A stretch of 64,000 nt of DNA from Flavobacterium aquiphilum. Lineage in GTDB: Bacteria > Bacteroidota > Bacteroidia > Flavobacteriales > Flavobacteriaceae. Numbering within the stretch: position 1 is the first letter of the stretch; each line of letters starts with the position of its first letter. The translations under genes were made by a program, and so were the position numbers. Location: contig NZ_CP114288.1 of NCBI RefSeq assembly GCF_027111335.1, positions 3,906,001 through 3,970,000 on the forward strand, written 5' to 3'. Positions 1 to 64,000 of this stretch are shown here, piece after piece. The notes beneath the pieces are model-generated. The model saw nothing but the letters and a program-made list of their open reading frames with translations, had not been told where the DNA came from and did no database searches.

Positions 1-857
1 CCCATTGTTTTTCCAAATATTCGGGCAAAGTAAAAAGAGTCGTCAAAACCAACTAGCATGCTGATTTGATTAATTTTCATATCCGAAAAATCAAGATAAT
101 GGCAAGCTTCTTGAATTTTTAGGTGGATAAGATAATTCAAAGGAGAATATCCTGTTTTGCTTTGAAACTTTGCCGAAAAATGCGAAGTCGAATATCCTAC
201 ATAATCGGCTATTTGTTTTAAGGTCAATCTTTTTCGAACATTTTCACGCATAAAATGAATGGCATCATCTACCATATCAAACTGCTGCAATTCAGGTTTA
301 TCAGTATTATTCGATCGAAAAACACCTAAATACTTTAGTGAACCCAGAAAATAAAATAATGCCGTAATACTAAAATCTAAATTTTCTCTACTAAATCCAT
401 TCTTTAGTGTAAAAAATATATCTTCGAATAACTTAAACCGATCTTCAATTCTGGAATCTTTTTCGGCTGAAATAAGCAACGGTTTATGAAGCCCTTCAGC
501 AAAAAAAGCCGCTTTTTCTCCATCGAAATGACACCAATAAATAGTCCATGGATTTTTTGCATCGCTTCCGTAACTATGCGCTTTTTCTTTTGGCAAAACA
601 AAAACTTGGTTGGCTATTACTTTTTGCGTTTGATTGTCCAGTTCAAACCATCCTTCACCTTCAATACAGTAAATTAAAATATATTGTGATGCTTCTTCTT
701 TTTTTCTTTTCCTAAAATGAAACGATGCTTTGGGATAATAACCAATATCTGTGATATATAACAGCGAACCTAAATCTGTTTTCCTGAATTCTTCAATAAT
801 TGGAATTGGCAGAACGAAGGCTCTCTCTCCCGTAAATCCTTCTTTAATTTTAACCAT
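1..857 (-). CDS. AraC-family transcriptional regulator (C-terminus cut by window start)
   Basis: Reading the minus strand from an ATG at 857 gives 285 codons that run off the window edge. The N-terminal two thirds resembles the cupin-like ligand-binding part of AraC regulators. The C-terminal part has the first helix-turn-helix (LTLKQIADYVGYSTSHFS) and the start of the second (INQISMLVGFDDSFYFARIF). AraC regulators bind a sugar or related ligand and activate nearby promoters. It is divergent from the GH35/GH2 pair starting at 1090, so a role in controlling those glycosidases is the natural inference. Only a few tens of residues should be missing. Confidence 0.88.
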   Translation of the reverse strand, partial: MVKIKEGFTGERAFVLPIPIIEEFRKTDLGSLLYITDIGYYPKASFHFRKRKKEEASQYILIYCIEGEGWFELDNQTQKVIANQVFVLPKEKAHSYGSDAKNPWTIYWCHFDGEKAAFFAEGLHKPLLISAEKDSRIEDRFKLFEDIFFTLKNGFSRENLDFSITALFYFLGSLKYLGVFRSNNTDKPELQQFDMVDDAIHFMRENVRKRLTLKQIADYVGYSTSHFSAKFQSKTGYSPLNYLIHLKIQEACHYLDFSDMKINQISMLVGFDDSFYFARIFGKTM

Positions 858-1089
858 AATTTCACTGTTTTTTATCCAAATCCAAATTACATATATAATC
901 ACAAGTTTTCACTATAAATCGTAAAATAATCCAGTAATAAAATAAAATACTCCATATTCGCATCAAATTATTTACTCTAAATTGCATTATTTTTTGTTAA
1001 AGAAAAATACACTCGCCAACAACCTCCAAAATAAACCTAAACAATTAATGCAATTCCTTTAAAAGGCATTATATCTTCAAATCCCCTCT

Positions 1090-3534
1090 ATGAAAAAAAA
1101 TAAATTCTTTAAAGTGCTGGCAATAGCGACACTTATATTTTGGAATAGTGCCAATAATTTAATTGCACAAAACAATTATGCTATTGATATTACGGGTTCC
1201 AGGTTCGAACCCCTCCTCGGTCATCTCGATTTAGGTGGACACAACATAAAAGGTGATACTATTGGCGTTAACAGTTTTTATATCGAATACAACAAAAAAC
1301 CATTTATTCCGGTTGTAGGTGAGTTTCACTTTAGCCGTTATCCGCATCAATACTGGGATGAGGAATTAAAAAAGATGAAAGCCGGCGGTGTTACTGTCGT
1401 AGCCACTTATGTCTTTTGGAACATGCATGAATTCAGAGAAGGAACTTTCGATTGGACTGGTGATTTGGATGTGCGCCATTTTACAGAACTATGTGCAAAA
1501 AACGGGCTGAAAGTACTAATGCGTATCGGACCATTTGCTCATGGTGAAATACGAAACGGCGGCCTTCCCGATTGGCTTTACGGCCGACCAATCGATGTGA
1601 GAAGCAACGACAAGGGCTATCTTTTTTATGCCAACCGATTGTATCAGGAAATTGGCAAACAACTGAAAGGACTTTTGTTTAAAGACGGAGGACCAATCAT
1701 TGGTGTACAATTGGAAAATGAATACCAACATTCTTCAGCTCCCTGGGGATTCACTTATCAGGATGCTCCAAAAGAGCGAACGGCGGCTAGTCGCGACCGT
1801 AAAATTGTACAAGACGGGGTTGGCATCAACGACATGGGCAACGAGTTTGCTGATGTTGGAAAAGATCACATGAAAACCCTCAAGCAATTAGCGATCAAAG
1901 CGGGACTTATCGCACCTATTTACACAGCTACCGGTTGGGGCTTTGCTACCATTGTCGAAAAAGGATCCATTCCTGTGATGGCCGGATACGCCTACCCTTT
2001 CTGGACACCAAGCAATAATCCTTCTCCTTTTTATCTTTTCAAAAACATTCAAAAGAATCCGGATTATTCGCCTGTAAGTTATGATGTAAATCTCTATCCT
2101 TCATTGGCAGCCGAATTGGGAACAGGAATGGCTGTTACCTATACCCGAAGACCAAGAGTAAAAGGAGAAAGCTTTTTACCGATGATGGTTCGCACCGTTG
2201 GAAGTGGTACCAATGGTCTTGGATTTTATATGTATCATGGAGGTACAACGCCTTCTGTTGGCAATTACTTTCTTGCCGAAGGAGCAGGACTACAGAACAA
2301 ATCATACGATTATCAGGCTCCAATAGGTGAATTTGGAAATGTAAGCAGCGGCTATTACCCTTTAAAACTGATCAATTATTTTTTAAAAACATACGGTAAC
2401 GATTTGGCACCATTATACCCAATTTTACCATCTACAAATGACAGTATTAAGGCCGAAAACACCAAAACATTGCGCTATTCCGTTAGAAGTGACGGCAACA
2501 GAGGCTATTTGTTCATGCATAATTTTCAGGATCATATCGTGATGAATGACTTGAAAGATTTAAAAATTAATATTACTACCAAATCTGGAATAATATCTTT
2601 TCCAGAAACCGGAACTTTTACATTAAAAACAGGCAGTTCAGCAATTTTTCCATTTAACGTGAATTATAATGGTTTGGAAATTCGCATGGCTACAGTACAA
2701 CCTTTTTGCCGTTTTACCAATAAAGGAAAACATTACAATGTGATGACTACAATTGATGGCATTACTCCCGAAATAGTTTTTAAAGGAAAAATAAAAATCA
2801 CTGGTACAGGAATAAAAACTTCAATGCGAAACGGAAATACTATTGTAGCTTTTGCTTCAGACAAAACAGGAGATTTTCAAGTAAATGGCGTTTCATTTTT
2901 GATATTATCGAATAATGATGCCAAAAATGCTTACCTATCCGGCAAGACCGATGATGAAAGGCTGATCATCAGCAAAGCATTGATATTAGAAGATGGCGAT
3001 CAATTATCGTTAATCACCACAAATCCTGAAAATATTGATTTGGCAATTTATCCCGCTTCCGCAAATGTTAGTTCGAAAGAAGGAACCGTGACCAAAGCCA
3101 AATCACCCCTAAAAAATAGCAGCAAGTGGCAAGTGAGTGTTCCGAAAGTGAATCCTTCCATCAATTTGGTTCAGACTGATAATAGTCATTTTGTACTAAA
3201 AGCTGGTAGTCTAGATTTGTCCAAAGTAAATGATCTTTTCATCACTTTCGATTACCGAGGTGATCGGGGAATTTGCATGATGAATGGGGAATTGCAAACT
3301 GATGATCTTTATACCAGTAAACCATGGACAATTGGGCTAAAAAGATATCAGGAAGCCTTAAAAACAAACGATATGTATTTCCATTTTGTTCCAATGGCAA
3401 AAGATGCACCCTATTTAAATTATCTTGAAAAAGAAGTCCTACCCGACTTTGGCACCAACAAAAGTTTTTTAGAAATTAAACAACCAATTATTTCGATAGA
3501 ATACAAAGTAAATGTAGTTTTGGATATCAAGTAA
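1090..3534 (+). CDS. GH35 beta-galactosidase, exported
   Basis: An 814-residue protein with an N-terminal signal peptide (about residues 1-27, ending LIAQ). The GH35 TIM barrel covers about residues 60-400. It has the family opening (GEFHFSRYP), the GGVTVVATYVFWNMHE stretch, and an ENEY motif whose Glu211 is the expected acid/base. Glu342 in SLAAELGTG is a candidate nucleophile. The C-terminal half is beta-sandwich-like. The family removes terminal beta-galactose from oligosaccharides or polysaccharides, here probably in the periplasm or at the surface. It lies 91 bp upstream of a GH2 gene on the same strand and is divergent from an AraC regulator. The exact substrate cannot be read from sequence. 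Confidence 0.88.
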   Translation: MKKNKFFKVLAIATLIFWNSANNLIAQNNYAIDITGSRFEPLLGHLDLGGHNIKGDTIGVNSFYIEYNKKPFIPVVGEFHFSRYPHQYWDEELKKMKAGGVTVVATYVFWNMHEFREGTFDWTGDLDVRHFTELCAKNGLKVLMRIGPFAHGEIRNGGLPDWLYGRPIDVRSNDKGYLFYANRLYQEIGKQLKGLLFKDGGPIIGVQLENEYQHSSAPWGFTYQDAPKERTAASRDRKIVQDGVGINDMGNEFADVGKDHMKTLKQLAIKAGLIAPIYTATGWGFATIVEKGSIPVMAGYAYPFWTPSNNPSPFYLFKNIQKNPDYSPVSYDVNLYPSLAAELGTGMAVTYTRRPRVKGESFLPMMVRTVGSGTNGLGFYMYHGGTTPSVGNYFLAEGAGLQNKSYDYQAPIGEFGNVSSGYYPLKLINYFLKTYGNDLAPLYPILPSTNDSIKAENTKTLRYSVRSDGNRGYLFMHNFQDHIVMNDLKDLKINITTKSGIISFPETGTFTLKTGSSAIFPFNVNYNGLEIRMATVQPFCRFTNKGKHYNVMTTIDGITPEIVFKGKIKITGTGIKTSMRNGNTIVAFASDKTGDFQVNGVSFLILSNNDAKNAYLSGKTDDERLIISKALILEDGDQLSLITTNPENIDLAIYPASANVSSKEGTVTKAKSPLKNSSKWQVSVPKVNPSINLVQTDNSHFVLKAGSLDLSKVNDLFITFDYRGDRGICMMNGELQTDDLYTSKPWTIGLKRYQEALKTNDMYFHFVPMAKDAPYLNYLEKEVLPDFGTNKSFLEIKQPIISIEYKVNVVLDIK

Positions 3535-3625
3535 TAGTTGCTAAATCAATTTTACTGTGTTTAAAATAGCTACCAAGAAATATCAAAACAAATCTTCTTC
3601 TATTTAAAATAAAATCAATAATTCC

Positions 3626-6523
3626 ATGAAAAAATATATTTATATCTGTCTCCTTTTGACGTCATTTTTCTCCCTGAGCAGTTTTAAAAATGACGAAATA
3701 AATCTGGCGGGCAATTGGCATTTCGAAATGGACAGACAAGATGCAGGTGTTACTGAAAAATGGTATAATAGAAACCTTTCGGATAATATAAAGTTACCCG
3801 GATCTATGGCTCAATTCCTAAAAGGAGACGAAATCACTTTGAAAACAAAATGGACAGGTTCTATTTATGACAGCTCTTTTTATTTTGTGCCAAGATTAAA
3901 AAAATTTCGTGAACCTGGTAATATCCACATTCCTTTCTGGTTAACTCCTGCAAGACATTATGTTGGTGTGGCTTGGTATCAAAAAGAAGTAAACATTCCG
4001 TCAAATTGGAAAGGAAAAACTATTATGCTTCATTTGGAAAGAGCGCATATTGAAACCAGAGTTTGGATCAATGATAAAGAAGTTGGACTTCAAAATTCGC
4101 TGGTTGCACCTCATGTTTATAATTTAACTCCTTATCTCTCAATCGGAAAACAGCGCATTACGATACGCATCGATAATAGAATCAAAGAAATCAATGTTGG
4201 CCCGGATTCGCACAGTATCACTGACCACACACAGGGAAACTGGAACGGAATAATCGGTAAAATAGCTTTGGAATCTTTTTCCCCTGTTTATATTGATGAC
4301 ATCCAAATTTATCCTGATGTAAAAAACCGAAAAGCCAAAGTAAAGATTACCGTTAACAATGCTACTCAAAAAGTTTTTGATGGAAAATTATCTATTTCAG
4401 CAAAAAGTTTCAACAGCCCAATATCCGACCAAACTCAGGAAATCACAAGCAACGTAACTGTAGCCAAACAGACTGAAAACAGTATTGAACTCGAATTACC
4501 TTTCGGAAAAGGAATGCAGACTTGGGATGAATTTGATCCTGCGCTTTATCATCTCGAAGCAAAGCTTGTTTCCAAAGAAGTCAATTTTGAAAAAACCGTT
4601 CAATTCGGGATGCGGGAATTCAAAATTGAAGGAAACCATTTTATGATTAATGGTATTCCCGTAGTGCTTCGCGGAACGGTTAACAATTGTGAATTTCCGC
4701 TAACGGGCTATCCTGCAACAACTGTCGAAGCTTGGGAAAAGATTTTTAGAACTATTAAATCTTATGGATTAAACCATGTGCGTTTCCACTCTTGGTGTCC
4801 TCCGGAAGCCGCTTTTATCGCCGCCGATAAAATTGGGCTTTATTTACAGCCCGAAGGTCCAAGTTGGCCCAATCACGGCCCAAAAATTGGCTTAGGCCAG
4901 CCTGTAGATAAATTTATATATGACGAAACACTTCGTATGGACAAGGAGTACGGAAATTATGCTTCTTTTACGATGTTATCTGCGGGGAATGAGCCTGCTG
5001 GAAATCAAGTGAAATACCTTAATGAATTTGTTGATTTTTGGAAAGCAAAAGACAATCGGCATGTTTACACAGGTATGTCTGTTGGTGGAAGCTGGCCAGT
5101 TGTTCCCAATGCCGAATATCAGGTTCGCGGTGGCGTAAGAGGCTTGAAATGGGAAAAAATGCCAGAAACCGAATCGGATTTCAGTGCTGGAATTGCTCCG
5201 TTTAAAGTTCCTTTTGTTGCCCACGAAATTGGTCAATATTGCGTGTTTCCAAATTTTGATGAAATCAAAAAATACACAGGAGTTTACAGAGCCAAAAACT
5301 TTGAAATGTTTCGCGAGGATCTGGCCGATCACCATATGGGAGATCAGGCAAAAGACTTTTTGAATGCTTCGGGCAAGCTTCAGGTATTGTGTTATAAAAA
5401 CGAAATCGAAAAAATGCTAAGAACACCCGGTTTTGGAGGTTTTCAAGCTTTAGGTTTACAGGATTTTCCGGGACAAGGAACCGCTTTAGTTGGAGTTTTA
5501 GATGCTTTTTTTGAAGAAAAAGGATATGTTACTGCCAAAGAATATTCCCGTTTTTGCAATCAAACAGTGCCTTTGGCGAAGATTTCAAAATTTGTTTATA
5601 CCAACAATGAAACTTTCAAAGCCGAAATTGATCTTTTTCATTCCGGAAAAGCTCCTTTAAATAATGTAATAATCAGCTGGACTATCAAAAACGAAAAAGA
5701 AAATGTGCTTTCTTCAGGAAGTTTCGCTCCTAAAACTTTTGAAAATGGAAATGGATTATTTGCAGGAAATATAACTTTTGCTTTAAGCGAAATAAAAGAA
5801 GCCTCTAAATTAAATCTTGAAGTAAAAGTAAATGGGACAACCTTTGCCAACGACTGGAATTTCTGGGTTTATCCTGAAAAAAATCCAGAGAACACCTCCA
5901 CAGTTTATTACACAACAGTTTTGGACGATAAAGCCAAAGAAGTGTTAGACAAAGGTGGAAAAGTATTCTTGAATGCTGCCGGAAAAGTGGTAAAAGGAAA
6001 AGAAGTTGAAATGCATTTTCTTCCTGTATTTTGGAATACGTCCTGGTTTAAAATGCGTCCCCCGCATGTTACAGGAATGCTAATTCAGGATAAGAGCCCT
6101 GCTTTTAGCGATTTCCCAACGAGCTTTCACAGTGATTTGCAATGGTGGGATATTCAAAATCGCTCACAAGTCATGAATCTAGAGGATTTCCCAACCGATT
6201 TTAGGCCACTAATCCAACCTATCGATACTTGGTTCATGAACCGCAGATTAGCTTTGGTTTTTGAAGCACAAGTTGGAAACGGAAAAATCGTCGTTAGCAG
6301 TGCCGATATTGGTCCTGATGTACAAAATAAACCCGCAGCAAAACAATTGTTTTATTCGCTTCAAAAATACATGAATTCGGATCAATTCAATCCAAAGAAC
6401 AAATTGGATTTTGAAACTATCAAAGATATTTTTACCACTCCATCCCGTGAAGTGTTTAATACTTATACCAAAGACAGCCCTGATGAATTGAAACCGAATT
6501 CCAATCAGAATAAGGTGAAGTAA
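3626..6523 (+). CDS. GH2-family glycoside hydrolase, exported
   Basis: A 965-residue protein with a signal peptide (about residues 1-20). The order is the GH2 N-terminal sugar-binding jelly roll (about 25-215, with GVAWYQKEV and HLERAHIETRVWIN), an immunoglobulin-like domain (about 220-330) and a TIM barrel (from about 335). GNEP places the acid/base at Glu456. HEIGQYCVFP suggests Glu534 as nucleophile. GH2 includes beta-galactosidases, beta-glucuronidases and beta-mannosidases; I cannot decide which applies. The C-terminal region of about 250 residues is longer than in simple GH2 enzymes. It shares strand and probably transcript with the upstream GH35 gene, so the two may act on one galactose-containing plant or algal glycan. 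Confidence 0.85.
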   Translation: MKKYIYICLLLTSFFSLSSFKNDEINLAGNWHFEMDRQDAGVTEKWYNRNLSDNIKLPGSMAQFLKGDEITLKTKWTGSIYDSSFYFVPRLKKFREPGNIHIPFWLTPARHYVGVAWYQKEVNIPSNWKGKTIMLHLERAHIETRVWINDKEVGLQNSLVAPHVYNLTPYLSIGKQRITIRIDNRIKEINVGPDSHSITDHTQGNWNGIIGKIALESFSPVYIDDIQIYPDVKNRKAKVKITVNNATQKVFDGKLSISAKSFNSPISDQTQEITSNVTVAKQTENSIELELPFGKGMQTWDEFDPALYHLEAKLVSKEVNFEKTVQFGMREFKIEGNHFMINGIPVVLRGTVNNCEFPLTGYPATTVEAWEKIFRTIKSYGLNHVRFHSWCPPEAAFIAADKIGLYLQPEGPSWPNHGPKIGLGQPVDKFIYDETLRMDKEYGNYASFTMLSAGNEPAGNQVKYLNEFVDFWKAKDNRHVYTGMSVGGSWPVVPNAEYQVRGGVRGLKWEKMPETESDFSAGIAPFKVPFVAHEIGQYCVFPNFDEIKKYTGVYRAKNFEMFREDLADHHMGDQAKDFLNASGKLQVLCYKNEIEKMLRTPGFGGFQALGLQDFPGQGTALVGVLDAFFEEKGYVTAKEYSRFCNQTVPLAKISKFVYTNNETFKAEIDLFHSGKAPLNNVIISWTIKNEKENVLSSGSFAPKTFENGNGLFAGNITFALSEIKEASKLNLEVKVNGTTFANDWNFWVYPEKNPENTSTVYYTTVLDDKAKEVLDKGGKVFLNAAGKVVKGKEVEMHFLPVFWNTSWFKMRPPHVTGMLIQDKSPAFSDFPTSFHSDLQWWDIQNRSQVMNLEDFPTDFRPLIQPIDTWFMNRRLALVFEAQVGNGKIVVSSADIGPDVQNKPAAKQLFYSLQKYMNSDQFNPKNKLDFETIKDIFTTPSREVFNTYTKDSPDELKPNSNQNKVK

Positions 6524-6577
6524 ATTATAGATAGTTGTAAATGATTTAATCAAATACTTATAGTTTTTAAAATAAGT

Positions 6578-6616
6578 AAGGAGTTAAAATATTGTTTTTC
6601 GATATTTTGACTCCTT
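6578..6616 (+). terminator. Stem-loop after the GH2 gene
   Basis: Fifteen-base arms at 6578-6592 and 6602-6616 pair with one G-T wobble around a nine-base loop. It starts 54 bp after the GH2 stop. The run of T after the stem is poor, so this may be a transcript-end stabiliser rather than a strong intrinsic terminator. Confidence 0.6.
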
Positions 6617-6736
6617 CTTAGTTAATTATGGCACCAAATGGTTTTGTTAAAATCAATAATTGGATCTCACCGTTTTTCCAAATCGATGGAATAATCCTAT
6701 TTATAATTCAAGAACTTTTATATAATTTTACAACCT

Positions 6737-7315
6737 ATGTATGAAATATTTCAAAAATATCTTGACGAAAAAACGACGCTGACAAAAGCCGAATCAGAAC
6801 TTATAAAAACATTTGCAATTATTAAAAAATTGCGCAAGCGACAATACCTGCTGCAGGAAGGTGATATCTGGAAATATGATGCTTTTATTACACGTGGTTG
6901 TTTACGTACTTACTCTGTTGATGAAAAAGGAACTGAACATGTAAATAGTTTTAGTATCGAAAACTGGTGGACGGGAGACAGAGAAAGTTTACTATTTCAA
7001 CAGCCATCCCGCTTTAATATAGACGCTATTGAAGACAGCGAATTAATATTATTTACACATGACAATTTTGAGTTTTTGTGCAAAGAAATTCCAGCCTTCA
7101 ATAATATGGTGAATGCTATATTGCAAAAAAGTTTTATTGCAGCTCAAAACCGAATACAGGCCTCGCTTAGTTTTACAGCCGAAGAAAAGTATCTTAATTT
7201 CATAAGTAAATATCCCGGATTTGCTTCAAGGATTCCTCAAACCATGATTGCATCTTATCTTGGAATGACACCGGAAACATTAAGCCGCATAAGGAAACAA
7301 ACAGCAAAAAAATAA
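6737..7315 (+). CDS. Crp/Fnr-type transcriptional regulator
   Basis: A 192-residue protein with a cyclic-nucleotide-binding-like beta roll (about residues 25-130, with LLQEGDIWKYDAFITRGCLRTY) and a short C-terminal region ending in a recognition-helix-like segment (IASYLGMTPETLSRIRKQ). This is the compact Crp-like type common in Bacteroidota. The phosphate-binding cassette of true cAMP binders is not obvious, so the ligand is unknown. It lies 164 bp upstream of the SDR and VOC-fusion genes on the same strand, with a terminator between, so it may regulate that pair. A paralogue of similar length is encoded at 46283-46870 on the other strand. Confidence 0.85.
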   Translation: MYEIFQKYLDEKTTLTKAESELIKTFAIIKKLRKRQYLLQEGDIWKYDAFITRGCLRTYSVDEKGTEHVNSFSIENWWTGDRESLLFQQPSRFNIDAIEDSELILFTHDNFEFLCKEIPAFNNMVNAILQKSFIAAQNRIQASLSFTAEEKYLNFISKYPGFASRIPQTMIASYLGMTPETLSRIRKQTAKK

Positions 7316-7325
7316 TCAATACATC

Positions 7326-7350
7326 AAGGAGCTTTTCAGCTCCTTTTTTT
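7326..7350 (+). terminator. Intrinsic terminator after the Crp/Fnr-type gene
   Basis: A perfect eight-base stem (7326-7333 with 7338-7345) has a four-base loop and is followed by a run of T. It begins ten bases after the stop codon, which makes the regulator a separate transcript from the SDR gene. Confidence 0.85.
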
Positions 7351-7479
7351 ATACTCCATTCAAAACACTTGATCTATATCAAGTTTTTACTTATTTCTAA
7401 TCAATGCCCAGGTTTTACATTCTGCGCAATTTTGTAATGTTCAAAAGAAACAATATTAACATTATAAAAATTAGAAATC

Positions 7480-8337
7480 ATGTCAAAAACAATTTTCATT
7501 ACAGGTACAAGTACAGGCTTTGGTAAACTTACAGCTATTACATTAGCAAATGCAGGTCATTCAGTAATCGCAGGAATGCGCAACACAAATGATAAAAATG
7601 CTGAAGCAGCAAAAGAACTTTCACAACTTTCAAACATTGAAGTAATAGATATTGATATCACAGATGATACTTCAGTGAAACTAGCCTTCGGAAAAGTAAT
7701 TAATAAATACGGTAAAATTGACGTACTAATCAATAATGCTGCTGTAAGCGGATTTGGTTTATTAGAAGGTTATTCAATCGATCAGATTAGTAAAATGTTT
7801 GATGTAAATGTTTACGGAGTACTTCGCACTTATCAGGCTGTGCTTCCTTCTATGCGAAAAGAAAAAAACGGTCTTATCATCAACATTACTACTGGTGCAA
7901 GCGGTCATACACTTCCTTTCATGATTCCTTACATTTCATCAAAATTGGTAGTAGAAAGCATTACTGAAGGCTTACAGGATGAACTCGCTGATTACGGTAT
8001 TGAAAACGTAAGTATTCAGCCAGGTGTATATCCTACAGAAATGAATAACGGTTCAAAAGCTGGTATTCATGCAGACAAACAAGAAATCATAGATCAATAT
8101 GGTGATGCAGCTTCAGAAAAATTCAATGCATTAGGAGCTGCACTTTTTGGAAAAATGGCTCAGTTTGAAATGAATCCACAAACTATTGCCGACGGAATAC
8201 TTGAATTGGTTACTATGAAAAAAGGAGAACGTCCTCTTCGTTTTCCACTTGATGCCATTGCTCAAGGAACAGATAAAGAATTTATTGAGGCACGCGCTAC
8301 TATTAAAGCAAAATGGCTGGCAGCTTACAGTAATTAA
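7480..8337 (+). CDS. Short-chain dehydrogenase/reductase (SDR)
   Basis: A 285-residue classical SDR. It has the NAD(P)-binding TGTSTGFG motif at residues 8-15, the NNAA motif at about 85-88, and the catalytic pair Tyr151 and Lys155 in YISSK, with Ser/Thr candidates in ITTGAS just before. These enzymes oxidise or reduce small alcohols and carbonyls in the cytoplasm with NAD(P)(H). The substrate is not predictable. The next gene on the same strand, 45 bp downstream, encodes a VOC/SnoaL fusion, and the pair is probably cotranscribed. A Crp-like regulator lies upstream. Confidence 0.9.
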   Translation: MSKTIFITGTSTGFGKLTAITLANAGHSVIAGMRNTNDKNAEAAKELSQLSNIEVIDIDITDDTSVKLAFGKVINKYGKIDVLINNAAVSGFGLLEGYSIDQISKMFDVNVYGVLRTYQAVLPSMRKEKNGLIINITTGASGHTLPFMIPYISSKLVVESITEGLQDELADYGIENVSIQPGVYPTEMNNGSKAGIHADKQEIIDQYGDAASEKFNALGAALFGKMAQFEMNPQTIADGILELVTMKKGERPLRFPLDAIAQGTDKEFIEARATIKAKWLAAYSN

Positions 8338-8382
8338 TTCACTTAATAAACAATTTCAAACAACATACGATACAGTTAGATC

Positions 8383-9402
8383 ATGAAAACAAATAATAAA
8401 ACAAATCAGAAATTACAAGACTCTGCAATTGCTTTACTGAATTTAGTGCTGTTCTTTTCAGCTTCAGAAAAGACAGAAGCTCAAAATAGTGCTAAAATAG
8501 TTGGTATAGACCACGTAGGAATAAATGTGCCGGATATGAATCAGGCGATAGGATTTTTTACTGATGTCCTTGGTTTTTCGCCCGTAACTACACTAGGACC
8601 TATTCCGTTGGATGACACTTGGAAAAAAACAAATCATATGCAAGCCGCAACGGGTCCGGTTACTATAAAGATGGTACAAGCAGGCACAGGTGCCAACATT
8701 GAATTATTCGAATATAAAGATAATAAAGGCAGTACGAAACATCCCGGAGGCGATGATATCGGAGCAAGTCATATTGCTTTTTATACCGATGATATCAAGC
8801 AAAGTGTTGATTATTTAAAAAGCAAAGGCGTTCAGTTTCTTGGCGAACCGTTTCTTATGCCATCAGGAGACACAGAAGGCGAAAGTTGGGTCTATTTTTT
8901 AACACCTTGGGGCTCTAAAATGGAATTGGTATCCTATCCCAATGGTAAAGGTTATGAAAAAAACAAACCTGCTAAACTGTTATGGTCGCCTAAAAATCCT
9001 CTTGGAAAATCAAATTTATCCCAAAATAATACGGAGATTTTGTCTGAATCAGCAATTCGCTCTTTAGTTAAAGAACATCTTACAATATGGAACGAAAAGG
9101 ATCTAAAAAAGCGTGAAGCTTTAATGAAAAAAGTTTATGCTGATACTATTAAAATGGTAGAGAGTCATTTCATTGTAAAAGGTCATTCCGAAATCAACGG
9201 ATTTATTGATGGATTGCATAAAAAAAATCCAAATTCCAGATTTTCTCATATCAAAGCTATTGATGTCAATCATAACATAGCGCGACTTTATTGGCAAAAT
9301 GGTCCGTCTGAGAAACCTGATGCCGTAACAGGAATGGATCTTTTCATTTTTGAAAATGGAAAAGTAAGTCGCTTATATGTTTTTGTTGACGATAAAAAAT
9401 AA
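8383..9402 (+). CDS. VOC (glyoxalase-like) and SnoaL-like two-domain protein, possibly exported
   Basis: A 339-residue protein in three parts. The N-terminus has a hydrophobic stretch (about residues 15-28) ending near EAQNSA, which looks like a signal sequence though not a textbook one. Residues about 42-195 form a VOC domain (IVGIDHVGINVPDMNQAIGF, then GASHIAFYTDDI), the fold of glyoxalases and extradiol dioxygenases. Residues about 222-339 look like a SnoaL/NTF2-type domain (LVKEHLTIWNEKD, then DLFIFENGKVSRLYVF). The enzyme activity is unknown. It follows the SDR gene closely, so the two may act on the same small molecule. Confidence 0.75.
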   Translation: MKTNNKTNQKLQDSAIALLNLVLFFSASEKTEAQNSAKIVGIDHVGINVPDMNQAIGFFTDVLGFSPVTTLGPIPLDDTWKKTNHMQAATGPVTIKMVQAGTGANIELFEYKDNKGSTKHPGGDDIGASHIAFYTDDIKQSVDYLKSKGVQFLGEPFLMPSGDTEGESWVYFLTPWGSKMELVSYPNGKGYEKNKPAKLLWSPKNPLGKSNLSQNNTEILSESAIRSLVKEHLTIWNEKDLKKREALMKKVYADTIKMVESHFIVKGHSEINGFIDGLHKKNPNSRFSHIKAIDVNHNIARLYWQNGPSEKPDAVTGMDLFIFENGKVSRLYVFVDDKK

Positions 9403-9717
9403 ATAGCATGGAAAAGATTTTGCAAAACGGGACTTCAACAAGTCATGACAAGACCCAACCGACGGCTATTACAGTGAGTGCTTATTACAAAGTTATTCTT
9501 TCATGTTGCGATTTATATAAACATTCCTAAAACAAAAACTACAACTTATTTAGAGTTGTAGTTTTTGTTTTACCTGCTTATGATTGCCGGTACGAGCGTG
9601 ATATCCGATAGCAAGATAACTTTTTCAGTTGACTATCGCTTGTGTGCAAATCATTGCTATCGTTTTTTTTTTTGTAATGTTATCCAAAAAGCAAAAGAAT
9701 AACATATAAAAATCTTT
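9403..9717. other. Intergenic region between convergent genes
   Basis: It separates the VOC-fusion gene from the convergent GntR-type gene. The only clear structure is the perfect inverted repeat at 9529-9571. A 40-codon open frame starting at 9408 has no recognisable content. Confidence 0.6.
9529..9571. terminator. Perfect bidirectional stem-loop terminator
   Basis: Eighteen-base arms at 9529-9546 and 9554-9571 are perfectly complementary around a seven-base loop. The arm ends are rich in A on one side and T on the other, so the structure can end transcription from both the VOC-fusion gene and the convergent GntR-type gene. Confidence 0.85.
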
Positions 9718-10773
9718 TTAGAGTGAACTACGCTCTATGTAATTGAATGGATTACGCACGATTTTCTTTTCATTGTTCAGGATAAGTTCGGCAGCTGCTT
9801 TCCCCATTTCCTTAAAATCAGTACTGATTACAGTAATTCCCAAAAGGGCTTTCAGGTGAGTATCATTGTATGAAATCACCCCAACGTCTTTGCCCATAAC
9901 CAAGTTTTTATCCTTGATTTGTTGAACCAATTTGACAAGATCATCCTCCTCTACAGTTATATATGCCTCTTTTGATTCGAATTCAAGATCATTGTATATT
10001 TCGTCCAAAACTTCGAACTTAAAATTATTTTGTCTGCAAAATTCCATGAAACCTTCAAAAATACCTTCCGGATAAGGAAATACCGCTCTTGTTGGGCATA
10101 CCAAAATTATCTTGCTATAGTTCTTTAGTTTTTCAACGGCCTGTGTAAGGGCGTGTATAATATCTTCTTTATAATTCTGATAGATTCCGATAAATTTCCC
10201 CGAGATTTCCAAATAAGGATTGTCCAGTACAATAAGTTTTTCTTTGGGGATGGTTCCAATGGCTTTCAGAACTTTTGGAGTATGATTTATATAGAGTTTA
10301 CCTTTGCTTTTAAAGTGCGGCATAACCACAAAATAATTAAAATTGTTAATATTTTTTTTCAGCGCATTAACAAAAAGGTCTTCGTCAAAATAGTATAAAT
10401 ACAGATCAACACGTGCCTTATTGCCCATAGTGTTGACAAAGGCGTCATAAACTTCCATTTTATAGGAGCTAGGCTTATTTATCAGAAAGAAAATATCAAT
10501 ATTGGTTTTCGATTCTTTTTTCATCGCAAAAAAACCTACCCCCATAACCGAAAAAATCAAATTGTTTTCCCTTAGCGTTTTGTATGCTTTTTCGATAGTA
10601 TCCCGAGACAATGAATTCGAATCACTAAGTTCATTTATGGATGGGAGTTTTTGTCCAGATTTTATTTTACCTTTTTCAATGTCATTCGAAATGCTATCTG
10701 CTACCTGAATATATTTAGGAACGCTAGATTTTTCCTTTATGTTTATTTTAATATCTACAGTTTCTTGTGCCAT
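9718..10773 (-). CDS. GntR-family regulator with periplasmic-binding-protein-like sensor domain
   Basis: A 351-residue protein. Residues about 15-80 are a GntR winged helix (QVADSISNDIEKGKIKSGQKLPSINELSDSNSLSRDTIEKAYKTLRENN, read here as overlapping short segments). Residues about 90-350 resemble a LacI/periplasmic-binding sensor (KDVGVISYNDTHLKALLGITVIST). In Bacteroidota this architecture usually responds to a sugar and controls a nearby catabolic operon. Here no adjacent sugar operon is evident, so its target is unknown and may be distant. Confidence 0.85.
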   Translation of the reverse strand: MAQETVDIKINIKEKSSVPKYIQVADSISNDIEKGKIKSGQKLPSINELSDSNSLSRDTIEKAYKTLRENNLIFSVMGVGFFAMKKESKTNIDIFFLINKPSSYKMEVYDAFVNTMGNKARVDLYLYYFDEDLFVNALKKNINNFNYFVVMPHFKSKGKLYINHTPKVLKAIGTIPKEKLIVLDNPYLEISGKFIGIYQNYKEDIIHALTQAVEKLKNYSKIILVCPTRAVFPYPEGIFEGFMEFCRQNNFKFEVLDEIYNDLEFESKEAYITVEEDDLVKLVQQIKDKNLVMGKDVGVISYNDTHLKALLGITVISTDFKEMGKAAAELILNNEKKIVRNPFNYIERSSL

Positions 10774-11090
10774 TTTTAAAAATAAAATTTATTGTAGCTG
10801 TTTCTACTATTTGTATATCTTATCTGGATAAAGCTTTCTTTTTAAAGAAAAATCATTTAGGTGCTCCATTTATAAAATTAGAAATATTTTGATAAAAAAT
10901 CATTTAAAATGAAGCTTTTTTTAGTAACAAAAAATTCAAAAAAACAACAAACTATAATACGTAGATAAGGGTCATGTAACATATCCGTACGATTACGCTA
11001 TTTCATTTAAATTAAAAATTTCTTTCGAAACGAAAACGTGAGTTTATGACATAATTCTCGCTCTCGTAAAACGCCAGCTACCGAGAGTAC
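10774..11090. other. Intergenic region upstream of the GntR-type gene
   Basis: Very AT-rich. It holds a short palindrome with an odd centre (TCATTT A AAATGA, 10900-10912) and, next to the stop of the following minus-strand gene, a six-base stem (11061-11066 with 11082-11087). The first could be an operator or a weak terminator. No gene is seen. Confidence 0.4.
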
Positions 11091-11474
11091 TTATGGCATA
11101 TGAAAAGTTGAAAACTTCCATTCGTTTGAATTTGGTTCTCTGGCAAAATCCAACATTATATAATAATCTTCAACTTTTACAACTTCCAAAAATTCGGTTG
11201 AACTATAAACAGAAACTTTTCTTGTTTTCCATTCTTCTCCAAGCTTTTGAAGCCCATTTAATTCTTTGAAGTTAAAACCTTGGAAAACCTCTTTCGTAAC
11301 AACTTTTCTTAAATTAATTGTATCTTTTTTTGCTAGCAAATTACTTAATACTTCAAATGACTTTAGTGAAGTTGAAAGATCAAAATTACTTGAATTTTCA
11401 ATTTTATGTTGAGAATAAATATTGTAATTAATTATAAAGAAACTAATGAGAATTATATTTTTTAAGGTTCGCAT
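11091..11474 (-). CDS. Small exported protein of unknown function
   Basis: A 127-residue protein with a clear signal peptide (about residues 1-21, ending NIYSQ). The mature part has predicted amphipathic helices followed by a beta-rich end (YYIMLDFAREPNSNEWKF). It looks like a small NTF2-like or DUF4019-like periplasmic protein, but that is a guess from shape only. It sits alone between two non-coding stretches and next to a HEPN-like gene on the same strand. I do not recognise the family. Confidence 0.6.
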   Translation of the reverse strand: MRTLKNIILISFFIINYNIYSQHKIENSSNFDLSTSLKSFEVLSNLLAKKDTINLRKVVTKEVFQGFNFKELNGLQKLGEEWKTRKVSVYSSTEFLEVVKVEDYYIMLDFAREPNSNEWKFSTFHMP

Positions 11475-11671
11475 TTCTATTAATGTTTAGAGTAATCTTA
11501 AGTATTGCAGCTAACCTCTGGCTGCTATCGTGGGTTTAGAACCAAATTAAGTACATTTTTCGGATTTGCAACCGAACTAACTAACAGGCGAAGCAAGTCA
11601 TCCAAAATACAAAATCAACTTCCCACTAATCTAATCGCCCAAATCGAAGTAGCTGTTGATAGTAGTGTTTT
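11475..11671. other. Intergenic region with a short stem-loop
   Basis: A five-base stem GCAGC (11507-11511) with GCTGC (11521-11525) lies just upstream of the small exported protein gene. The stretch after it is higher in G+C than its surroundings and resembles the scrambled flanks seen around accessory genes. No gene is supported. Confidence 0.35.
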
Positions 11672-12340
11672 CTATACAGGAATTCTCATCATAAAATTAG
11701 AAACACCATTAAACATAAAATCAACTTGTTCTTTGGTATATTCCAAGTATTTTCCATGCGCAGCATTATTTCTTAAATCTAACCACGAAGTTATGCTCTT
11801 CTGGTCTAATTTATTATAAACACTGGCACTTGCTAATTCAGAATTAAGCAAATCTGCTTTTTTAGGAATTGATTTACCCTCTCTTATTTTTTCAACTTCT
11901 ATCGAATTTTTACCACATAATTGTCTTAAATGTTCTTCTAAAACACTACCAATCATTACAGCCGCTGGATCTTTATAGCCTTCCCTTAATAGATGCTCAG
12001 CCATTTCTAAAAAATCTGAAAAAATTTCTGCCGATACGACTCCTTTAACTGTAAAAATCCATCCTCCTTCAATTTCTTGTCTAGCTGCTTTTAATATTCC
12101 TCTACCTTCTTCGCTATGGTAGGTATAAGTGTCTGAAACTTTTTTATCAAGTTCCTTATAAAAAGGATGTTTTTCTCCAAACGTATTTCGAAAAAATGAC
12201 AGACCAGTAACTCGGAATTCTTGAAAAAGTTCAGTGTTTACATAATTATCGCCAAATTCACTATGTTTGTTTGTTGCAATTACTTTATCTGCAAGCTTAA
12301 TTATTTCTTCTATTCTATCCCGAATTTGTTCTATTTTCAT
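11672..12340 (-). CDS. HEPN-like domain protein (DUF4145-like)
   Basis: A 222-residue protein. The C-terminal half (about residues 105-215) is helical and carries RNNAAH, with Arg190 and His195 in the Rx4H spacing typical of HEPN ribonucleases. The preceding SVLEEHLRQLCGKN helix is also typical of this group, including DUF4145 proteins. HEPN proteins are often RNases in toxin-antitoxin or defence systems, but many act as structural modules. No nucleotidyltransferase-type partner is found beside it. Function is inferred from the motif only. Confidence 0.6.
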   Translation of the reverse strand: MKIEQIRDRIEEIIKLADKVIATNKHSEFGDNYVNTELFQEFRVTGLSFFRNTFGEKHPFYKELDKKVSDTYTYHSEEGRGILKAARQEIEGGWIFTVKGVVSAEIFSDFLEMAEHLLREGYKDPAAVMIGSVLEEHLRQLCGKNSIEVEKIREGKSIPKKADLLNSELASASVYNKLDQKSITSWLDLRNNAAHGKYLEYTKEQVDFMFNGVSNFMMRIPV

Positions 12341-12508
12341 TGTATTGTTTTAATATTACCACCAACTAATAGATACTCACTACTCTATATCGACTATACA
12401 TCCAAAACAGAAAAGATTATCGCTACTTTGTCACAGTTATTAAACAAATATAGAAACAATCCTTTTATTACAATTTATTAAACAGCTTTTAAATTCGAAT
12501 ACCCGAAA

Positions 12509-15500
12509 CTACTTCCCATACTGTGAAGGACTACAACCGAAATACTTGGAAAAAGTTCTCGAAAAATTGGAAGGCTCAGAGAAACCCACTTTGTAAGCGA
12601 TTTGGGATACGCTTAGGTCTGAGTTTTTAAGAAGTTTTTCTGCCTCATTCATTTTAACCTTGATAATAAATTCATGAACGGTATTACCGCTTATTCCTTT
12701 TAATTTACGGTAAAGTTGTCTTTGACTAATGCCTAAAACCTTTGCCAATTCCTCCGAATTAAAATCGGTCTCCTCAATATGTCGCGTAATTTTTTCAATC
12801 ACTTTTTCAAGAAATTGATTGTCTAAATCGGGTACTTCTTGCTGCAACTGATTGATTTCTTTGATCCCGGCAAGTCGATTTTGCAATATCATTCTATTTT
12901 CAAGGACGCTCTTTATTTGTGCGTTTAAAACATCCACATTAAAAGGCTTCATTACATAGGCTTCGGCACCTAAATTATAGCCTTCAATTTGATCGTTATC
13001 AGAACCTTTTGCCGTCAGAAAGATTAGCGGAATATGCGATGTATTTTCATTGCTTTTTAGCTTTTTCCCCAAAAGCGTTCCTTCCATTTCGGGCATCATA
13101 ATATCCGAAACAATAATATCCGGAATGTGTTTTATAGCGGCTTCAAGTCCTTTTTTTCCGTCATACTCTTGTATCAAAAAGTAATCTTTGCTCAACTCTT
13201 TTTTCAAATAAATTTGAACATCTGGATTATCTTCGACAATAAGTAAAGTCGGTTTTGAATTATTAGAATCGGTCGAAATAATACCCTCATGACTCTCATT
13301 TTTATAACCATTTAAAGAATTAGATTCTGCCGAAATTGAAGCAATAGAATCCTCTTCTGCAACTTGGTAAGGCAGATCAATTAATAATTTTGTCCCTTTA
13401 TTGAGTTCACTTTCAATGGAAATACTACCATTCAAAAAAGCGATAAGATTTCGCGCCAGCGACAAACCAATACCTGATGAATAGCCATAAAAAGGGCTTG
13501 CTCCCACTGTATTAAATGGCTCGAATATTTTCTTTAATTCCGATGCTTCAATCCCTACCCCATTATCTTCAACAACAATTTTTATACTTGACTTTTCCTC
13601 ATTAAGCCCTATAGAAAAGGAAATTTTCCCTCCATCCGGTGTATATTGAAAAGCATTGGACAATACGTTAATGATGATCTGTTCCGTTTTTTCAAAATCC
13701 AAATAACAATACGTTAATTCTTCGTCTAGATGAAGTTCAAATTTGATATTCCTTTTTTCGGCTATAAACTGAAAAGTAGCGTGACATTCTTTTGCAAAAG
13801 CATTAAAATTACGGGAACTGGCATTTAATTTTAACTTCCCTGTTTCTGACTTTCGGAAATCCAAAATTTGATAAATCAACTTCGTTAAGTTCTTTATATT
13901 CCGATCAATCATCGAAAAATATAGTTCCTTGTCCTCAGCTGGTACTTTATTAGCCTGAAGTCGTTTCAACGGATCAACTATCAGCGTGAGCGGCGTTTTT
14001 AAATCATGTGAAATATTGGTGAAAAATTCAATTTTTTCTCTGGTTAAAGCCTCTTGCCTTTCGGTATTCAATCGTTCCTGTTTGATTTCATTTTTTAAAC
14101 GATCTCGGTATAACATTTCTTTGAAAACCCAATATATACCAGCGACCACCATAAGCAAAAACAAGGTTCTAAACCACCAGCTTCCATACCAAGGTGCACT
14201 TACATCAATATTCAGTTGGGTTACAGGAACATTTCCCGAATTTGAAACCAATCGCACCTTGAAAGTGTAATTTCCTGGAGGCACTTTATTGAATGAAATT
14301 TTATTGTTCGTTGTTTTAATCCAATTGTCCTCATAGCCCTCCAATTTATACTCATAAACTTCTTTTCGGGAATCGCGGTAATTGAAGGAAGCCAACTCTA
14401 TTGTAAAACTTCTGTTTTCGTAATCCAATTGAATGGATTTTGTTTGTGACAAAATCTTGAATAAAATAGGTCGTCCCCATATAGTATCCATCGGAATCAC
14501 TTCTTGACTTGAAACATACAATGATCTCAAAATCAACCTATTTGACTTCGAAATCGTTTTGATATCTTTTGGATTGAAGGTTACATATCCGTTTTTGGCA
14601 CCAAAATAAATAATATTGTTTTCTACATCTTTATAAAGTGCCCTTTCCAAAAAACGCCAGGAACTGTACTGATCCTTTTTTTGGTAATTTGAAATTTCAG
14701 CTGAATTAGCATTAATCCTTGAAATCCCTTCTTTATGGGCAATCCAAATATTTCCTTCATTATCATCGGTGATGGCAGAAATATAGGTGTTTGGTATTTC
14801 GGATTGTAATTGAATATTTTCAGCCTGCGTCGGATTGGAATTTAGTTTAATTTTATACAAACCTTCGCTTGTTCCTACCCAAACAGCACCATTCTTATCT
14901 TTATGAAGTGCATAAATTATACTTTGAGAAATCTTCTTCTTTATAGCAGAACCTGAGCGAAAAGAATTAAATGAAGTATCATTAAAAACCTCTCCCTTAT
15001 TATTTATAGTCAACTGAATCAGTCCATTACCTTCTGTGGCCAACAACAGTTTATTTTTGTCAACAATCAGAATATCCATAACACTGTGATTACTGATTTC
15101 CTTCGCCAAATCATAAAAGACAACAGCCTGATTTGATAAATTAATTCGGGCGATTCCGTTATACAAACCCACCCATAGCATATCATTCCCAAAAGCCTCT
15201 ATCGCAAATACCGACCAAGTTTGCAATCTTGGGTTCAACTCCTTGTTGATGATTAATTTAATTTGATTTGTATTTGGATTATAATATTCCAACCCATTTA
15301 CGCCACCTATCCAGATACCTCCTTTGTTATCCTGAAATAAAGTCCGCACCTGATCAATTTTACTATTCGATCTATAAAAAGGATGATTGTAATTTATTCC
15401 TTGACTATTGTAGATAAGAACACCTTCATCTGTTCCCAACCAAATCTCATTTCTTACCTTAAGTATAGCCCTGACACTGGCCAGTTTGGTTTTACCGTTT

Positions 15501-16174
15501 TTAGAAATATAACTATAATGAAGTTCAAATGGATTGCGGTTTGGATTTGCTTTATAAATATCACCTCCTCTGGTTCCAAGCCAAATGATATTTTCATCAT
15601 CAATAAAATAGGTCGTGATATAATCGTCCAACAAACTTCCCGGCTGGCTTATATCAGCGACATAATGAAATTCTTTTCCTGAATCAATATTTTTTGAAGT
15701 CAACTGATGTGACGACAGATAATAGCGTTTTCCGTTAACGACTCTATCTTTATTTAATTCGTTGGAATTACAATTTAATTTTGACAAAATAACCTTTGGA
15801 ACACCTTTAGAATCAACAATGCTGAAGGTATTTAGCTGGTAATTAAATCGGGCGTATTTATGATCGAATGTCAAAAACCAAAGTCCAAGTTTATTGTCTG
15901 AAACAATATTACGAATCCTGTTATTAGGTAGTGATTTACTATCTGCAGAGTTGTGATAGTAATAATTGAATGTTTTGCCATCATATCGATAAGCTCCATT
16001 CCAACTCCCAAACCAAATATATCCTATGGAATCTTTGGCAATACCATGAATGGAAGTACTGGGATCTATATCCTGACCAGAAATTTTTTCGAAAAAGAGT
16101 TCCTGTCCCAAACAATTTAGTCCAAACAAATTGCTGAGTACAAAATAAACCAATACAAATCCTTTTCTGTACAT
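12509..16174 (-). CDS. Hybrid two-component system regulator (HTCS)
   Basis: A 1221-residue one-protein signalling system. A signal peptide (about residues 1-23) is followed by a two-propeller periplasmic sensor built from repeats of the IWLGT type (about 25-590) and a YYY-like domain (about 590-660, ending VPPGNYTFKVRLVS). A membrane segment follows at about 667-686. A histidine kinase has His723 in NISHDLKTPLT and an ATPase domain (about 825-937, VLSNAFQYTP, VEDNGVGI). A receiver domain has Asp1024 in DIIVSDIMMPE. An AraC-type DNA-binding domain ends the protein (about 1120-1221). HTCS proteins sense oligosaccharides in the periplasm and activate a linked PUL; the divergent operon from 16728 is the obvious target. 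Confidence 0.95.
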   Translation of the reverse strand: MYRKGFVLVYFVLSNLFGLNCLGQELFFEKISGQDIDPSTSIHGIAKDSIGYIWFGSWNGAYRYDGKTFNYYYHNSADSKSLPNNRIRNIVSDNKLGLWFLTFDHKYARFNYQLNTFSIVDSKGVPKVILSKLNCNSNELNKDRVVNGKRYYLSSHQLTSKNIDSGKEFHYVADISQPGSLLDDYITTYFIDDENIIWLGTRGGDIYKANPNRNPFELHYSYISKNGKTKLASVRAILKVRNEIWLGTDEGVLIYNSQGINYNHPFYRSNSKIDQVRTLFQDNKGGIWIGGVNGLEYYNPNTNQIKLIINKELNPRLQTWSVFAIEAFGNDMLWVGLYNGIARINLSNQAVVFYDLAKEISNHSVMDILIVDKNKLLLATEGNGLIQLTINNKGEVFNDTSFNSFRSGSAIKKKISQSIIYALHKDKNGAVWVGTSEGLYKIKLNSNPTQAENIQLQSEIPNTYISAITDDNEGNIWIAHKEGISRINANSAEISNYQKKDQYSSWRFLERALYKDVENNIIYFGAKNGYVTFNPKDIKTISKSNRLILRSLYVSSQEVIPMDTIWGRPILFKILSQTKSIQLDYENRSFTIELASFNYRDSRKEVYEYKLEGYEDNWIKTTNNKISFNKVPPGNYTFKVRLVSNSGNVPVTQLNIDVSAPWYGSWWFRTLFLLMVVAGIYWVFKEMLYRDRLKNEIKQERLNTERQEALTREKIEFFTNISHDLKTPLTLIVDPLKRLQANKVPAEDKELYFSMIDRNIKNLTKLIYQILDFRKSETGKLKLNASSRNFNAFAKECHATFQFIAEKRNIKFELHLDEELTYCYLDFEKTEQIIINVLSNAFQYTPDGGKISFSIGLNEEKSSIKIVVEDNGVGIEASELKKIFEPFNTVGASPFYGYSSGIGLSLARNLIAFLNGSISIESELNKGTKLLIDLPYQVAEEDSIASISAESNSLNGYKNESHEGIISTDSNNSKPTLLIVEDNPDVQIYLKKELSKDYFLIQEYDGKKGLEAAIKHIPDIIVSDIMMPEMEGTLLGKKLKSNENTSHIPLIFLTAKGSDNDQIEGYNLGAEAYVMKPFNVDVLNAQIKSVLENRMILQNRLAGIKEINQLQQEVPDLDNQFLEKVIEKITRHIEETDFNSEELAKVLGISQRQLYRKLKGISGNTVHEFIIKVKMNEAEKLLKNSDLSVSQIAYKVGFSEPSNFSRTFSKYFGCSPSQYGK

Positions 16175-16727
16175 CGCGTCCTTTAAATTACTATTTAAGT
16201 GAATCGTAAAATTATACTAATATTTGAGTTATGCAATCAGGAAACATAACACATCCTAATAAATGTTTTTTATACAGTTATTTCTCTACATAGTCTAAAT
16301 TTCTATTCATCAAATAAAAAAAATAAATAAAAGTCTTACGTAAATATTTCGCATTTTCATTAATCATGTCTCCGTTTTATCTGAAAAATTCAATTCTGAG
16401 ACTATGAATAAAAGTTTAGTAAAATAATTATTAACAATTTCTTGATACTTTTTTTAACAAAAAATAAACACGTAATTATCGTCAAAGCCTCATAAATACA
16501 AGGTTTTCGTATTACAAACTATACACTTAATAAAATGTGATATCCATATTTAATTAAACTTTTTTTTATGTACACTGCAAAAAAAATCAAAAATCAGGAT
16601 ACAGCAGGATACAGTTAGAATTGAAAAATTTTAGGTTTGAAAAGTTAATTATTCCTAATTATAGTTAAATAAGAGTTAAATAAAGTATAAAAATTTCGTT
16701 CCCAATTTTAATTAGTTAATCAAATCG
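16175..16727. other. Divergent intergenic region between HTCS gene and the FAS1/SusCD operon
   Basis: A 553-bp AT-rich region with no open frame of note. It must hold the promoters of the HTCS gene and of the 15 kb operon. The only structured signal is the tandem decamer and -7 box near 16595-16639. Confidence 0.7.
16595..16639 (+). promoter_or_regulatory. Candidate HTCS-activated promoter with tandem decamer
   Basis: The decamer CAGGATACAG occurs twice in perfect tandem at 16595-16604 and 16605-16614. After a 17-bp gap comes TAGGTTTG (16632-16639), a full match to the Bacteroidota -7 consensus TAnnTTTG. The second decamer covers the place where the -33 element would lie, and there is no clear TTTG there, which fits activator-dependent transcription. 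A start near 16645 would leave an 80-base leader before the first FAS1 gene. The activator being the adjacent HTCS protein is an inference. Confidence 0.6.
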
Positions 16728-18929
16728 ATGAAGAGAAAATTACACCATTATTTATTTGTTTTTTCATTTCTGGCTCTATTCACCAATTGTAGTTCAGATG
16801 TATATGATGAATACTATGACCGCCCTGATAATTTGGAACCTCCAATCTTTCAACAATTGGAAGCAAAAGGTAATTTCAAAAACCTAACATCTTTAATAAC
16901 CAAAGCTGGTTATAAAGATATCCTTGGGAAATCAGGCTATTGGACTATGCTTGCGCCAAATGATGATGCTTTTACTAAATTCTTTCAAGAACAAGGTATC
17001 ACTGATGTGAGTAAAATAGATGATGCTACTGCATCAAAAATTGTTAGATATGCATTAGTTTACAATGCATTTCGTACAGAAAGAATGTCGGACTATCAGT
17101 CAACAATAGGCTGGGAAGTTGATAATGCTTTTAGGAGAAGAACTGCATTTTATGACGGATTCGTAACTAAAACAATCAATGGGCAACCTAAAGTAATCGT
17201 AGGTTCAAACCGAAACAATTTTAATGGCTCGAATTATTATGTTGCTGGGGACAATAACAATAAATACATCAGTTATTTTACACAAGAGTACTTTGCAGCA
17301 AAGAATTTAAGTTCTTATGATTTTAATTATTTCTACCCAAGTGCTAAATATACAGGATTTAACATTTTGGACTCGGAAGTTACCGAAGCTGATATTGTAG
17401 CAGAAAATGGAATTATTCACGCGACCAATAAAGTGCAATTGCCATTAGTTAACTTGGATCAATATTTAGAATCAAAGCCACAATACAGTTTATTTCGTGA
17501 TATACTAGAAAAAAACCTAGTTACATACCCTTTTAACCAGGATGCTACCAATGCATACCACAATTTCACCGGTAAATCCGACAATGTATATGTAAAAGTA
17601 TATGACCAAGGGTTATCATTTTCGCCTAACAATGAAAATTATTTGAAACAAGCCGATAATGACGGACAAAGTCAGTTATATACTTTAATTGTTCCCGAAG
17701 ATGCAGCTATGCAAAAATTCATTAATGAAATTTTATTAAAAAACTACACCTACGATAAACTTCCAAAATACATTTTTCAAGATTTGATCAATGCCCATAT
17801 GGTTCAAAATGCCGTTTGGCCATCAAAAGCCGCAACATACAATAATGCTTTGAATGAAAACTTAAGATTTAATTTCAATAGTGATATTACAGAAGCCAAA
17901 ATTTTGAGTAACGGTTTCTTTTTTGGTAGTAAAATAGTCCAAAAATCAAATTTGTTCTATAGTGTTTATACTTCCGCTTACTTAGATCCTAAATATACAC
18001 TTGCGACTAGATTATTTAATGATGGTTCGGGATTAAAAGAAATGATAAGTAACATTAAAACGAAGTACACTTTGTTTTTACCATCGGACGCAAAACTTCG
18101 AGCACTTGGATATGATTACGATATAAATCATTCCTATTGGGTATATACCGACCCGGCAACATCAGTAGTTGCCACGGGCGGTAATGCCAGAACTCGCTTA
18201 CTGCGTATTCTATATAATGGCATAATTCCAACTCCAAACAATGAATTGAATAATTTGTCCGGATCAGGAATAATTCGTTCAGGAGAACAAGATCTTCCAG
18301 GAGAATATATCAAATGGAACAACAATAAAGTATATGCCGCAGGAAATGAATCAGGGGGGACTACTGTTAATGTAACTGGTTACGAAGACCAACAAAATGG
18401 TAGAACTTATTATGTTGATAATTTACTTCAATTTACAGAAGAACCTCAAGGATTAAAAATCAAACGTTTGTCTGAAACTGCAGGTTCTCAATATCTTTCA
18501 TTTTTCAATTACCTAAAAAACTCACTAATATATGATGCAGCATCAGGTAAAATCCAAGGAGTTGATTTAGGAACCTATTACACTTTTATAGTTCCAAATA
18601 ATGCTGCTATTGCAAAAGCGGTTGCTGCCGGAAATCTCCCTGCATCCCCAACAACAACACTGCAAGGGGAAAAAGATTTGATTGCTGATTTTATTCGCTA
18701 TCACATTTTAGTAAACAAAACAGCCTCCGATGATGGTTTTACAACCGGTCAGGTAGAAACCCTTAGAAAAAATGACGGAGAGAAAACTTACATAACTGTT
18801 CAAAGTACACCGGGAACATTATCTTTTGTGGATTTGAAATTAAATAAAGCTAATTACATTCCGGCTCAAAGCAACAATTTAGCAGATCGATCTTTAATTC
18901 ATTTAGTAGACAATTACCTCACATATTAA
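16728..18929 (+). CDS. Multi-FAS1 (fasciclin) domain lipoprotein
   Basis: A 733-residue lipoprotein with its lipobox cysteine at residue 21 (LFTNC), followed by the acidic segment SDVYDEYYD that could direct it to the cell surface. About four fasciclin (FAS1) modules follow. The H1-type motif appears as WTMLAPNDDAF (about 72), YTLIVPEDAAM (about 318), YTLFLPSDAKL (about 447) and YTFIVPNNAAI (about 618). H2-type motifs appear at about 228 (NGIIHATNKV) and at the C-terminus (SLIHLVDNYL). FAS1 domains mediate adhesion or ligand binding and are not known enzymes. It is the first gene of the SusCD operon, so a surface glycan- or protein-binding role is inferred. Confidence 0.85.
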   Translation: MKRKLHHYLFVFSFLALFTNCSSDVYDEYYDRPDNLEPPIFQQLEAKGNFKNLTSLITKAGYKDILGKSGYWTMLAPNDDAFTKFFQEQGITDVSKIDDATASKIVRYALVYNAFRTERMSDYQSTIGWEVDNAFRRRTAFYDGFVTKTINGQPKVIVGSNRNNFNGSNYYVAGDNNNKYISYFTQEYFAAKNLSSYDFNYFYPSAKYTGFNILDSEVTEADIVAENGIIHATNKVQLPLVNLDQYLESKPQYSLFRDILEKNLVTYPFNQDATNAYHNFTGKSDNVYVKVYDQGLSFSPNNENYLKQADNDGQSQLYTLIVPEDAAMQKFINEILLKNYTYDKLPKYIFQDLINAHMVQNAVWPSKAATYNNALNENLRFNFNSDITEAKILSNGFFFGSKIVQKSNLFYSVYTSAYLDPKYTLATRLFNDGSGLKEMISNIKTKYTLFLPSDAKLRALGYDYDINHSYWVYTDPATSVVATGGNARTRLLRILYNGIIPTPNNELNNLSGSGIIRSGEQDLPGEYIKWNNNKVYAAGNESGGTTVNVTGYEDQQNGRTYYVDNLLQFTEEPQGLKIKRLSETAGSQYLSFFNYLKNSLIYDAASGKIQGVDLGTYYTFIVPNNAAIAKAVAAGNLPASPTTTLQGEKDLIADFIRYHILVNKTASDDGFTTGQVETLRKNDGEKTYITVQSTPGTLSFVDLKLNKANYIPAQSNNLADRSLIHLVDNYLTY

Positions 18930-18937
18930 GAAATAAA

Positions 18938-21900
18938 ATGAGACAACAAATTACAAGTATAATATACCGTTTAACATTTGCCATTATTATTTTGGCTGCC
19001 TTTCCGGTTTTCTCACAGCAGGGTAATAAAACATCTTTAGTTCTTCGTGGCCAGATTTTAGATTCTAGTGATAAGCTACCAATTCCTGGGGCAACAATTG
19101 CAGAACAAGATGCTGAAAATCGTACAGTTAATGGTACAGTGTCCGATATTGATGGAAATTTTGCATTAAAAATCAAAAATCCAAATAACAAATTGTACAT
19201 ATCTATGATAGGATATACTTCTAAAAGAATGCCTATTAATGGAAGAGAATCTATTAAAGTTATGTTGGTATCCACTATAGAATCCCTTAATGCTGTAGTT
19301 ATTACTTCTGAGAAAAAGTCAGATAATGGTAGTGGATTGAAAATTGCTGACCGAGATAGAACGACGAGTGCTGTTACCATCAATGCTGCAGAATTAGCTT
19401 ATACTCAGGCTCCGAGTATCGATGAGGCTCTACAGGGACGTATGCCTGGGGTTGATATTACCGCTACTAGTGGTGACCCGGGAGCAGGTATGCAAATCAA
19501 AATCAGAGGTACTTCTTCTATTACAGGATCTTCAAATCCTTTAATTGTAGTAGATGGGATGCCTTATGAAACTTCAGTTCCAGCAGATTTTAATTTTGGT
19601 ACTGCCGATGAAGAAAGTTATTCGGCTTTATTAAATATTGCTCCTACTGACATTGAAACAATAACCGTATTAAAAGATGCGGCCGCTACTGCGGTATGGG
19701 GTTCGCGTGCCGCCAGTGGGGTATTATTAATCACTACCAAACGTGGAAGTGTGAGCACACCAAAAATTACTTATACATTTAAAGCTACATATTCAAAATT
19801 ACCTGAAACAATTCCTATGTTGAGTGGAGATCAATATTCCCAATTGATCCCGGAAGAATATATGAATAGAAACGGAGTTCCATTGAATACTTTAAATGTC
19901 AAAGAATTTCAATACGACCCTTTGGATGTATATAATTTCAAGAACTATGGACAAAACACGGATTGGGTAGGTGCTATTTCGCAAACGGGTTTAACGGGTG
20001 AACATAACCTTTCTTTACAAGGAGGAGGAGAAAAAGCAAGGTATTATTCTTCAGTTGGTTACTACAATTCGAAAGGAGTTACTAAAGGTACCGGATTAGA
20101 GCGATTAAACGGTAGATTGAATCTCGATTATATTGTTTCTGACCGTATTCGTTTTAAAACTGATATATCCTACACTCATACCGTTACGGATCGAAATTAT
20201 GTAAACAGTTTTAATGATAGTGATGGAGACCTTTTGCGTGGGGTTGCTTTTACCAAAATGCCAAATATGAGTATTTACGAATATGATGAAATGGGGAATT
20301 TAACACCTAACTATTTTACCCCTGCTCAAAATGTTCAAGGCTTATATCCTAAAACTTACAATCCTGTAGCAATGGCTGAACTAGCTACAAATCAACAAAT
20401 AGGAGACCGTATTGTACCGCATTTTAACTTGCAGGTCGATATTATTCCTAAAATTTTTATCTCTGTATTTGATTTGCAATTTGATTATAATACTACCAAA
20501 TCTAAATCATTTTTGCCTCAAGATGCTACAGGACGCCCTTTTACTGAAACAGTTGTAAACAGAGCCTCTGATGCCGATGCTGGAGAATCTAGTGTTTTAA
20601 CAAAAACAAACTTTATTTATACGCCAAACATTGGAAAAAATCAGACATTACAAGCTTCATTGCAGTTGCAAACCAACGATTATAAATATACAACTCATCA
20701 GGCAATGACATCCAATACGGCTTCGTCTTTATTGACAGATCCATCAGTTCCATCAAGAACCCAAAATTCTGAATTATTTTTATACACAAATAATAGTCAG
20801 GCTAGAAGTGTTGGAGCATTAATAAGTGCTCAATACGGTTTATTGGATCGTTATCTTATTAATGTTGGTTTGCGTGGAGACGGAAATTCAAAATTTGGTC
20901 CGGAAAACAGATATGGTTTATTCCCTTCGATATCTACACGTTGGAGAGTCTCTGGAGAATCATTTATGAAAAAAGCGAAATGGATTGACGATTTAAGTCT
21001 TAGAGCCAGTTACGGGGAATCTGGTAGGGCACCAAAATATGATTATCGTTATTTCAATGTATATAGAAATTATACTACCGACTATTTAGGTCTTTCTGGG
21101 GTCTTCCCAGCCAATATCGAATTGAGCAATTTGCGTTGGGAAACATTACAAGGTACCAACTTAGGTTTCAATTTACAGATGTTCAAGAAAAAGGTAACTA
21201 TAGATCTGGATTTATATAAAAACACAACCAAAGATTTAATTTTTCCAAATGTCCAAATTAGTACTGTTTCTGGTTATAATACATTGGATCAAAACGTAGG
21301 GACATTAGAAAATAGAGGATGGGAATTAGGAGTTTATACGACTCCTTATAAATCCAATAAATGGAAAGTTGATTTCAACTTCAATATTTCTAGCAATCAA
21401 AATACGGTAAAAGAAATCTCTGAATACTTTCAAACTGAGAGTGGAAATACAGACAAAAATGGGGAATACAAACGTTTCCTTCAAGTTGATAATCCATTTG
21501 GATCATTTTATGGATACCGTTTTAAAGGGGTATATAAAGATCTTGAAGCAACAAAAGCAAAAGACGCCAATGGCAATAAAGTTGTGGGGCCCAACGGACA
21601 GGAAGTATTTATGCGTTTCAACTACCCTAATGTTGATTATGTATTTCAACCCGGTGATGCTATGTATGAAGACATCAACCATGATGGAAATATTGACAGC
21701 CGAGATGTAGTGTATTTAGGAAATAGCAACCCTAAATTCGTTGGAGGTTTTGGACCGAATATAAGTTACAACAACCAATTTAAGTTGCTACTTTATTTTA
21801 CTTACAGATTAGATTACGACATCATTAATGGTACCGATATGAAAACTACTAATATGTATGACTGGTCCAACCAAAGTACGGCTGTACTATCAAGATGGCG

Positions 21901-22231
21901 TAATCCAGGTGATGTAACCAATATGCCTAGAGCAGTTTACGGAGCAGGTTACAACTGGCTGGGTTCTGATCGTTATGTTGAAGATGCTTCTTTCTTACGT
22001 TTACGTTCTATTACATTCAACTATACCTTCAACAAAAACTTCATAAAAAAATTAAGGTTAGAGGATTTGAATTGGTATGTAACGGCTGACAATATATACA
22101 CATTTACAAAATACAAAGGACAAAATCCAGAGGCGAATATGAAAGGTGGGGATATTTTTGCAATAGCAGTTGATAATGCCAGTACTCCGCCAACAAGACG
22201 TTTAACACTAGGGCTTTCTGTTCGTTTCTAA
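18938..22231 (+). CDS. SusC/RagA-type TonB-dependent outer-membrane transporter
   Basis: A 1097-residue protein with a signal peptide (about residues 1-27), a carboxypeptidase-D-like regulatory domain (about 35-110), a plug domain (about 135-270; SIDEALQGRMPGVDI and the SusC hallmark SGDPGAGMQIKIRGTSS) and a beta-barrel to the C-terminal aromatic (LGLSVRF). SusC proteins import ligand passed on by their SusD lid using TonB energy. The gene starts eight bp after the first FAS1 gene and its SusD partner follows 16 bp later, so they are clearly cotranscribed. The ligand is unknown. Confidence 0.95.
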   Translation: MRQQITSIIYRLTFAIIILAAFPVFSQQGNKTSLVLRGQILDSSDKLPIPGATIAEQDAENRTVNGTVSDIDGNFALKIKNPNNKLYISMIGYTSKRMPINGRESIKVMLVSTIESLNAVVITSEKKSDNGSGLKIADRDRTTSAVTINAAELAYTQAPSIDEALQGRMPGVDITATSGDPGAGMQIKIRGTSSITGSSNPLIVVDGMPYETSVPADFNFGTADEESYSALLNIAPTDIETITVLKDAAATAVWGSRAASGVLLITTKRGSVSTPKITYTFKATYSKLPETIPMLSGDQYSQLIPEEYMNRNGVPLNTLNVKEFQYDPLDVYNFKNYGQNTDWVGAISQTGLTGEHNLSLQGGGEKARYYSSVGYYNSKGVTKGTGLERLNGRLNLDYIVSDRIRFKTDISYTHTVTDRNYVNSFNDSDGDLLRGVAFTKMPNMSIYEYDEMGNLTPNYFTPAQNVQGLYPKTYNPVAMAELATNQQIGDRIVPHFNLQVDIIPKIFISVFDLQFDYNTTKSKSFLPQDATGRPFTETVVNRASDADAGESSVLTKTNFIYTPNIGKNQTLQASLQLQTNDYKYTTHQAMTSNTASSLLTDPSVPSRTQNSELFLYTNNSQARSVGALISAQYGLLDRYLINVGLRGDGNSKFGPENRYGLFPSISTRWRVSGESFMKKAKWIDDLSLRASYGESGRAPKYDYRYFNVYRNYTTDYLGLSGVFPANIELSNLRWETLQGTNLGFNLQMFKKKVTIDLDLYKNTTKDLIFPNVQISTVSGYNTLDQNVGTLENRGWELGVYTTPYKSNKWKVDFNFNISSNQNTVKEISEYFQTESGNTDKNGEYKRFLQVDNPFGSFYGYRFKGVYKDLEATKAKDANGNKVVGPNGQEVFMRFNYPNVDYVFQPGDAMYEDINHDGNIDSRDVVYLGNSNPKFVGGFGPNISYNNQFKLLLYFTYRLDYDIINGTDMKTTNMYDWSNQSTAVLSRWRNPGDVTNMPRAVYGAGYNWLGSDRYVEDASFLRLRSITFNYTFNKNFIKKLRLEDLNWYVTADNIYTFTKYKGQNPEANMKGGDIFAIAVDNASTPPTRRLTLGLSVRF

Positions 22232-22247
22232 TAATATACTTTGAATT

Positions 22248-23750
22248 ATGCAAACTAAAATAAAAACAATCTTAGCAATTTTCATACTCTTTGTCTCTGC
22301 GACATCTTGTGACAATTATTTGGATTTAAAACCTCAGGATGGAATCGTTCGTGAAGAGTTTTGGAAAACTAAAGAAGATATACAGGCTGCTGTTGTCGGA
22401 ATTTATTCCTCTTTGTTAAACTCTCCTCCTGGAGTAGCCGGTGATTTGCCTATGTCTGAATACTTATTCATCTACGGAGAATTAAGAGGAGATATGATAG
22501 CTCCTGGTGCCAATGTTACCGAGGATGAAAGAGATATGATGAATTCCAATATTATTCCCGCTAATGATTTAACAAGCTGGTCTCCTTTTTACAGAACCAT
22601 TAATTATTGTAACACAGTAATTGATCTTGCTCCAACTGTAAAAGATCACGACCCGACTCTAAGTCAAGATCAATTAAATCATTATCTTTCTGAAGCTTTG
22701 GCAATAAGAGCTTATCTGTATTTTACATTGGCTCGTACTTTTAAAGATGTGCCTTTAAAATTAACAGCTACATTAACCGACGTAGATAATTTCCAATTAG
22801 CCGCTACTCCTCAAAAAGACATTTTTGCTCAAGTCATAAAGGATCTTAAACAGGCAGAAGCCTATTCCGTTCAAAGTTATGGAGATCAAGCATCAGACAA
22901 AGGACGCATCACTCTTTATGCTATTGAAGCGATGCTTACCGATGTGTATTTATGGACCGATAATTATCAAGAAGCGGTAACTGCTGCTGATAAAGTAATT
23001 AATTCCAATAAATTTAAATTGATACAAACTGGAAGCAGCACTTGGTTTAATACAGTTTATGCCAAAGGAAATTCAGAAGAAAGTATTTTCGAATTTCAAT
23101 ATACTACAAGCAATTTGGGTCCATTCTACAATATCTTTTCACTAAGACCTGAATTTTTAGCTTCAGCTAATGCTTTAGAAGATGTTTTCGGAATTGACTT
23201 TACTAATCCTAACAATAAAGATATTCGAGGAGAATATGCTTCAATTGTACCGGGATCTAACCAGATTTATAAATTCATTGGACTAGATAATAACACCCGA
23301 AAAGAATTACAAACCGCAGATACACACTGGTTCGTATATCGTTATGCTGATGTGTTGTTGATGAAAGCCGAAGCACTTGCTGAGTTGAACCAAGGAACCG
23401 AAGCCCTAAAAATTATTGAGGACATTCGATTAAAACGTAAAGCAATTGATATGACAGCTCAAGTTGCAGATCCTGGAAATAAATATGATGTGATCAATTA
23501 CCTAATGGATGAACGTGCACGTGAATTTGCATTCGAAGGAAAACGCTGGTTTGATATTCTTAGAAATGCAAGAAGAAACAATTATGCTCGAATGGATATA
23601 TTAATTGATGCGGCTATCACAAATGCTCCGGCCGATCAACAGCAAACAATTAAAGCCAAACTAAAAGATCCAAACAGTCACTATTTACCAATCAATACGT
23701 ATGAACTTTATACCAATAAAGCACTTGTACAAAACCCGTTTTATAAATAA
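22248..23750 (+). CDS. SusD/RagB-type surface nutrient-binding lipoprotein
   Basis: A 500-residue lipoprotein with the lipobox cysteine near residue 21 (SATSCDNYLDLKPQDG, the standard SusD opening). The tetratricopeptide-rich body has the usual landmarks: SEALAIRAYLYFTLARTFKDVPL, then the C-terminal FVYRYADVLLMKAEALAELN and RAREFAFEGKRWFDILR. SusD proteins form the lid of the SusC transporter on the outer face. It is paired with the SusC gene directly upstream and followed 13 bp later by a FAS1 gene. Confidence 0.95.
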   Translation: MQTKIKTILAIFILFVSATSCDNYLDLKPQDGIVREEFWKTKEDIQAAVVGIYSSLLNSPPGVAGDLPMSEYLFIYGELRGDMIAPGANVTEDERDMMNSNIIPANDLTSWSPFYRTINYCNTVIDLAPTVKDHDPTLSQDQLNHYLSEALAIRAYLYFTLARTFKDVPLKLTATLTDVDNFQLAATPQKDIFAQVIKDLKQAEAYSVQSYGDQASDKGRITLYAIEAMLTDVYLWTDNYQEAVTAADKVINSNKFKLIQTGSSTWFNTVYAKGNSEESIFEFQYTTSNLGPFYNIFSLRPEFLASANALEDVFGIDFTNPNNKDIRGEYASIVPGSNQIYKFIGLDNNTRKELQTADTHWFVYRYADVLLMKAEALAELNQGTEALKIIEDIRLKRKAIDMTAQVADPGNKYDVINYLMDERAREFAFEGKRWFDILRNARRNNYARMDILIDAAITNAPADQQQTIKAKLKDPNSHYLPINTYELYTNKALVQNPFYK

Positions 23751-23763
23751 AAAATAATAAGTC

Positions 23764-25449
23764 ATGAAAAGAATACTAAGATTACCTAGATTATTGAGAC
23801 TTACTTTACTATTTTTTATAGTTCTGGCGTTTCAAAATTGCACTGAGCAAAAGATAAAAGAAGGTACAGATCAAACAGTAAATATAACTGACTATCTGAG
23901 ACAAAATGAACAATATTCGATGTTTCTGGAAATTCTGGATTTAACGAATTATGCTTCATTCATGAATACTTACGGCACCTACACATTATTCCTTCCAACC
24001 AATGAAGCGGTTAAAGCATATTTAAAAGATGTGGGGGCAAGTTCTTTAAAAGAAGTGCCTATTGAGGATTTAAAAAATATTGCAAAACTGCATATTTTAG
24101 ATCAAAAGGTAAATACAACTGATTTTACAGATGGTAAAATTGCAACTCCTAGTATGTATGGACAGTATTTGATAACAGGAGCATCCAATATAAACGGAAT
24201 TTCAAGTATTACTGTTAATAAAGTTTCCAGTATTGTTGCTTCAAACATCGAAGTAGGAAATGGAGTTATACACGTTATTGACAAAGTAATGCGTGTTGCC
24301 GACAAGACTTTGGCCAAAACTATCGAAGACAATCCTTCATTATCACTTTTTACCGAAACCTTAAAAGCAACAGGATGGTACGATAAGTTAAATGTACCTA
24401 TTAACAAAGATGATAAAGAGAAAAACTATCTTTCTGTTTTAGCTCAAACAAATGATGTTTTTAAAGCTGCTGGTTTTAATAGTTTAGCTGATTTAAAAAA
24501 GAGATACAGTCATTTGAATGATCCAATGAATCCAAAAGACAGTTTAAACCTTTTTGTAAGCTACCGAATTTTACCAAGATTAATGTACCTAGCTGATTTA
24601 GCAATAACGCCAGCTCTTGAAACTATGGCACCACTCGAAGTAATTAGTGCCAAACTAGATAAAGAAACCATTTTATTAAACGAAGAAGTCTTTAATGGTG
24701 TATTGGAAAAAGGTTCATCTGTTAACAGAGACCTAAGTGATATTACCGCTTCTAATGGCGCTTTACATCTTGTAGATGCAAACTTTGCGATCAAAAAACG
24801 TTTACCGGCACCTGTTTATTTTGATTTTTGTGACCAGCCTGAATTCCGAAAGTTAACTTCTATTTTTAGAACTGCCATCGGAGGAAGACAATCATTGGCA
24901 AAATCTCAATTTTCAGACGTTACCTGGGATGGGACTGATGTCATTACTTATTATAAAGATCCTGCAAATGGTGGAACAGTTGGTTTTGGATGGCACGGAG
25001 ATTGTCTCGAAATTAATCGTTTAAGAGATGGAAACGTTCAAAACATTGCTTTTAAAACACCGGTAATCATTAAAGGAAAATATAAAGTTTGGATTTCTTA
25101 CAGAGCACAAACTACAAAAGTAGGACTTGTAAAAGTGTTTTTTGACGGAAAAGAATTACCAAGACAAATTAATATGCTTGAATTTGTGAACACTTCTTCT
25201 ATACCAGAAAGAGTGTTAGAATCTCAAGGATACAAGCGACATGTTTCCCCTACCAGCAGCAAAATGAACTGTAGATTGGTTGGAACAATAGACGTAACAA
25301 CGACTGCAAGACATACGTTAACGCTACAAAGTCAGTCGGCGTTCTCTGCTCAAGCTTGGTTTGATGTTGCCGAATTCCGTCCAGTAGACATGGATCAATT
25401 ATATCCTAAATTCCAAGCAGGTGGAGATGGTTTTGCACCGATGCCATAA
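23764..25449 (+). CDS. FAS1-domain lipoprotein with C-terminal beta-rich domain
   Basis: A 561-residue lipoprotein with cysteine 26 in the lipobox (AFQNC). The first fasciclin domain (about residues 38-170) is canonical, with YTLFLPTNEAV and NGVIHVIDKVM. A second, more divergent one follows (about 175-345), ending NGALHLVDANF. The last 210 residues (about 348-561) are of a different kind, with alternating strands, KGKYKVWISYRAQ and a DVAEFRPVD-like ending, suggestive of a carbohydrate-binding-like beta sandwich. It lies between the SusD gene and a shorter FAS1 gene. Function is inferred from operon context only. Confidence 0.8.
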   Translation: MKRILRLPRLLRLTLLFFIVLAFQNCTEQKIKEGTDQTVNITDYLRQNEQYSMFLEILDLTNYASFMNTYGTYTLFLPTNEAVKAYLKDVGASSLKEVPIEDLKNIAKLHILDQKVNTTDFTDGKIATPSMYGQYLITGASNINGISSITVNKVSSIVASNIEVGNGVIHVIDKVMRVADKTLAKTIEDNPSLSLFTETLKATGWYDKLNVPINKDDKEKNYLSVLAQTNDVFKAAGFNSLADLKKRYSHLNDPMNPKDSLNLFVSYRILPRLMYLADLAITPALETMAPLEVISAKLDKETILLNEEVFNGVLEKGSSVNRDLSDITASNGALHLVDANFAIKKRLPAPVYFDFCDQPEFRKLTSIFRTAIGGRQSLAKSQFSDVTWDGTDVITYYKDPANGGTVGFGWHGDCLEINRLRDGNVQNIAFKTPVIIKGKYKVWISYRAQTTKVGLVKVFFDGKELPRQINMLEFVNTSSIPERVLESQGYKRHVSPTSSKMNCRLVGTIDVTTTARHTLTLQSQSAFSAQAWFDVAEFRPVDMDQLYPKFQAGGDGFAPMP

Positions 25450-25496
25450 TTCTAAATTAAATCGAAAAACCCAATCACAAACTTAATTAAGTAAAA

Positions 25497-26969
25497 ATGA
25501 CTTTAAAATTAAAATATAAAAGACTTTTAGCTACCGTTCTGGCGGTAGCTCTGGTCTCCTGTTCTAATCCGTGGGATGACCGCGAAAATAATGGTGACTC
25601 AAATTTGGATCAAAATCTAAGTGAGGCAATCATAAGCACACCAGAAACATCACAGTTCGGGCAATTATTAGTAAAAACAGGCTATGACAAAATTCTGTCT
25701 GCTTCCAAGACTTATACTGTTTTTGTACCTACAAATGATGCAATGAGTAAAGTAGATCCTGCCATTTTAAATGATGCAGCTGCTGTTAAAAAATTTGTAG
25801 AAAATCATATTGCGTTAACCGCGTACTCTTCAATTAGAAAAAACAGCGAAGAGAAAATTTATATGTTAAGCACTAAATATTTAACATTCAAAGGCAGTAC
25901 AACAATTGGAGATGCTACCATTGTAGGAGCTGATCACTATGCAGCGAACGGAGTCTATCATATTATCAATAAAGCCCAAGCCGTAAAATTGAATATTTGG
26001 GAATATGTTAATTCTATGAAAGGTAATTCGGCCATGAGCGATTACTTGTTGAGCTTAAAAGAAATTAGTATTTATAAGGCTGATATTGCTGCAAAAGCAA
26101 CTGCAGAACCAGGTTTTCTTTCTGATTCTCTATCTAATTCCTATCTAATGAATGTATATAATTTGAATAATGAGAAGAATTCATATACATTCTTTCTAAT
26201 GGATGATGCCGGTTATACTGCCGAGGTTGATAAAATGAAGCCTTATATGACTATTTCCACTTCAACTATCCCAGAAAAAGATTCTACCGCAATTTATTCC
26301 AAATATTTTACGGTAAGAGATATGGCTTTCCCAAAAGCATATAAAAAAGAGGAGTTACCGGCAAAACTAACTTCACGTTTTGGTGTTGAATTTGATGTTG
26401 ACAAAACACAAATTGTTGGTGAGCCAATTGAATTGAGTAACGGTATTGTTTACCGAATGAAAAAAGTTAATATTGACCTTAGTAAACGTTTGATTCCAAC
26501 CAAAATCGAAGGCGAACGCAATTCCGGTTTTAGCCCAATTGATCTGAGATCTAAAGTTTTATATCGCGACAGAATCGATCCTGCAGGGGTATTATTTAAT
26601 GACATCATGGTAAGAAATCAGGGAGTGTCATTGTTTACATTGATTTATCAAACACCAGTTTTATACAGCACAAAGTATAAAGTTTACTGGAGAGCTATCA
26701 ATGACATGCAAACTAATGTTTTTCAACAGCGTTTGCAGATAGGAGGAAAAATTAAACTTGATGGTAAAATCTATACATTCACTAATCCTATCATGTTATT
26801 CCCTTATATGGATGTGCCTGTAAAAAATTACGACCCGGTTTATATAGGAGAATTCACTCTTGATAAGGCAGGTAATATATTTACTTCTCTTATAGCTGCC
26901 AATACAACTACAGATGGGAATAACACCCTAACACTAGATTATTTGAATTTTGTTCCTGTCGTTAAATAA
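25497..26969 (+). CDS. FAS1-domain lipoprotein with C-terminal beta-rich domain, shorter paralogue
   Basis: A 490-residue lipoprotein with cysteine 22 (ALVSC). It shares the plan of the preceding protein: one canonical fasciclin domain (about 35-165; YTVFVPTNDAM and NGVYHIINKAQ), a divergent second one (about 166-335; NGIVYRMKKVN) and a beta-rich C-terminus (about 336-490; STKYKVYWRAIND, then NTLTLDYLNFVP). It probably arose by duplication followed by strong divergence. It sits nine bp before the second SusC gene and could be the accessory binding protein of that second transporter. Confidence 0.8.
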   Translation: MTLKLKYKRLLATVLAVALVSCSNPWDDRENNGDSNLDQNLSEAIISTPETSQFGQLLVKTGYDKILSASKTYTVFVPTNDAMSKVDPAILNDAAAVKKFVENHIALTAYSSIRKNSEEKIYMLSTKYLTFKGSTTIGDATIVGADHYAANGVYHIINKAQAVKLNIWEYVNSMKGNSAMSDYLLSLKEISIYKADIAAKATAEPGFLSDSLSNSYLMNVYNLNNEKNSYTFFLMDDAGYTAEVDKMKPYMTISTSTIPEKDSTAIYSKYFTVRDMAFPKAYKKEELPAKLTSRFGVEFDVDKTQIVGEPIELSNGIVYRMKKVNIDLSKRLIPTKIEGERNSGFSPIDLRSKVLYRDRIDPAGVLFNDIMVRNQGVSLFTLIYQTPVLYSTKYKVYWRAINDMQTNVFQQRLQIGGKIKLDGKIYTFTNPIMLFPYMDVPVKNYDPVYIGEFTLDKAGNIFTSLIAANTTTDGNNTLTLDYLNFVPVVK

Positions 26970-26978
26970 AAATAGATT

Positions 26979-29900
26979 ATGCTAAAAATTATAAAACTTA
27001 CATGCTTGGTAAGCATTTTATTTGCTGGAGGATTTAATTTAGAATTGTACGCTCAAACAGCTAAAGACTCAACAGCAACTGTTGCTCCTCAACCACAAAA
27101 AGACATAAAAGGAATTGTAGTGAAAGGTGTTGTTAAAAGTGCAAGAACCAATGCAGCTATATCGGGTATAAATATCTCAGTTGAAGGGTTTTCGGCCTCT
27201 ATCACAAATGATGATGGTAGCTTCAGCATTAAAGTACCAAATTTAAATGCCCTCCTTACCATTAGTGGGCAAGATTATCAAACCAAAGTTTATGCCATTA
27301 GAAATAGAAAATCAGAAATAGAAATCTTTTTAAACGAAGCTTATTATTCTCCAACCTACTTAGTTGGAAATCTACCAGCTGGAGATAAAATGCAATATGA
27401 TAATACTAACGCAACAAGTGTTGTCAACTTCAAAAAAGATCAGTGGTCCAATCCGGTGAGCGAGTCCATTGGAGGATTTCTTCAAGGAAAAGCAACGGGC
27501 TTAACCAGTGTTAGAAATTCGGGTACACCAAATTCAGGTGCTTACTTGACTTTAAGAGGTTTTAATTCCTTGTACGCTACCAATAGACCTTTAATCGTTG
27601 TTGATGGTATGATTTATGAAGATGACGATTATGGATCCGGTATCATAAAAGGCTATAGTTCTTCTCCCCTTACAAACATTGATGTTAAGGATATTGAAGA
27701 CGTAACTATTATTAAAGATGGGACCTCCTTATACGGAACCAAGGGAGCCAATGGTGTGATAAATATTACAACCACTCGCGCTTCTGAAGTTTCGACTAAA
27801 ATAGATTTCACGATGTACGGCGGATTTAATCAAGCTCCTCAACAACTTCCATTGTTAGGCAGTGATGCTTATAGAACTCATATTTCCCAATTAGAATCTA
27901 CCCGTGGTTTATCATCTCAAGAAATTGCGAACTTACCATACATGAATGATAATGTAGGCTCTGTAGGATATTATAAATACCATAATGAAACCAATTGGCA
28001 GGATCAAATTTTAAAATCCAGCTATAATCAAAACTATTTCCTTAAAATTCGAGGAGGAGATGAAATTGCAAAATTTGGTCTATCTGTTGGATACTTAGAT
28101 AATCAAGGAGTTGTTGAAGGCACAGGTTCAAAACGCTACAGTACACGTTTGAATGCCGCTTTACGATTAACTGAAAAATTGACCGTTGACGCAAATCTTT
28201 CTTTCATCAATAATGAACAAGATCAATGGGATCAAGGTTCTATAGATACAAGCCCATTATATTTGGGATTGACTAAAGCTCCTATTTTAAGGTATAATGA
28301 GGTTAATGATGCCGGAGAAGTTTCGCCTAATTTTGCCGATGTAGATTATTTTAATGTAAGTAACCCGATGGCTATTTTCTCTAAAGGGTTTGGAACCAAT
28401 AAAAATTATCGCTTTTTTGGAGACTTAAAATTTAATTATGCTATAAATAAAGCTTGGAATATCAGTTCAATTGTTGGTTTGACTTTCAACAAAGAAAGAG
28501 AAACATTTTTTATACCAGATGCCGGAGTTGCTGATATTATCTTACCAACTGATATTGGAAAAAACCGTTCAGGTAGTGAAGTTCAAGTTTATAATGGTCT
28601 TTATACTGATACTTTTGCAAGCTATCTAAAAAGCTTTGAAAATGATCATAATTTAGATGTTCGATTTGGATTTAGAAGCCAAAGCAACAAATCTGAAACT
28701 GATTACGGATTAGGTTATAATTCGGCTACTGATGATTTTACTAGTGTAGGATCAGGTTCACCTTTATTACGTCAAATTGGAGGTTCACTAGGTGAATGGC
28801 ATTGGTTAAATATGTATGCAAATGGAAATTATAACTTCCGTAACAAATATTTTTTAACAGCCAGTTATGCTGTTGATAGTTCCAGTCGCTTTGGTGATGA
28901 TTTAAAAACAGGTAATAGTAAATTTGTTTTGATGAGTTCAATTTCCGGAGCTTGGTTGCTTTCTTCAGAAAATTTCATGAAGAACATAAAAGATATCGAT
29001 TATCTTAAACTTAGACTTGGTTTTGGTACTAGCGGAAATGATGATATAGGTAATTATACTGCACAAAGATATTATGTTTCCCAAAACTTACTTGGAATGC
29101 AAGGTTTGGTTCGTGATAATATTGGGAATCCAAACTTAAAATGGGAAACAGTTTCTAAAAGTAATTTAGGTATCGATTTTGGATTGTTCAAAGAACGTAT
29201 CAATGCTTCTATCGACTATTATGTCAATAAAACAAAAGATATGATCGTTTATGAATCTATCAGTAATACAAGTGGATTTGATTATGTAGCTTCAAACAGT
29301 GGGGCAATGCGTACATTCGGAACAGAATTTTCATTGAATGCCCGTGTTATTAATTCACCCGATTTTATTTTTGACTTTGGTTTTAATCTAAGCCATTATG
29401 AAAACAAAGTGCAAAGTTTACCAAGTGGTGATATTCTTACCCAATTTGGTGGTGCTACTTATTTAACCTCTGTTGGTAAAGATGCCAATTTATTTTACGG
29501 ATTAGACAGCAACGGAGTTTACAGCACAACTGCAGAAGCCAATGCTGATGGATTATCAAGACGTTTAACAAATGGCAACTTGGTTCCTTTTGGTGCAGGT
29601 GACATGCGTTTTAGAGATGTAAATGGAGATAAAGTTATTGATGATAAGGATCGTGTGGTAATTGGTAATCCAAATCCGGATATAATGGGTAGTTTCAATG
29701 CTAACTTTACATACAAACGATTTAGCTTACAAGGATTGTTTAATTTCTCTGTAGGTAATGATCTTTACAATGGTGTGCGTTACAATCTTGAAAAAATGAG
29801 TGGTTACGAAAACCAGAGTGTTGCGGTTGCTAATCGTTGGAGAGCCGAAGGACAGCAAACAGATATGCCAAAAGCAGTTTGGGGTGATCCAATGGGTAAT

Positions 29901-30167
29901 TCCGAATTTTCAGACAGATGGATTGAAGACGGTTCTTACTTAAGATTGAAAACATTAGTATTGGGTTATGATTTCAAAGTAAATGAGGCGAAGCATGTTA
30001 AATATATCAAACTATATGCAACAGCCAATAACTTATTCACAGTTTCCAAATATCTTGGATTTGATCCTGAATTTAGTGCCACTTCATCCATTTTTGGTCA
30101 GGGAGCTGATATTGGTTTAGTTCCTCAGTTTACTAGTTACCAACTTGGGTTGCGTTTAGGACTTTAA
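26979..30167 (+). CDS. Second SusC/RagA-type TonB-dependent transporter, divergent
   Basis: A 1062-residue protein with a signal peptide (about residues 1-26, ending LYAQ). A spacer of about 25 residues follows, then a carboxypeptidase-like domain (about 50-115), a plug (about 140-270; LQGKATGLTSVRNSGTPNSG, LIVVDGMIYEDD) and a barrel ending YQLGLRLGL. Its plug differs clearly from that of the first SusC in the operon, so the pairs probably carry different ligands or different parts of one ligand. It is followed 31 bp later by its SusD. Confidence 0.93.
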   Translation: MLKIIKLTCLVSILFAGGFNLELYAQTAKDSTATVAPQPQKDIKGIVVKGVVKSARTNAAISGINISVEGFSASITNDDGSFSIKVPNLNALLTISGQDYQTKVYAIRNRKSEIEIFLNEAYYSPTYLVGNLPAGDKMQYDNTNATSVVNFKKDQWSNPVSESIGGFLQGKATGLTSVRNSGTPNSGAYLTLRGFNSLYATNRPLIVVDGMIYEDDDYGSGIIKGYSSSPLTNIDVKDIEDVTIIKDGTSLYGTKGANGVINITTTRASEVSTKIDFTMYGGFNQAPQQLPLLGSDAYRTHISQLESTRGLSSQEIANLPYMNDNVGSVGYYKYHNETNWQDQILKSSYNQNYFLKIRGGDEIAKFGLSVGYLDNQGVVEGTGSKRYSTRLNAALRLTEKLTVDANLSFINNEQDQWDQGSIDTSPLYLGLTKAPILRYNEVNDAGEVSPNFADVDYFNVSNPMAIFSKGFGTNKNYRFFGDLKFNYAINKAWNISSIVGLTFNKERETFFIPDAGVADIILPTDIGKNRSGSEVQVYNGLYTDTFASYLKSFENDHNLDVRFGFRSQSNKSETDYGLGYNSATDDFTSVGSGSPLLRQIGGSLGEWHWLNMYANGNYNFRNKYFLTASYAVDSSSRFGDDLKTGNSKFVLMSSISGAWLLSSENFMKNIKDIDYLKLRLGFGTSGNDDIGNYTAQRYYVSQNLLGMQGLVRDNIGNPNLKWETVSKSNLGIDFGLFKERINASIDYYVNKTKDMIVYESISNTSGFDYVASNSGAMRTFGTEFSLNARVINSPDFIFDFGFNLSHYENKVQSLPSGDILTQFGGATYLTSVGKDANLFYGLDSNGVYSTTAEANADGLSRRLTNGNLVPFGAGDMRFRDVNGDKVIDDKDRVVIGNPNPDIMGSFNANFTYKRFSLQGLFNFSVGNDLYNGVRYNLEKMSGYENQSVAVANRWRAEGQQTDMPKAVWGDPMGNSEFSDRWIEDGSYLRLKTLVLGYDFKVNEAKHVKYIKLYATANNLFTVSKYLGFDPEFSATSSIFGQGADIGLVPQFTSYQLGLRLGL

Positions 30168-30198
30168 AATTATTTTTTACAACATAGAGAACAGTAAG

Positions 30199-31950
30199 AT
30201 GATAACAACAATCAGAACAAAATCAATAAAATCGGCCAAAACCTTGTTATGGATGATGATACTAGTATTTAGTGTTACCTCCTGCGAGGAATATCTGGAT
30301 GTACAACCGGAAGACAAACTTGCCGGTGATCAGGTGTATCGAAACGTATATGACGCCGATGCCGCAGTTATTGGGATATATGGAAAATTTATGGGGCTGG
30401 CTGAAAAATATGTGATGCTAAATGAAATGCGTGCAGACCTGATGACGACCACATCTAATTCTAGTCCTTATTTAAAAGAACTTTCGGAACAAAATGTTTC
30501 GGAAGGTAACCCATACGCAAATCCAAAAGATTTCTACACAGTAATTCAAAACTGTAATGATGTGCTTAAAAATTTCAATATTATGCTTTCTGCCAAGAAA
30601 TTTACGCAATCACAGTACGATCAACGCTATGCAGATGTTGCATGTATTCGTTCTTGGGTCTATTTGCAACTAGGGATTCAATACGGTAGTGTTCCTTATA
30701 TAACAGAACCAATAGAAACGTTAGATGACGTTAGAAATATTAATAAATACCCAAAACTTACTTTTAATCAACTACTTGATGAACTTGTTAAATTTACTGA
30801 AGGTCTGACTTACAAAAATTTATATGATCCTTCAAGCAGTCTGGTAGTAACTGTCGATGGTTACAATACCAGTAAATTCTTTATCAATAAAGAATGTTTA
30901 ATGGGGGATTTACAACTTTGGAAAGGCAATTATCTTGAAGCAGCAAAACATTACAAAAATGTAATGGAAACGGGTACTCCAACAAATAATTTGGATATGT
31001 ATAGAGTAAAATTTGCCGAGGTCGTAACACATGAAGATTTGGCAGTTGGTTACTTAAGAAATTCCGAAATGGATGCAACTACATTGGTAGATAGTAATAC
31101 ACAGGGTTGGAGATCTATTTTTGGCAGAGATAGAGATGTATTATGGAATACAGAATGGATTTGGTCGTTGCCTTTTGATAGTGATTTTGCACCTAAGAAT
31201 CCATTTATCGATATTTTTTCAAAAACAAGAGGTCAATATTTAGCTAAACCCTCACAACGAGCTATCGCACTTTGGAATAGTAATACACAAAGTAACGGTT
31301 TCCCATATGATGCACGTGGACCAAAATTTACTTATAAAATGGTTGGTGGAGATCCTGTAATTATGAAATACATTTATAAATACGAAGCTGTAGCAGGTAC
31401 TAATCCTTTTAAAACAGATGGAGATTGGTTTTTGTATCGTGCTGCCAAACTACATTTGCGTTATGCTGAAGCGGCCAATAGGGATAATCAACAAAAAATT
31501 GCTTGGGCTCTTTTAAATTTTGGAATACAATCGGCCTATACTCCGGCGGGTTACAATAATACTACAGGGGATGCAACAAATATTAAGCAAACCTTTCTAC
31601 CTTTTCCGTATGATTTTGATGCCCGTCAAGGGGATTTTCCAACATTCAGATCAATTTGGCATCGTGGAGGCGGAATTAGAGGACGTGCCTATTTAGCGGG
31701 TGTCGGAGCTATTGGAAATGACATGATTACTACTGAAAACAATATCATTGACGAAGCTGCTTTAGAATTAGCTTATGAAGGAAACCGTTGGGAAGACTTG
31801 GTTCGTATTTCTTTAAGACGCAATAATCCGGCTTATTTAGCAGACAAGATATATGACAAATTGAACAAAGAAGGTAACCCTAAAGCTGCTGAAGTTCGAG
31901 CTAAGCTAATGAGTGTCAACAACTGGTACTTGCCTTTTACTTGGAAATAA
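30199..31950 (+). CDS. Second SusD/RagB-type surface lipoprotein
   Basis: A 583-residue lipoprotein, longer than the first SusD by about 80 residues, with a lipobox at about residue 29 (SVTSCEEYLDVQPEDK). It has the SusD hallmarks RSWVYLQLGIQYGSVPYI near the N-terminus and EAALELAYEGNRWEDLVRIS near the C-terminus. It ends the operon and is followed by a strong stem-loop at 31989-32031. It is expected to cap the second SusC at the cell surface. Confidence 0.93.
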   Translation: MITTIRTKSIKSAKTLLWMMILVFSVTSCEEYLDVQPEDKLAGDQVYRNVYDADAAVIGIYGKFMGLAEKYVMLNEMRADLMTTTSNSSPYLKELSEQNVSEGNPYANPKDFYTVIQNCNDVLKNFNIMLSAKKFTQSQYDQRYADVACIRSWVYLQLGIQYGSVPYITEPIETLDDVRNINKYPKLTFNQLLDELVKFTEGLTYKNLYDPSSSLVVTVDGYNTSKFFINKECLMGDLQLWKGNYLEAAKHYKNVMETGTPTNNLDMYRVKFAEVVTHEDLAVGYLRNSEMDATTLVDSNTQGWRSIFGRDRDVLWNTEWIWSLPFDSDFAPKNPFIDIFSKTRGQYLAKPSQRAIALWNSNTQSNGFPYDARGPKFTYKMVGGDPVIMKYIYKYEAVAGTNPFKTDGDWFLYRAAKLHLRYAEAANRDNQQKIAWALLNFGIQSAYTPAGYNNTTGDATNIKQTFLPFPYDFDARQGDFPTFRSIWHRGGGIRGRAYLAGVGAIGNDMITTENNIIDEAALELAYEGNRWEDLVRISLRRNNPAYLADKIYDKLNKEGNPKAAEVRAKLMSVNNWYLPFTWK

Positions 31951-31988
31951 GAATATAACCAAACCATTATATTTTAAATTTTGTACGC

Positions 31989-32031
31989 AAAAAAACCTTA
32001 GAAGTAATTCATTTACAACTAAGGTTTTTTT
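31989..32031. terminator. Perfect bidirectional terminator ending the FAS1/SusCD operon
   Basis: Perfect 13-base arms at 31989-32001 and 32019-32031, with a 17-base loop. The outer seven bases are A on the left and T on the right, so it serves both the 15 kb operon and the convergent LacI-type gene. Confidence 0.88.
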
Positions 32032-32091
32032 ATTTCTAAAAAAAGGTCGACGAACTTAGAGCAATTCGTTGCTAACTTAACGGTTAACTTT

Positions 32092-33117
32092 TTACTTCCT
32101 TCTCGAAGAGTCTCTTACCAATACTTCAGTATTCAAAAAAGTGATTTCTTTAACTTCGTCTTTTTTGAGAGATTTTAAATTTTTGAGAATAATTTCTGCA
32201 GACATCTCCCCCATTTTGGCGGCAGGATGTGTAATTGTTGATAAATTTGGATCTATAATTTGAGAAATAGGATCATTATTAAAACCGATGACAGCCAATT
32301 CTTCCGGAACTTTAATTCCTCTTTTTTTAGCACATTGTACAGCGCTTACCCCCATTATATCTCCTGAAGAAAAAATACCATCGGGACGATTTTCCAAACT
32401 AAGCAATTGATTACTGGCTCTCTCCCCTTCTTCATACGTAACTGCTGATAAATTAACAATCAATTCATCCTCTATGGGCAAATCATGTTCTTTTAATGCG
32501 TCCAAATAACCTCTCTTTCTTTCGTTATACAAATTTCCAAACTCGGCTGTAATATGGGCAATACGGGTACAGCCTTGGTCAATAAGGTGTTTTGTTGCTT
32601 TATAACCCGCAGCATAGTTATCAATAACTACTCGAAAAGTATTAAAATTTTTAGGAACCCTGTCCACAAAAACCAAAGGAATATTGTTACTTACAAATTG
32701 GTCAAAATGTGAAGTGTCAAGTGTTTGCATGGCCAGCGAACAAATAATTCCGCTCACCCGGCTGCTGTAAAGTGATTTTGCCATACTCACCTCTTCTTCA
32801 TAAGAATCATGAGATTGCATAATGATTACATAATATCCCGATTTTTGTGCCGTAATCTCAATACCGCTAATTAATGATGAAAGAAAAGGTTGTGTAACAG
32901 TTGGTATTAAAACTCCAATAGTATTGGTTTTGTTGCCTCGCAATCCTGCCGCCAAAGTATTCGGAACATATCCCATTTCTTCGGCAGTTTTCTTAACTTT
33001 CTTTATCGTTTTCTCACTAATTGTAGGATGATCTTTTAAAGCTCTCGAAATAGTTGAAGTCGCAAGATTTAATCGTTCGGCAATATCATAGATGGTGACA
33101 TCTTTATTTTCTTCCAT
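32092..33117 (-). CDS. LacI-family transcriptional regulator
   Basis: A 341-residue protein. The N-terminal helix-turn-helix is canonical (TIYDIAERLNLATSTISRAL) with the hinge VPNTLAAGLRG. A periplasmic-binding-like sensor follows (TIGVLIPTVTQPF, GIFSSGDIMGVSAVQ, AVIGFNNDPIS). These proteins bind a sugar or sugar phosphate and repress or activate adjacent genes. It is divergent from the GH3 gene at 33402, which is its likely target. A second LacI regulator is encoded at 40999. Confidence 0.92.
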   Translation of the reverse strand: MEENKDVTIYDIAERLNLATSTISRALKDHPTISEKTIKKVKKTAEEMGYVPNTLAAGLRGNKTNTIGVLIPTVTQPFLSSLISGIEITAQKSGYYVIIMQSHDSYEEEVSMAKSLYSSRVSGIICSLAMQTLDTSHFDQFVSNNIPLVFVDRVPKNFNTFRVVIDNYAAGYKATKHLIDQGCTRIAHITAEFGNLYNERKRGYLDALKEHDLPIEDELIVNLSAVTYEEGERASNQLLSLENRPDGIFSSGDIMGVSAVQCAKKRGIKVPEELAVIGFNNDPISQIIDPNLSTITHPAAKMGEMSAEIILKNLKSLKKDEVKEITFLNTEVLVRDSSRRK

Positions 33118-33306
33118 AAATTCTATAGATTTTTAATCAAATATATGTTTTTTAGTAAAATTTTGACTTTTTTTACTTTTAAGCCCTCCCTTTTTATTAA
33201 TATTTCTATACTTTAACATTCTCAAAATAGAATAACTGTTGATAAATCCAACATTTTTTCAGTAATTTACACAATCGGTTGTAATTTACATTATTTATTT
33301 TAAACA

Positions 33307-33319
33307 AAACATTATGTTT
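33307..33319. promoter_or_regulatory. Candidate LacI-type operator
   Basis: The sequence AAACAT T ATGTTT is a perfect palindrome with a single central base, in the 284-bp divergent space between the LacI-type and GH3 genes. Shape and place fit a LacI-family operator, but with a single copy and AT-rich surroundings this is tentative. Confidence 0.35.
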
Positions 33320-33401
33320 ACTTTTCAATTTCCTTAAAATAAAAAATAAATTCTCATCCATCTGAAAATAACCAAATATCTAAAAAACAAAACCTCGCTA
33401 T

Positions 33402-36032
33402 ATGAAACTCAAAAACAGCTTTTGTCTGTTGGCATTATTCTTTCTTTTTGCGATTTCCTCAAATGCTCAGGACGCAGCAAAAAAATATCTTTTTCAAGAT
33501 CCAAAATTAAGCTTTGAAGAACGGGTAAATGATCTTGTAAGCCAATTGACCCTGGAAGAAAAAGTTGCCCAAATGATCAACACAGCACCTGCTATTCCAA
33601 GACTTGGTATTCCTGCTTATAACTGGTGGAACGAAACGCTTCACGGTGTAGCAAGAACCCCTTTCAAAGTAACTGTTTATCCACAAGCGATAGCTATGGC
33701 CGCCACTTTTGATAGAAATTCACTTTTCAAAATGGCCGATTACTCCGCACTCGAAGGAAGAGCTATTTACAACAAAGCTGTTGCATTGGGACGTACAGAG
33801 GAGCGTTATCTGGGGCTTACTTATTGGACACCCAACATCAATATTTTTCGTGATCCTCGCTGGGGACGCGGGCAAGAAACTTATGGCGAAGACCCATATT
33901 TAACCGCTACGATGGGAGACTCCTTTGTAAAAGGCTTACAAGGCGATGACCCTAAATATTTAAAAGCAGCGGCTTGTGCCAAACACTATGCTGTTCATAG
34001 TGGACCAGAGCCCTTACGACACACATTTGACACTGATGTAAGCCCTTACGACCTTTGGGATACTTATTTGCCTGCTTTTCAAAAATTGGTAGTCGATTCA
34101 AAAGTAGCTGGCGTAATGTGTGCCTATAACGCTTTTAGAACCAAACCTTGTTGTGCCAATGACGAACTGATGGTAAGTATACTCCGCAAACAATGGGGTT
34201 TCAAAGGTTATGTTACTTCTGATTGTTGGGCAATTGATGATTTCTTTAAAAATCACAAAACCCATCCTGATGCCGAATCCGCTTCTGCAGATGCGGTATT
34301 TCATGGTACCGATCTTGATTGTGGCACCGATGCTTATAAATCATTGGTACAAGCCGTAAAAGATGGAAAAATTACAGAATCACAAATTGATATTTCCGTG
34401 AAAAGACTTTTTATGATTCGATTTCAGTTAGGAATGTTTGACCCAGTTTCTATGGTGAAATACGCCCAAACACCAGAATCTGTATTGGAAAGTGGCGAAC
34501 ATAAAGCCCATGCGCTTAAAATGGCACAACAGTCAATCGTGTTGCTAAAAAATGAAAACAATACATTGCCTTTGAGCAAAAAACTGAAAAAAATTGTAGT
34601 GCTTGGCCCTAATGCCGATAACCCAATTGCTATTTTAGGAAATTACAATGGTACTCCAAGCGAACTTAGTACAGTTCTTCAGGGAATTAAAGACAAAGTG
34701 GGCAAAAATACTGAAGTCGTATATGAACAAGCTGTCAATTTTACAAATGATACTTTATTGGCTTATACCAATGTAAAAAATCAATATTCATTTGAAGGAA
34801 AACAAGGTTTCAAAGCCGAATATTTCAACAATAAAGACCTCAACGGCAAACCCGAAGCGGTAAGAACTGAAGCCGAACTGAACAATTTCTGGCAAGAAGG
34901 AGAAAAAGTTATTGGCAGCATTCGTGCCAACAACTTCTCTGCCCGTTACACCACCAACTTTAAAGCAACAACAGACGGATCAATCACATTTGAACTATCA
35001 GCCGATGATGGATATCGCTTTTTGGTGAATGGAAAACAAGTTATCGATGCATGGAAAAAGAATCGTTGGGGAGCAAAAACCTATCGATTGCAAACCAAAA
35101 AAGATGCTGTTTACAATCTTGTTGTTGAATATTGGCAAGGAGACGGAAAAGCTAACGTTAAATTAAGTGCTGGAAATTTTGCCCGCACTGATTTTAATAC
35201 ACTTGTTAACCGCATAAAAGATGCTGATGCTTTTGTTTTTGTGGGCGGAATATCGCCTCAACTGGAAGGCGAAGAAATGAAAGTACCCTACCCAGGATTT
35301 AACGGCGGTGACCGTACTTCGATTATGCTGCCAGCTGTTCAAACCGAACTTATGAAATCGTTGCATAACATTGGCAAACCTGTTGTTTTCGTAATGATGA
35401 CGGGAAGCGCCATTGCCATTCCGTGGGAAGCAGAACACGTTCCTGCAATTGTCAATGCATGGTATGGAGGTCAAGCTGCAGGAACCGCTGTAGCCGATGT
35501 TCTTTTTGGTGACTATAATCCTGCCGGACGTCTGCCTGTTACCTTCTACAAAAGCGACAGCGACCTCCCTCCTTTCGTCGATTATACTATGGAAAACCGC
35601 ACCTATCGCTATTTCAAAGGGCAACCACTATACGGTTTTGGATACGGATTGAGCTATACCACTTTCAATTATGACCAAATGAATATCCCTGAATCATCTG
35701 CCAAAGGAAAAGAAGTCCCCGTATCAGTAAGAGTGACAAATACCGGAAAAACTGCAGGTGAAGAAGTTGTTCAGCTTTACATCACCAATCCCGACAAATC
35801 AATTAAAACAGCCTTAAAAGCGTTGAAAGGCTTTGAGAGAGTTAGCCTGAAACCGGGTGAAAGCAAAATAGTTTCATTCCTGCTTTCGCAAAAAGACCTC
35901 TCCTACATCAATTCAAATGGAGAAATCACATCTTTTCAAGGTAAAATCGAAATCAGCATTGGTGGAAGCCAGCCCGATGAAACAGCAAAAACAAGTGGAA
36001 ACATAATTAAAAAGAGCTTGACTATCTTGTAG
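33402..36032 (+). CDS. GH3 beta-glycosidase with PA14 insert, exported (beta-xylosidase or beta-glucosidase)
   Basis: An 876-residue protein with a signal peptide (about residues 1-22, ending SNAQ). The GH3 N-terminal barrel includes NWWNETLHGVA, KHYAVHSGPE and VTSDCWAIDD, where Asp274 is the expected nucleophile. The second GH3 domain holds a PA14 domain (about residues 455-600; SITFELSADDGYRFLVNGK). A fibronectin-III-like domain closes the protein. HGVAR and SGPEP are typical of the xylosidase-like branch, and xylA and xylB lie nearby, so beta-xylosidase is favoured. The LacI regulator is divergent. Confidence 0.9.
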   Translation: MKLKNSFCLLALFFLFAISSNAQDAAKKYLFQDPKLSFEERVNDLVSQLTLEEKVAQMINTAPAIPRLGIPAYNWWNETLHGVARTPFKVTVYPQAIAMAATFDRNSLFKMADYSALEGRAIYNKAVALGRTEERYLGLTYWTPNINIFRDPRWGRGQETYGEDPYLTATMGDSFVKGLQGDDPKYLKAAACAKHYAVHSGPEPLRHTFDTDVSPYDLWDTYLPAFQKLVVDSKVAGVMCAYNAFRTKPCCANDELMVSILRKQWGFKGYVTSDCWAIDDFFKNHKTHPDAESASADAVFHGTDLDCGTDAYKSLVQAVKDGKITESQIDISVKRLFMIRFQLGMFDPVSMVKYAQTPESVLESGEHKAHALKMAQQSIVLLKNENNTLPLSKKLKKIVVLGPNADNPIAILGNYNGTPSELSTVLQGIKDKVGKNTEVVYEQAVNFTNDTLLAYTNVKNQYSFEGKQGFKAEYFNNKDLNGKPEAVRTEAELNNFWQEGEKVIGSIRANNFSARYTTNFKATTDGSITFELSADDGYRFLVNGKQVIDAWKKNRWGAKTYRLQTKKDAVYNLVVEYWQGDGKANVKLSAGNFARTDFNTLVNRIKDADAFVFVGGISPQLEGEEMKVPYPGFNGGDRTSIMLPAVQTELMKSLHNIGKPVVFVMMTGSAIAIPWEAEHVPAIVNAWYGGQAAGTAVADVLFGDYNPAGRLPVTFYKSDSDLPPFVDYTMENRTYRYFKGQPLYGFGYGLSYTTFNYDQMNIPESSAKGKEVPVSVRVTNTGKTAGEEVVQLYITNPDKSIKTALKALKGFERVSLKPGESKIVSFLLSQKDLSYINSNGEITSFQGKIEISIGGSQPDETAKTSGNIIKKSLTIL

Positions 36033-36080
36033 TTTGATTTCTTTTTTAGAAGCAGAAACATTTTGCATTTCTTCAAGATT

Positions 36081-36152
36081 GGTCCCGCTTTTCGTTACAA
36101 TATCCATGACTGAACCCCAGCCATGGATGATTTCCACTACAATCGGGGCTAA
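36081..36152 (-). repeat. Dispersed hairpin element, copy 1 (GGGGTTC-loop family)
   Basis: Read on the minus strand, this starts TTAGCCCCGA and ends GCGGGACC. In the middle a ten-base stem (36102-36111 with 36119-36128) encloses the loop GGGGTTC. The element at 46111-46183 has the same ends, order and loop, with a different but still paired stem. It lies between the convergent GH3 and transaldolase genes. One stem pair is G-U only if the minus strand is the RNA, which points to the strand. Confidence 0.65.
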
Positions 36153-36190
36153 AAATCAACATTCTGCTTTTTTAGAAGTATCCAAGGAAA

Positions 36191-36241
36191 AATCTGCGTA
36201 AATCTGCCTGCAAATTTCTTTCGCGCAGATTTACGCAGATT
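36191..36241. repeat. Inverted repeat of the AATCTGCG type, copy 1
   Basis: Arms of 17 bases at 36191-36207 and 36225-36241 are perfectly complementary, with an internal direct repeat of AATCTGCG-like units. It lies at the junction of the convergent GH3 and transaldolase genes. A related hairpin lies at 43927-43973, also between convergent genes, so it may act as a transcription barrier or be a palindromic intergenic element. Confidence 0.7.
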
Positions 36242-36273
36242 AATGGTTAATTTTTTTATTACCCCCAAATACT

Positions 36274-36927
36274 CTAATTCCCCTTTTTGTAATCGGCTAG
36301 AAATTGTGCCAACCCGATATCTGTCAATGGGTGTTTCAACAATCCTGTAATAGACGACAATGGTCCAGTCATTACATCCGATCCTAATTTGGCACAATTA
36401 ACAACATGCATTGTATGACGAACAGATGCCGATAAAATTTGGGTCTTAAAATCATAATTATCATACACCTGTCTGATTTCGGCAATCAATCCCATTCCGT
36501 CAGTCGAAATATCATCCAATCTTCCTAAAAACGGAGACACATAAGTCGCACCTGCTTTGGCCGCCAATAATGCTTGTCCAACCGAAAATACCAATGTTAC
36601 ATTCGTTCTGATCCCCCTATCCGAAAAGTATTTGCACGCTTTTATCCCTACTGCAATCATTGGCAATTTCACTACAATCTGCGGATGCAAAGCTGCCAAT
36701 TCTTCTCCTTCGCGAATCATTCCTTCATAATCGGTCGCAATCACCTCAGCCGAAACATCTCCATCTACAAGGTTACAGATGTCTACATAATGCTTCAAAA
36801 TATTATCCGTTCCGGTAATTCCTTCTTTGGCCATCAATGATGGATTTGTAGTCACACCATCCAATATTCCCAAGGACTGAGCCTCAACAATGTCATTCAA
36901 ATTTGCTGTATCAATAAAAAACTTCAT
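36274..36927 (-). CDS. tal: Transaldolase, TalC/FSA-type
   Basis: A 217-residue protein, the usual length of the small transaldolase/fructose-6-phosphate aldolase subfamily. The Schiff-base lysine is Lys87 in [16 protein letters not shown] and DGVTTNPSL are family signatures. In true fructose-6-phosphate aldolase a glutamine follows the early beta strand and a tyrosine sits in the YVAPY motif; here these are Glu61 and a phenylalanine (YVSPFLGR), as in transaldolases. It would move three-carbon units in the non-oxidative pentose phosphate pathway, which fits the xylose genes next to it. Confidence 0.88.
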
Positions 36928-37444
36928 TTTAATTTGTTTTATTTTCCCTTTTTAAAAAAGGGTTTTGGTTAGTATTTATTTTCTTAGAATTATTCAAATT
37001 CCTATTTTTAAGCGAAAGCGATATTCATTCATTTATCAAAAACGACAAAAAACAAGACGCAAAAAGCCATAACTATAAAGTCCCTGTAGAAACTTATAAT
37101 TATCCTAAAATGCAAATTTGTAAACTGACGTAAAATATAAAAGAAAGAAGCACTAAACTTCCGGTAATAATAAACTCAATTTGAGCTGGTTTTCTTCTGG
37201 AAAAGCCTCAGACATTCTTAAGTTACAGAATGTATTTCGTTTTTAAAACTGATAAAAAACAAGTTAAATCCATCAATTTGTCAAAATCCAAAAAGGTTTT
37301 AAATTACGCTTATTGCTAAAAAAAGCGCATCGAGATTTAATCTAACTACAATAAAAAATCCCGATACTGCTTTCATTTCCAACTAAACTAATTAATTAAA
37401 GTAAAGTAAATCAGACTTTAACCTTAAATTTTTATTCAATACGA
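36928..37444. other. Intergenic region between xylA and the transaldolase gene
   Basis: A 517-bp stretch within the minus-strand xyl run. It holds an A/T-rich hairpin near 36950-36965 in the transaldolase leader, an inverted pair ATCGAGATTT (37329-37338) with AAATCCCGAT (37356-37365, nine of ten matches), and a seven-base stem flanking the xylA stop (37438-37444 with 37450-37456). No gene or strong terminator is seen, so the transaldolase may have its own promoter. Confidence 0.45.
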
Positions 37445-38770
37445 CTATACGTATTGGTTGATGATATTTTCAAAAAGTTCTTGTTTACCGCTTTGTAAAT
37501 TTAACTCTCCGTTTTCTTGAGCAATTTTGTACAAATCAGTCAAACTTAATTTTCCTTCTTCGAAAGCTTTTCCGCTTCCAGAATCGAAAGAACTGTAACG
37601 TTGTGTTCTCAATTTTTCATAAGGAGAAGAAGTGATGATTTTGTCAGCAGTCAATAACGCTCTTGCAAATGTATCAGCTCCACCGATGTGTGCCAAGAAT
37701 ACATCTTCCAAATCGGTTGAGTTTCTTCTGATTTTGGCATCAAAATTAATTCCTCCACCTTGTAATCCGCCAGCTTTTAGGAAAACCAACATCGCTTCGG
37801 TAACTTCTTGGATATTGTTCGGGAATTGGTCAGTATCCCAACCATTTTGGTAATCTCCTCTGTTAGCGTCTAAACTTCCTAACATTCCAGCTTTGGCAGC
37901 TACTTCCATTTCATGTTGGAAAGTATGTTGTGCCAATGTAGCGTGGTTTACCTCGATATTCATTTTGAAATCTTTCTCTAAACCATATTGACGTAAAAAT
38001 CCGATTGCTGTAGCACAGTCAAAATCGTATTGGTGTTTTGATGGCTCCATTGGTTTTGGCTCAATAAAGAAGTTTCCTTTGAATCCTTGTGCTCTTGCAT
38101 AATCTCTGGCTTTTGCCAAGAACTGTCCCATGTGATCCAATTCTCTTCCCATATCAGTATTCAAAAGGGTCATATAACCTTCACGGCCTCCCCAGAATAC
38201 GTAGTTTTCACCACCCAAAGCAATAGTTGCATCCAAAGCCAATTTTACTTGTCCACCAGCTCTTGCAACAACATTAAAATCAGGATTGGTAGCCGCACCG
38301 TTCATATAACGTGGGTTTGAGAAACAGTTTGCAGTTCCCCAAAGCAATTTCACTCCCGAAGCCGCTTGTTTTTCTTTCAAATAGTCAGTAATAGTAGCCA
38401 ATCTGCTTTCTGATTCTGCGAAAGTAGCTCCCTCTTGAACCAAGTCATAATCGTGAAAACAGTAGTAACCAAATCCCATTTTGGTAATGAATTCGAATGC
38501 AGCGTCTGCTTTTTCTTTTGCGGCAGCGATAGCATCAGTTGGTTGATCCCAAGCAAATTTTTGAGTTCCAGGTCCGAATGGATCTGAACCTTGCCCACAG
38601 AAAGTATGCCAGTAAGCAACAGCAAATTTAAAGTGCTCACGCATTGTTTTTCCGGCCACCACTTGATCCGGATTGTAGTATTTGAACGCTAACGGATTAT
38701 CAGACTCTTTTCCTTCGAATTTGATATCTCCAATCCCTTTGTAATATTCTTTGTTTCCTAAAATTGCCAT
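37445..38770 (-). CDS. xylA: Xylose isomerase
   Basis: A 441-residue protein of normal length for class II xylose isomerases. The signature VFWGGREGY, the [14 protein letters not shown] segment with the catalytic histidine, the [17 protein letters not shown] stretch and the metal-binding EVNHA region are all present. It interconverts D-xylose and D-xylulose in the cytoplasm. The gene starts 13 bp after xylB on the same strand. Confidence 0.97.
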
Positions 38771-38783
38771 CTTCTTTTCTATT

Positions 38784-40268
38784 TTAATTTTTTGTTATTA
38801 TTAATTCTAATTCTTTTTTCCAATTATTGTAAGCTTCCAAATAAGGAGCCGCGTTCTGCAATGGCATGTAAGTCATCACATGGTCATTCTTTGTAATATT
38901 CTCTCCAAATTTGTCAAAATCACCATCCAAAAGTCCCGCAGCCCTAGCCGCTCCAACCGAACCTGTGGTATTGTAAATTTCAATTTCATGACCAATTAAT
39001 GTAGCCACCGTGTTTGAAAAAATTTCGGAACGGAACAAGTTGTCGTTTCCGGCACGGATTACTTTTATCTCGGTATTGTCATTTTTCATGATTTCCATTC
39101 CGTAAACAAATGAGAACGCAATTCCTTCCAATCCCGCACGATACAAGTGTCCGTGAGTATGTTTGTTCAAATTCAGATTCAAAAATTGTGTTCCTACGTT
39201 TTTGTTGTTCAACATACGCTCGGCTCCATTCCCGAATGGAATTACCACAAGTCCGTCTGAACCAACAGGCACTTCTGCAGCTTTTGCGTTCATATTTTCA
39301 TACGAATCCATTCCACAATGATTGCGCAACCATCTGTATTGAATTCCCGCTCCGTTGATGCACAAAAGTTTACCGACAATAGGATTTTCATTGGTGTAAT
39401 TCACATGTACAAAGCTGTTTACTCTTGAAGTTTCTTTCGATTTCAATTTATCAGTTACTGCATACAAAACTCCCGAAGTTCCGCCTGTTGCGGCCACTTC
39501 ACCAGGTTTGAAAATATTCAACGACAAAGCATTATTCGCTTGGTCACCCGCACGATACACCACCGGAATTCCAATTGGAAGCCCCGATTCTTTTGATGCT
39601 TTTTCGCTCAATTCCCCTTGATTCGTAAAATTATCTACCAAATCAGGTGTCAATGAATGGTCTATTCCGTAGTAATCCAATAGGAAATCGGCAACCTTGT
39701 TTTCTTTGTAATCCCACAGAATACCTTCGGATAAACTGTTTCTTGTTGAAACAATTCTGCCAGTCAGTTTATAGGCGATATAATCACCCGGCAACATGTA
39801 TTTGTAGATGTTTTTGTAAATTTCGGGTTCGTTTTCTTTTACCCATTTCAATTTGGAAGCAGTGAAATTTCCCGGCGAATTCAATAAATGCTCAGCACAT
39901 TTTTCAGCACCTATTTCTTCAAAAGCCTTGTCGCCAATTGCAACTGCCCTACTATCACACCAAATTATCGCATTACGCAAAGCCGTTCCCCTTTTGTCAA
40001 CTACAACCAATCCGTGCATTTGATACGAAATCCCAATACCTGATATTTTTGAGGCATCGATATTCGCTTCCTTGATAGCACGCTTTGTGGCGGTACAAAT
40101 ATATTCCCACCAAAGTTCAGGATCCTGTTCTGCCCAATCTTTATGGAAAGCGATTATTTCCATTTCATCGGCAGGCTCATGCAAGGCTATAATTTTTTCT
40201 CCCGTGGCAGCATCAACCAAAGCGACTTTGACTGATGAACTTCCAATATCATATCCTATATAGTACAT
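38784..40268 (-). CDS. xylB: Xylulokinase
   Basis: A 494-residue FGGY-family carbohydrate kinase. It has the N-terminal phosphate loop ([18 protein letters not shown]), [23 protein letters not shown], the ATP-binding [12 protein letters not shown] segment, and a C-terminal [11 protein letters not shown]. The MHG motif and the xylA neighbour separate it from glycerol kinase. It phosphorylates D-xylulose to D-xylulose 5-phosphate. It leads the xylB-xylA run; a LacI-type gene is divergent 730 bp away. Confidence 0.95.
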
Positions 40269-40998
40269 TGTAAAGAATTAAAATTTATAAGGCTAAAATT
40301 ATATTATTCTTTATAATTTGGATAAAAAAAAGACAAAACACCTGTTTTTTTCTTTTGAGAAAGCTAAATTCCCATATTTCAAAAAGAACAAACAATCCCA
40401 ACAAATTCAAGACCTTAACAACTATTTATCCAAAACAAAGAACCTGTTTTGTATCTACTTAAAGGTTTAAGTAACTTTTTAAAATTTACTTTGATGAAAC
40501 TCTTTTTACCAAATAAGACATATAAGTTTTTGAAATAAAATCATTGCTGTCCAGCAAAAATATAAATGGAATTCTGAACTCAATATTTATGGCACTTACT
40601 GACAGGTCGCTCCTCTGGAGCTTGTTTTTGTCAATTCTCTTTTCTACAAACAGAGCGTCCCAATGGGACTAAAATAGCTCCGTTAGGAGCAAACTGTCTG
40701 TAGAAAATAAATGTTTTTTTTAATAAAGCTACAGAGTAGCGACCTGTTGATTATTCACAAAATTTAATCGGACAACAATGAAACAAAATATTTAACAAAA
40801 GAGCAACATCAAAATTTATAAACGATTAAGGCATTAAGGTTATTAAGCCTTAATGTAGCTTAATATCTTAACAATTCATTTTTAAACAAAATGTTTTTCT
40901 GATTTACAGTGCCTTCAAATTTAAAGTCAAATGCTAAAAAATACAGGAAATTGACTTAAATTAGCTCACTACATCAAACACCAAATTATCACCAAAAA
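40269..40998. other. Divergent intergenic region between xylB and a LacI-type gene
   Basis: The 730-bp region holds the nested inverted-repeat element at 40602-40747 and AT-rich flanks that must contain both promoters. A palindrome-like stretch near 40823-40870 (AAGGCATTAAGG with AAGCCTTAA) is also present. No gene is seen. Confidence 0.6.
40602..40747. repeat. Nested inverted-repeat element (REP/MITE-like)
   Basis: Outer arms at 40602-40622 and 40727-40747 match as inverted repeats at 19 of 21 positions (ends ACAGGTCGCT and AGCGACCTGT). An inner pair, TTTCTACAAACAG (40641-40653) with CTGTCTGTAGAAA (40694-40706), matches at 12 of 13. Between them lie two small hairpins at 40657-40669 and 40677-40690. 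It carries no coding frame and fills part of the 730-bp space between xylB and the divergent LacI gene. No other copy is seen in this window. Confidence 0.75.
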
Positions 40999-42021
40999 AT
41001 GAACAATAGAATTACATTAAAAAAAATTGCTGCAGAGTTTAATGTATCTATTGCGACTGTTTCCAAAGCATTGAATGACAGTCATGAAATTGGTATCAAA
41101 ACCAAAGAAAAAATACAGGCTTTCGCCAAAAAGCATCATTACAAGCCTAATAAAATTGCTTTAAGTTTACTGAACAAAAAGACCAAGACTTTGGGCGTAA
41201 TTATTCCAAATATTATGAATAGCTTTTTTACTGAAGTTTTTGTTGGCATTGAGGAAAAAGCCAGTGAATTTGGGTATAATTTAATTTCCTGTATTTCGAA
41301 TGAGTCTTACGACAAAGAGGTAAATACCGTGGAATTATTAAAAAGCGGTACTATTGATGGTTTCATTGTTTCCTTAGCCGAAGAAACCCAAATCAATAAA
41401 AACTTCAATCATTTTAAGGAAGCTGTAAACGAAGGAGTTCCCATTGTGCTTTTCGACAGGGTTACTGACGAAATTGAATGCGACAAAGTGATTGTAAATG
41501 ATTTTGAAGGAGCCAGGCACGCAACAGAGCACCTCATCAAAACGGGTTGCAAAAAAATTGCTTTGGTTTCTGTCATTGATAATTTAAGTGTTGGAAAATT
41601 ACGCGTTGAAGGCTATAAAAAAGGCCTCAGCGACCACAATATCACAATCGACGAGAAAATTATTGTGCGATTGCATAAAAAAGAAGACCTTGAAACCTCG
41701 ATGAAAATCATTCTATCCGACAAATCGATAGACGGTTTATTGTGTTTGGAGGAAAGCTCGGCCATTCAGTCTTTGGAATTGATAAAATCTATGAATTACA
41801 AAATCCCAGAGGAGATGTCTATCATTTGTTTTACCAACGGAAAACTACCACAACATGTTACTCCCACGATAACAACTATAAGTCAACACGGTAAATATAT
41901 TGGGGAAATCGCGACAAAAATGCTGGTAGATCGATTGGAAGGCAAATCCGAATCAGAATTCACTACCAAAGTCATAAAAACCAGTCTAATAGAACGAGGG
42001 ACAACCATTCCGTTGAAATAA
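40999..42021 (+). CDS. LacI-family transcriptional regulator, likely for xylose genes
   Basis: A 340-residue protein with N-terminal helix-turn-helix (ITLKKIAAEFNVSIATVSKAL), hinge (YKPNKIALSLL) and sensor domain (TLGVIIPNIMNSFF, PIVLFDRVTDEI, DGLLCLEESSAIQ). It is divergent from xylB, so control of xylose or xyloside use is the natural inference. It shares the general plan of the protein encoded at 32092-33117 but is not a close copy. Confidence 0.92.
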   Translation: MNNRITLKKIAAEFNVSIATVSKALNDSHEIGIKTKEKIQAFAKKHHYKPNKIALSLLNKKTKTLGVIIPNIMNSFFTEVFVGIEEKASEFGYNLISCISNESYDKEVNTVELLKSGTIDGFIVSLAEETQINKNFNHFKEAVNEGVPIVLFDRVTDEIECDKVIVNDFEGARHATEHLIKTGCKKIALVSVIDNLSVGKLRVEGYKKGLSDHNITIDEKIIVRLHKKEDLETSMKIILSDKSIDGLLCLEESSAIQSLELIKSMNYKIPEEMSIICFTNGKLPQHVTPTITTISQHGKYIGEIATKMLVDRLEGKSESEFTTKVIKTSLIERGTTIPLK

Positions 42022-42053
42022 TTTCTTATCTTGTATAATCAAAATTCAGCCAA

Positions 42054-42683
42054 ATGAAAGATCAACAGAAATACAGCAACAAAACAAAAGCTGCACTTGT
42101 TTTATTGATTGTCATGATAATTATACTTTTAAGTAATTTTTACAGATTGCAGAACTCCAAAAAAGCAAATGAGGATATGAATGCAATCTTTAATGACCGA
42201 TTGGTTGTGGCTAGCTATATCTTTCAGTATGCGAATGATCTTCATTCTATAAAAGCAAAAGCATTGCAGACAGGACTCAATGATGCTCAAAAAAAAGCTG
42301 GAATTGCAGCATCTATTCAGCATATTCATTCTATTGATAAACTGTATTTGGAAACAGCTCTGACTCCAAAAGAAAAAACATTTTTTGTATCATTTTTGGC
42401 TTCTTGCTCCGCTATTGAACTACAGTCACAAAACAGTAATTGGATACAAATAACCCAATCTAGCGACCAAGCATTGAAAACGCTGAAACTGCTGTCTCAA
42501 ATCCAAATTAATGAAGGAAAATCCAAACTGGCTAACTCCAATTCTATTCACATGGAAAACACAACTTGGGGAGAACTCCAAATTGCATTACTGATTGTGC
42601 TAGGCGGTGTTGCGCTATATTTATTAATCATCAAACAAAAAAAGATTAAAATCAAAGTACCGGAATCGCCAAGTATGAATTAA
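42054..42683 (+). CDS. Membrane-anchored four-helix-bundle sensor-like protein
   Basis: A 209-residue protein with a transmembrane segment near the N-terminus (about residues 14-30, ALVLLIVMIIILLSNF), a helical periplasmic part, and a second transmembrane segment (about 178-196, LQIALLIVLGGVALYLLII) before a short basic tail. This is the layout of the four-helix-bundle ligand sensor of chemoreceptors, but no methyl-accepting, kinase or HAMP domain follows. It lies 32 bp after the LacI gene and could be cotranscribed. Function unknown. Confidence 0.6.
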   Translation: MKDQQKYSNKTKAALVLLIVMIIILLSNFYRLQNSKKANEDMNAIFNDRLVVASYIFQYANDLHSIKAKALQTGLNDAQKKAGIAASIQHIHSIDKLYLETALTPKEKTFFVSFLASCSAIELQSQNSNWIQITQSSDQALKTLKLLSQIQINEGKSKLANSNSIHMENTTWGELQIALLIVLGGVALYLLIIKQKKIKIKVPESPSMN

Positions 42684-42721
42684 TCGCAACCTCTAAACAG
42701 AATAACGCTAACAAAACAATC

Positions 42722-43282
42722 ATGGATCGCGAACAATTTATTTTCTGTCTCGAAGCGGTTTCCGATGTAGAAACAGATGTCATTACCGAAGTAGTCAAAA
42801 ATCTGGAAAAACTAGCTTTTGAACAAGGAATTGCAAGCATATACAAAACCTGTGATACTATCGAAGGGCTTGAAGACAGTTTGAATGCGCTACTTTATGA
42901 CGACCATAATTTCAAAGATTATGAAATCGTTTACTTGGTGATGCCTGGCAAAGGAAACAACATTTGCATTAACAACTATTACTACAGCCTTGAAGAAATC
43001 GCCGAAATATTTGAAGGAAAAATGAAAGGCAAAATTCTACATTTCTCGAATTCCAAAATTTTAGACTTAAACGAAGAAGAAGCACAATACTTTTTGGATA
43101 TAACTGGCGCTCGTGCCGTTTCAGGATATGGTTTAGCTAAAAACAACATCAGCAGCAATGCTATTGACAAAGCCTTTTTTAGTCTGTGCCAAGAGTACGG
43201 TGATGTCACTGAAATTGTGGAAGAATTACATCAGAAACATTATGCACTCTGCAAAATGCTAGATTTTAGGCTGTATTATTAA
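42722..43282 (+). CDS. Conserved hypothetical protein (possibly DUF6642)
   Basis: A 186-residue soluble protein rich in acidic residues, without signal peptide. Alternating strands and helices (IVYLVMPGKGNNICINNYYYSLEE read in part) suggest a compact alpha/beta fold, possibly nucleotide-related. I associate it with the DUF6642 family from memory, with low confidence. It starts 38 bp after the four-helix-bundle gene and precedes an AraC-type gene by 16 bp, so these three are probably one transcript. Confidence 0.5.
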   Translation: MDREQFIFCLEAVSDVETDVITEVVKNLEKLAFEQGIASIYKTCDTIEGLEDSLNALLYDDHNFKDYEIVYLVMPGKGNNICINNYYYSLEEIAEIFEGKMKGKILHFSNSKILDLNEEEAQYFLDITGARAVSGYGLAKNNISSNAIDKAFFSLCQEYGDVTEIVEELHQKHYALCKMLDFRLYY

Positions 43283-43298
43283 TTAACTCTCAATTGTT

Positions 43299-43859
43299 AT
43301 GATTCTTTATATCAAAAATATGGTTTGTAACCGTTGCAAAATGGTAGTCAAAGCCGAATTGGAAAAACTCGGGATAAACCCTCAAAAAGTCGAATTGGGA
43401 GAAGTTACCATCGACAATGATTTGGATGCCCAACAAAAAGAACAATTGGAACTTATCCTTAACAATTTGGGTTTTGAGTTAATCGATGACAAAAAGAGCA
43501 GGTACATTGAAAAGATAAAATCCTTGATTATAAAATTAATTCATGAACAAAACAATGATTTAAAAATTACACTTTCGGATTATTTGAGCCAAAACGTGTA
43601 TCACGATTACTTTTACCTTTCCAATCTTTTTTCGGAAATTGAAGGTACTACAATTGAGAAATACTTTATTGCCCAAAAAATTGAAAGGGTCAAAGAATTA
43701 TTAGCTTACAATGAATTGTCTTTGGGTGAAATCGCTTTTCAGCTAAATTATTCTAGCGTAGCACACCTCAGCAATCAATTTAAAAAATTTACGGGGCTTT
43801 CGCCAAGCCATTTCAAAAACATTCGCTTGGGCGGAAGAAAGCCTTTGGATGAAGTTTAG
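43299..43859 (+). CDS. HMA-like plus AraC-type DNA-binding fusion regulator
   Basis: A 186-residue protein. Residues 1-70 resemble a heavy-metal-associated (HMA) domain: IKNMVCNRCKMVVKAELEKLG, with Cys10 and Cys13. Residues about 80-180 form an AraC-type double helix-turn-helix (LSLGEIAFQLNYSSVAHLSNQFKKFTGLSPSHF). The combination suggests a regulator that senses copper or another soft metal directly. A copper-type P-ATPase gene lies 3.2 kb downstream on the same strand, which is a plausible target but not adjacent. Confidence 0.75.
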   Translation: MILYIKNMVCNRCKMVVKAELEKLGINPQKVELGEVTIDNDLDAQQKEQLELILNNLGFELIDDKKSRYIEKIKSLIIKLIHEQNNDLKITLSDYLSQNVYHDYFYLSNLFSEIEGTTIEKYFIAQKIERVKELLAYNELSLGEIAFQLNYSSVAHLSNQFKKFTGLSPSHFKNIRLGGRKPLDEV

Positions 43860-43926
43860 TCCTCCCTAGAGCATAAAGTAAAGAGCAAAGAAAAAATTAA
43901 ATTCACATTATTTTTCATCTGCGTAA

Positions 43927-43973
43927 ATCTGCAAAATCTGCGTGCTAGTTTTTTTCACGCAGATTTCGCAGAT
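43927..43973. repeat. Inverted repeat of the AATCTGCG type, copy 2
   Basis: Arms at 43927-43944 and 43956-43973 match at 17 of 18 positions around an 11-base loop with a T run. It lies between the convergent HMA-AraC and pirin genes and is related in sequence to the hairpin at 36191-36241. It could work as a bidirectional terminator. Confidence 0.7.
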
Positions 43974-44025
43974 TCATTTTAAAACTTTACGTCTTTATTC
44001 GCAAAACATCTCGATAGACCTAAAT

Positions 44026-44910
44026 TTATCCCCCAAATCTAATTTGCGGTAAAGGCACAAATTCTGTTTCATTAGGCACTTTCGGGAATCTTTGATCGAT
44101 CCAATCCTGTTTGGCTTTTTCAATTACAACTTTATCAGTATGAACAAAATTCCAAAAAATGAAATGCTCTTCAGGAAATGGTTCTCCTCCAAAAATATAA
44201 ATCGTGCTGTTTGCACTCATTTCAAATTGGCAAAGGCTGCTTTCCTTGGCTACTAAAATCTGTTTTGAAGTATAAGTGTTCCCGTCATTTTTGACTTCTC
44301 CTTCCAAAATATACATCGCGCTTTCCCCGAAAAGTTCTCTACCTATGTTCAAAGTAGCTGCATTGGTACTTTTAATTTCGATTAAATACAACGGACTATA
44401 AACAGGAACAGGTGATTCTTTGCCAAAAACTTTGCCGGCAATAAGTTTTATCGAAACATCATCCTGTTGCCATTCCGGTATGTCTTTGGCTTCAATGTGA
44501 AAAAAAGATGGCTCAATATTTTCCATTACTTTTGGCAAGGCAACCCAAATTTGCAACCCATGCAAACTTTTGTCAGTCGTTCTCAAACGTTGCGGGGTTC
44601 GCTCCGAGTGAACTACTCCTTTGCCTGCAGTCATCCAATTGACAGCTCCCGGTGTAATTTCCATTTCAGTGCCAAGACTGTCCCGATGCAATATCGCTCC
44701 CTCAAACAAATAAGTTAGTGTCGATAACCCAATATGCGGATGAGGGGCAACATCCAAATTTTGGTAATCTTTCAGTTTTGTAGGCCCCATGTGATCCAAA
44801 AAAACAAAAGGCCCAACGGCACGTTTTTCGCGAAAGGGCAATAACCTTCCCACTAAAAAATTTCCGATATCGGCGGCTCTTTCTTCTATAATTAATCCAA
44901 TGTTTGACAT
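44026..44910 (-). CDS. Pirin-family protein
   Basis: A 294-residue cupin protein. The N-terminal metal site is seen in VAPHPHIGLSTLTYLFEG and HRDS, and WMTAGKGVVHSER is the family signature. The C-terminal half is a second cupin (GREFGESAMYILEGEV-like). Bacterial pirins bind iron and some are quercetin dioxygenases or stress-linked regulators. The function here is open. It lies 112 bp upstream, in transcription order, of nothing else on its strand; the YceI gene precedes it. Confidence 0.92.
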   Translation of the reverse strand: MSNIGLIIEERAADIGNFLVGRLLPFREKRAVGPFVFLDHMGPTKLKDYQNLDVAPHPHIGLSTLTYLFEGAILHRDSLGTEMEITPGAVNWMTAGKGVVHSERTPQRLRTTDKSLHGLQIWVALPKVMENIEPSFFHIEAKDIPEWQQDDVSIKLIAGKVFGKESPVPVYSPLYLIEIKSTNAATLNIGRELFGESAMYILEGEVKNDGNTYTSKQILVAKESSLCQFEMSANSTIYIFGGEPFPEEHFIFWNFVHTDKVVIEKAKQDWIDQRFPKVPNETEFVPLPQIRFGG

Positions 44911-45022
44911 AATTGTATTATTTTCTGGTTTAAAATTTTGTCAAAAGACAATCCTAAATTAAACAAAAAAACCGCAAAAAGATTAACTTTTTACGGTTCA
45001 GTACAGGTAATTATACTTTTAA

Positions 45023-45550
45023 TTATTTAGCAAATTGAAGCTCAGAAGATAATTTAATTTCTTCCCCTACCAAAACTCCTCCTGTTTCAAGAGCGGCATT
45101 CCAAGTTAAACCAAAATCTTTACGATTAATTTTTCCATCAACTGAAAGTCCAATTTTAGTATTTCCCCAAGGATCTTTCATCAATCCGCTGTATTCAGCA
45201 TTTAAGGTTACAGGTGCAGTGACATCTTTAATGGTTAAATCACCGTTGATTTGAAACGTCCCTTCGTCGATTTTTTTCACAGATGTGCTCACAAATGACA
45301 ATGTTGTGAATTTTTCAACATCAAAGAAATCGGCACTTCTTAAGTGATTGTCACGATCACCATTGTTTGTATCGATCGAATTTACGTCGGCAGAGAAACT
45401 AATTTTTGATGATTCAAAATGATCTGCATCATTTTCGATAGTTGCATTAAATGTGTTGAATTTACCTGAAACATTTGTAAACATCATGTGTTTTACTTTG
45501 AAACCGATTTCTGAGTGTGTAGGGTCAATTGCCCAAATTGTATTTTCCAT
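45023..45550 (-). CDS. YceI-family lipid-binding protein, no signal peptide
   Basis: A 175-residue protein covering one YceI/lipocalin-like barrel: IDPTHSEIGFKVKHMMFTNVSGKF at the start, FSADVNSIDTNNGDRDNHLRSADFFD in the middle and DFGLTWNAALETGG near the end. Many YceI proteins are secreted; this one has no signal sequence and should stay in the cytoplasm. They bind isoprenoid-like ligands. The pirin gene lies downstream on the same strand, and pirin-YceI neighbourhoods are common in this phylum. Confidence 0.92.
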   Translation of the reverse strand: MENTIWAIDPTHSEIGFKVKHMMFTNVSGKFNTFNATIENDADHFESSKISFSADVNSIDTNNGDRDNHLRSADFFDVEKFTTLSFVSTSVKKIDEGTFQINGDLTIKDVTAPVTLNAEYSGLMKDPWGNTKIGLSVDGKINRKDFGLTWNAALETGGVLVGEEIKLSSELQFAK

Positions 45551-45607
45551 TTTAATTAAATTTTAATTTTATTATTTCTTATTTCTATTGTTTTATAATC
45601 TATTATT

Positions 45608-45851
45608 AAAGAACGAAGCAAAGTTCCGATGATTGAAGTTGCTGTGCATTGAACTAGTTCAAGAAATTAAATCTTCTCTATTTTCAAACTTTCATTATCA
45701 AAGAACAAAGCAAAGTTCCGATGTTTGAAATTGCTGCGCATTGAACTAGTTCAAGAAATTAAATCTTCTCTATTTTCAAACTTTCATTATCAAAGAACAA
45801 GGCAAAGTTCCGATGATTGAAGTTGCTGTGCATTGAACTAGTTCAAGAAAT
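45608..45851. repeat. 92-bp tandem repeat, two full copies and one partial
   Basis: Units start at 45611, 45703 and 45795, giving a 92-bp period; the third unit breaks off near 45851. Copies differ by only a few bases. Each unit carries the palindrome GAACTAGTTC and, before it, GAAC and GTTC eight bases apart. There are no unique spacers between units, so it is not a CRISPR array. Confidence 0.88.
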
Positions 45852-45957
45852 GATTTTAACTGAACTCAATTATTTTTTTGGAAAAACATTCTCGTCACAC
45901 GAAGTGCTATTAGATTAAACAATTAATGCTTCTAATTTTTATACTTAATACATATCG

Positions 45958-46050
45958 TTTGTCATTCCGACACAAAGGAGGAATCTCACGCGTATTTATC
46001 ACGGAATGTGAAAAGCAAATGTGATTTCTCCCGTTGGTCGAAATGACAAA
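45958..46050. repeat. Imperfect inverted repeat (GTCATTCCGAC type)
   Basis: The left arm (45958-45989, TTTGTCATTCCGAC then GGAGGAATCTCAC) and right arm (46021-46050, GTGATTTCTCCC then GTCGAAATGACAAA) are complementary apart from a small number of mismatches and an indel. They enclose about 30 bases. It looks like a small mobile or palindromic intergenic element. Confidence 0.7.
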
Positions 46051-46110
46051 CTTTACGGACAATACGTTACCGAAATAAGTAACTTTTACAAAAAAGCCAA
46101 ATGCTTCCTT

Positions 46111-46183
46111 TTAGCCCCGACAGAAGTGAAAATCCTCTTGTACTGGGGTTCAGTACAAGAGATTGCAGCGAATGGCGGGAACC
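46111..46183 (+). repeat. Dispersed hairpin element, copy 2 (GGGGTTC-loop family)
   Basis: It begins TTAGCCCCGA and ends GGCGGGAACC. A perfect ten-base stem (46135-46144 with 46152-46161) encloses GGGGTTC (46145-46151). Compared with the copy at 36081-36152, five stem pairs are changed on both sides and pairing is kept, while the loop is identical. This pattern suggests selection on an RNA or DNA hairpin. Confidence 0.65.
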
Positions 46184-46215
46184 AATGTTTACAAAAATGC
46201 CTAATCTTTCCGCTC

Positions 46216-46255
46216 AAAAAAAACTCCCTATTAAACTATGAAGTTCAATAGGGAG
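46216..46255 (-). terminator. Terminator of the Crp/Fnr-type gene
   Basis: Nine-base arms at 46247-46255 and 46224-46232 pair perfectly, with a 14-base loop. On the minus strand the stem is followed by a run of eight T (46216-46223). It begins 28 bases after the stop codon of the gene ending at 46283. Confidence 0.88.
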
Positions 46256-46282
46256 CCGATTACAATTTATTCTGAAACTAGT

Positions 46283-46870
46283 TTATTGCTTCGCAATTTT
46301 TGTTCGGATCTTACTCAAAAACTCAGCGGAGATACCCAAATAAGAAGCGATATAATGCTGGGCGACTCTTTGCGGAATTGTTGGGTACAACTTAATGAAA
46401 TCAAGATATTTCTCGGTAGCCGTTTTCGAAATGGTATTAATCAATCGGTTTTGTGTGGTAGAAATATTTTTTTGAAGCATTAACCTAAAAAAACGTTCGA
46501 ATTTTGGCACTTTGGCAAACAACACTTCTTTGTCTTGCGGCGTGAGGAAAAGCAATTCACAATCTTCAAGAGTTTCAATGTACATCTTGCTCGGTTCCCT
46601 GTTATAGAAGCTGGCGATATCGCTAACCCACCAATCTTCAATACCAAACTGAAGTATCACCTCGAAACCATTCTTGTCGATATAGTAACTCCTAATACAT
46701 CCTTTAAGTATATAAGCTTCAAAATCACAAATCTCTCCTTCCTGAAGAAGATATGTTTTTTTTGGAACCGATTTGTGCTTTAATAAAGAATGGAATATTT
46801 CTAACTCTTCTTCAGTCAAAGATATATACCGGCTGATTGATTTATCGATCGCTTCGTTCATAGTTGGCAA
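46283..46870 (-). CDS. Crp/Fnr-type transcriptional regulator
   Basis: A 195-residue protein of the same plan as that encoded at 6737-7315: a cyclic-nucleotide-binding-like domain (LLQEGEICDFEAYILKGCIRSY) and a short C-terminal DNA-binding segment (IASYLGISAEFLSKIRTKIAKQ). The effector is not predictable. It is divergent from the copper-type P-ATPase gene at 47034, with 163 bp between, so it may respond to the same stress, but this is only positional. Confidence 0.87.
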   Translation of the reverse strand: MPTMNEAIDKSISRYISLTEEELEIFHSLLKHKSVPKKTYLLQEGEICDFEAYILKGCIRSYYIDKNGFEVILQFGIEDWWVSDIASFYNREPSKMYIETLEDCELLFLTPQDKEVLFAKVPKFERFFRLMLQKNISTTQNRLINTISKTATEKYLDFIKLYPTIPQRVAQHYIASYLGISAEFLSKIRTKIAKQ

Positions 46871-47033
46871 TTTTTAGAGTAAATATAAGAAGCATGGATG
46901 ACAATCTGAATTCAAACTCGAATATAATTTCATTAAAAAAAACACCAAAGTCATGCAACTCTTTCACAAAAAACTGTAACTAATTTGAGAATTAACTGCG
47001 GAACTTTGTACTATAACTTTAAATACAGATAAA

Positions 47034-49454
47034 ATGTCAAGCCTTAAAAACAACATATTTTATATTCCGCTGGAAGATGTCGAGAGTGAGCATTGCGCAC
47101 TTATTGTCGATAACGGTCTGGGCAAAATAAAAGACATCGATTCCCATAAAGTGGAACTTAATAATAATAGAGCTGTTATTACTGCTTCAAAACCCGAAGC
47201 TTTGACGGAAGCTGTCCATGCTATTAGGGATTTGGGTTATGGCGTGACAACGATTAAGAAAACGTTCCCTGTTCTGGATATGAGCTGTGCTTCGTGTGCG
47301 GTTGGCGCGGAAACCGCAATTCAAATCCAACCCGGAATCGTCAACGCATCTGTGAATTTTGGAACGGCAACCGTATCATTGGAATATTTGCCCAACATGA
47401 TTTCGCCTAGCGAAATTAAAAATGCGGTTCAAATGGCGGGTTATGATTTACTAATCGATGAAGAAAGCAAGCAAGCCGAAACATTGGAAGAAATCCATGA
47501 AAAAAAATTCAACCAATTAAAACTAAAAACGATTTGGTCCGGACTGCTTACAATTCCTGTTGTCATTATAGGAATGTTTTTTATGGATATTCCGTATGCC
47601 AACGAAATCATGTGGCTTTTATCGACACCGGTCATTGTTTGGTTTGGAAAAAATTTCTTCATCAATGCATGGAAACAAGCCAAGCATCGTTCGGCCAACA
47701 TGGATACGCTTGTGGCTTTGGGAACGGGAGTTGCCTATATTTTTAGCGTGTTTAATACTTTGTTTCCTCATTTTTGGCACGAAAAAGGATTGCACGCCCA
47801 TGTGTATTTTGAAGCTGCAGCGGTAATTATTACTTTTATTCTATTAGGACGATTATTGGAAGAAAAAGCCAAAGGAAATACCTCATCTGCCATCAAAAAA
47901 CTGATGGGATTACAGCCTAAAACCGTAACTATCATTACTGCCAACGAGCAACAAACCACGATTTCGATTGAAAAAGTTAAATATGACGATATTATTCTTG
48001 TAAAACCGGGAGAACAAATTGCGGTGGACGGAATAGTAACCAAAGGAAATTCCTATGTAGACGAAAGTATGCTGAGCGGAGAACCGGTACCGCTATTGAA
48101 AAAAGAAAACGAAAAGGTTTATGCCGGAACGATTAACCAAAAAGGAAGTTTCCAATTCCGCGCCGAAAAAGTGGGTTCTGAAACGATGTTGGCCAATATA
48201 ATCAAAATGGTTCAGGAAGCGCAAGGAAGCAAAGCGCCTGTTCAAAAACTGGTGGATAAAATAGCGGGGATTTTTGTTCCAATTGTAATCGTGATTGCAA
48301 TTATCGCTTTTGTATCATGGATTATTTTGGGAGGCGAAAATGGTTTTTCTCAAGGACTGATTGCTTTTGCAACGGTTTTGGTCATTGCTTGTCCCTGTGC
48401 TTTGGGCTTGGCCACCCCTACCGCGATTATGGTAGGAATTGGGAAAGGCGCCGAGAAAGGAATCTTGATTAAAGATGCCATAAGCCTGGAATTGTCTAAA
48501 AAAGTAAATGCCATAGTCCTTGACAAAACAGGAACTATCACAGAAGGCAAACCCGTTGTTACTAATTCGTATTGGACGGAAGAAACTGCTGTTTTAAAAC
48601 AAATTTTGGTTAGCATCGAAAAACAATCTGAACATCCTTTGGCGGAAGCCGTGACCAAACATTACAATGACAATGGTAATGGCAATATAGAGCTAGAATA
48701 TTTTGAAAGCATTACCGGGAAAGGAATTTTGGCTACTGTAGAAGGCAAAAATTATTATGTTGGAAACAAAAAACTGCTGATTGAAAAGAATGTAGCGCTT
48801 TCGGAAATATTTATTGAAAAAGCGGTTCAGTGGAGTGCCGAATCGAAAACGGTTATTTGGTTTTCGGACGAGAAACAAGCTTTGGCAGTTATTGCCATTG
48901 CTGATAAAATCAAAGAAACTTCAATCGAAGCCATACAACAATTGCAGGAATCCGGAATTGCAATTTATATGTTGACCGGTGACAATGAAGCTACCGCAAA
49001 AAGTATTTCCCAAAAAACCGGAATTACCAATTATAAAGCTGAAGTTTTACCTGATCAAAAAGCAACTTTTGTAAAACAATTGCAAAGTGAAGGAAAAATT
49101 GTAGCCATGGTTGGTGACGGAATCAACGACAGTACCGCGTTGGCGCAAGCCGATGTGAGCATAGCGATGGGAAAAGGTAGCGACATTGCAATGGACGTTG
49201 CCAAAATGACAATCATTTCGTCTGATCTCAATAAAATCCTGGAAGCCATAAAACTATCCAAACAAACCGTGGCAACCATCAAACAAAATCTGTTTTGGGC
49301 GTTGTTTTACAATGTCATCGGAATTCCTATAGCGGCAGGTATTTTGTATCCCATCAACGGATTTCTTTTGAATCCGATGATCGCGGGAGCAGCCATGGCA
49401 CTGAGTAGCGTAAGCGTGGTGAGCAACAGCCTCCTTTTGAAAGGTAGAAGGTAG
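47034..49454 (+). CDS. copA: Copper-type P1B-ATPase
   Basis: An 806-residue heavy-metal P-type ATPase. Residues about 8-75 look like a degenerate HMA domain with a single cysteine (Cys21). A normal HMA follows with Cys85 and Cys88 in DMSCASC. The core has the actuator SGEP motif (about 348-351), the CPC transmembrane motif at 453-455 (IACPCALGLATP), the phosphorylated Asp497 in DKTGT, EHPL in the nucleotide domain and GDGINDS. CPC with C-terminal NVIGIPIAAG and MALSSVSVVSNSL is typical of Cu(I) export. A small HMA chaperone gene follows. Confidence 0.93.
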   Translation: MSSLKNNIFYIPLEDVESEHCALIVDNGLGKIKDIDSHKVELNNNRAVITASKPEALTEAVHAIRDLGYGVTTIKKTFPVLDMSCASCAVGAETAIQIQPGIVNASVNFGTATVSLEYLPNMISPSEIKNAVQMAGYDLLIDEESKQAETLEEIHEKKFNQLKLKTIWSGLLTIPVVIIGMFFMDIPYANEIMWLLSTPVIVWFGKNFFINAWKQAKHRSANMDTLVALGTGVAYIFSVFNTLFPHFWHEKGLHAHVYFEAAAVIITFILLGRLLEEKAKGNTSSAIKKLMGLQPKTVTIITANEQQTTISIEKVKYDDIILVKPGEQIAVDGIVTKGNSYVDESMLSGEPVPLLKKENEKVYAGTINQKGSFQFRAEKVGSETMLANIIKMVQEAQGSKAPVQKLVDKIAGIFVPIVIVIAIIAFVSWIILGGENGFSQGLIAFATVLVIACPCALGLATPTAIMVGIGKGAEKGILIKDAISLELSKKVNAIVLDKTGTITEGKPVVTNSYWTEETAVLKQILVSIEKQSEHPLAEAVTKHYNDNGNGNIELEYFESITGKGILATVEGKNYYVGNKKLLIEKNVALSEIFIEKAVQWSAESKTVIWFSDEKQALAVIAIADKIKETSIEAIQQLQESGIAIYMLTGDNEATAKSISQKTGITNYKAEVLPDQKATFVKQLQSEGKIVAMVGDGINDSTALAQADVSIAMGKGSDIAMDVAKMTIISSDLNKILEAIKLSKQTVATIKQNLFWALFYNVIGIPIAAGILYPINGFLLNPMIAGAAMALSSVSVVSNSLLLKGRR

Positions 49455-49573
49455 AAATCAGATAACAGAAGTATCAAAAGAAAGTATGCTAATAAAAACT
49501 CAAATTCTAAATTCTAAAACCCCATAAACATTTAAACTCTTAAACATTTAAACCTTTAAACTTTTTAAAAATC

Positions 49574-49804
49574 ATGAATACTAAATCAAACGAAAAAGAA
49601 ACCTTTGTTTTCAAAACAAACATCAACTGTGGTGGCTGTATTGCCAAAGTAACTCCATTTTTGGATAATACAAATGGCATTGAAACCTGGACTGTTGATA
49701 CGACGAATAAAGATAAATTGCTGTCCATAACTTCCACCGGAATTTCCGAAAATGAAATTATAGATACCGTTCAAAAAGCAGGGTTTAAGATTGAGGCTTT
49801 ATAA
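49574..49804 (+). CDS. Small HMA copper-chaperone-like protein
   Basis: A 76-residue single-domain protein with the metal-binding loop INCGGC (Cys19 and Cys22), about the size of CopZ/Atx1 chaperones. The usual MTCxxC is replaced by NINCGGC. It would carry Cu(I) to the P-ATPase encoded 119 bp upstream on the same strand. The exact metal is inferred from that neighbour. Confidence 0.85.
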   Translation: MNTKSNEKETFVFKTNINCGGCIAKVTPFLDNTNGIETWTVDTTNKDKLLSITSTGISENEIIDTVQKAGFKIEAL

Positions 49805-49870
49805 TACCATTTGTACGTATAAAAAACAATTAATTTATGAGACAGAGATAGGATTTCAAGCTTCTACACT

Positions 49871-50218
49871 TTATTCAAAATGGTTTAAAATCCTATCCCT
49901 GTCTTCATTCTCTTTCTCGCTTTTGTGATATATTTCAATAAAAACGATCCGATTTTCTTCTTTAAAATAAGCATATACCAAGCGTAGTCCCGAATTTACA
50001 CCTTTTCCTTTAAGGGATTTACAGGCTATTTTTTTTACCTTAATGACACAGCTTTTTATTCCAAGATTATCAATTCTAAAACTGAAAGGTGGTCTTGCAT
50101 CTGGCAAAACTTGGATTACTTTTTTTACCACTTCCAAATCATCGTCCAAGCTTCGGTATTTCTTCAAAAGATTTTTACAATCTTTCCTAAAAAGATCAAT
50201 TTCTTCAAAAACAATCAT
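49871..50218 (-). CDS. RelE/ParE-like toxin of a Panacea-type toxin-antitoxin pair
   Basis: A 115-residue protein with a RelE-like fold pattern: an N-terminal helical pair (FRKDCKNLLKKYRSLDDDLEVVKKVI), a strand with positively charged ends (VKKIACKSLKGKGVNSGLRLVYAYF) and a C-terminal IYHKSEKENEDRDRI. RelE-type toxins cut mRNA on the ribosome; related ParE toxins act on gyrase. Its start overlaps the end of the antitoxin gene by four bases, which means translational coupling. Antitoxin first, toxin second is the usual order. Confidence 0.82.
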   Translation of the reverse strand: MIVFEEIDLFRKDCKNLLKKYRSLDDDLEVVKKVIQVLPDARPPFSFRIDNLGIKSCVIKVKKIACKSLKGKGVNSGLRLVYAYFKEENRIVFIEIYHKSEKENEDRDRILNHFE

Positions 50219-51012
50219 AGCTCCACATTTTCATCATAATTTCTTACTGAAAATGGGGCTTCTCGGTAAAATGCAAGTTCATAATTAATATCTTCTCCTT
50301 CTTTTGAAGCCAACCAAGGAATATCTTTGTGGGAATAATTACTTACGGCCGAAGCAGACCAATCACTCATTTGTTCAATCACCCGGTCAATCACTTCTTT
50401 TTCACTCGCTTTTAATTGAGTTAAATTAGATTTTTCCAATGGTAAATAACGTGTTTGGGGATAACCGTGATAAGTTGTTTTGAAGCGTTGCACCTGATTG
50501 TTCACAATCATATTTTCGATTATGACATCAAGGTTTTGGGGAACGGGGCCATAAGGCAATTTTCTGTAAGTGGCTCCCGTGAGATGCTCCTCATAGAGTT
50601 CATAATAATTAAAATCAGAAAAATACAACAGTTTATACAATACCGTTTCCCCTACGTTGGGTTTTCCGGCACATCGCTCCAAAATATAAAGAAGAATATT
50701 TTTAAATTTTCCGATTTCCAAAAAAGGAACCGATATCCTCTCAACAGTAGAGTCCTTTTTTTCTATTTCCGAAAATTGAATGTCTTCAAGAGAAAAATCT
50801 TCAGACATAAAATTATCCAATGAAAAACCAAGTACTTGGGAAAACTTCTGTAATTCGATAATATTCAAACTTCTTTTTCCTAACTCAACCTGAGTCAATG
50901 AAGACCGCGAAATTCCAACCAATTTACTCAAATCTTCCTGAGAAAACTGTTTTCTTTTTCTCAGCTCCATAATGCGTTGCCCTATCTGAACCTGTGAAAT
51001 TTTGAAAACCAT
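50215..51012 (-). CDS. Antitoxin with Xre-type HTH and Panacea (DUF4065) domain
   Basis: A 265-residue protein if it starts at the ATG at 51012. Residues about 10-65 are an Xre-type helix-turn-helix (GISRSSLTQVELGKRSLN). Residues about 100-230 are a Panacea/DUF4065 domain (LYKLLYFSDFNYYELYEEHLTGATYRKLPYGPVP, shown in part). Panacea domains are known as neutralising parts of antitoxins paired with diverse toxins. A TTG ten codons upstream (51042) would lie inside the TATATTTG promoter box, so it cannot be the start. The helix-turn-helix should repress the pair through the operator just upstream. Confidence 0.87.
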   Translation of the reverse strand: MVFKISQVQIGQRIMELRKRKQFSQEDLSKLVGISRSSLTQVELGKRSLNIIELQKFSQVLGFSLDNFMSEDFSLEDIQFSEIEKKDSTVERISVPFLEIGKFKNILLYILERCAGKPNVGETVLYKLLYFSDFNYYELYEEHLTGATYRKLPYGPVPQNLDVIIENMIVNNQVQRFKTTYHGYPQTRYLPLEKSNLTQLKASEKEVIDRVIEQMSDWSASAVSNYSHKDIPWLASKEGEDINYELAFYREAPFSVRNYDENVEL

Positions 51013-51039
51013 ATTATATTGATAATGATTAATATATGG

Positions 51040-51095
51040 CAAATATACAAAATGTTTTAAATCAAAACATTTAGAAGTTTCAATTTAAAACATTT
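51040..51095 (-). promoter_or_regulatory. Promoter and operator of the Panacea toxin-antitoxin pair
   Basis: On the minus strand TATATTTG (51047-51040) is a perfect -7 box. Upstream of it is a palindrome of AAATGTTTT (51050-51058) and AAAACATTT (51064-51072) with a five-base centre. A third half-site AAAACATTT is at 51087-51095. The palindrome fills the spacer between -7 and -33, so a bound repressor would block polymerase. Transcription would start about 20 bases before the ATG at 51012. Confidence 0.7.
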
Positions 51096-51117
51096 GATTA
51101 CAAATCACGATCAATAT

Positions 51118-52416
51118 TTAAATGGCGCTCTTCCTGTTATCAAAAAAATGAATTGGTTTTCTGCTCATTGGATTAAAAATCAAAGGTTTTAGAGCTTCAT
51201 TTGTAGTGAATTCAATTTTTGGAGTTACACGCAGTTTGGCTCTGAAATGATCTTTTAATTCCTGTAAAAAAGTTGGTGAGGGATCTTTGACCGCGATTTT
51301 TATCAGAATCTCATCGGTTCCCAAATCATTGGTATGAATTTCAATAATGTAACTTTCTATAGCATCAAAATCATTCAAAACATCATGCATTGCGGGTGGA
51401 TACAAAGTAGTTCCTTTGTATTTTATCATCTGTTGTTTTCTTCCAATAACAGGGCCTACCCGCAATGTATTTCTTCCACACGAGCAAGGATCGGTATGCA
51501 ACTGAACAATATCACCGGTTTTGAAACGAACCAAAGGCATCGCCTCAATCCCCAAAGTGGTAAAGGTTAACTCCCCTGATTTGCCATTTTTTACGGGCTT
51601 ATTATTTTCATCCAATACTTCAACAATAATCAATTCCGGATGGTGATGCCCTCCTACTCCATGCTCGCATTCGGTAAAAGCGGTGCTCATTTCGGTCGAA
51701 GCATAAGTCGAAAACAACTTAATTTTCCATTTATCGGTTATTTTCTTGGACAGTGCATTCATTGTGAAATCTTGATTTCTCAACGATTCACCTATACAAA
51801 TAGCACCTTTCACACTGGAATTATTGAAATCGATGTTATGATTTTCGGCGTATTCAATCATTTTCAATAAAAAAGAAGGAACCGTAATCAAATAGGTTGG
51901 CTTGTATTTTAAAATCGAATCCCACTGCAATTCCGGTATTCCTGCACCCACACGAATAACACCAACTTTCATTTTTCGAAGACCTAAAAAATAGGCCAAT
52001 CCCGCCATAAAACGACGGTCAATCGTAGTCATCAACTGTACAACGTCGCCTTGTTTTATTCCGGCACAATCAAACGAAATAGCTTCATTATAAGCCAATC
52101 TGTCCAAATCTTTATCGGTTAAACCAAAAGTAACCGGATCTCCCAAAGTCCCGGAAGTAGTTGCATAATCAATGATTTCATGCATTGGAACACATAAAAA
52201 ATCATCGTTGTATTTTTGGAGGTCTTCTTTCGAGGTAACAGGCAACAAAGCCAAATCCTCAAGAGTTTTTATAGTGGTAATATCAATATTATTTTTAGAA
52301 AAAAGCGAACTGTAAAAAGGAGAATTGACATTTACATAGCTTAAAAGTTCCGCCAATTTTTGTTCCTGAAACGATTTTATTTCGGCTGTAGTTGCTGTTT
52401 CTATCTTTGGAATCAT
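51118..52416 (-). CDS. Adenylate-forming ligase (phenylacetate-CoA ligase-like)
   Basis: A 432-residue protein of the PaaK-like group of adenylate-forming enzymes. The phosphate-binding TSGTLGDPVTF motif, STYASTEMSTAFTECEH, the KTGDIVQL segment and the C-terminal lobe (RAKLRVTPKIEF) are present. The family activates an aryl or fatty acid with ATP. In the operon encoded from the window end down to here it would activate an aromatic or polyene acid of a flexirubin-like pigment. It overlaps the previous gene by four bases and is the last gene of the run. Confidence 0.85.
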   Translation of the reverse strand: MIPKIETATTAEIKSFQEQKLAELLSYVNVNSPFYSSLFSKNNIDITTIKTLEDLALLPVTSKEDLQKYNDDFLCVPMHEIIDYATTSGTLGDPVTFGLTDKDLDRLAYNEAISFDCAGIKQGDVVQLMTTIDRRFMAGLAYFLGLRKMKVGVIRVGAGIPELQWDSILKYKPTYLITVPSFLLKMIEYAENHNIDFNNSSVKGAICIGESLRNQDFTMNALSKKITDKWKIKLFSTYASTEMSTAFTECEHGVGGHHHPELIIVEVLDENNKPVKNGKSGELTFTTLGIEAMPLVRFKTGDIVQLHTDPCSCGRNTLRVGPVIGRKQQMIKYKGTTLYPPAMHDVLNDFDAIESYIIEIHTNDLGTDEILIKIAVKDPSPTFLQELKDHFRAKLRVTPKIEFTTNEALKPLIFNPMSRKPIHFFDNRKSAI

Positions 52417-54092
52417 AATCGTTTTCTATTTATTTTCTTTAAATAATTGATAATTTCCTCTTTTTCAGGAAGTGTGCTAATTTCTTTGGCCAATGCTTTT
52501 TCAAATTGTTCCTTAGCCAAAGTATATTTTTTATTTTGATAAAAGTACAATCCTGCTTTATAATAAACAACCCAATAATCAGGATTTAAAGATTGATAAT
52601 TCTCAATAAAACTAGAATGCAAATTCGATTTATTTTTTAAAACAAGGTCCATTTTTTTATCCTCTATCCGAAACTGCTCATAGTTTTGATAAGCAACAGT
52701 TTTCAAAAATGGATCGGCAGGAATATTTCTTTTTTCGTCTTCCAAAGAAACTATACAGTTCTTCACTTTTTGATTTCCAAAAATCGTATTCAAATCATAA
52801 CAGACAAATTCTCCCAGCTGATAAGGGCTCGCCGATACCCAAACCAATCGTTTCGAGGGTTGGAAAACAACCCCATGATGTGCCAGTAAATGGTTTAAGG
52901 CTTTATCGTTGCCATATCCCAAAGGCTGATTATTTATCCCTTCTTTGTTTCGGAGTATATCGACAGCAATTTGAGTCGTTATTTTTGGATTCTCATCCAA
53001 TAATTGTGTCATTCGGTCAAAACGATATTGGGAATGGCTGTTTTTAATTTGATCTTTATTTCGCTCGTTATCTTTCAAAGCATCACTTTGAAAATGATTG
53101 GAACAAACCAATTGATTTCCATTTGAAACCTCATAAACGCCCAAATTATCAGGAGCAATTTCTATCAAAACGGCTTTATTTTCATTGGCACTTCCCACCA
53201 TAATAGATTCGGATACAAATACTTTTTTCTTTTTGGCTATTGCAATTGCCTCGTCAATGGTTTTGGCATACTGCAATATTTCACGTGTCAAAATTGATAT
53301 AGGCGTTTTGGCAATCAACGGAATTTTTGACTTACCGGCGTTGATAGTCAGTGTCAGCCCTTCGGCATTCATTCCTGAACAAACGCCAATCATTCCCGGC
53401 CAGGTTACCATCATAAATGGATAGCCTTCTTTTGGTTTTATAAAAGCTATTATTTTATCTTTTGCGAAAGCATCACCTGCATAGAAATCAAAATTTCGCC
53501 CGAGGATTAAATCCCCATCTTCTGTTTTGTTTCCCCAAACAGCAAAAGAAGTACAACCTACCAAAGCCAGATCCTGTACCGCATGACCAATATCATGAGC
53601 GCCATGCAAATACATATCTCTCAAAAAATTAGGCGCTATATAGCTTAAATTCTTCGGTGAATATTGAGAAAGCCCATAAATTTCGGCTTGATATTCATTA
53701 TCAACATTCTGATATAATTTCCTATTATACCATTTCAAAAAATGCACTAATATATTCCTCTTAAAATTGGACGGAATCAAATCATCAACTCTGTCAAAAA
53801 AAACATGTTCCTGCTTTTTTAATAAAGAATCTGTCAAACTTCCTATCGCCAAACCACGTTCCAAAGGATCTCCTTCAACATAGAGTTCCCATAAATTCTG
53901 TTTGTTTTTGAGTAAAAAATTATTTCCTGTACAAAAAGCAGTATCAGATTCTTTTGTAACAACTGGAATAGTGTGATTGAAACTTTGCAATTCCGGCTGA
54001 TGGTGCATTGATTTTGAAGTACCGCAAGAAACGGCCACCAAGGCTAAAACGATGAAAACGATATGACCAATATGTTTCTTCATACGCCTCAA
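52413..54092 (-). CDS. C45-type acyltransferase/hydrolase lipoprotein with C-terminal TPR-like region
   Basis: A 559-residue protein with a lipobox (cysteine 23 in LVAVSC). The central part resembles acyl-CoA:6-aminopenicillanic acid acyltransferase (C45) enzymes; after self-cleavage Cys180 in LVGCTSFAVW would become the N-terminal nucleophile. DGDLILGRNFDFYAGDAF and GYPFMMVTWPGMIGVCSGMN are family-like. The last 90 residues look like tetratricopeptide helices. It may transfer or release an acyl group during pigment assembly or transport, in the periplasm. That role is inferred. Confidence 0.78.
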   Translation of the reverse strand: MRRMKKHIGHIVFIVLALVAVSCGTSKSMHHQPELQSFNHTIPVVTKESDTAFCTGNNFLLKNKQNLWELYVEGDPLERGLAIGSLTDSLLKKQEHVFFDRVDDLIPSNFKRNILVHFLKWYNRKLYQNVDNEYQAEIYGLSQYSPKNLSYIAPNFLRDMYLHGAHDIGHAVQDLALVGCTSFAVWGNKTEDGDLILGRNFDFYAGDAFAKDKIIAFIKPKEGYPFMMVTWPGMIGVCSGMNAEGLTLTINAGKSKIPLIAKTPISILTREILQYAKTIDEAIAIAKKKKVFVSESIMVGSANENKAVLIEIAPDNLGVYEVSNGNQLVCSNHFQSDALKDNERNKDQIKNSHSQYRFDRMTQLLDENPKITTQIAVDILRNKEGINNQPLGYGNDKALNHLLAHHGVVFQPSKRLVWVSASPYQLGEFVCYDLNTIFGNQKVKNCIVSLEDEKRNIPADPFLKTVAYQNYEQFRIEDKKMDLVLKNKSNLHSSFIENYQSLNPDYWVVYYKAGLYFYQNKKYTLAKEQFEKALAKEISTLPEKEEIINYLKKINRKRL

Positions 54093-54099
54093 TTTACCA

Positions 54100-55623
54100 T
54101 CAATCTATGTTTTGATTAATCTTGTTGACCAAATATTCTTTACCTAAAATCTCCGAACAAGTAACAACCGCGCCAATTGTAACTCCTAAAACCCCATGCA
54201 TATTGATACTTTGACCTGTTAAATAAAGATTATCCAACTTTGTTTTGGAAGGAATAAAGGTTTTCATTGGGTTGTTTGAATCTTTCTCGTAACCGTACAT
54301 ATTTCCATTATGTCCGCCAATATAATCTCTGTACGATAAAGGTGTAGAAGTATGCACCGATTTTATGCAGTCTTTGATTCCGGGAAACTTCCGTTCTATT
54401 TCTTCCAGAAAACGATTGGCTTTACGGGTTTTGAAATCTTCATAACTTTCACCTCTTTCATTTTCGTCTGCAATTGTATTAAAAGTATCTTTCCAAATTT
54501 CTACATCCGAAAATTTCATGTAGGTTATAAAGGTCATTCCCTCGGCCCAGCCATCTTCTTTTTTAGTAGCATTCATTGAAGCTAAAAATGATTTTGGCCA
54601 GTTCTCTTCAGTATAATCCTGAGATGTCCAAACTTCGTCGTAATGCTTGAAATGATAATAATTATGATTCAAATATTTAAAAGTCTTTGGTTTAAAGACA
54701 ACATAAAGACTGAAGGCCGAAACGCCTCCCTCCAAACTCGAAATCCTATTGACAAAAGCTTTCCTAAAATGGTCTTCACCGGCCATTTTCAAAGTGGTTT
54801 TAGGCTCGATATTGGAGATAAAATATCGTGCAGAAACGCTTAATCCGTCTTTCATTCTCGCTGTCGTCACCCTATTATCCACAACATCTAATTGAAGTAC
54901 CTCTTTGTATTTAAAAGCGACGCCATTGTATTTTTTTAGCTGTTTTATTAGCTGTTTGGTTATTTGACTTCCCCCATTAATGCATCGCCAGGCACTTTGC
55001 ATAAACGTATTCACCGTCAATGCGTGCACATAAAAAGGTGATTTGTCGCCCAATCCCGCGTATAAAAAATTACTACCTGCCAAAACCGATCGCAATACCT
55101 TATTTTCGGTCAAACTATCGATAAATTCTTTTGCATTAATCGTTAAAACATCGTTATCATATTTCCCCTCTGATTTTAAATTATAAAGCGGAAACTTATC
55201 ACAAGTTTCTACTATCGCTTTGCAATATTTTTCAATAGCTTCTTTTTCATCTGGAAAAGACTGAATCAGCTGTTTTTTAAAATTATCATAACCCTGAGCA
55301 TGTGGAAATTCTTGTTCATTATCTTCGAACGAAATCAGGTCGTATCCATCCTCATCCATTTTTTTCAGATTCAAGCCATCCATAATTCCGATGTACTTGA
55401 AATACTGATTCAGATTCTGACCTTCGCCCAATCCCCCAATGTAATGGATTCCGGTATCAAAAACGGTTTTGTCTCTAACAAAAGTCTGCAGATTTCCTCC
55501 ATACTGATTGTTTTTTTCCAACACACAAACACTATAGCCTTCTTTGGCCAAAATGACGGCTGAAACGAGTCCGCCTAACCCGCTTCCTATTACAACTACG
55601 TCATAGTGTTTTTTCATTTTCAT
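54100..55623 (-). CDS. FAD-dependent oxidoreductase (phytoene desaturase-like)
   Basis: A 507-residue protein. The N-terminal dinucleotide-binding motif is VVIGSGLGGLVSAVILAKEG, followed by VLEKNNQYGGNLQTF; the C-terminal motif is LYLTGQSINMHGVLGVTIGAV. This is the pattern of carotenoid desaturase and isomerase-like flavoproteins. In polyene pigment clusters such enzymes are thought to act on the conjugated chain, but the reaction here is unknown. Start overlaps the stop of the gene upstream by four bases. Confidence 0.9.
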   Translation of the reverse strand: MKMKKHYDVVVIGSGLGGLVSAVILAKEGYSVCVLEKNNQYGGNLQTFVRDKTVFDTGIHYIGGLGEGQNLNQYFKYIGIMDGLNLKKMDEDGYDLISFEDNEQEFPHAQGYDNFKKQLIQSFPDEKEAIEKYCKAIVETCDKFPLYNLKSEGKYDNDVLTINAKEFIDSLTENKVLRSVLAGSNFLYAGLGDKSPFYVHALTVNTFMQSAWRCINGGSQITKQLIKQLKKYNGVAFKYKEVLQLDVVDNRVTTARMKDGLSVSARYFISNIEPKTTLKMAGEDHFRKAFVNRISSLEGGVSAFSLYVVFKPKTFKYLNHNYYHFKHYDEVWTSQDYTEENWPKSFLASMNATKKEDGWAEGMTFITYMKFSDVEIWKDTFNTIADENERGESYEDFKTRKANRFLEEIERKFPGIKDCIKSVHTSTPLSYRDYIGGHNGNMYGYEKDSNNPMKTFIPSKTKLDNLYLTGQSINMHGVLGVTIGAVVTCSEILGKEYLVNKINQNID

Positions 55624-58600
55624 TCCGACCTCTTTTTTAATACAATCAGATTCTCAATAGAAATATCAGTTGCTGTTTCAAATCCAAAATTTACTACTGT
55701 ATCTTTTAAATTTTCAGCATTTAATAAAATAACGATTGATGCCAAATTACAAATTGATTCTAAATCACTAGAACCCTGTTTATCTGATATCAAAACAATA
55801 TCGTATTTCTTATGAAGAATTAGTTTTGCAGGATCTAAATACTGAATCTTTCTTTTTCTCAAAATATAATTCGATTGGGCAACCGCTCTGTTTTCATCTG
55901 AAAGGATTACCGAATCTATTTTTCTTTGTGGTTCCTGTAAAGCCATGAGCATGTCCAATTGCCCATAATCATCAGCAAAATGTAAAATCTTGGCTTTTGC
56001 ATCCAAAAATTTATTCAGCTTATAATATAAATTTGAATACTGTTCTACCTCTGCTTTTACAGTTTTTATCACTTGTGGTTCTTTGAAAGCATAACTGTTT
56101 ATCAGCTTTACTTTAAAATAATCAGCCCCTTCTGAATCCAAACGTATTTTTTTATATTCTGATTTAAAAAAGGCACTTATTTTTTTAGTCCGTTCTACTA
56201 AATCAATTCCAAAAGTTGTATCACCATGCAAAATACGATTCAAAACAGTCACAACCGTTGTTCCTCCGTTAATGACAAAATCCCCTTTTGGCAAAACCTC
56301 AGAATATCCATGAATAACAACAGGGACAATGTCCAAATGCAATTGTTCTGCCAAATAAAAAGCCCCTTTATGGAAACGCTTGATCGAATTATCTTCAGAT
56401 CGCGTTCCTTCAGGAAAAACCATAATTGAAAACCCTTCTTCTACTTTGGCCCGCAAATGTTCCACTCCATTGTCCATACCGCTGGAAACCGGATAGAATC
56501 CAGCCAAGCGAACTCCTTTCCCAAAAACAGGTGAATTATAAACCCAATCGCTAACCAAAAAAATAATTTTTGGGCTCAGCATTCCTATCGCCAAAATATC
56601 CAAAAAGGAACTATGATTCGCAATAATTACGGCTGGTTTATCAAACGTTTCATTAGACTTATTTATGATTTTTCGCTTTACAGAAGGATAAGTTATCAAA
56701 ACAGAATGCATGAATTTTGACATAACAAAATGAAAAGCTTTCATTTTCGACTTTTTTGAAAAAGGCATAATTCTAATCAAAATTCCTCCTACAATAGACA
56801 ACAAAAAGCCTCCTAAACCAAAATAGGTAAAAGAAAGAACAGAATGCAACAATCGTCTGATTTCATACGGAGCTCTTCCTTTTTTCACTCTAGTGGTGAC
56901 AAAGAAATGAAATACCAAAGGTTGTAAAATAAAGGTAATCATCAAGGCCGAGAATATCCCAATCACCGCTATTAAAGCGATGGATTTTAAAGCTGGATGT
57001 TTCGCAAAAACAAGAACTCCTATTCCTAAAATAGTGGTTGCGACCGACAATAAAATGGAGGTTCTGTAACTTGGCAGTTCCTTTTTACCAAAAGTGTATT
57101 CTTTTTGCAATGCCGAGGTCATAAAAATGCTATAGTCCACTCCTATTCCAAAAATCAAAGTGCAAACAATGATGTTGACCACATTAAACTGCAAGCCAAA
57201 CATTCCCATAAGGCCTGTGGTAAAAATCCAACTTATTAATATCGGGATAATACTGATAATGGCTAATTCTATTTTTCTAAATGCCAATAGCAATACTAAA
57301 AACACTGCTATAAAAGAATAATCAACTAGGTCTTCAAAATTTGTTTTTAGCGTTCCAAGAAACGTTTCATTGGTTTGCTGTCTGTCAATAACAACCAAAT
57401 TTGGTTGCTTTTTTATTTGATTTACAAAAGCATCTCTTTTATCCTTATGAACTTTTACCAAAGTAGAAATGGTATAAAATCCCTTCTTTTGAGCGATGAA
57501 CTCATCCAGAAAAAAGGATTTTACCTGTAAATATTCCTGAATCGTTATTGGGCCGAAGTTTTTATCCAATAATTCATAAAAACCATTAAAAGTCGTCGGT
57601 TTAAAACCATATTGGTTTCCTTCGCTAATTAAGGCTTTCGTAAGATTTGATTTTTTTTGGGAATTCCAAAAAGTATTCCATTCCTGAATCTTTTGCTTTT
57701 GGGCTTCTTCTGAAAAAACAATCCCTCCAACCGAACTGAAATTCAAAATTTCATCGGTCTTTTTATCCTTTTGTAATGCGGTAAAAAGTTGATTATTATT
57801 GGCAACAACTTCATCATAACTTTTACCATAAGTAGCTAAATAAATAGATTTTGACGAATCACTATTGGCAATATGTTCCAAATGTTTCTCCGCCATTTTT
57901 AATTTCGGGGTCATGAAATTTAAAGCCGAAAGATCATTATTGAAAGTAACCCTAGAATAAGTAAAAAGAGAAACAACCAACAACGTAAGCATTGAGCCTA
58001 TCAAAAATTTATTTTTGTGGTAAGAATAAGTTCCCAGTTTATCAATAACATTAGGCTTTGGAACAAATCGTTTAGAATTTGACTTATACAAGACCGGTAT
58101 TAAAATCAAAGAGAAAACTGAAGTTGAAACCACACTCAATCCTGCAAAAATCCCCAAATCCTGTAAAGCTTCCGATTTGATAAAAAACAGGCACAAAAAA
58201 GTAATCGATGTTGTGATTCCGCACAGCAACAAAGGCTTTGAAATATCTCTATAAAGTAATTTCACATCTTTGTTATTCCGCAAATGAGTCAAAACATAAA
58301 TGGAATAATCGGTGGTTTCGCCAAGCAAAATAGAACTAATCCCTAAGGAAATAGCTGAAATACTCCCTTTACAGAAATACAAAACTGCCAAAGCAAAAAT
58401 TGCCCCAAACAAAGATGGAATAAAAATAATTATAGGAGTTGACAGGTTTCTATAGAAAAAAGCAAGAATTAAAATCAATGTAACCCCAGCAAAAATTGAG
58501 GTAGTTTGAACATCTGATTTGATTTGAGTCGCATTGGCAACGGCAACAGGAGTCGCTCCAAAATAAGTCATCTCCACTTTGCCTTTGAACTTCTTATTCA

Positions 58601-59315
58601 GATTTGTCCTGATTTCTTCGAGATTATGAATAAAAACAGTGTTCTTATCGGTCTCATTGGTCGGCAACTTAGGAGTTACAAAAAGCAATAAATTCCTTTT
58701 GTCCTTGGTTAACAGAAATCCGTTTTGAATTGCAAAATCATCACCTACACTAAGCTGTTGCAATTTCTTCAAGGCAATAAACGAAATCCCAAGGGGATCC
58801 CGAAGAATAAAATCTTTGGAAACCAAACCCGCCGGTGAGATTATCGATTTATAACCTGAGGCAACGCTATTGGCTATGCTGTCCTTTTGTAATTTCCTTT
58901 GAATAACTGCATAATCCTTTTGATCCAAAAAAAGAGGCAGATTGGCATAAACAAAATCAAAGGTTTCCTGAATATTTTCTTCTTCAATTTTGCCCTGAAT
59001 TTTGGCGACAAATGGTTTGCAATTACCATCCAAACTATCAATAAAGGCATTGGCATATTCGGTCAAATTCTCTGGTGAACTATTTCCTTCAGCCGAAATG
59101 ATAATCGAGATTTTATCGGCAAAATTTACCTGATTCAATACTTTGGATGTCACTCCCGATTTATCATTGGAAGGGATCAATTGATTTATATTTTCCTGAA
59201 AAGTTATTCTCGACGCAAAAAATCCCAAAAACAAAACCATAGCAATGACGATTCCAGCCGAAAGGAATTTCCTTCTCGTCATAAATGCATGTAAATCGTA
59301 CAGGTAATTGCGCAT
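55620..59315 (-). CDS. MMPL-type exporter fused to a PlsC-type acyltransferase and a Rossmann-like tail
   Basis: A 1231-residue protein. Residues about 1-850 are an RND/MMPL-type transporter with repeated membrane segments (SIFAGVTLILILAFFYRNL; GIGVDYSIFMTSAL). Residues about 870-1070 are a PlsC-type acyltransferase with the NHSSFLD (HX4D) motif at about 893-899 and VFPEGTRSE. The last 150 residues look like a degenerate nucleotide-binding or methyltransferase fold (ILHFADDYGQLD). Such fusions occur in aryl-polyene clusters and could load and move a lipidated pigment across the membrane. Confidence 0.88.
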   Translation of the reverse strand: MRNYLYDLHAFMTRRKFLSAGIVIAMVLFLGFFASRITFQENINQLIPSNDKSGVTSKVLNQVNFADKISIIISAEGNSSPENLTEYANAFIDSLDGNCKPFVAKIQGKIEEENIQETFDFVYANLPLFLDQKDYAVIQRKLQKDSIANSVASGYKSIISPAGLVSKDFILRDPLGISFIALKKLQQLSVGDDFAIQNGFLLTKDKRNLLLFVTPKLPTNETDKNTVFIHNLEEIRTNLNKKFKGKVEMTYFGATPVAVANATQIKSDVQTTSIFAGVTLILILAFFYRNLSTPIIIFIPSLFGAIFALAVLYFCKGSISAISLGISSILLGETTDYSIYVLTHLRNNKDVKLLYRDISKPLLLCGITTSITFLCLFFIKSEALQDLGIFAGLSVVSTSVFSLILIPVLYKSNSKRFVPKPNVIDKLGTYSYHKNKFLIGSMLTLLVVSLFTYSRVTFNNDLSALNFMTPKLKMAEKHLEHIANSDSSKSIYLATYGKSYDEVVANNNQLFTALQKDKKTDEILNFSSVGGIVFSEEAQKQKIQEWNTFWNSQKKSNLTKALISEGNQYGFKPTTFNGFYELLDKNFGPITIQEYLQVKSFFLDEFIAQKKGFYTISTLVKVHKDKRDAFVNQIKKQPNLVVIDRQQTNETFLGTLKTNFEDLVDYSFIAVFLVLLLAFRKIELAIISIIPILISWIFTTGLMGMFGLQFNVVNIIVCTLIFGIGVDYSIFMTSALQKEYTFGKKELPSYRTSILLSVATTILGIGVLVFAKHPALKSIALIAVIGIFSALMITFILQPLVFHFFVTTRVKKGRAPYEIRRLLHSVLSFTYFGLGGFLLSIVGGILIRIMPFSKKSKMKAFHFVMSKFMHSVLITYPSVKRKIINKSNETFDKPAVIIANHSSFLDILAIGMLSPKIIFLVSDWVYNSPVFGKGVRLAGFYPVSSGMDNGVEHLRAKVEEGFSIMVFPEGTRSEDNSIKRFHKGAFYLAEQLHLDIVPVVIHGYSEVLPKGDFVINGGTTVVTVLNRILHGDTTFGIDLVERTKKISAFFKSEYKKIRLDSEGADYFKVKLINSYAFKEPQVIKTVKAEVEQYSNLYYKLNKFLDAKAKILHFADDYGQLDMLMALQEPQRKIDSVILSDENRAVAQSNYILRKRKIQYLDPAKLILHKKYDIVLISDKQGSSDLESICNLASIVILLNAENLKDTVVNFGFETATDISIENLIVLKKRSE

Positions 59316-59319
59316 ACCG

Positions 59320-60501
59320 CTATTTTTTATTTTTAAAATTATCCACTAAAGCTAATAACAGATAACTTGTAAGACCAAATACAACAGCCATAAAAGTTGC
59401 TAAAATAAAACTTCCGACAACATATTGGGCTATATTTTTTTGAATATCAGCTAAAGTCATATCCATATTCAAAATCAAAGGTTTGTCGCTAACAATAAAA
59501 TAGCTTCCTATTTTCAGCGATCCGTAAATAACAAAAGGAATCAAAGGTGGAAAACTGATATTGGAAAAGGCAAAAGCAATAGCTTTATTTAGCTTCAGCA
59601 AAACAGCCAAGAACAAAACCAAAATAGTTTGAAATCCCCAAAAAGGAGAAATTCCGATAAAAACCCCCAAAGCAATTGAAAACGCTTTTCGGGCATTCGA
59701 ATCATTGCTCTCTAATATATTTTCAAGGAAAAATTTCTTAAGTCCTTTTTTTTTTAGTTTCCGAAAAAAATCTCTTGGCTTTATATAAATCAGGGCAATA
59801 GTAACCAAAAAGGTATTGAGAATGCTGATTCGGGTAAAATCTTTGAAAGGCCTAAAATGAGAAACCCGTTCTTCCGGATCATACAAAACCTGAACAGGAA
59901 TGTTCTTCACTGCAACACTTTTCCATGCCGAACGGACAATTACTTCGATTTCAAATTCAAATTTATTTGTAAAATAACGGTTAGGGATTTTTCGTAAAGG
60001 ATACAATCTAAAACCTGATTGAGTATCTTCCAACTTATTGCCGGTTTCAAACCAAAACCAAAAATTAGAAAACTTATTCCCGAAACTGCTTTTTCTAGGA
60101 ACATTTTCCTGAGTCATATTTCGGCTTCCTATTAGGAGAGCATCACCATCCTTTTCCAAAGACTCTATAAAAGCAGGAATATCCGATGGAAAATGTTGCC
60201 CGTCAGAATCAATCGTAATGGCATAATCATAGTTTAAATCTAAAGCCTTTTTGAAACCATCACGTATCGCCATTCCTTTTCCCATATTTTTGGAATGGTG
60301 AATTTGTTCCAAATTTGGATACATTTCCAGAATCCGAGCAGTTGTGTCTGTAGAACCGTCATTAACCACAATAACATTGGAAGTGTATTGTAAAACGGAA
60401 TCCAAAACACGCTTTAAAGTCTTGTGATTATTATAAGTGGGTATAATAACACATACTTTGTATTGCTCCATTGCTGTTGTTTCTGGAAAATTATTATTCA
60501 T
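59320..60501 (-). CDS. Glycosyltransferase family 2 protein with DUF2062 membrane domain
   Basis: A 393-residue protein. Residues about 15-240 are a GT-A fold (VCVIIPTYNNHKTLKRVLDS, ITIDSDGQHFPSD with the metal-binding DSD). Residues about 265-390 are DUF2062 (FSIALGVFIGISPFWGFQTI) with three or four membrane helices. GT2 proteins transfer sugars or polyprenyl-sugar units. It follows the exported small protein gene by 18 bp and precedes the MMPL fusion by four bases. Confidence 0.88.
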   Translation of the reverse strand: MNNNFPETTAMEQYKVCVIIPTYNNHKTLKRVLDSVLQYTSNVIVVNDGSTDTTARILEMYPNLEQIHHSKNMGKGMAIRDGFKKALDLNYDYAITIDSDGQHFPSDIPAFIESLEKDGDALLIGSRNMTQENVPRKSSFGNKFSNFWFWFETGNKLEDTQSGFRLYPLRKIPNRYFTNKFEFEIEVIVRSAWKSVAVKNIPVQVLYDPEERVSHFRPFKDFTRISILNTFLVTIALIYIKPRDFFRKLKKKGLKKFFLENILESNDSNARKAFSIALGVFIGISPFWGFQTILVLFLAVLLKLNKAIAFAFSNISFPPLIPFVIYGSLKIGSYFIVSDKPLILNMDMTLADIQKNIAQYVVGSFILATFMAVVFGLTSYLLLALVDNFKNKK

Positions 60502-60519
60502 TTATTATTCTATTCTTTA

Positions 60520-61002
60520 CTATTTAACCGACTGTTTTTCAGCTTCCGAAAAACTCTTAGATTGCGAAATAAAGTCACCAATATACGTTTTCAAAACTCC
60601 AGTTTGCTCCTTATAATGATCCAACAGAAACTTTTTGTCCTCTTTTTTGTTTGCTCTGTAATTAACAATCTTTGGAACATTTTCCTGAATGCTCAATCGG
60701 ATCATTCTTATTTCTATTGAATTGGGTTCATTTGCTACAGCAAAATCGATCAAACCTGCGCCTTCCTTGAATTTTTTGGATTTATCCGAAACTTTCTTTT
60801 CCAATTTTGAAAGAATGGCTATAGAAGCACCTTTATAAGCCACTAAGGTTTTGATATCCCCTTTATTTACCTCAATTAGCTTTTGGAAAAATTCTTTAGC
60901 ATTACTTTCTGAGTTATTGGCTGATGCATACAGTTTTCTGATTTCTGTAAGGGAAGGAATACTGAAAAACAATATAAAAAAGGTCAAAAAGATAGTTTTC
61001 AT
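60520..61002 (-). CDS. Exported helical protein of unknown function
   Basis: A 160-residue protein with a signal peptide (about residues 1-17) and an otherwise helical body with TPR-like spacing (IEVNKGDIKTLVAYKGASIAILSK). I do not recognise the family. It sits within the polyene-type operon between the hotdog protein and the glycosyltransferase gene, so an envelope role in pigment assembly is possible. Confidence 0.6.
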   Translation of the reverse strand: MKTIFLTFFILFFSIPSLTEIRKLYASANNSESNAKEFFQKLIEVNKGDIKTLVAYKGASIAILSKLEKKVSDKSKKFKEGAGLIDFAVANEPNSIEIRMIRLSIQENVPKIVNYRANKKEDKKFLLDHYKEQTGVLKTYIGDFISQSKSFSEAEKQSVK

Positions 61003-61036
61003 TAAGCTGAAATTGAAAAATTAATGTGATGTGATT

Positions 61037-61408
61037 TTAGATTTTTCTGTAAATACTGCTCAGTTTCAAAGCAACAGTTTCATCAAAATAGCTCACATTT
61101 TTAACTTTAACCAAATTGTCTTCTGTTTGGGCGATATCCAATTCCAAAAGCAATTCGGGAGTTTGAAAAGGATTAATCAAAGCCATGAATTTTACATTTG
61201 ACAATGATTGCATGAACAACAAACTTCCTGTAATTTGCTCGGTTAGTTCTTTAATAATTTGCATCATGCAAACTCCGGGCATGATTGGATTTCCTGGAAA
61301 ATGTCCGTTAAAAACATCGTGTTTTTCGTTGATTAAAATCACAGCCTTATACTTGGAATCGGTTGTGTTTTCCAATGAAATTATTTTATAAAAATCTTTT
61401 AAAATCAT
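61037..61408 (-). CDS. Hotdog-fold acyl-ACP dehydratase-like protein
   Basis: A 123-residue protein of the FabZ-like hotdog type, with the active-site loop GHFPGNPIMPGV (His36). Downstream of the loop FabZ has Glu in the helix; here the equivalent place is Gln50 in MMQIIKEL. It therefore may be a weak dehydratase or an acyl-ACP-binding protein. Such small hotdog proteins are a regular part of aryl-polyene clusters. An 87-bp gap separates it from the beta-barrel gene before it. Confidence 0.83.
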   Translation of the reverse strand: MILKDFYKIISLENTTDSKYKAVILINEKHDVFNGHFPGNPIMPGVCMMQIIKELTEQITGSLLFMQSLSNVKFMALINPFQTPELLLELDIAQTEDNLVKVKNVSYFDETVALKLSSIYRKI

Positions 61409-61495
61409 ATTTTTTTCGAATGAATAGGAAATCCTTATCTGAAAATTGTTATTTGTACTATAATCTCCAAAAAAACAGTTAATCTTTCTTAAGTA

Positions 61496-62101
61496 TTATT
61501 TTACTCTAAAAGTATAACTAATTCCGAATTGAAAAGCGTAATTTAAAATGATATTATCATAATAGTAATCATTATTATTCACATCATCATAACCATAAAT
61601 ATCAATTAATCCATGTTTAAATCTTGCTTCAAAAGTCAAACCATTTGGCAATGAATACCCAATTCCACCAACAAAAGCAATGTCAGCACCAATAGGGCTT
61701 GTCCCATAATTAGGAAAATTATCATCAATTTTAATATCCAGTGAAGGACCTGCTAATACATGAAATCCATTTCCTCCAAAATGAAATTTACCAACAGCTC
61801 CAATCGTCAAATAATTTAAATCATAATTTACATCATTATATCCATATCCTCCTATGAGAAATTCACGAGATTTTGCACCTTGTCTGGAATAAGTCAATTC
61901 TGGTTGAAGTGTGAAATATTTATTAAATTTTACTGCTACTGATCCTCCCACATAAAAATCTGGTTTAATATCACTAGATCCAAAGTTGGTTAAATTTGAA
62001 AGATTTAAACCGCCACGAATACCTGGACTAACAGATACTTGAGCTTGTGAAGTTAATAGACCAGTAAATAAAACAAATGCAATTAGTGTTACTTTTTTCA
62101 T
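61496..62101 (-). CDS. Outer-membrane beta-barrel protein
   Basis: A 201-residue protein with a signal peptide (about residues 1-20, ending SQAQ) and a repeated aromatic and glycine pattern (GGLNLSNL, YVGGSVAVKFNKYFTLQPELTYS, VGGIGYSLPNG) ending in YAFQFGISYTFRVK. This fits a small OmpA- or PorT-type barrel of eight strands. It is in the same direction as the polyene-type operon but differs in kind from its neighbours and has larger gaps on both sides, so it may be an insertion in the cluster. Confidence 0.85.
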   Translation of the reverse strand: MKKVTLIAFVLFTGLLTSQAQVSVSPGIRGGLNLSNLTNFGSSDIKPDFYVGGSVAVKFNKYFTLQPELTYSRQGAKSREFLIGGYGYNDVNYDLNYLTIGAVGKFHFGGNGFHVLAGPSLDIKIDDNFPNYGTSPIGADIAFVGGIGYSLPNGLTFEARFKHGLIDIYGYDDVNNNDYYYDNIILNYAFQFGISYTFRVK

Positions 62102-62131
62102 TTTTGTTTGTTTTTAAGATAAAGTATTTTT

Positions 62132-62773
62132 TTATTCTGATTTAAAATAGTTTAAGTCAATTTTCAACTTAATGTTTTGATGAATAATTTGAACTCTTTC
62201 AGCAAAAATATTGTTTTCTGTAATAAAAATAAGCATAAACTTTTCTTTTGTCTTCGAAGAACGAACGATTTTTTCTAATTGATGATTCTTTTTAGAGTAG
62301 AAAAGATAATTGTCACGATTTCCGTCTGCTGATTTATAAATATTATCCGATTCGTTTTCAAATTGTTCCTGAACTAAATATTCTTTTTTAAGAAGCAATC
62401 GAAAATCTTCTTCCAAAGTATTAATCAAGATTTTACGGTCTAGCTCCGAAACAATCGAATTGACTTTAAAATTATCTTCCGAAATTTCAAAATCCATCAG
62501 TTTGTTTCCAAACTCAGTTGTAAAAACTACTCTATGCGTAGTATCATTTATTTTCTTGGCAATAAAAATCCCTGTTAACTCGTGCCCATAAACCGTAATG
62601 TTTGCTTTGTAAACATAATCCATCTCCGGATTGGAAAAATAAGGCACTTCAAAAATCGCTTTTTTTAAGGGCACAGAAGCATAATCCTGTACCACTTTAT
62701 TAGTTGAACAAGAGCACAAAACAAGAACCAAAATAATGCTAATTCGCAAAAGAAGCTTCATCGACTTTGGCAT
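62132..62773 (-). CDS. Lipoprotein of unknown function
   Basis: A 213-residue protein whose lipobox is LVLCSC (cysteine near residue 22). The remainder is beta-rich (YVYKANITVYGHELTGIFIAKK). It overlaps the end of the LolA-like gene by 35 bases, so translation is coupled; an ATG four codons in (62764) is an alternative start. Its partner is probably the LolA-like chaperone encoded before it. The family is not recognised. Confidence 0.7.
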   Translation of the reverse strand: MPKSMKLLLRISIILVLVLCSCSTNKVVQDYASVPLKKAIFEVPYFSNPEMDYVYKANITVYGHELTGIFIAKKINDTTHRVVFTTEFGNKLMDFEISEDNFKVNSIVSELDRKILINTLEEDFRLLLKKEYLVQEQFENESDNIYKSADGNRDNYLFYSKKNHQLEKIVRSSKTKEKFMLIFITENNIFAERVQIIHQNIKLKIDLNYFKSE

Positions 62774-63374
62774 TTATTACTTTGTTTTTTAACACAATTC
62801 GGGTATAATCAGCTGAGGATTCCAATAATTTGACCTGAACAACAGTAGCATCTTCTTTGTCAAAAGTCAATTCAATTTGTTTAATGTATTTTTTGAGGGT
62901 AGCATCTTTCGGAATAAATCGGACACTATTTTGATCTTTATTTTTAAAATACGAAATAGAAAATTCCTTATCATCAAACAAATCACCGCTCACACTTCCT
63001 ACAATCAGTTTGTTTATTTTTCCAAATAACTTACTATTACCAATATCAACAGCACTTTTCTTTCCCTCGTCATTAATCAATATTTTGCCGTTTTTAAAAA
63101 CTATCGAATAATTATACGGTTTTTTATACTGCCAAAGCAATGAATTGGGTTCCTTGAAAATCATTTTTCCAGAAGTTTCTATGTCTTTTGACAGAAAATC
63201 GAGATGTTTGTACTGAACAAAATCAGTGCTTAATGTCTTGATTTTTTTGGAGACAGCAACAACAGATTGCTTGAATGCAGAGATTTCACTTTCGCTCATT
63301 TTTTGTTCCTGAGCAAAACATTTTAATTGAAAACCAATTAAAAATAATACAATTATATAACTTCTAATCTTCAT
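62739..63374 (-). CDS. LolA-like periplasmic carrier protein
   Basis: A 211-residue protein with a signal peptide (about residues 1-21, ending CFAQ). The mature part shows the LolA half-barrel pattern (LSTDFVQYKHLDFLSKDIETSGKMIFKEPNSLLWQYKKPY, seen in parts). LolA carries lipoproteins across the periplasm; copies in aryl-polyene clusters probably carry the lipidated pigment instead. Its start overlaps the deacetylase gene by 11 bases and its end overlaps the next lipoprotein gene. Confidence 0.85.
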   Translation of the reverse strand: MKIRSYIIVLFLIGFQLKCFAQEQKMSESEISAFKQSVVAVSKKIKTLSTDFVQYKHLDFLSKDIETSGKMIFKEPNSLLWQYKKPYNYSIVFKNGKILINDEGKKSAVDIGNSKLFGKINKLIVGSVSGDLFDDKEFSISYFKNKDQNSVRFIPKDATLKKYIKQIELTFDKEDATVVQVKLLESSADYTRIVLKNKVINAKVDEASFAN

Positions 63375-64000
63375 AAGCTTTAATATTCAGGAGTTCCTCT
63401 AACGGAACAACCACATAATTATTTGTTTGTAAAAACGACAACAATTTTTCCAGTACGTTAGCCGTTTCTAGCGAGGTATCGTGCAAAAGTACAATTCCTC
63501 CGGGTTTAATTCTTTTGACAATTCGATCTAAAAGGAATTTTTCTTTTTTAAAAACCCCATCCAGAGAACGAATATTCCAACCAATTGTTTTATGATTTGT
63601 AACTGCTAATGCCCTGCGGATGGAAGGATTTGTAACTCCGTAAGGCGGACGAAACAATGATGGCTTTTTCCCTATAACTGATGCTATCAAATCATCGGTT
63701 TTATTAATTTCGGCAATCACTTTATTTTTTCCGTAAAAATCAAAAAAAGGTGAATGGCTGTAAGTGTGATTCCCAACGGTATGCCCTTCGGCTACAACTT
63801 TTTTTAAAATTTCAGGATGTATTTCTATATTTTTACCGATGCAGAAAAATGTGGCTTTGGCATTGTACTTTTTTAAAAGTTCCAAGACCGTCAGCGTCAT
63901 CTCATGGGGACCATCATCAAATGTCAACGCAATTTTTTTTTCCTTTTTAAATCGATTACTGCAATATGCTTTAACATGATAATTGGATCCAATAAATGCA
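63364..64000 (-). CDS. Polysaccharide deacetylase-like protein (N-terminus cut by window end)
   Basis: The frame stays open to the last full codon at 63999, giving at least 211 residues; the true start lies beyond the window. The NodB-homology motifs are present: TFDDGP with the catalytic aspartate, HTYSH with metal-binding histidines, RPPYG, and the LHD near the end. These enzymes remove N- or O-acetyl groups from glycans. A TTG at 63927 is inside the conserved block (just before TFDDGP) and is not the start. Related genes occur in flexirubin-type clusters, where the role is unclear. Confidence 0.88.
   Translation of the reverse strand, partial: AFIGSNYHVKAYCSNRFKKEKKIALTFDDGPHEMTLTVLELLKKYNAKATFFCIGKNIEIHPEILKKVVAEGHTVGNHTYSHSPFFDFYGKNKVIAEINKTDDLIASVIGKKPSLFRPPYGVTNPSIRRALAVTNHKTIGWNIRSLDGVFKKEKFLLDRIVKRIKPGGIVLLHDTSLETANVLEKLLSFLQTNNYVVVPLEELLNIKAYED

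Follow-up and report, generated by a model that had tools for sequence, protein, structure and literature searches.

Described systems and layout of the locus

The closest described arrangement is found in Bacteroides thetaiotaomicron, in the locus BT4145-BT4183 for rhamnogalacturonan I (RG-I), a branched plant pectin. Its transport core, BT4164-BT4169, has SusC/SusD pairs at BT4164/65 and at BT4168/69; the numbers between these belong to BT4166 and to BT4167, a surface protein that binds RG-I (PMC8002723). A DUF5108 protein is also placed within BT4164-69 (PMC10434189). In the levan and dextran utilisomes of the same species, SusC, SusD and a glycan-binding lipoprotein come together at the cell surface, a single SusCD pair being combined with one protein for glycan binding and one enzyme (PMC7618045). 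Bacterial FAS1 proteins are mostly treated as adhesins, and a description of a FAS1-SusCD operon was not found among the listings and passages surveyed in the open PMC literature.

Here, we analyzed 64,000 nucleotides of Flavobacterium aquiphilum (the window), in which seven open reading frames, all on the + strand (16728-31950) and separated by gaps of 8, 16, 13, 47, 9 and 31 bp, follow one another in the order FAS1(A)-SusC1-SusD1-FAS1(B)-FAS1(C)-SusC2-SusD2, hereafter the septet (Table 1). The Pfam domains along the run read Fasciclin, SusC, SusD, Fasciclin, Fasciclin, SusC, SusD, NCBIfam backs both SusC assignments, and the Sus-like hallmark, adjacent SusC and SusD homologues, is present twice. 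An earlier note on this DNA had reported the seven genes, their order, the small gaps and the HTCS gene opposite, and all were found in place; it had also reported no recognisable glycoside hydrolase, lyase, esterase or protease among the seven, and none of these families matched in Pfam or NCBIfam at E 0.001.

Table 1. Operon genes and neighbouring features, in window coordinates.
Feature	Position	Strand	Details
GH35, possible member of dispersed set	1090..3534	+	PF01301
GH2, probably in dispersed RG-I set	3626..6523	+	61% over 969 aa to L146 GH2
HTCS sensor-regulator, divergent from operon	12509..16174	-	Pfam Reg_prop, Y_Y_Y, HisKA, HATPase_c, Response_reg, HTH_18
FAS1(A)	16728..18929	+	733 aa predicted lipoprotein; PF02469 E 1.7e-26
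SusC1, TonB-dependent transporter	18938..22231	+	1097 aa; TIGR04056 724.6 bits
SusD1, lid lipoprotein	22248..23750	+	500 aa; PF07980 and PF14322 above cut-off
FAS1(B), predicted lipoprotein, FAS1-FAS1-CBM-like	23764..25449	+	561 aa
FAS1(C), predicted lipoprotein: FAS1, FAS1-like region, CBM6/35/36-like domain	25497..26969	+	490 aa
SusC2, TonB-dependent transporter	26979..30167	+	1062 aa; TIGR04056 622.8 bits
SusD2, divergent lid lipoprotein	30199..31950	+	583 aa; PF07980 45 bits, PF14322 35 bits
GH3	33402-36032		1.45 kb past operon, one LacI gene between

Like BT4164-69, the septet contains a SusCD pair, two further genes and another SusCD pair, the B. thetaiotaomicron order being read off gene numbers, and the DUF5108 protein there may have a counterpart in the C-terminal region of FAS1(B), which matches DUF5108 below the cut-off (16.5 bits against 27.4). 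Going by gene numbers and description, reviews of the B. thetaiotaomicron locus would imply that BT4164-69 shares the septet layout. The B. thetaiotaomicron RG-I locus differs in holding its enzymes in the same locus, whereas here they lie mostly elsewhere. Unlike the utilisomes, the septet combines two distinct SusCD pairs with three FAS1 proteins, and its run of genes includes no enzyme.

Conservation of the gene order

In a scan of named genomes seeded with FAS1(B) alone, the exact seven-gene run was present in 73 of 80 loci, and second copies of the septet kept the exact order in 9/9. Two of the 80 FAS1(B) relatives are lone copies outside septets: one (L064) stands among PL4-type lyase, GH2, GH28 and GH106 genes, and the other, a paralogue (L070), beside GH2 and HTCS genes. 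Using SusD2 as the probe, we found 21 clusters, of which 16 were examined and 12 had the exact run, counting one (L186) whose SusD1 is split over two ORFs. There are four exceptions: one FAS1 gene has moved in one cluster (L172+L184), one middle FAS1 is missing from L173, an unassigned 854-aa gene replaces FAS1(A) in L177, and L180 is cut by a contig end. In one genome of 2.7 Mb, matches to the SusD2 family number nine, giving up to nine candidate septet copies; the five examined are three septets and two near-septets. Order is kept even in distant septets, where FAS1(B) identity falls to 27-29%, and the seven genes diverged in parallel, with 21 pairwise distance correlations of r 0.908-0.966 across 70 loci.

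The seven genes are a fixed unit that recurs in distantly related Bacteroidota. The earlier note had proposed that transporters of this type include FAS1 lipoproteins as constant components and that Bacteroidota genomes be searched for FAS1 lipoproteins between SusCD pairs; the search found them recurrently, and the proposal is borne out by these counts. Chance or loose synteny as the source of the gene order is ruled out by the recurrence in 73/80 loci, 9/9 second copies and 12/16 clusters.

Transporter pairs and FAS1 proteins

SusC2 is 28.6% identical to SusC1, and in a tree with three outgroup SusCs they fall in separate clades, 44/44 and 45/45. The best solved relative of SusC1 is the SusC homologue 8aa4 (E 2.7e-97), and SusD2 has just two PDB relatives, both weak.

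The three FAS1 proteins score 93.3, 85.3 and 63.5 bits against PF02469, for which the curated cut-off is 22. Two FAS1 stretches are recognised in FAS1(A), and its length suggests that it may contain further ones. A lipobox-like motif, searched with a simple pattern, occurs in 68/70 orthologues of FAS1(A), 58/70 of FAS1(B) and 63/70 of FAS1(C). In structure models, the C-termini of FAS1(B) and FAS1(C) form a sandwich resembling CBM6/CBM35 modules. The DUF5108 match of the FAS1(B) C-terminus reaches 38.3 bits in a distant member (L139), and 8/11 members have a match with an E value no higher than 1. When FAS1(A) and FAS1(C) were used in PDB profile searches, the results were FAS1 proteins plus one very weak other match. 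Folds of the CBM6/35 type have many glycans as ligands and the fold alone is no proof of function; because of these modelled CBM-like domains, which the earlier note had missed, binding of glycans at the surface nevertheless appears to explain the proteins more directly than FAS1 adhesion in general. TGFBIp, periostin and MPB70 are also FAS1 (fasciclin) proteins, and those of the operon differ from them by the CBM-like fusion, the predicted bacterial lipoprotein nature and the location in a SusCD operon. FAS1 matches were present in 4 plasmid records, none reaching 80% query coverage.

Association with RG-I lyase and other enzymes

Flavobacterium carriers were defined by a single gene, the FAS1(B) marker at E 1e-30. 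The PL11 RG-I lyase is present in 14/14 marker-positive Flavobacterium genomes, this one included, versus 34/249 overall, and among 71 PL1-positive Flavobacterium genomes the marker is found in 14/31 with PL11 and in 0/40 without it (p 1.1e-6). Twenty PL11-positive Flavobacterium genomes are without the marker. PL1 (14/14 marker-positive genomes) and GH10 (12/14) are also associated with the marker, and all these genome-wide counts are confounded by kinship and plant-degrading lifestyle; within PL11-positive Flavobacterium, the marker showed no association with PL1 or GH10 (GH10 p 0.52). Outside Flavobacterium, PL11 is present in 48/50 carriers, taken from 56 loci after leaving out L060, L062, L094, L102, L107 and L118. 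In one of the two carriers without PL11, a PL4-type rhamnogalacturonan lyase directly follows SusD2; Pinibacter aurantiacus has the septet and no PL11.

PL11 lies at most 30 kb from the septet in 21/50 of these carriers, for 85 PL11 places compared after the four weakest of 89 rows were dropped; the other 29/50 have no PL11 inside 30 kb, some contigs being short. Among Flavobacterium carriers, the figure is just 4/14. In this genome, PL11 is found about 1.86 Mb away, in a cluster with GH78-type, GH28, GH115, GH2, RhaT and FGGY kinase genes, and that region (2,030,001 to 2,082,695) contains no SusC-like gene. Related GH2 genes are nearer the operon: the window GH2 is 67% identical to a partial gene ahead of a second septet in L137, and in L146, the source of its relative in Table 1, GH28, GH2 and PL11 follow a septet. 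For the window GH35, the loci examined yielded no relative at a threshold of E 1e-60.

The description of the operon as CAZyme-free in the earlier note is right within the operon coordinates and is not supported as a property of the system, PL11, GH28, GH106, GH115, GH2 or a PL4-type lyase adjoining some relatives' copies; that note had also overlooked the CAZymes close by in the window, GH3, GH35 and GH2. The counter-case raised in that note, in which related operons always carry an adjacent CAZyme, applies in part, since some relatives, not always, have one. That the operon imports a ligand degraded by enzymes from other loci, also suggested there, is most likely in view of the PL11 association and the distant PL11 cluster. 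For a glycoprotein or adhesive matrix as the target no evidence was gained, and the associations point to pectin.

Proposed function and alternative readings

We propose that the seven genes quite probably encode one outer-membrane uptake unit for RG-I oligosaccharides; their surface location, their roles in binding and transport, their regulation and their transcription as one unit are all predictions. FAS1(B) and FAS1(C) would be FAS1-FAS1-CBM lipoproteins gripping pectic chains at the cell surface, and FAS1(A) a further surface subunit or scaffold. The two non-equivalent SusC-SusD pedal-bin transporters may take up RG-I fragments differing in size or decoration. RG-I itself would be cut by the PL11 lyase, the GH78-type rhamnosidase, GH28, GH115 and GH2 of the distant cluster, which also holds the gene of the rhamnose importer RhaT. 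FAS1 proteins as fixed parts of a glycan importer would have a testable role, and an enzyme-free locus becomes interpretable by tracing its partners from genome to genome. That two different SusCD systems occur as a fixed pair raises the question of why one substrate would need two pedal-bin transporters, and the unit predicts RG-I use in the many carrier species.

Compatible with this proposal, and rather likely in our view, is that the septet is a general platform reused for unrelated glycans, the RG-I link being confined to the window's subfamily. The distant septets keep their order among other neighbours: GH2, a gene of GH43 type, a weak match resembling GH116, or nothing recognisable as a CAZyme among the few neighbours scanned. 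The architecture by itself is therefore not specific to RG-I, and the multiple copies in the 2.7 Mb genome agree with reuse; the use of the distant copies for other glycans is putative. More tentatively, and with the balance somewhat against it, the septet could be a distinct, ancient importer class, one assembly in which FAS1 lipoproteins yoke two non-interchangeable SusCD transporters, formed once, conserved since then in its gene order through several orders of Bacteroidota and recruited for several glycans. If so, FAS1 would serve glycan import as a structural bridge and not as an adhesion module.

It is improbable that the cargo consists of xylan-derived or glucuronoxylan oligosaccharides used with the adjacent xylose and glucuronate genes. 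These are indeed the nearest metabolic genes in this genome: downstream of the operon are the GH3 with PA14, a xylose-isomerase-like protein, an FGGY kinase and a transaldolase, and GH67 and UxuA are just upstream of the window. GH115 adjoins some septets, and GH10, besides its frequency in Flavobacterium carriers, is present in 44/50 others. Yet GH10 lies within 30 kb in 0/50 of the latter, among 119 places listed with later second gene pieces excluded, against the 21/50 for PL11; one of these carriers has GH10 at 30.2 kb, and, for the two Flavobacterium genomes with GH10 distances, one has it 14 kb away. The marker is also unassociated with GH10 once PL11 is present, and the group of xylose genes downstream is flanked on both sides by LacI genes of its own, which suggests separate control.

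Import of peptides or glycoproteins in the manner of RagAB, where FAS1 domains would grip a protein matrix, is highly improbable: SusC1 does match RagA (E 1.1e-60) and the FAS1 domains resemble periostin and TGFBIp, but SusC1 is closer to 8aa4, the C-terminal domains are CBM-like, no peptidase family occurs in the run or among the 25 commonest neighbour families listed (of 41 and 54 families), and pectin and other glycan enzymes do occur among those listed.

Regulation

A Bacteroidota promoter pattern is TTTG, a spacer of 17-23 and TAnnTTTG. Scanning for it gave 8 matches versus 7.2 expected, with no match ahead of FAS1(A); scans for sigma-70 promoters and for terminators did not exceed chance, and Rfam found nothing within the operon at gathering scores. 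Since promoter and terminator scans gave no signal, it is from the gaps alone that we infer single transcription. The divergent HTCS would be the likely inducer of the operon. Among the loci examined, its full-length relatives are 66% identical in L070 and 57% in L144, other matches being at most 44%. The 57% relative is that of Galbibacter (L144/L073), where the order is HTCS-PL11-GH2-septet and where the GH2 is 70% identical to the GH2 just left of the window.

Conservation of the seven-gene unit

The seven genes from FAS1(A) to SusD2, which encode three predicted FAS1 (fasciclin) lipoproteins, FAS1(A), FAS1(B) and FAS1(C), and two transporter pairs, SusC1/SusD1 and SusC2/SusD2, constitute a real and widely conserved unit that is predicted from sequence to be an importer. 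An ORF check confirmed the seven reading frames described in the earlier note, all in the stated order on one strand, and the intervals between them measure 8, 16, 13, 47, 9 and 31 bp; Pfam and NCBIfam gave the domain order Fasciclin, SusC, SusD, Fasciclin, Fasciclin, SusC, SusD, and Pfam placed the hybrid two-component sensor-regulator (HTCS) on the opposite strand, as claimed there. The host genome is a single contig of 5.05 Mb, in which one further FAS1 protein (open frame of 330 aa) lies above the cut-off.

Features of the window and its genome (window positions unless marked contig)
Feature	Position	Strand	Score
GH2 of the window	3626-6523
HTCS	12509-16174	-
Seven-gene operon	16728-31950	+
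GH3 with PA14, transaldolase, xylose-isomerase-like protein, FGGY kinase	33402-40268
Flavo-1 RNA (RF01705)	36077-36154	-	66.5 bits
Flavo-1 RNA (RF01705)	46109-46186	+	72.7 bits
HTH and SocA/Panacea antitoxin-like protein	50215-51042	-
Tandem AMP-binding, AAT-type acyltransferase, flavin oxidoreductase and MMPL-acyltransferase genes	51118-59315	-
GH2 just left of the window	contig 3,902,767-3,905,754
PL11	contig 2,058,692

The search for co-occurrence of FAS1 and SusCD genes across Bacteroidota that the note had proposed revealed a fixed order. Six full-length FAS1(B) proteins were aligned and named genomes scanned with the alignment; ORFs were called in the nearest loci (the best 80 of 144 relatives) and labelled by comparison with the window's seven proteins. 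In 73 of these 80 loci the window's gene order, FAS1(A)-SusC1-SusD1-FAS1(B)-FAS1(C)-SusC2-SusD2, hereafter the septet, recurs exactly, with median gaps of 5, 16, 13, 39, 18 and 25 bp; since only one gene, FAS1(B), seeded the scan, selection does not account for how the other six are arranged. The seven remaining loci comprise two with SusC1 in pieces (L063, L100), three truncated by contig ends (L102, L107, L118) and a pair, L064 and L070, in which FAS1(B) occurs on its own in a different locus. Hosts found by the scan include Flavobacterium, Aestuariibaculum, Leeuwenhoekiella, Pedobacter, Mucilaginibacter, Chitinophaga, Niastella, Pontibacter, Echinicola and Belliella; a sample of 395 Bacteroidota genomes held a full-length FAS1(B) in 8, the window's genome among them.

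Nine of 50 carriers outside Flavobacterium have an additional FAS1(B) (E 1e-30), with identity down to 27-29%, and all nine additional copies, once fetched, proved to lie in the same seven-gene order. As an independent probe, a SusD2 profile run against 149 genomes of the order to which genome G539 belongs found matches in 11; of the 21 matches beyond two already known, 16 were fetched, and their clusters showed the exact order in 12 (one with SusD1 split), variants in three and a cut cluster in one. The 2.7 Mb genome G811 has nine SusD2-family matches (listed loci L169, L173, L175, L177, L181, L182 and L185). Of its five fetched clusters, three are septets and two near-septets; no CAZyme family was matched by any of the five genes scanned beside them. 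The distant copies suggest that the architecture is broader than rhamnogalacturonan I (RG-I).

The seven proteins also diverged jointly: when their distances are compared pairwise over the 70 complete loci, the 21 correlations all lie between 0.908 and 0.966, part of which is explained by common host phylogeny, while mean identity ranges from 39.5% for FAS1(C) to 60.4% for SusC1. A tree of 92 SusC proteins separates a SusC1 clade (44 sequences, support 1.0) from a SusC2 clade (45 sequences, support 0.999), and for every septet SusC and SusD the best-scoring profile is the one built for its own position, from which it follows that the predicted pairs split before the divergence of the sampled septets and have not exchanged positions since.

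Predicted substrate

The predicted cargo is most likely RG-I oligosaccharides. Among 65 of 71 co-directional genes scanned 3' of SusD2 (cut-off E 1e-10), the RG-I lyase PL11 was the commonest family with nine genes (25 of 41 families listed), followed by sulfatase (6), GDSL esterase (5), DUF4861 (4), DUF4998 (4), GH115 (3), GH28 (3) and GH106 (2). Upstream, 52 of 70 genes were scanned and gave, among 54 families, GDSL (5), PL11 (2), GH115 (2) and GH88 (2). The downstream sulfatases and DUF4998 proteins hint that in some hosts the substrate is modified; a DUF4998 protein directly follows SusD2 in Galbibacter (L073:18217-19590) and a sulfatase does so in Leeuwenhoekiella (L061:18073-19578). The lone FAS1(B) of L064 sits among a PL4-type rhamnogalacturonan lyase, GH2, GH28 and GH106. 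The lone paralogues of L064 and L070 come from Flavobacterium palustre and F. fluvii, respectively, where they lie in enzyme-rich surroundings; both genomes also carry septets elsewhere (L055, L069).

Genome-wide association pointed the same way. In 249 Flavobacterium genomes, the FAS1(B) marker (match at E 1e-30) was found in 14, PL11 over cut-off in 34, GH10 in 64 and PL1 in 71. All 14 marker carriers have PL11 (p 5e-14) and PL1, and 12 have GH10; when the 71 PL1-positive genomes are split by PL11, 14 of the 31 that have it carry the marker, against 0 of the 40 that lack it (p 1.1e-6), and within PL11-positive Flavobacterium the marker is associated neither with PL1 (p 0.19) nor with GH10 (p 0.52), all these p values ignoring kinship. 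Outside Flavobacterium (50 carriers, from 56 loci), PL11 occurs in 48 and GH10 in 44. We give lower weight to the reading that the septet serves xylan, for which genes for xylose and glucuronate on both sides of the operon region speak: on the contig that carries FAS1(B), 21 of these 50 carriers have PL11 no more than 30 kb from it and none has GH10 that near (one at 30.2 kb); the Flavobacterium figure for PL11 is 4 of 14, with one GH10 seen at 14 kb. Of two PL11-negative septet carriers, Thermoflavifilum has a PL4-type rhamnogalacturonan lyase gene overlapping the SusD2 end by 10 bp; the other is Pinibacter aurantiacus.

The note's suggestion of a ligand cut by enzymes encoded elsewhere fits RG-I import here, since the enzymes are mostly elsewhere: the PL11 cluster, with a GH78-type rhamnosidase, GH28, GH115, GH2, RhaT and FGGY kinase, lies ~1.86 Mb from the operon, and contig positions 2,030,001-2,082,695 around it hold no SusC-like gene (the nearest is at 2,082,696). 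Within a comparison set drawn mostly from septet surroundings, the window's GH2 is 61% identical to that of L146, where the septet is followed by GH28, GH2 and PL11, and the GH2 immediately outside the window's left edge shares 70% identity with the GH2 that separates PL11 from the septet in Galbibacter L144, and 80% with a GH2 of L070. The HTCS shares 57% identity with that opening the L144 locus and 66% with that beside the lone FAS1(B) of L070. Through these GH2 and HTCS relatives, the Galbibacter locus looks like an unbroken counterpart of the genes dispersed here.

Relation to known systems

The predicted mode of working is Sus-like; what is new relative to known Sus systems is a fixed set of two SusCD pairs and three FAS1 proteins, with CBM-like domains present in two of the latter. 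In the parts of the sources consulted, the B. thetaiotaomicron RG-I locus has the SusC/SusD pairs BT4164/65 and BT4168/69 and, numbered between them, the RG-I-binding surface protein BT4167 (PMC8002723), a table of annotations lists a DUF5108 protein within BT4164-69 (PMC10434189), and BT4164 is called SusC-like in two more papers (PMC3243724, PMC5061871). This layout and the DUF5108 domain match septet genes 2-7, and their putative orthology to BT4164-69, likened by gene numbers and domain annotation, is a strong lead. Utilisomes, as described in the part consulted (PMC7618045), are complexes of one SusCD pair with a surface enzyme, whereas the septet has two pairs and three FAS1 proteins. 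In the portions of open-access (PMC) literature searched, FAS1 lipoproteins were nowhere described as belonging to SusCD operons.

Other features of the window

The GH3-to-FGGY kinase segment, lying between two LacI regulators, is a xylose/xylan island, and the tandem genes starting with the AMP-binding type are possibly a lipid or pigment biosynthesis cluster.
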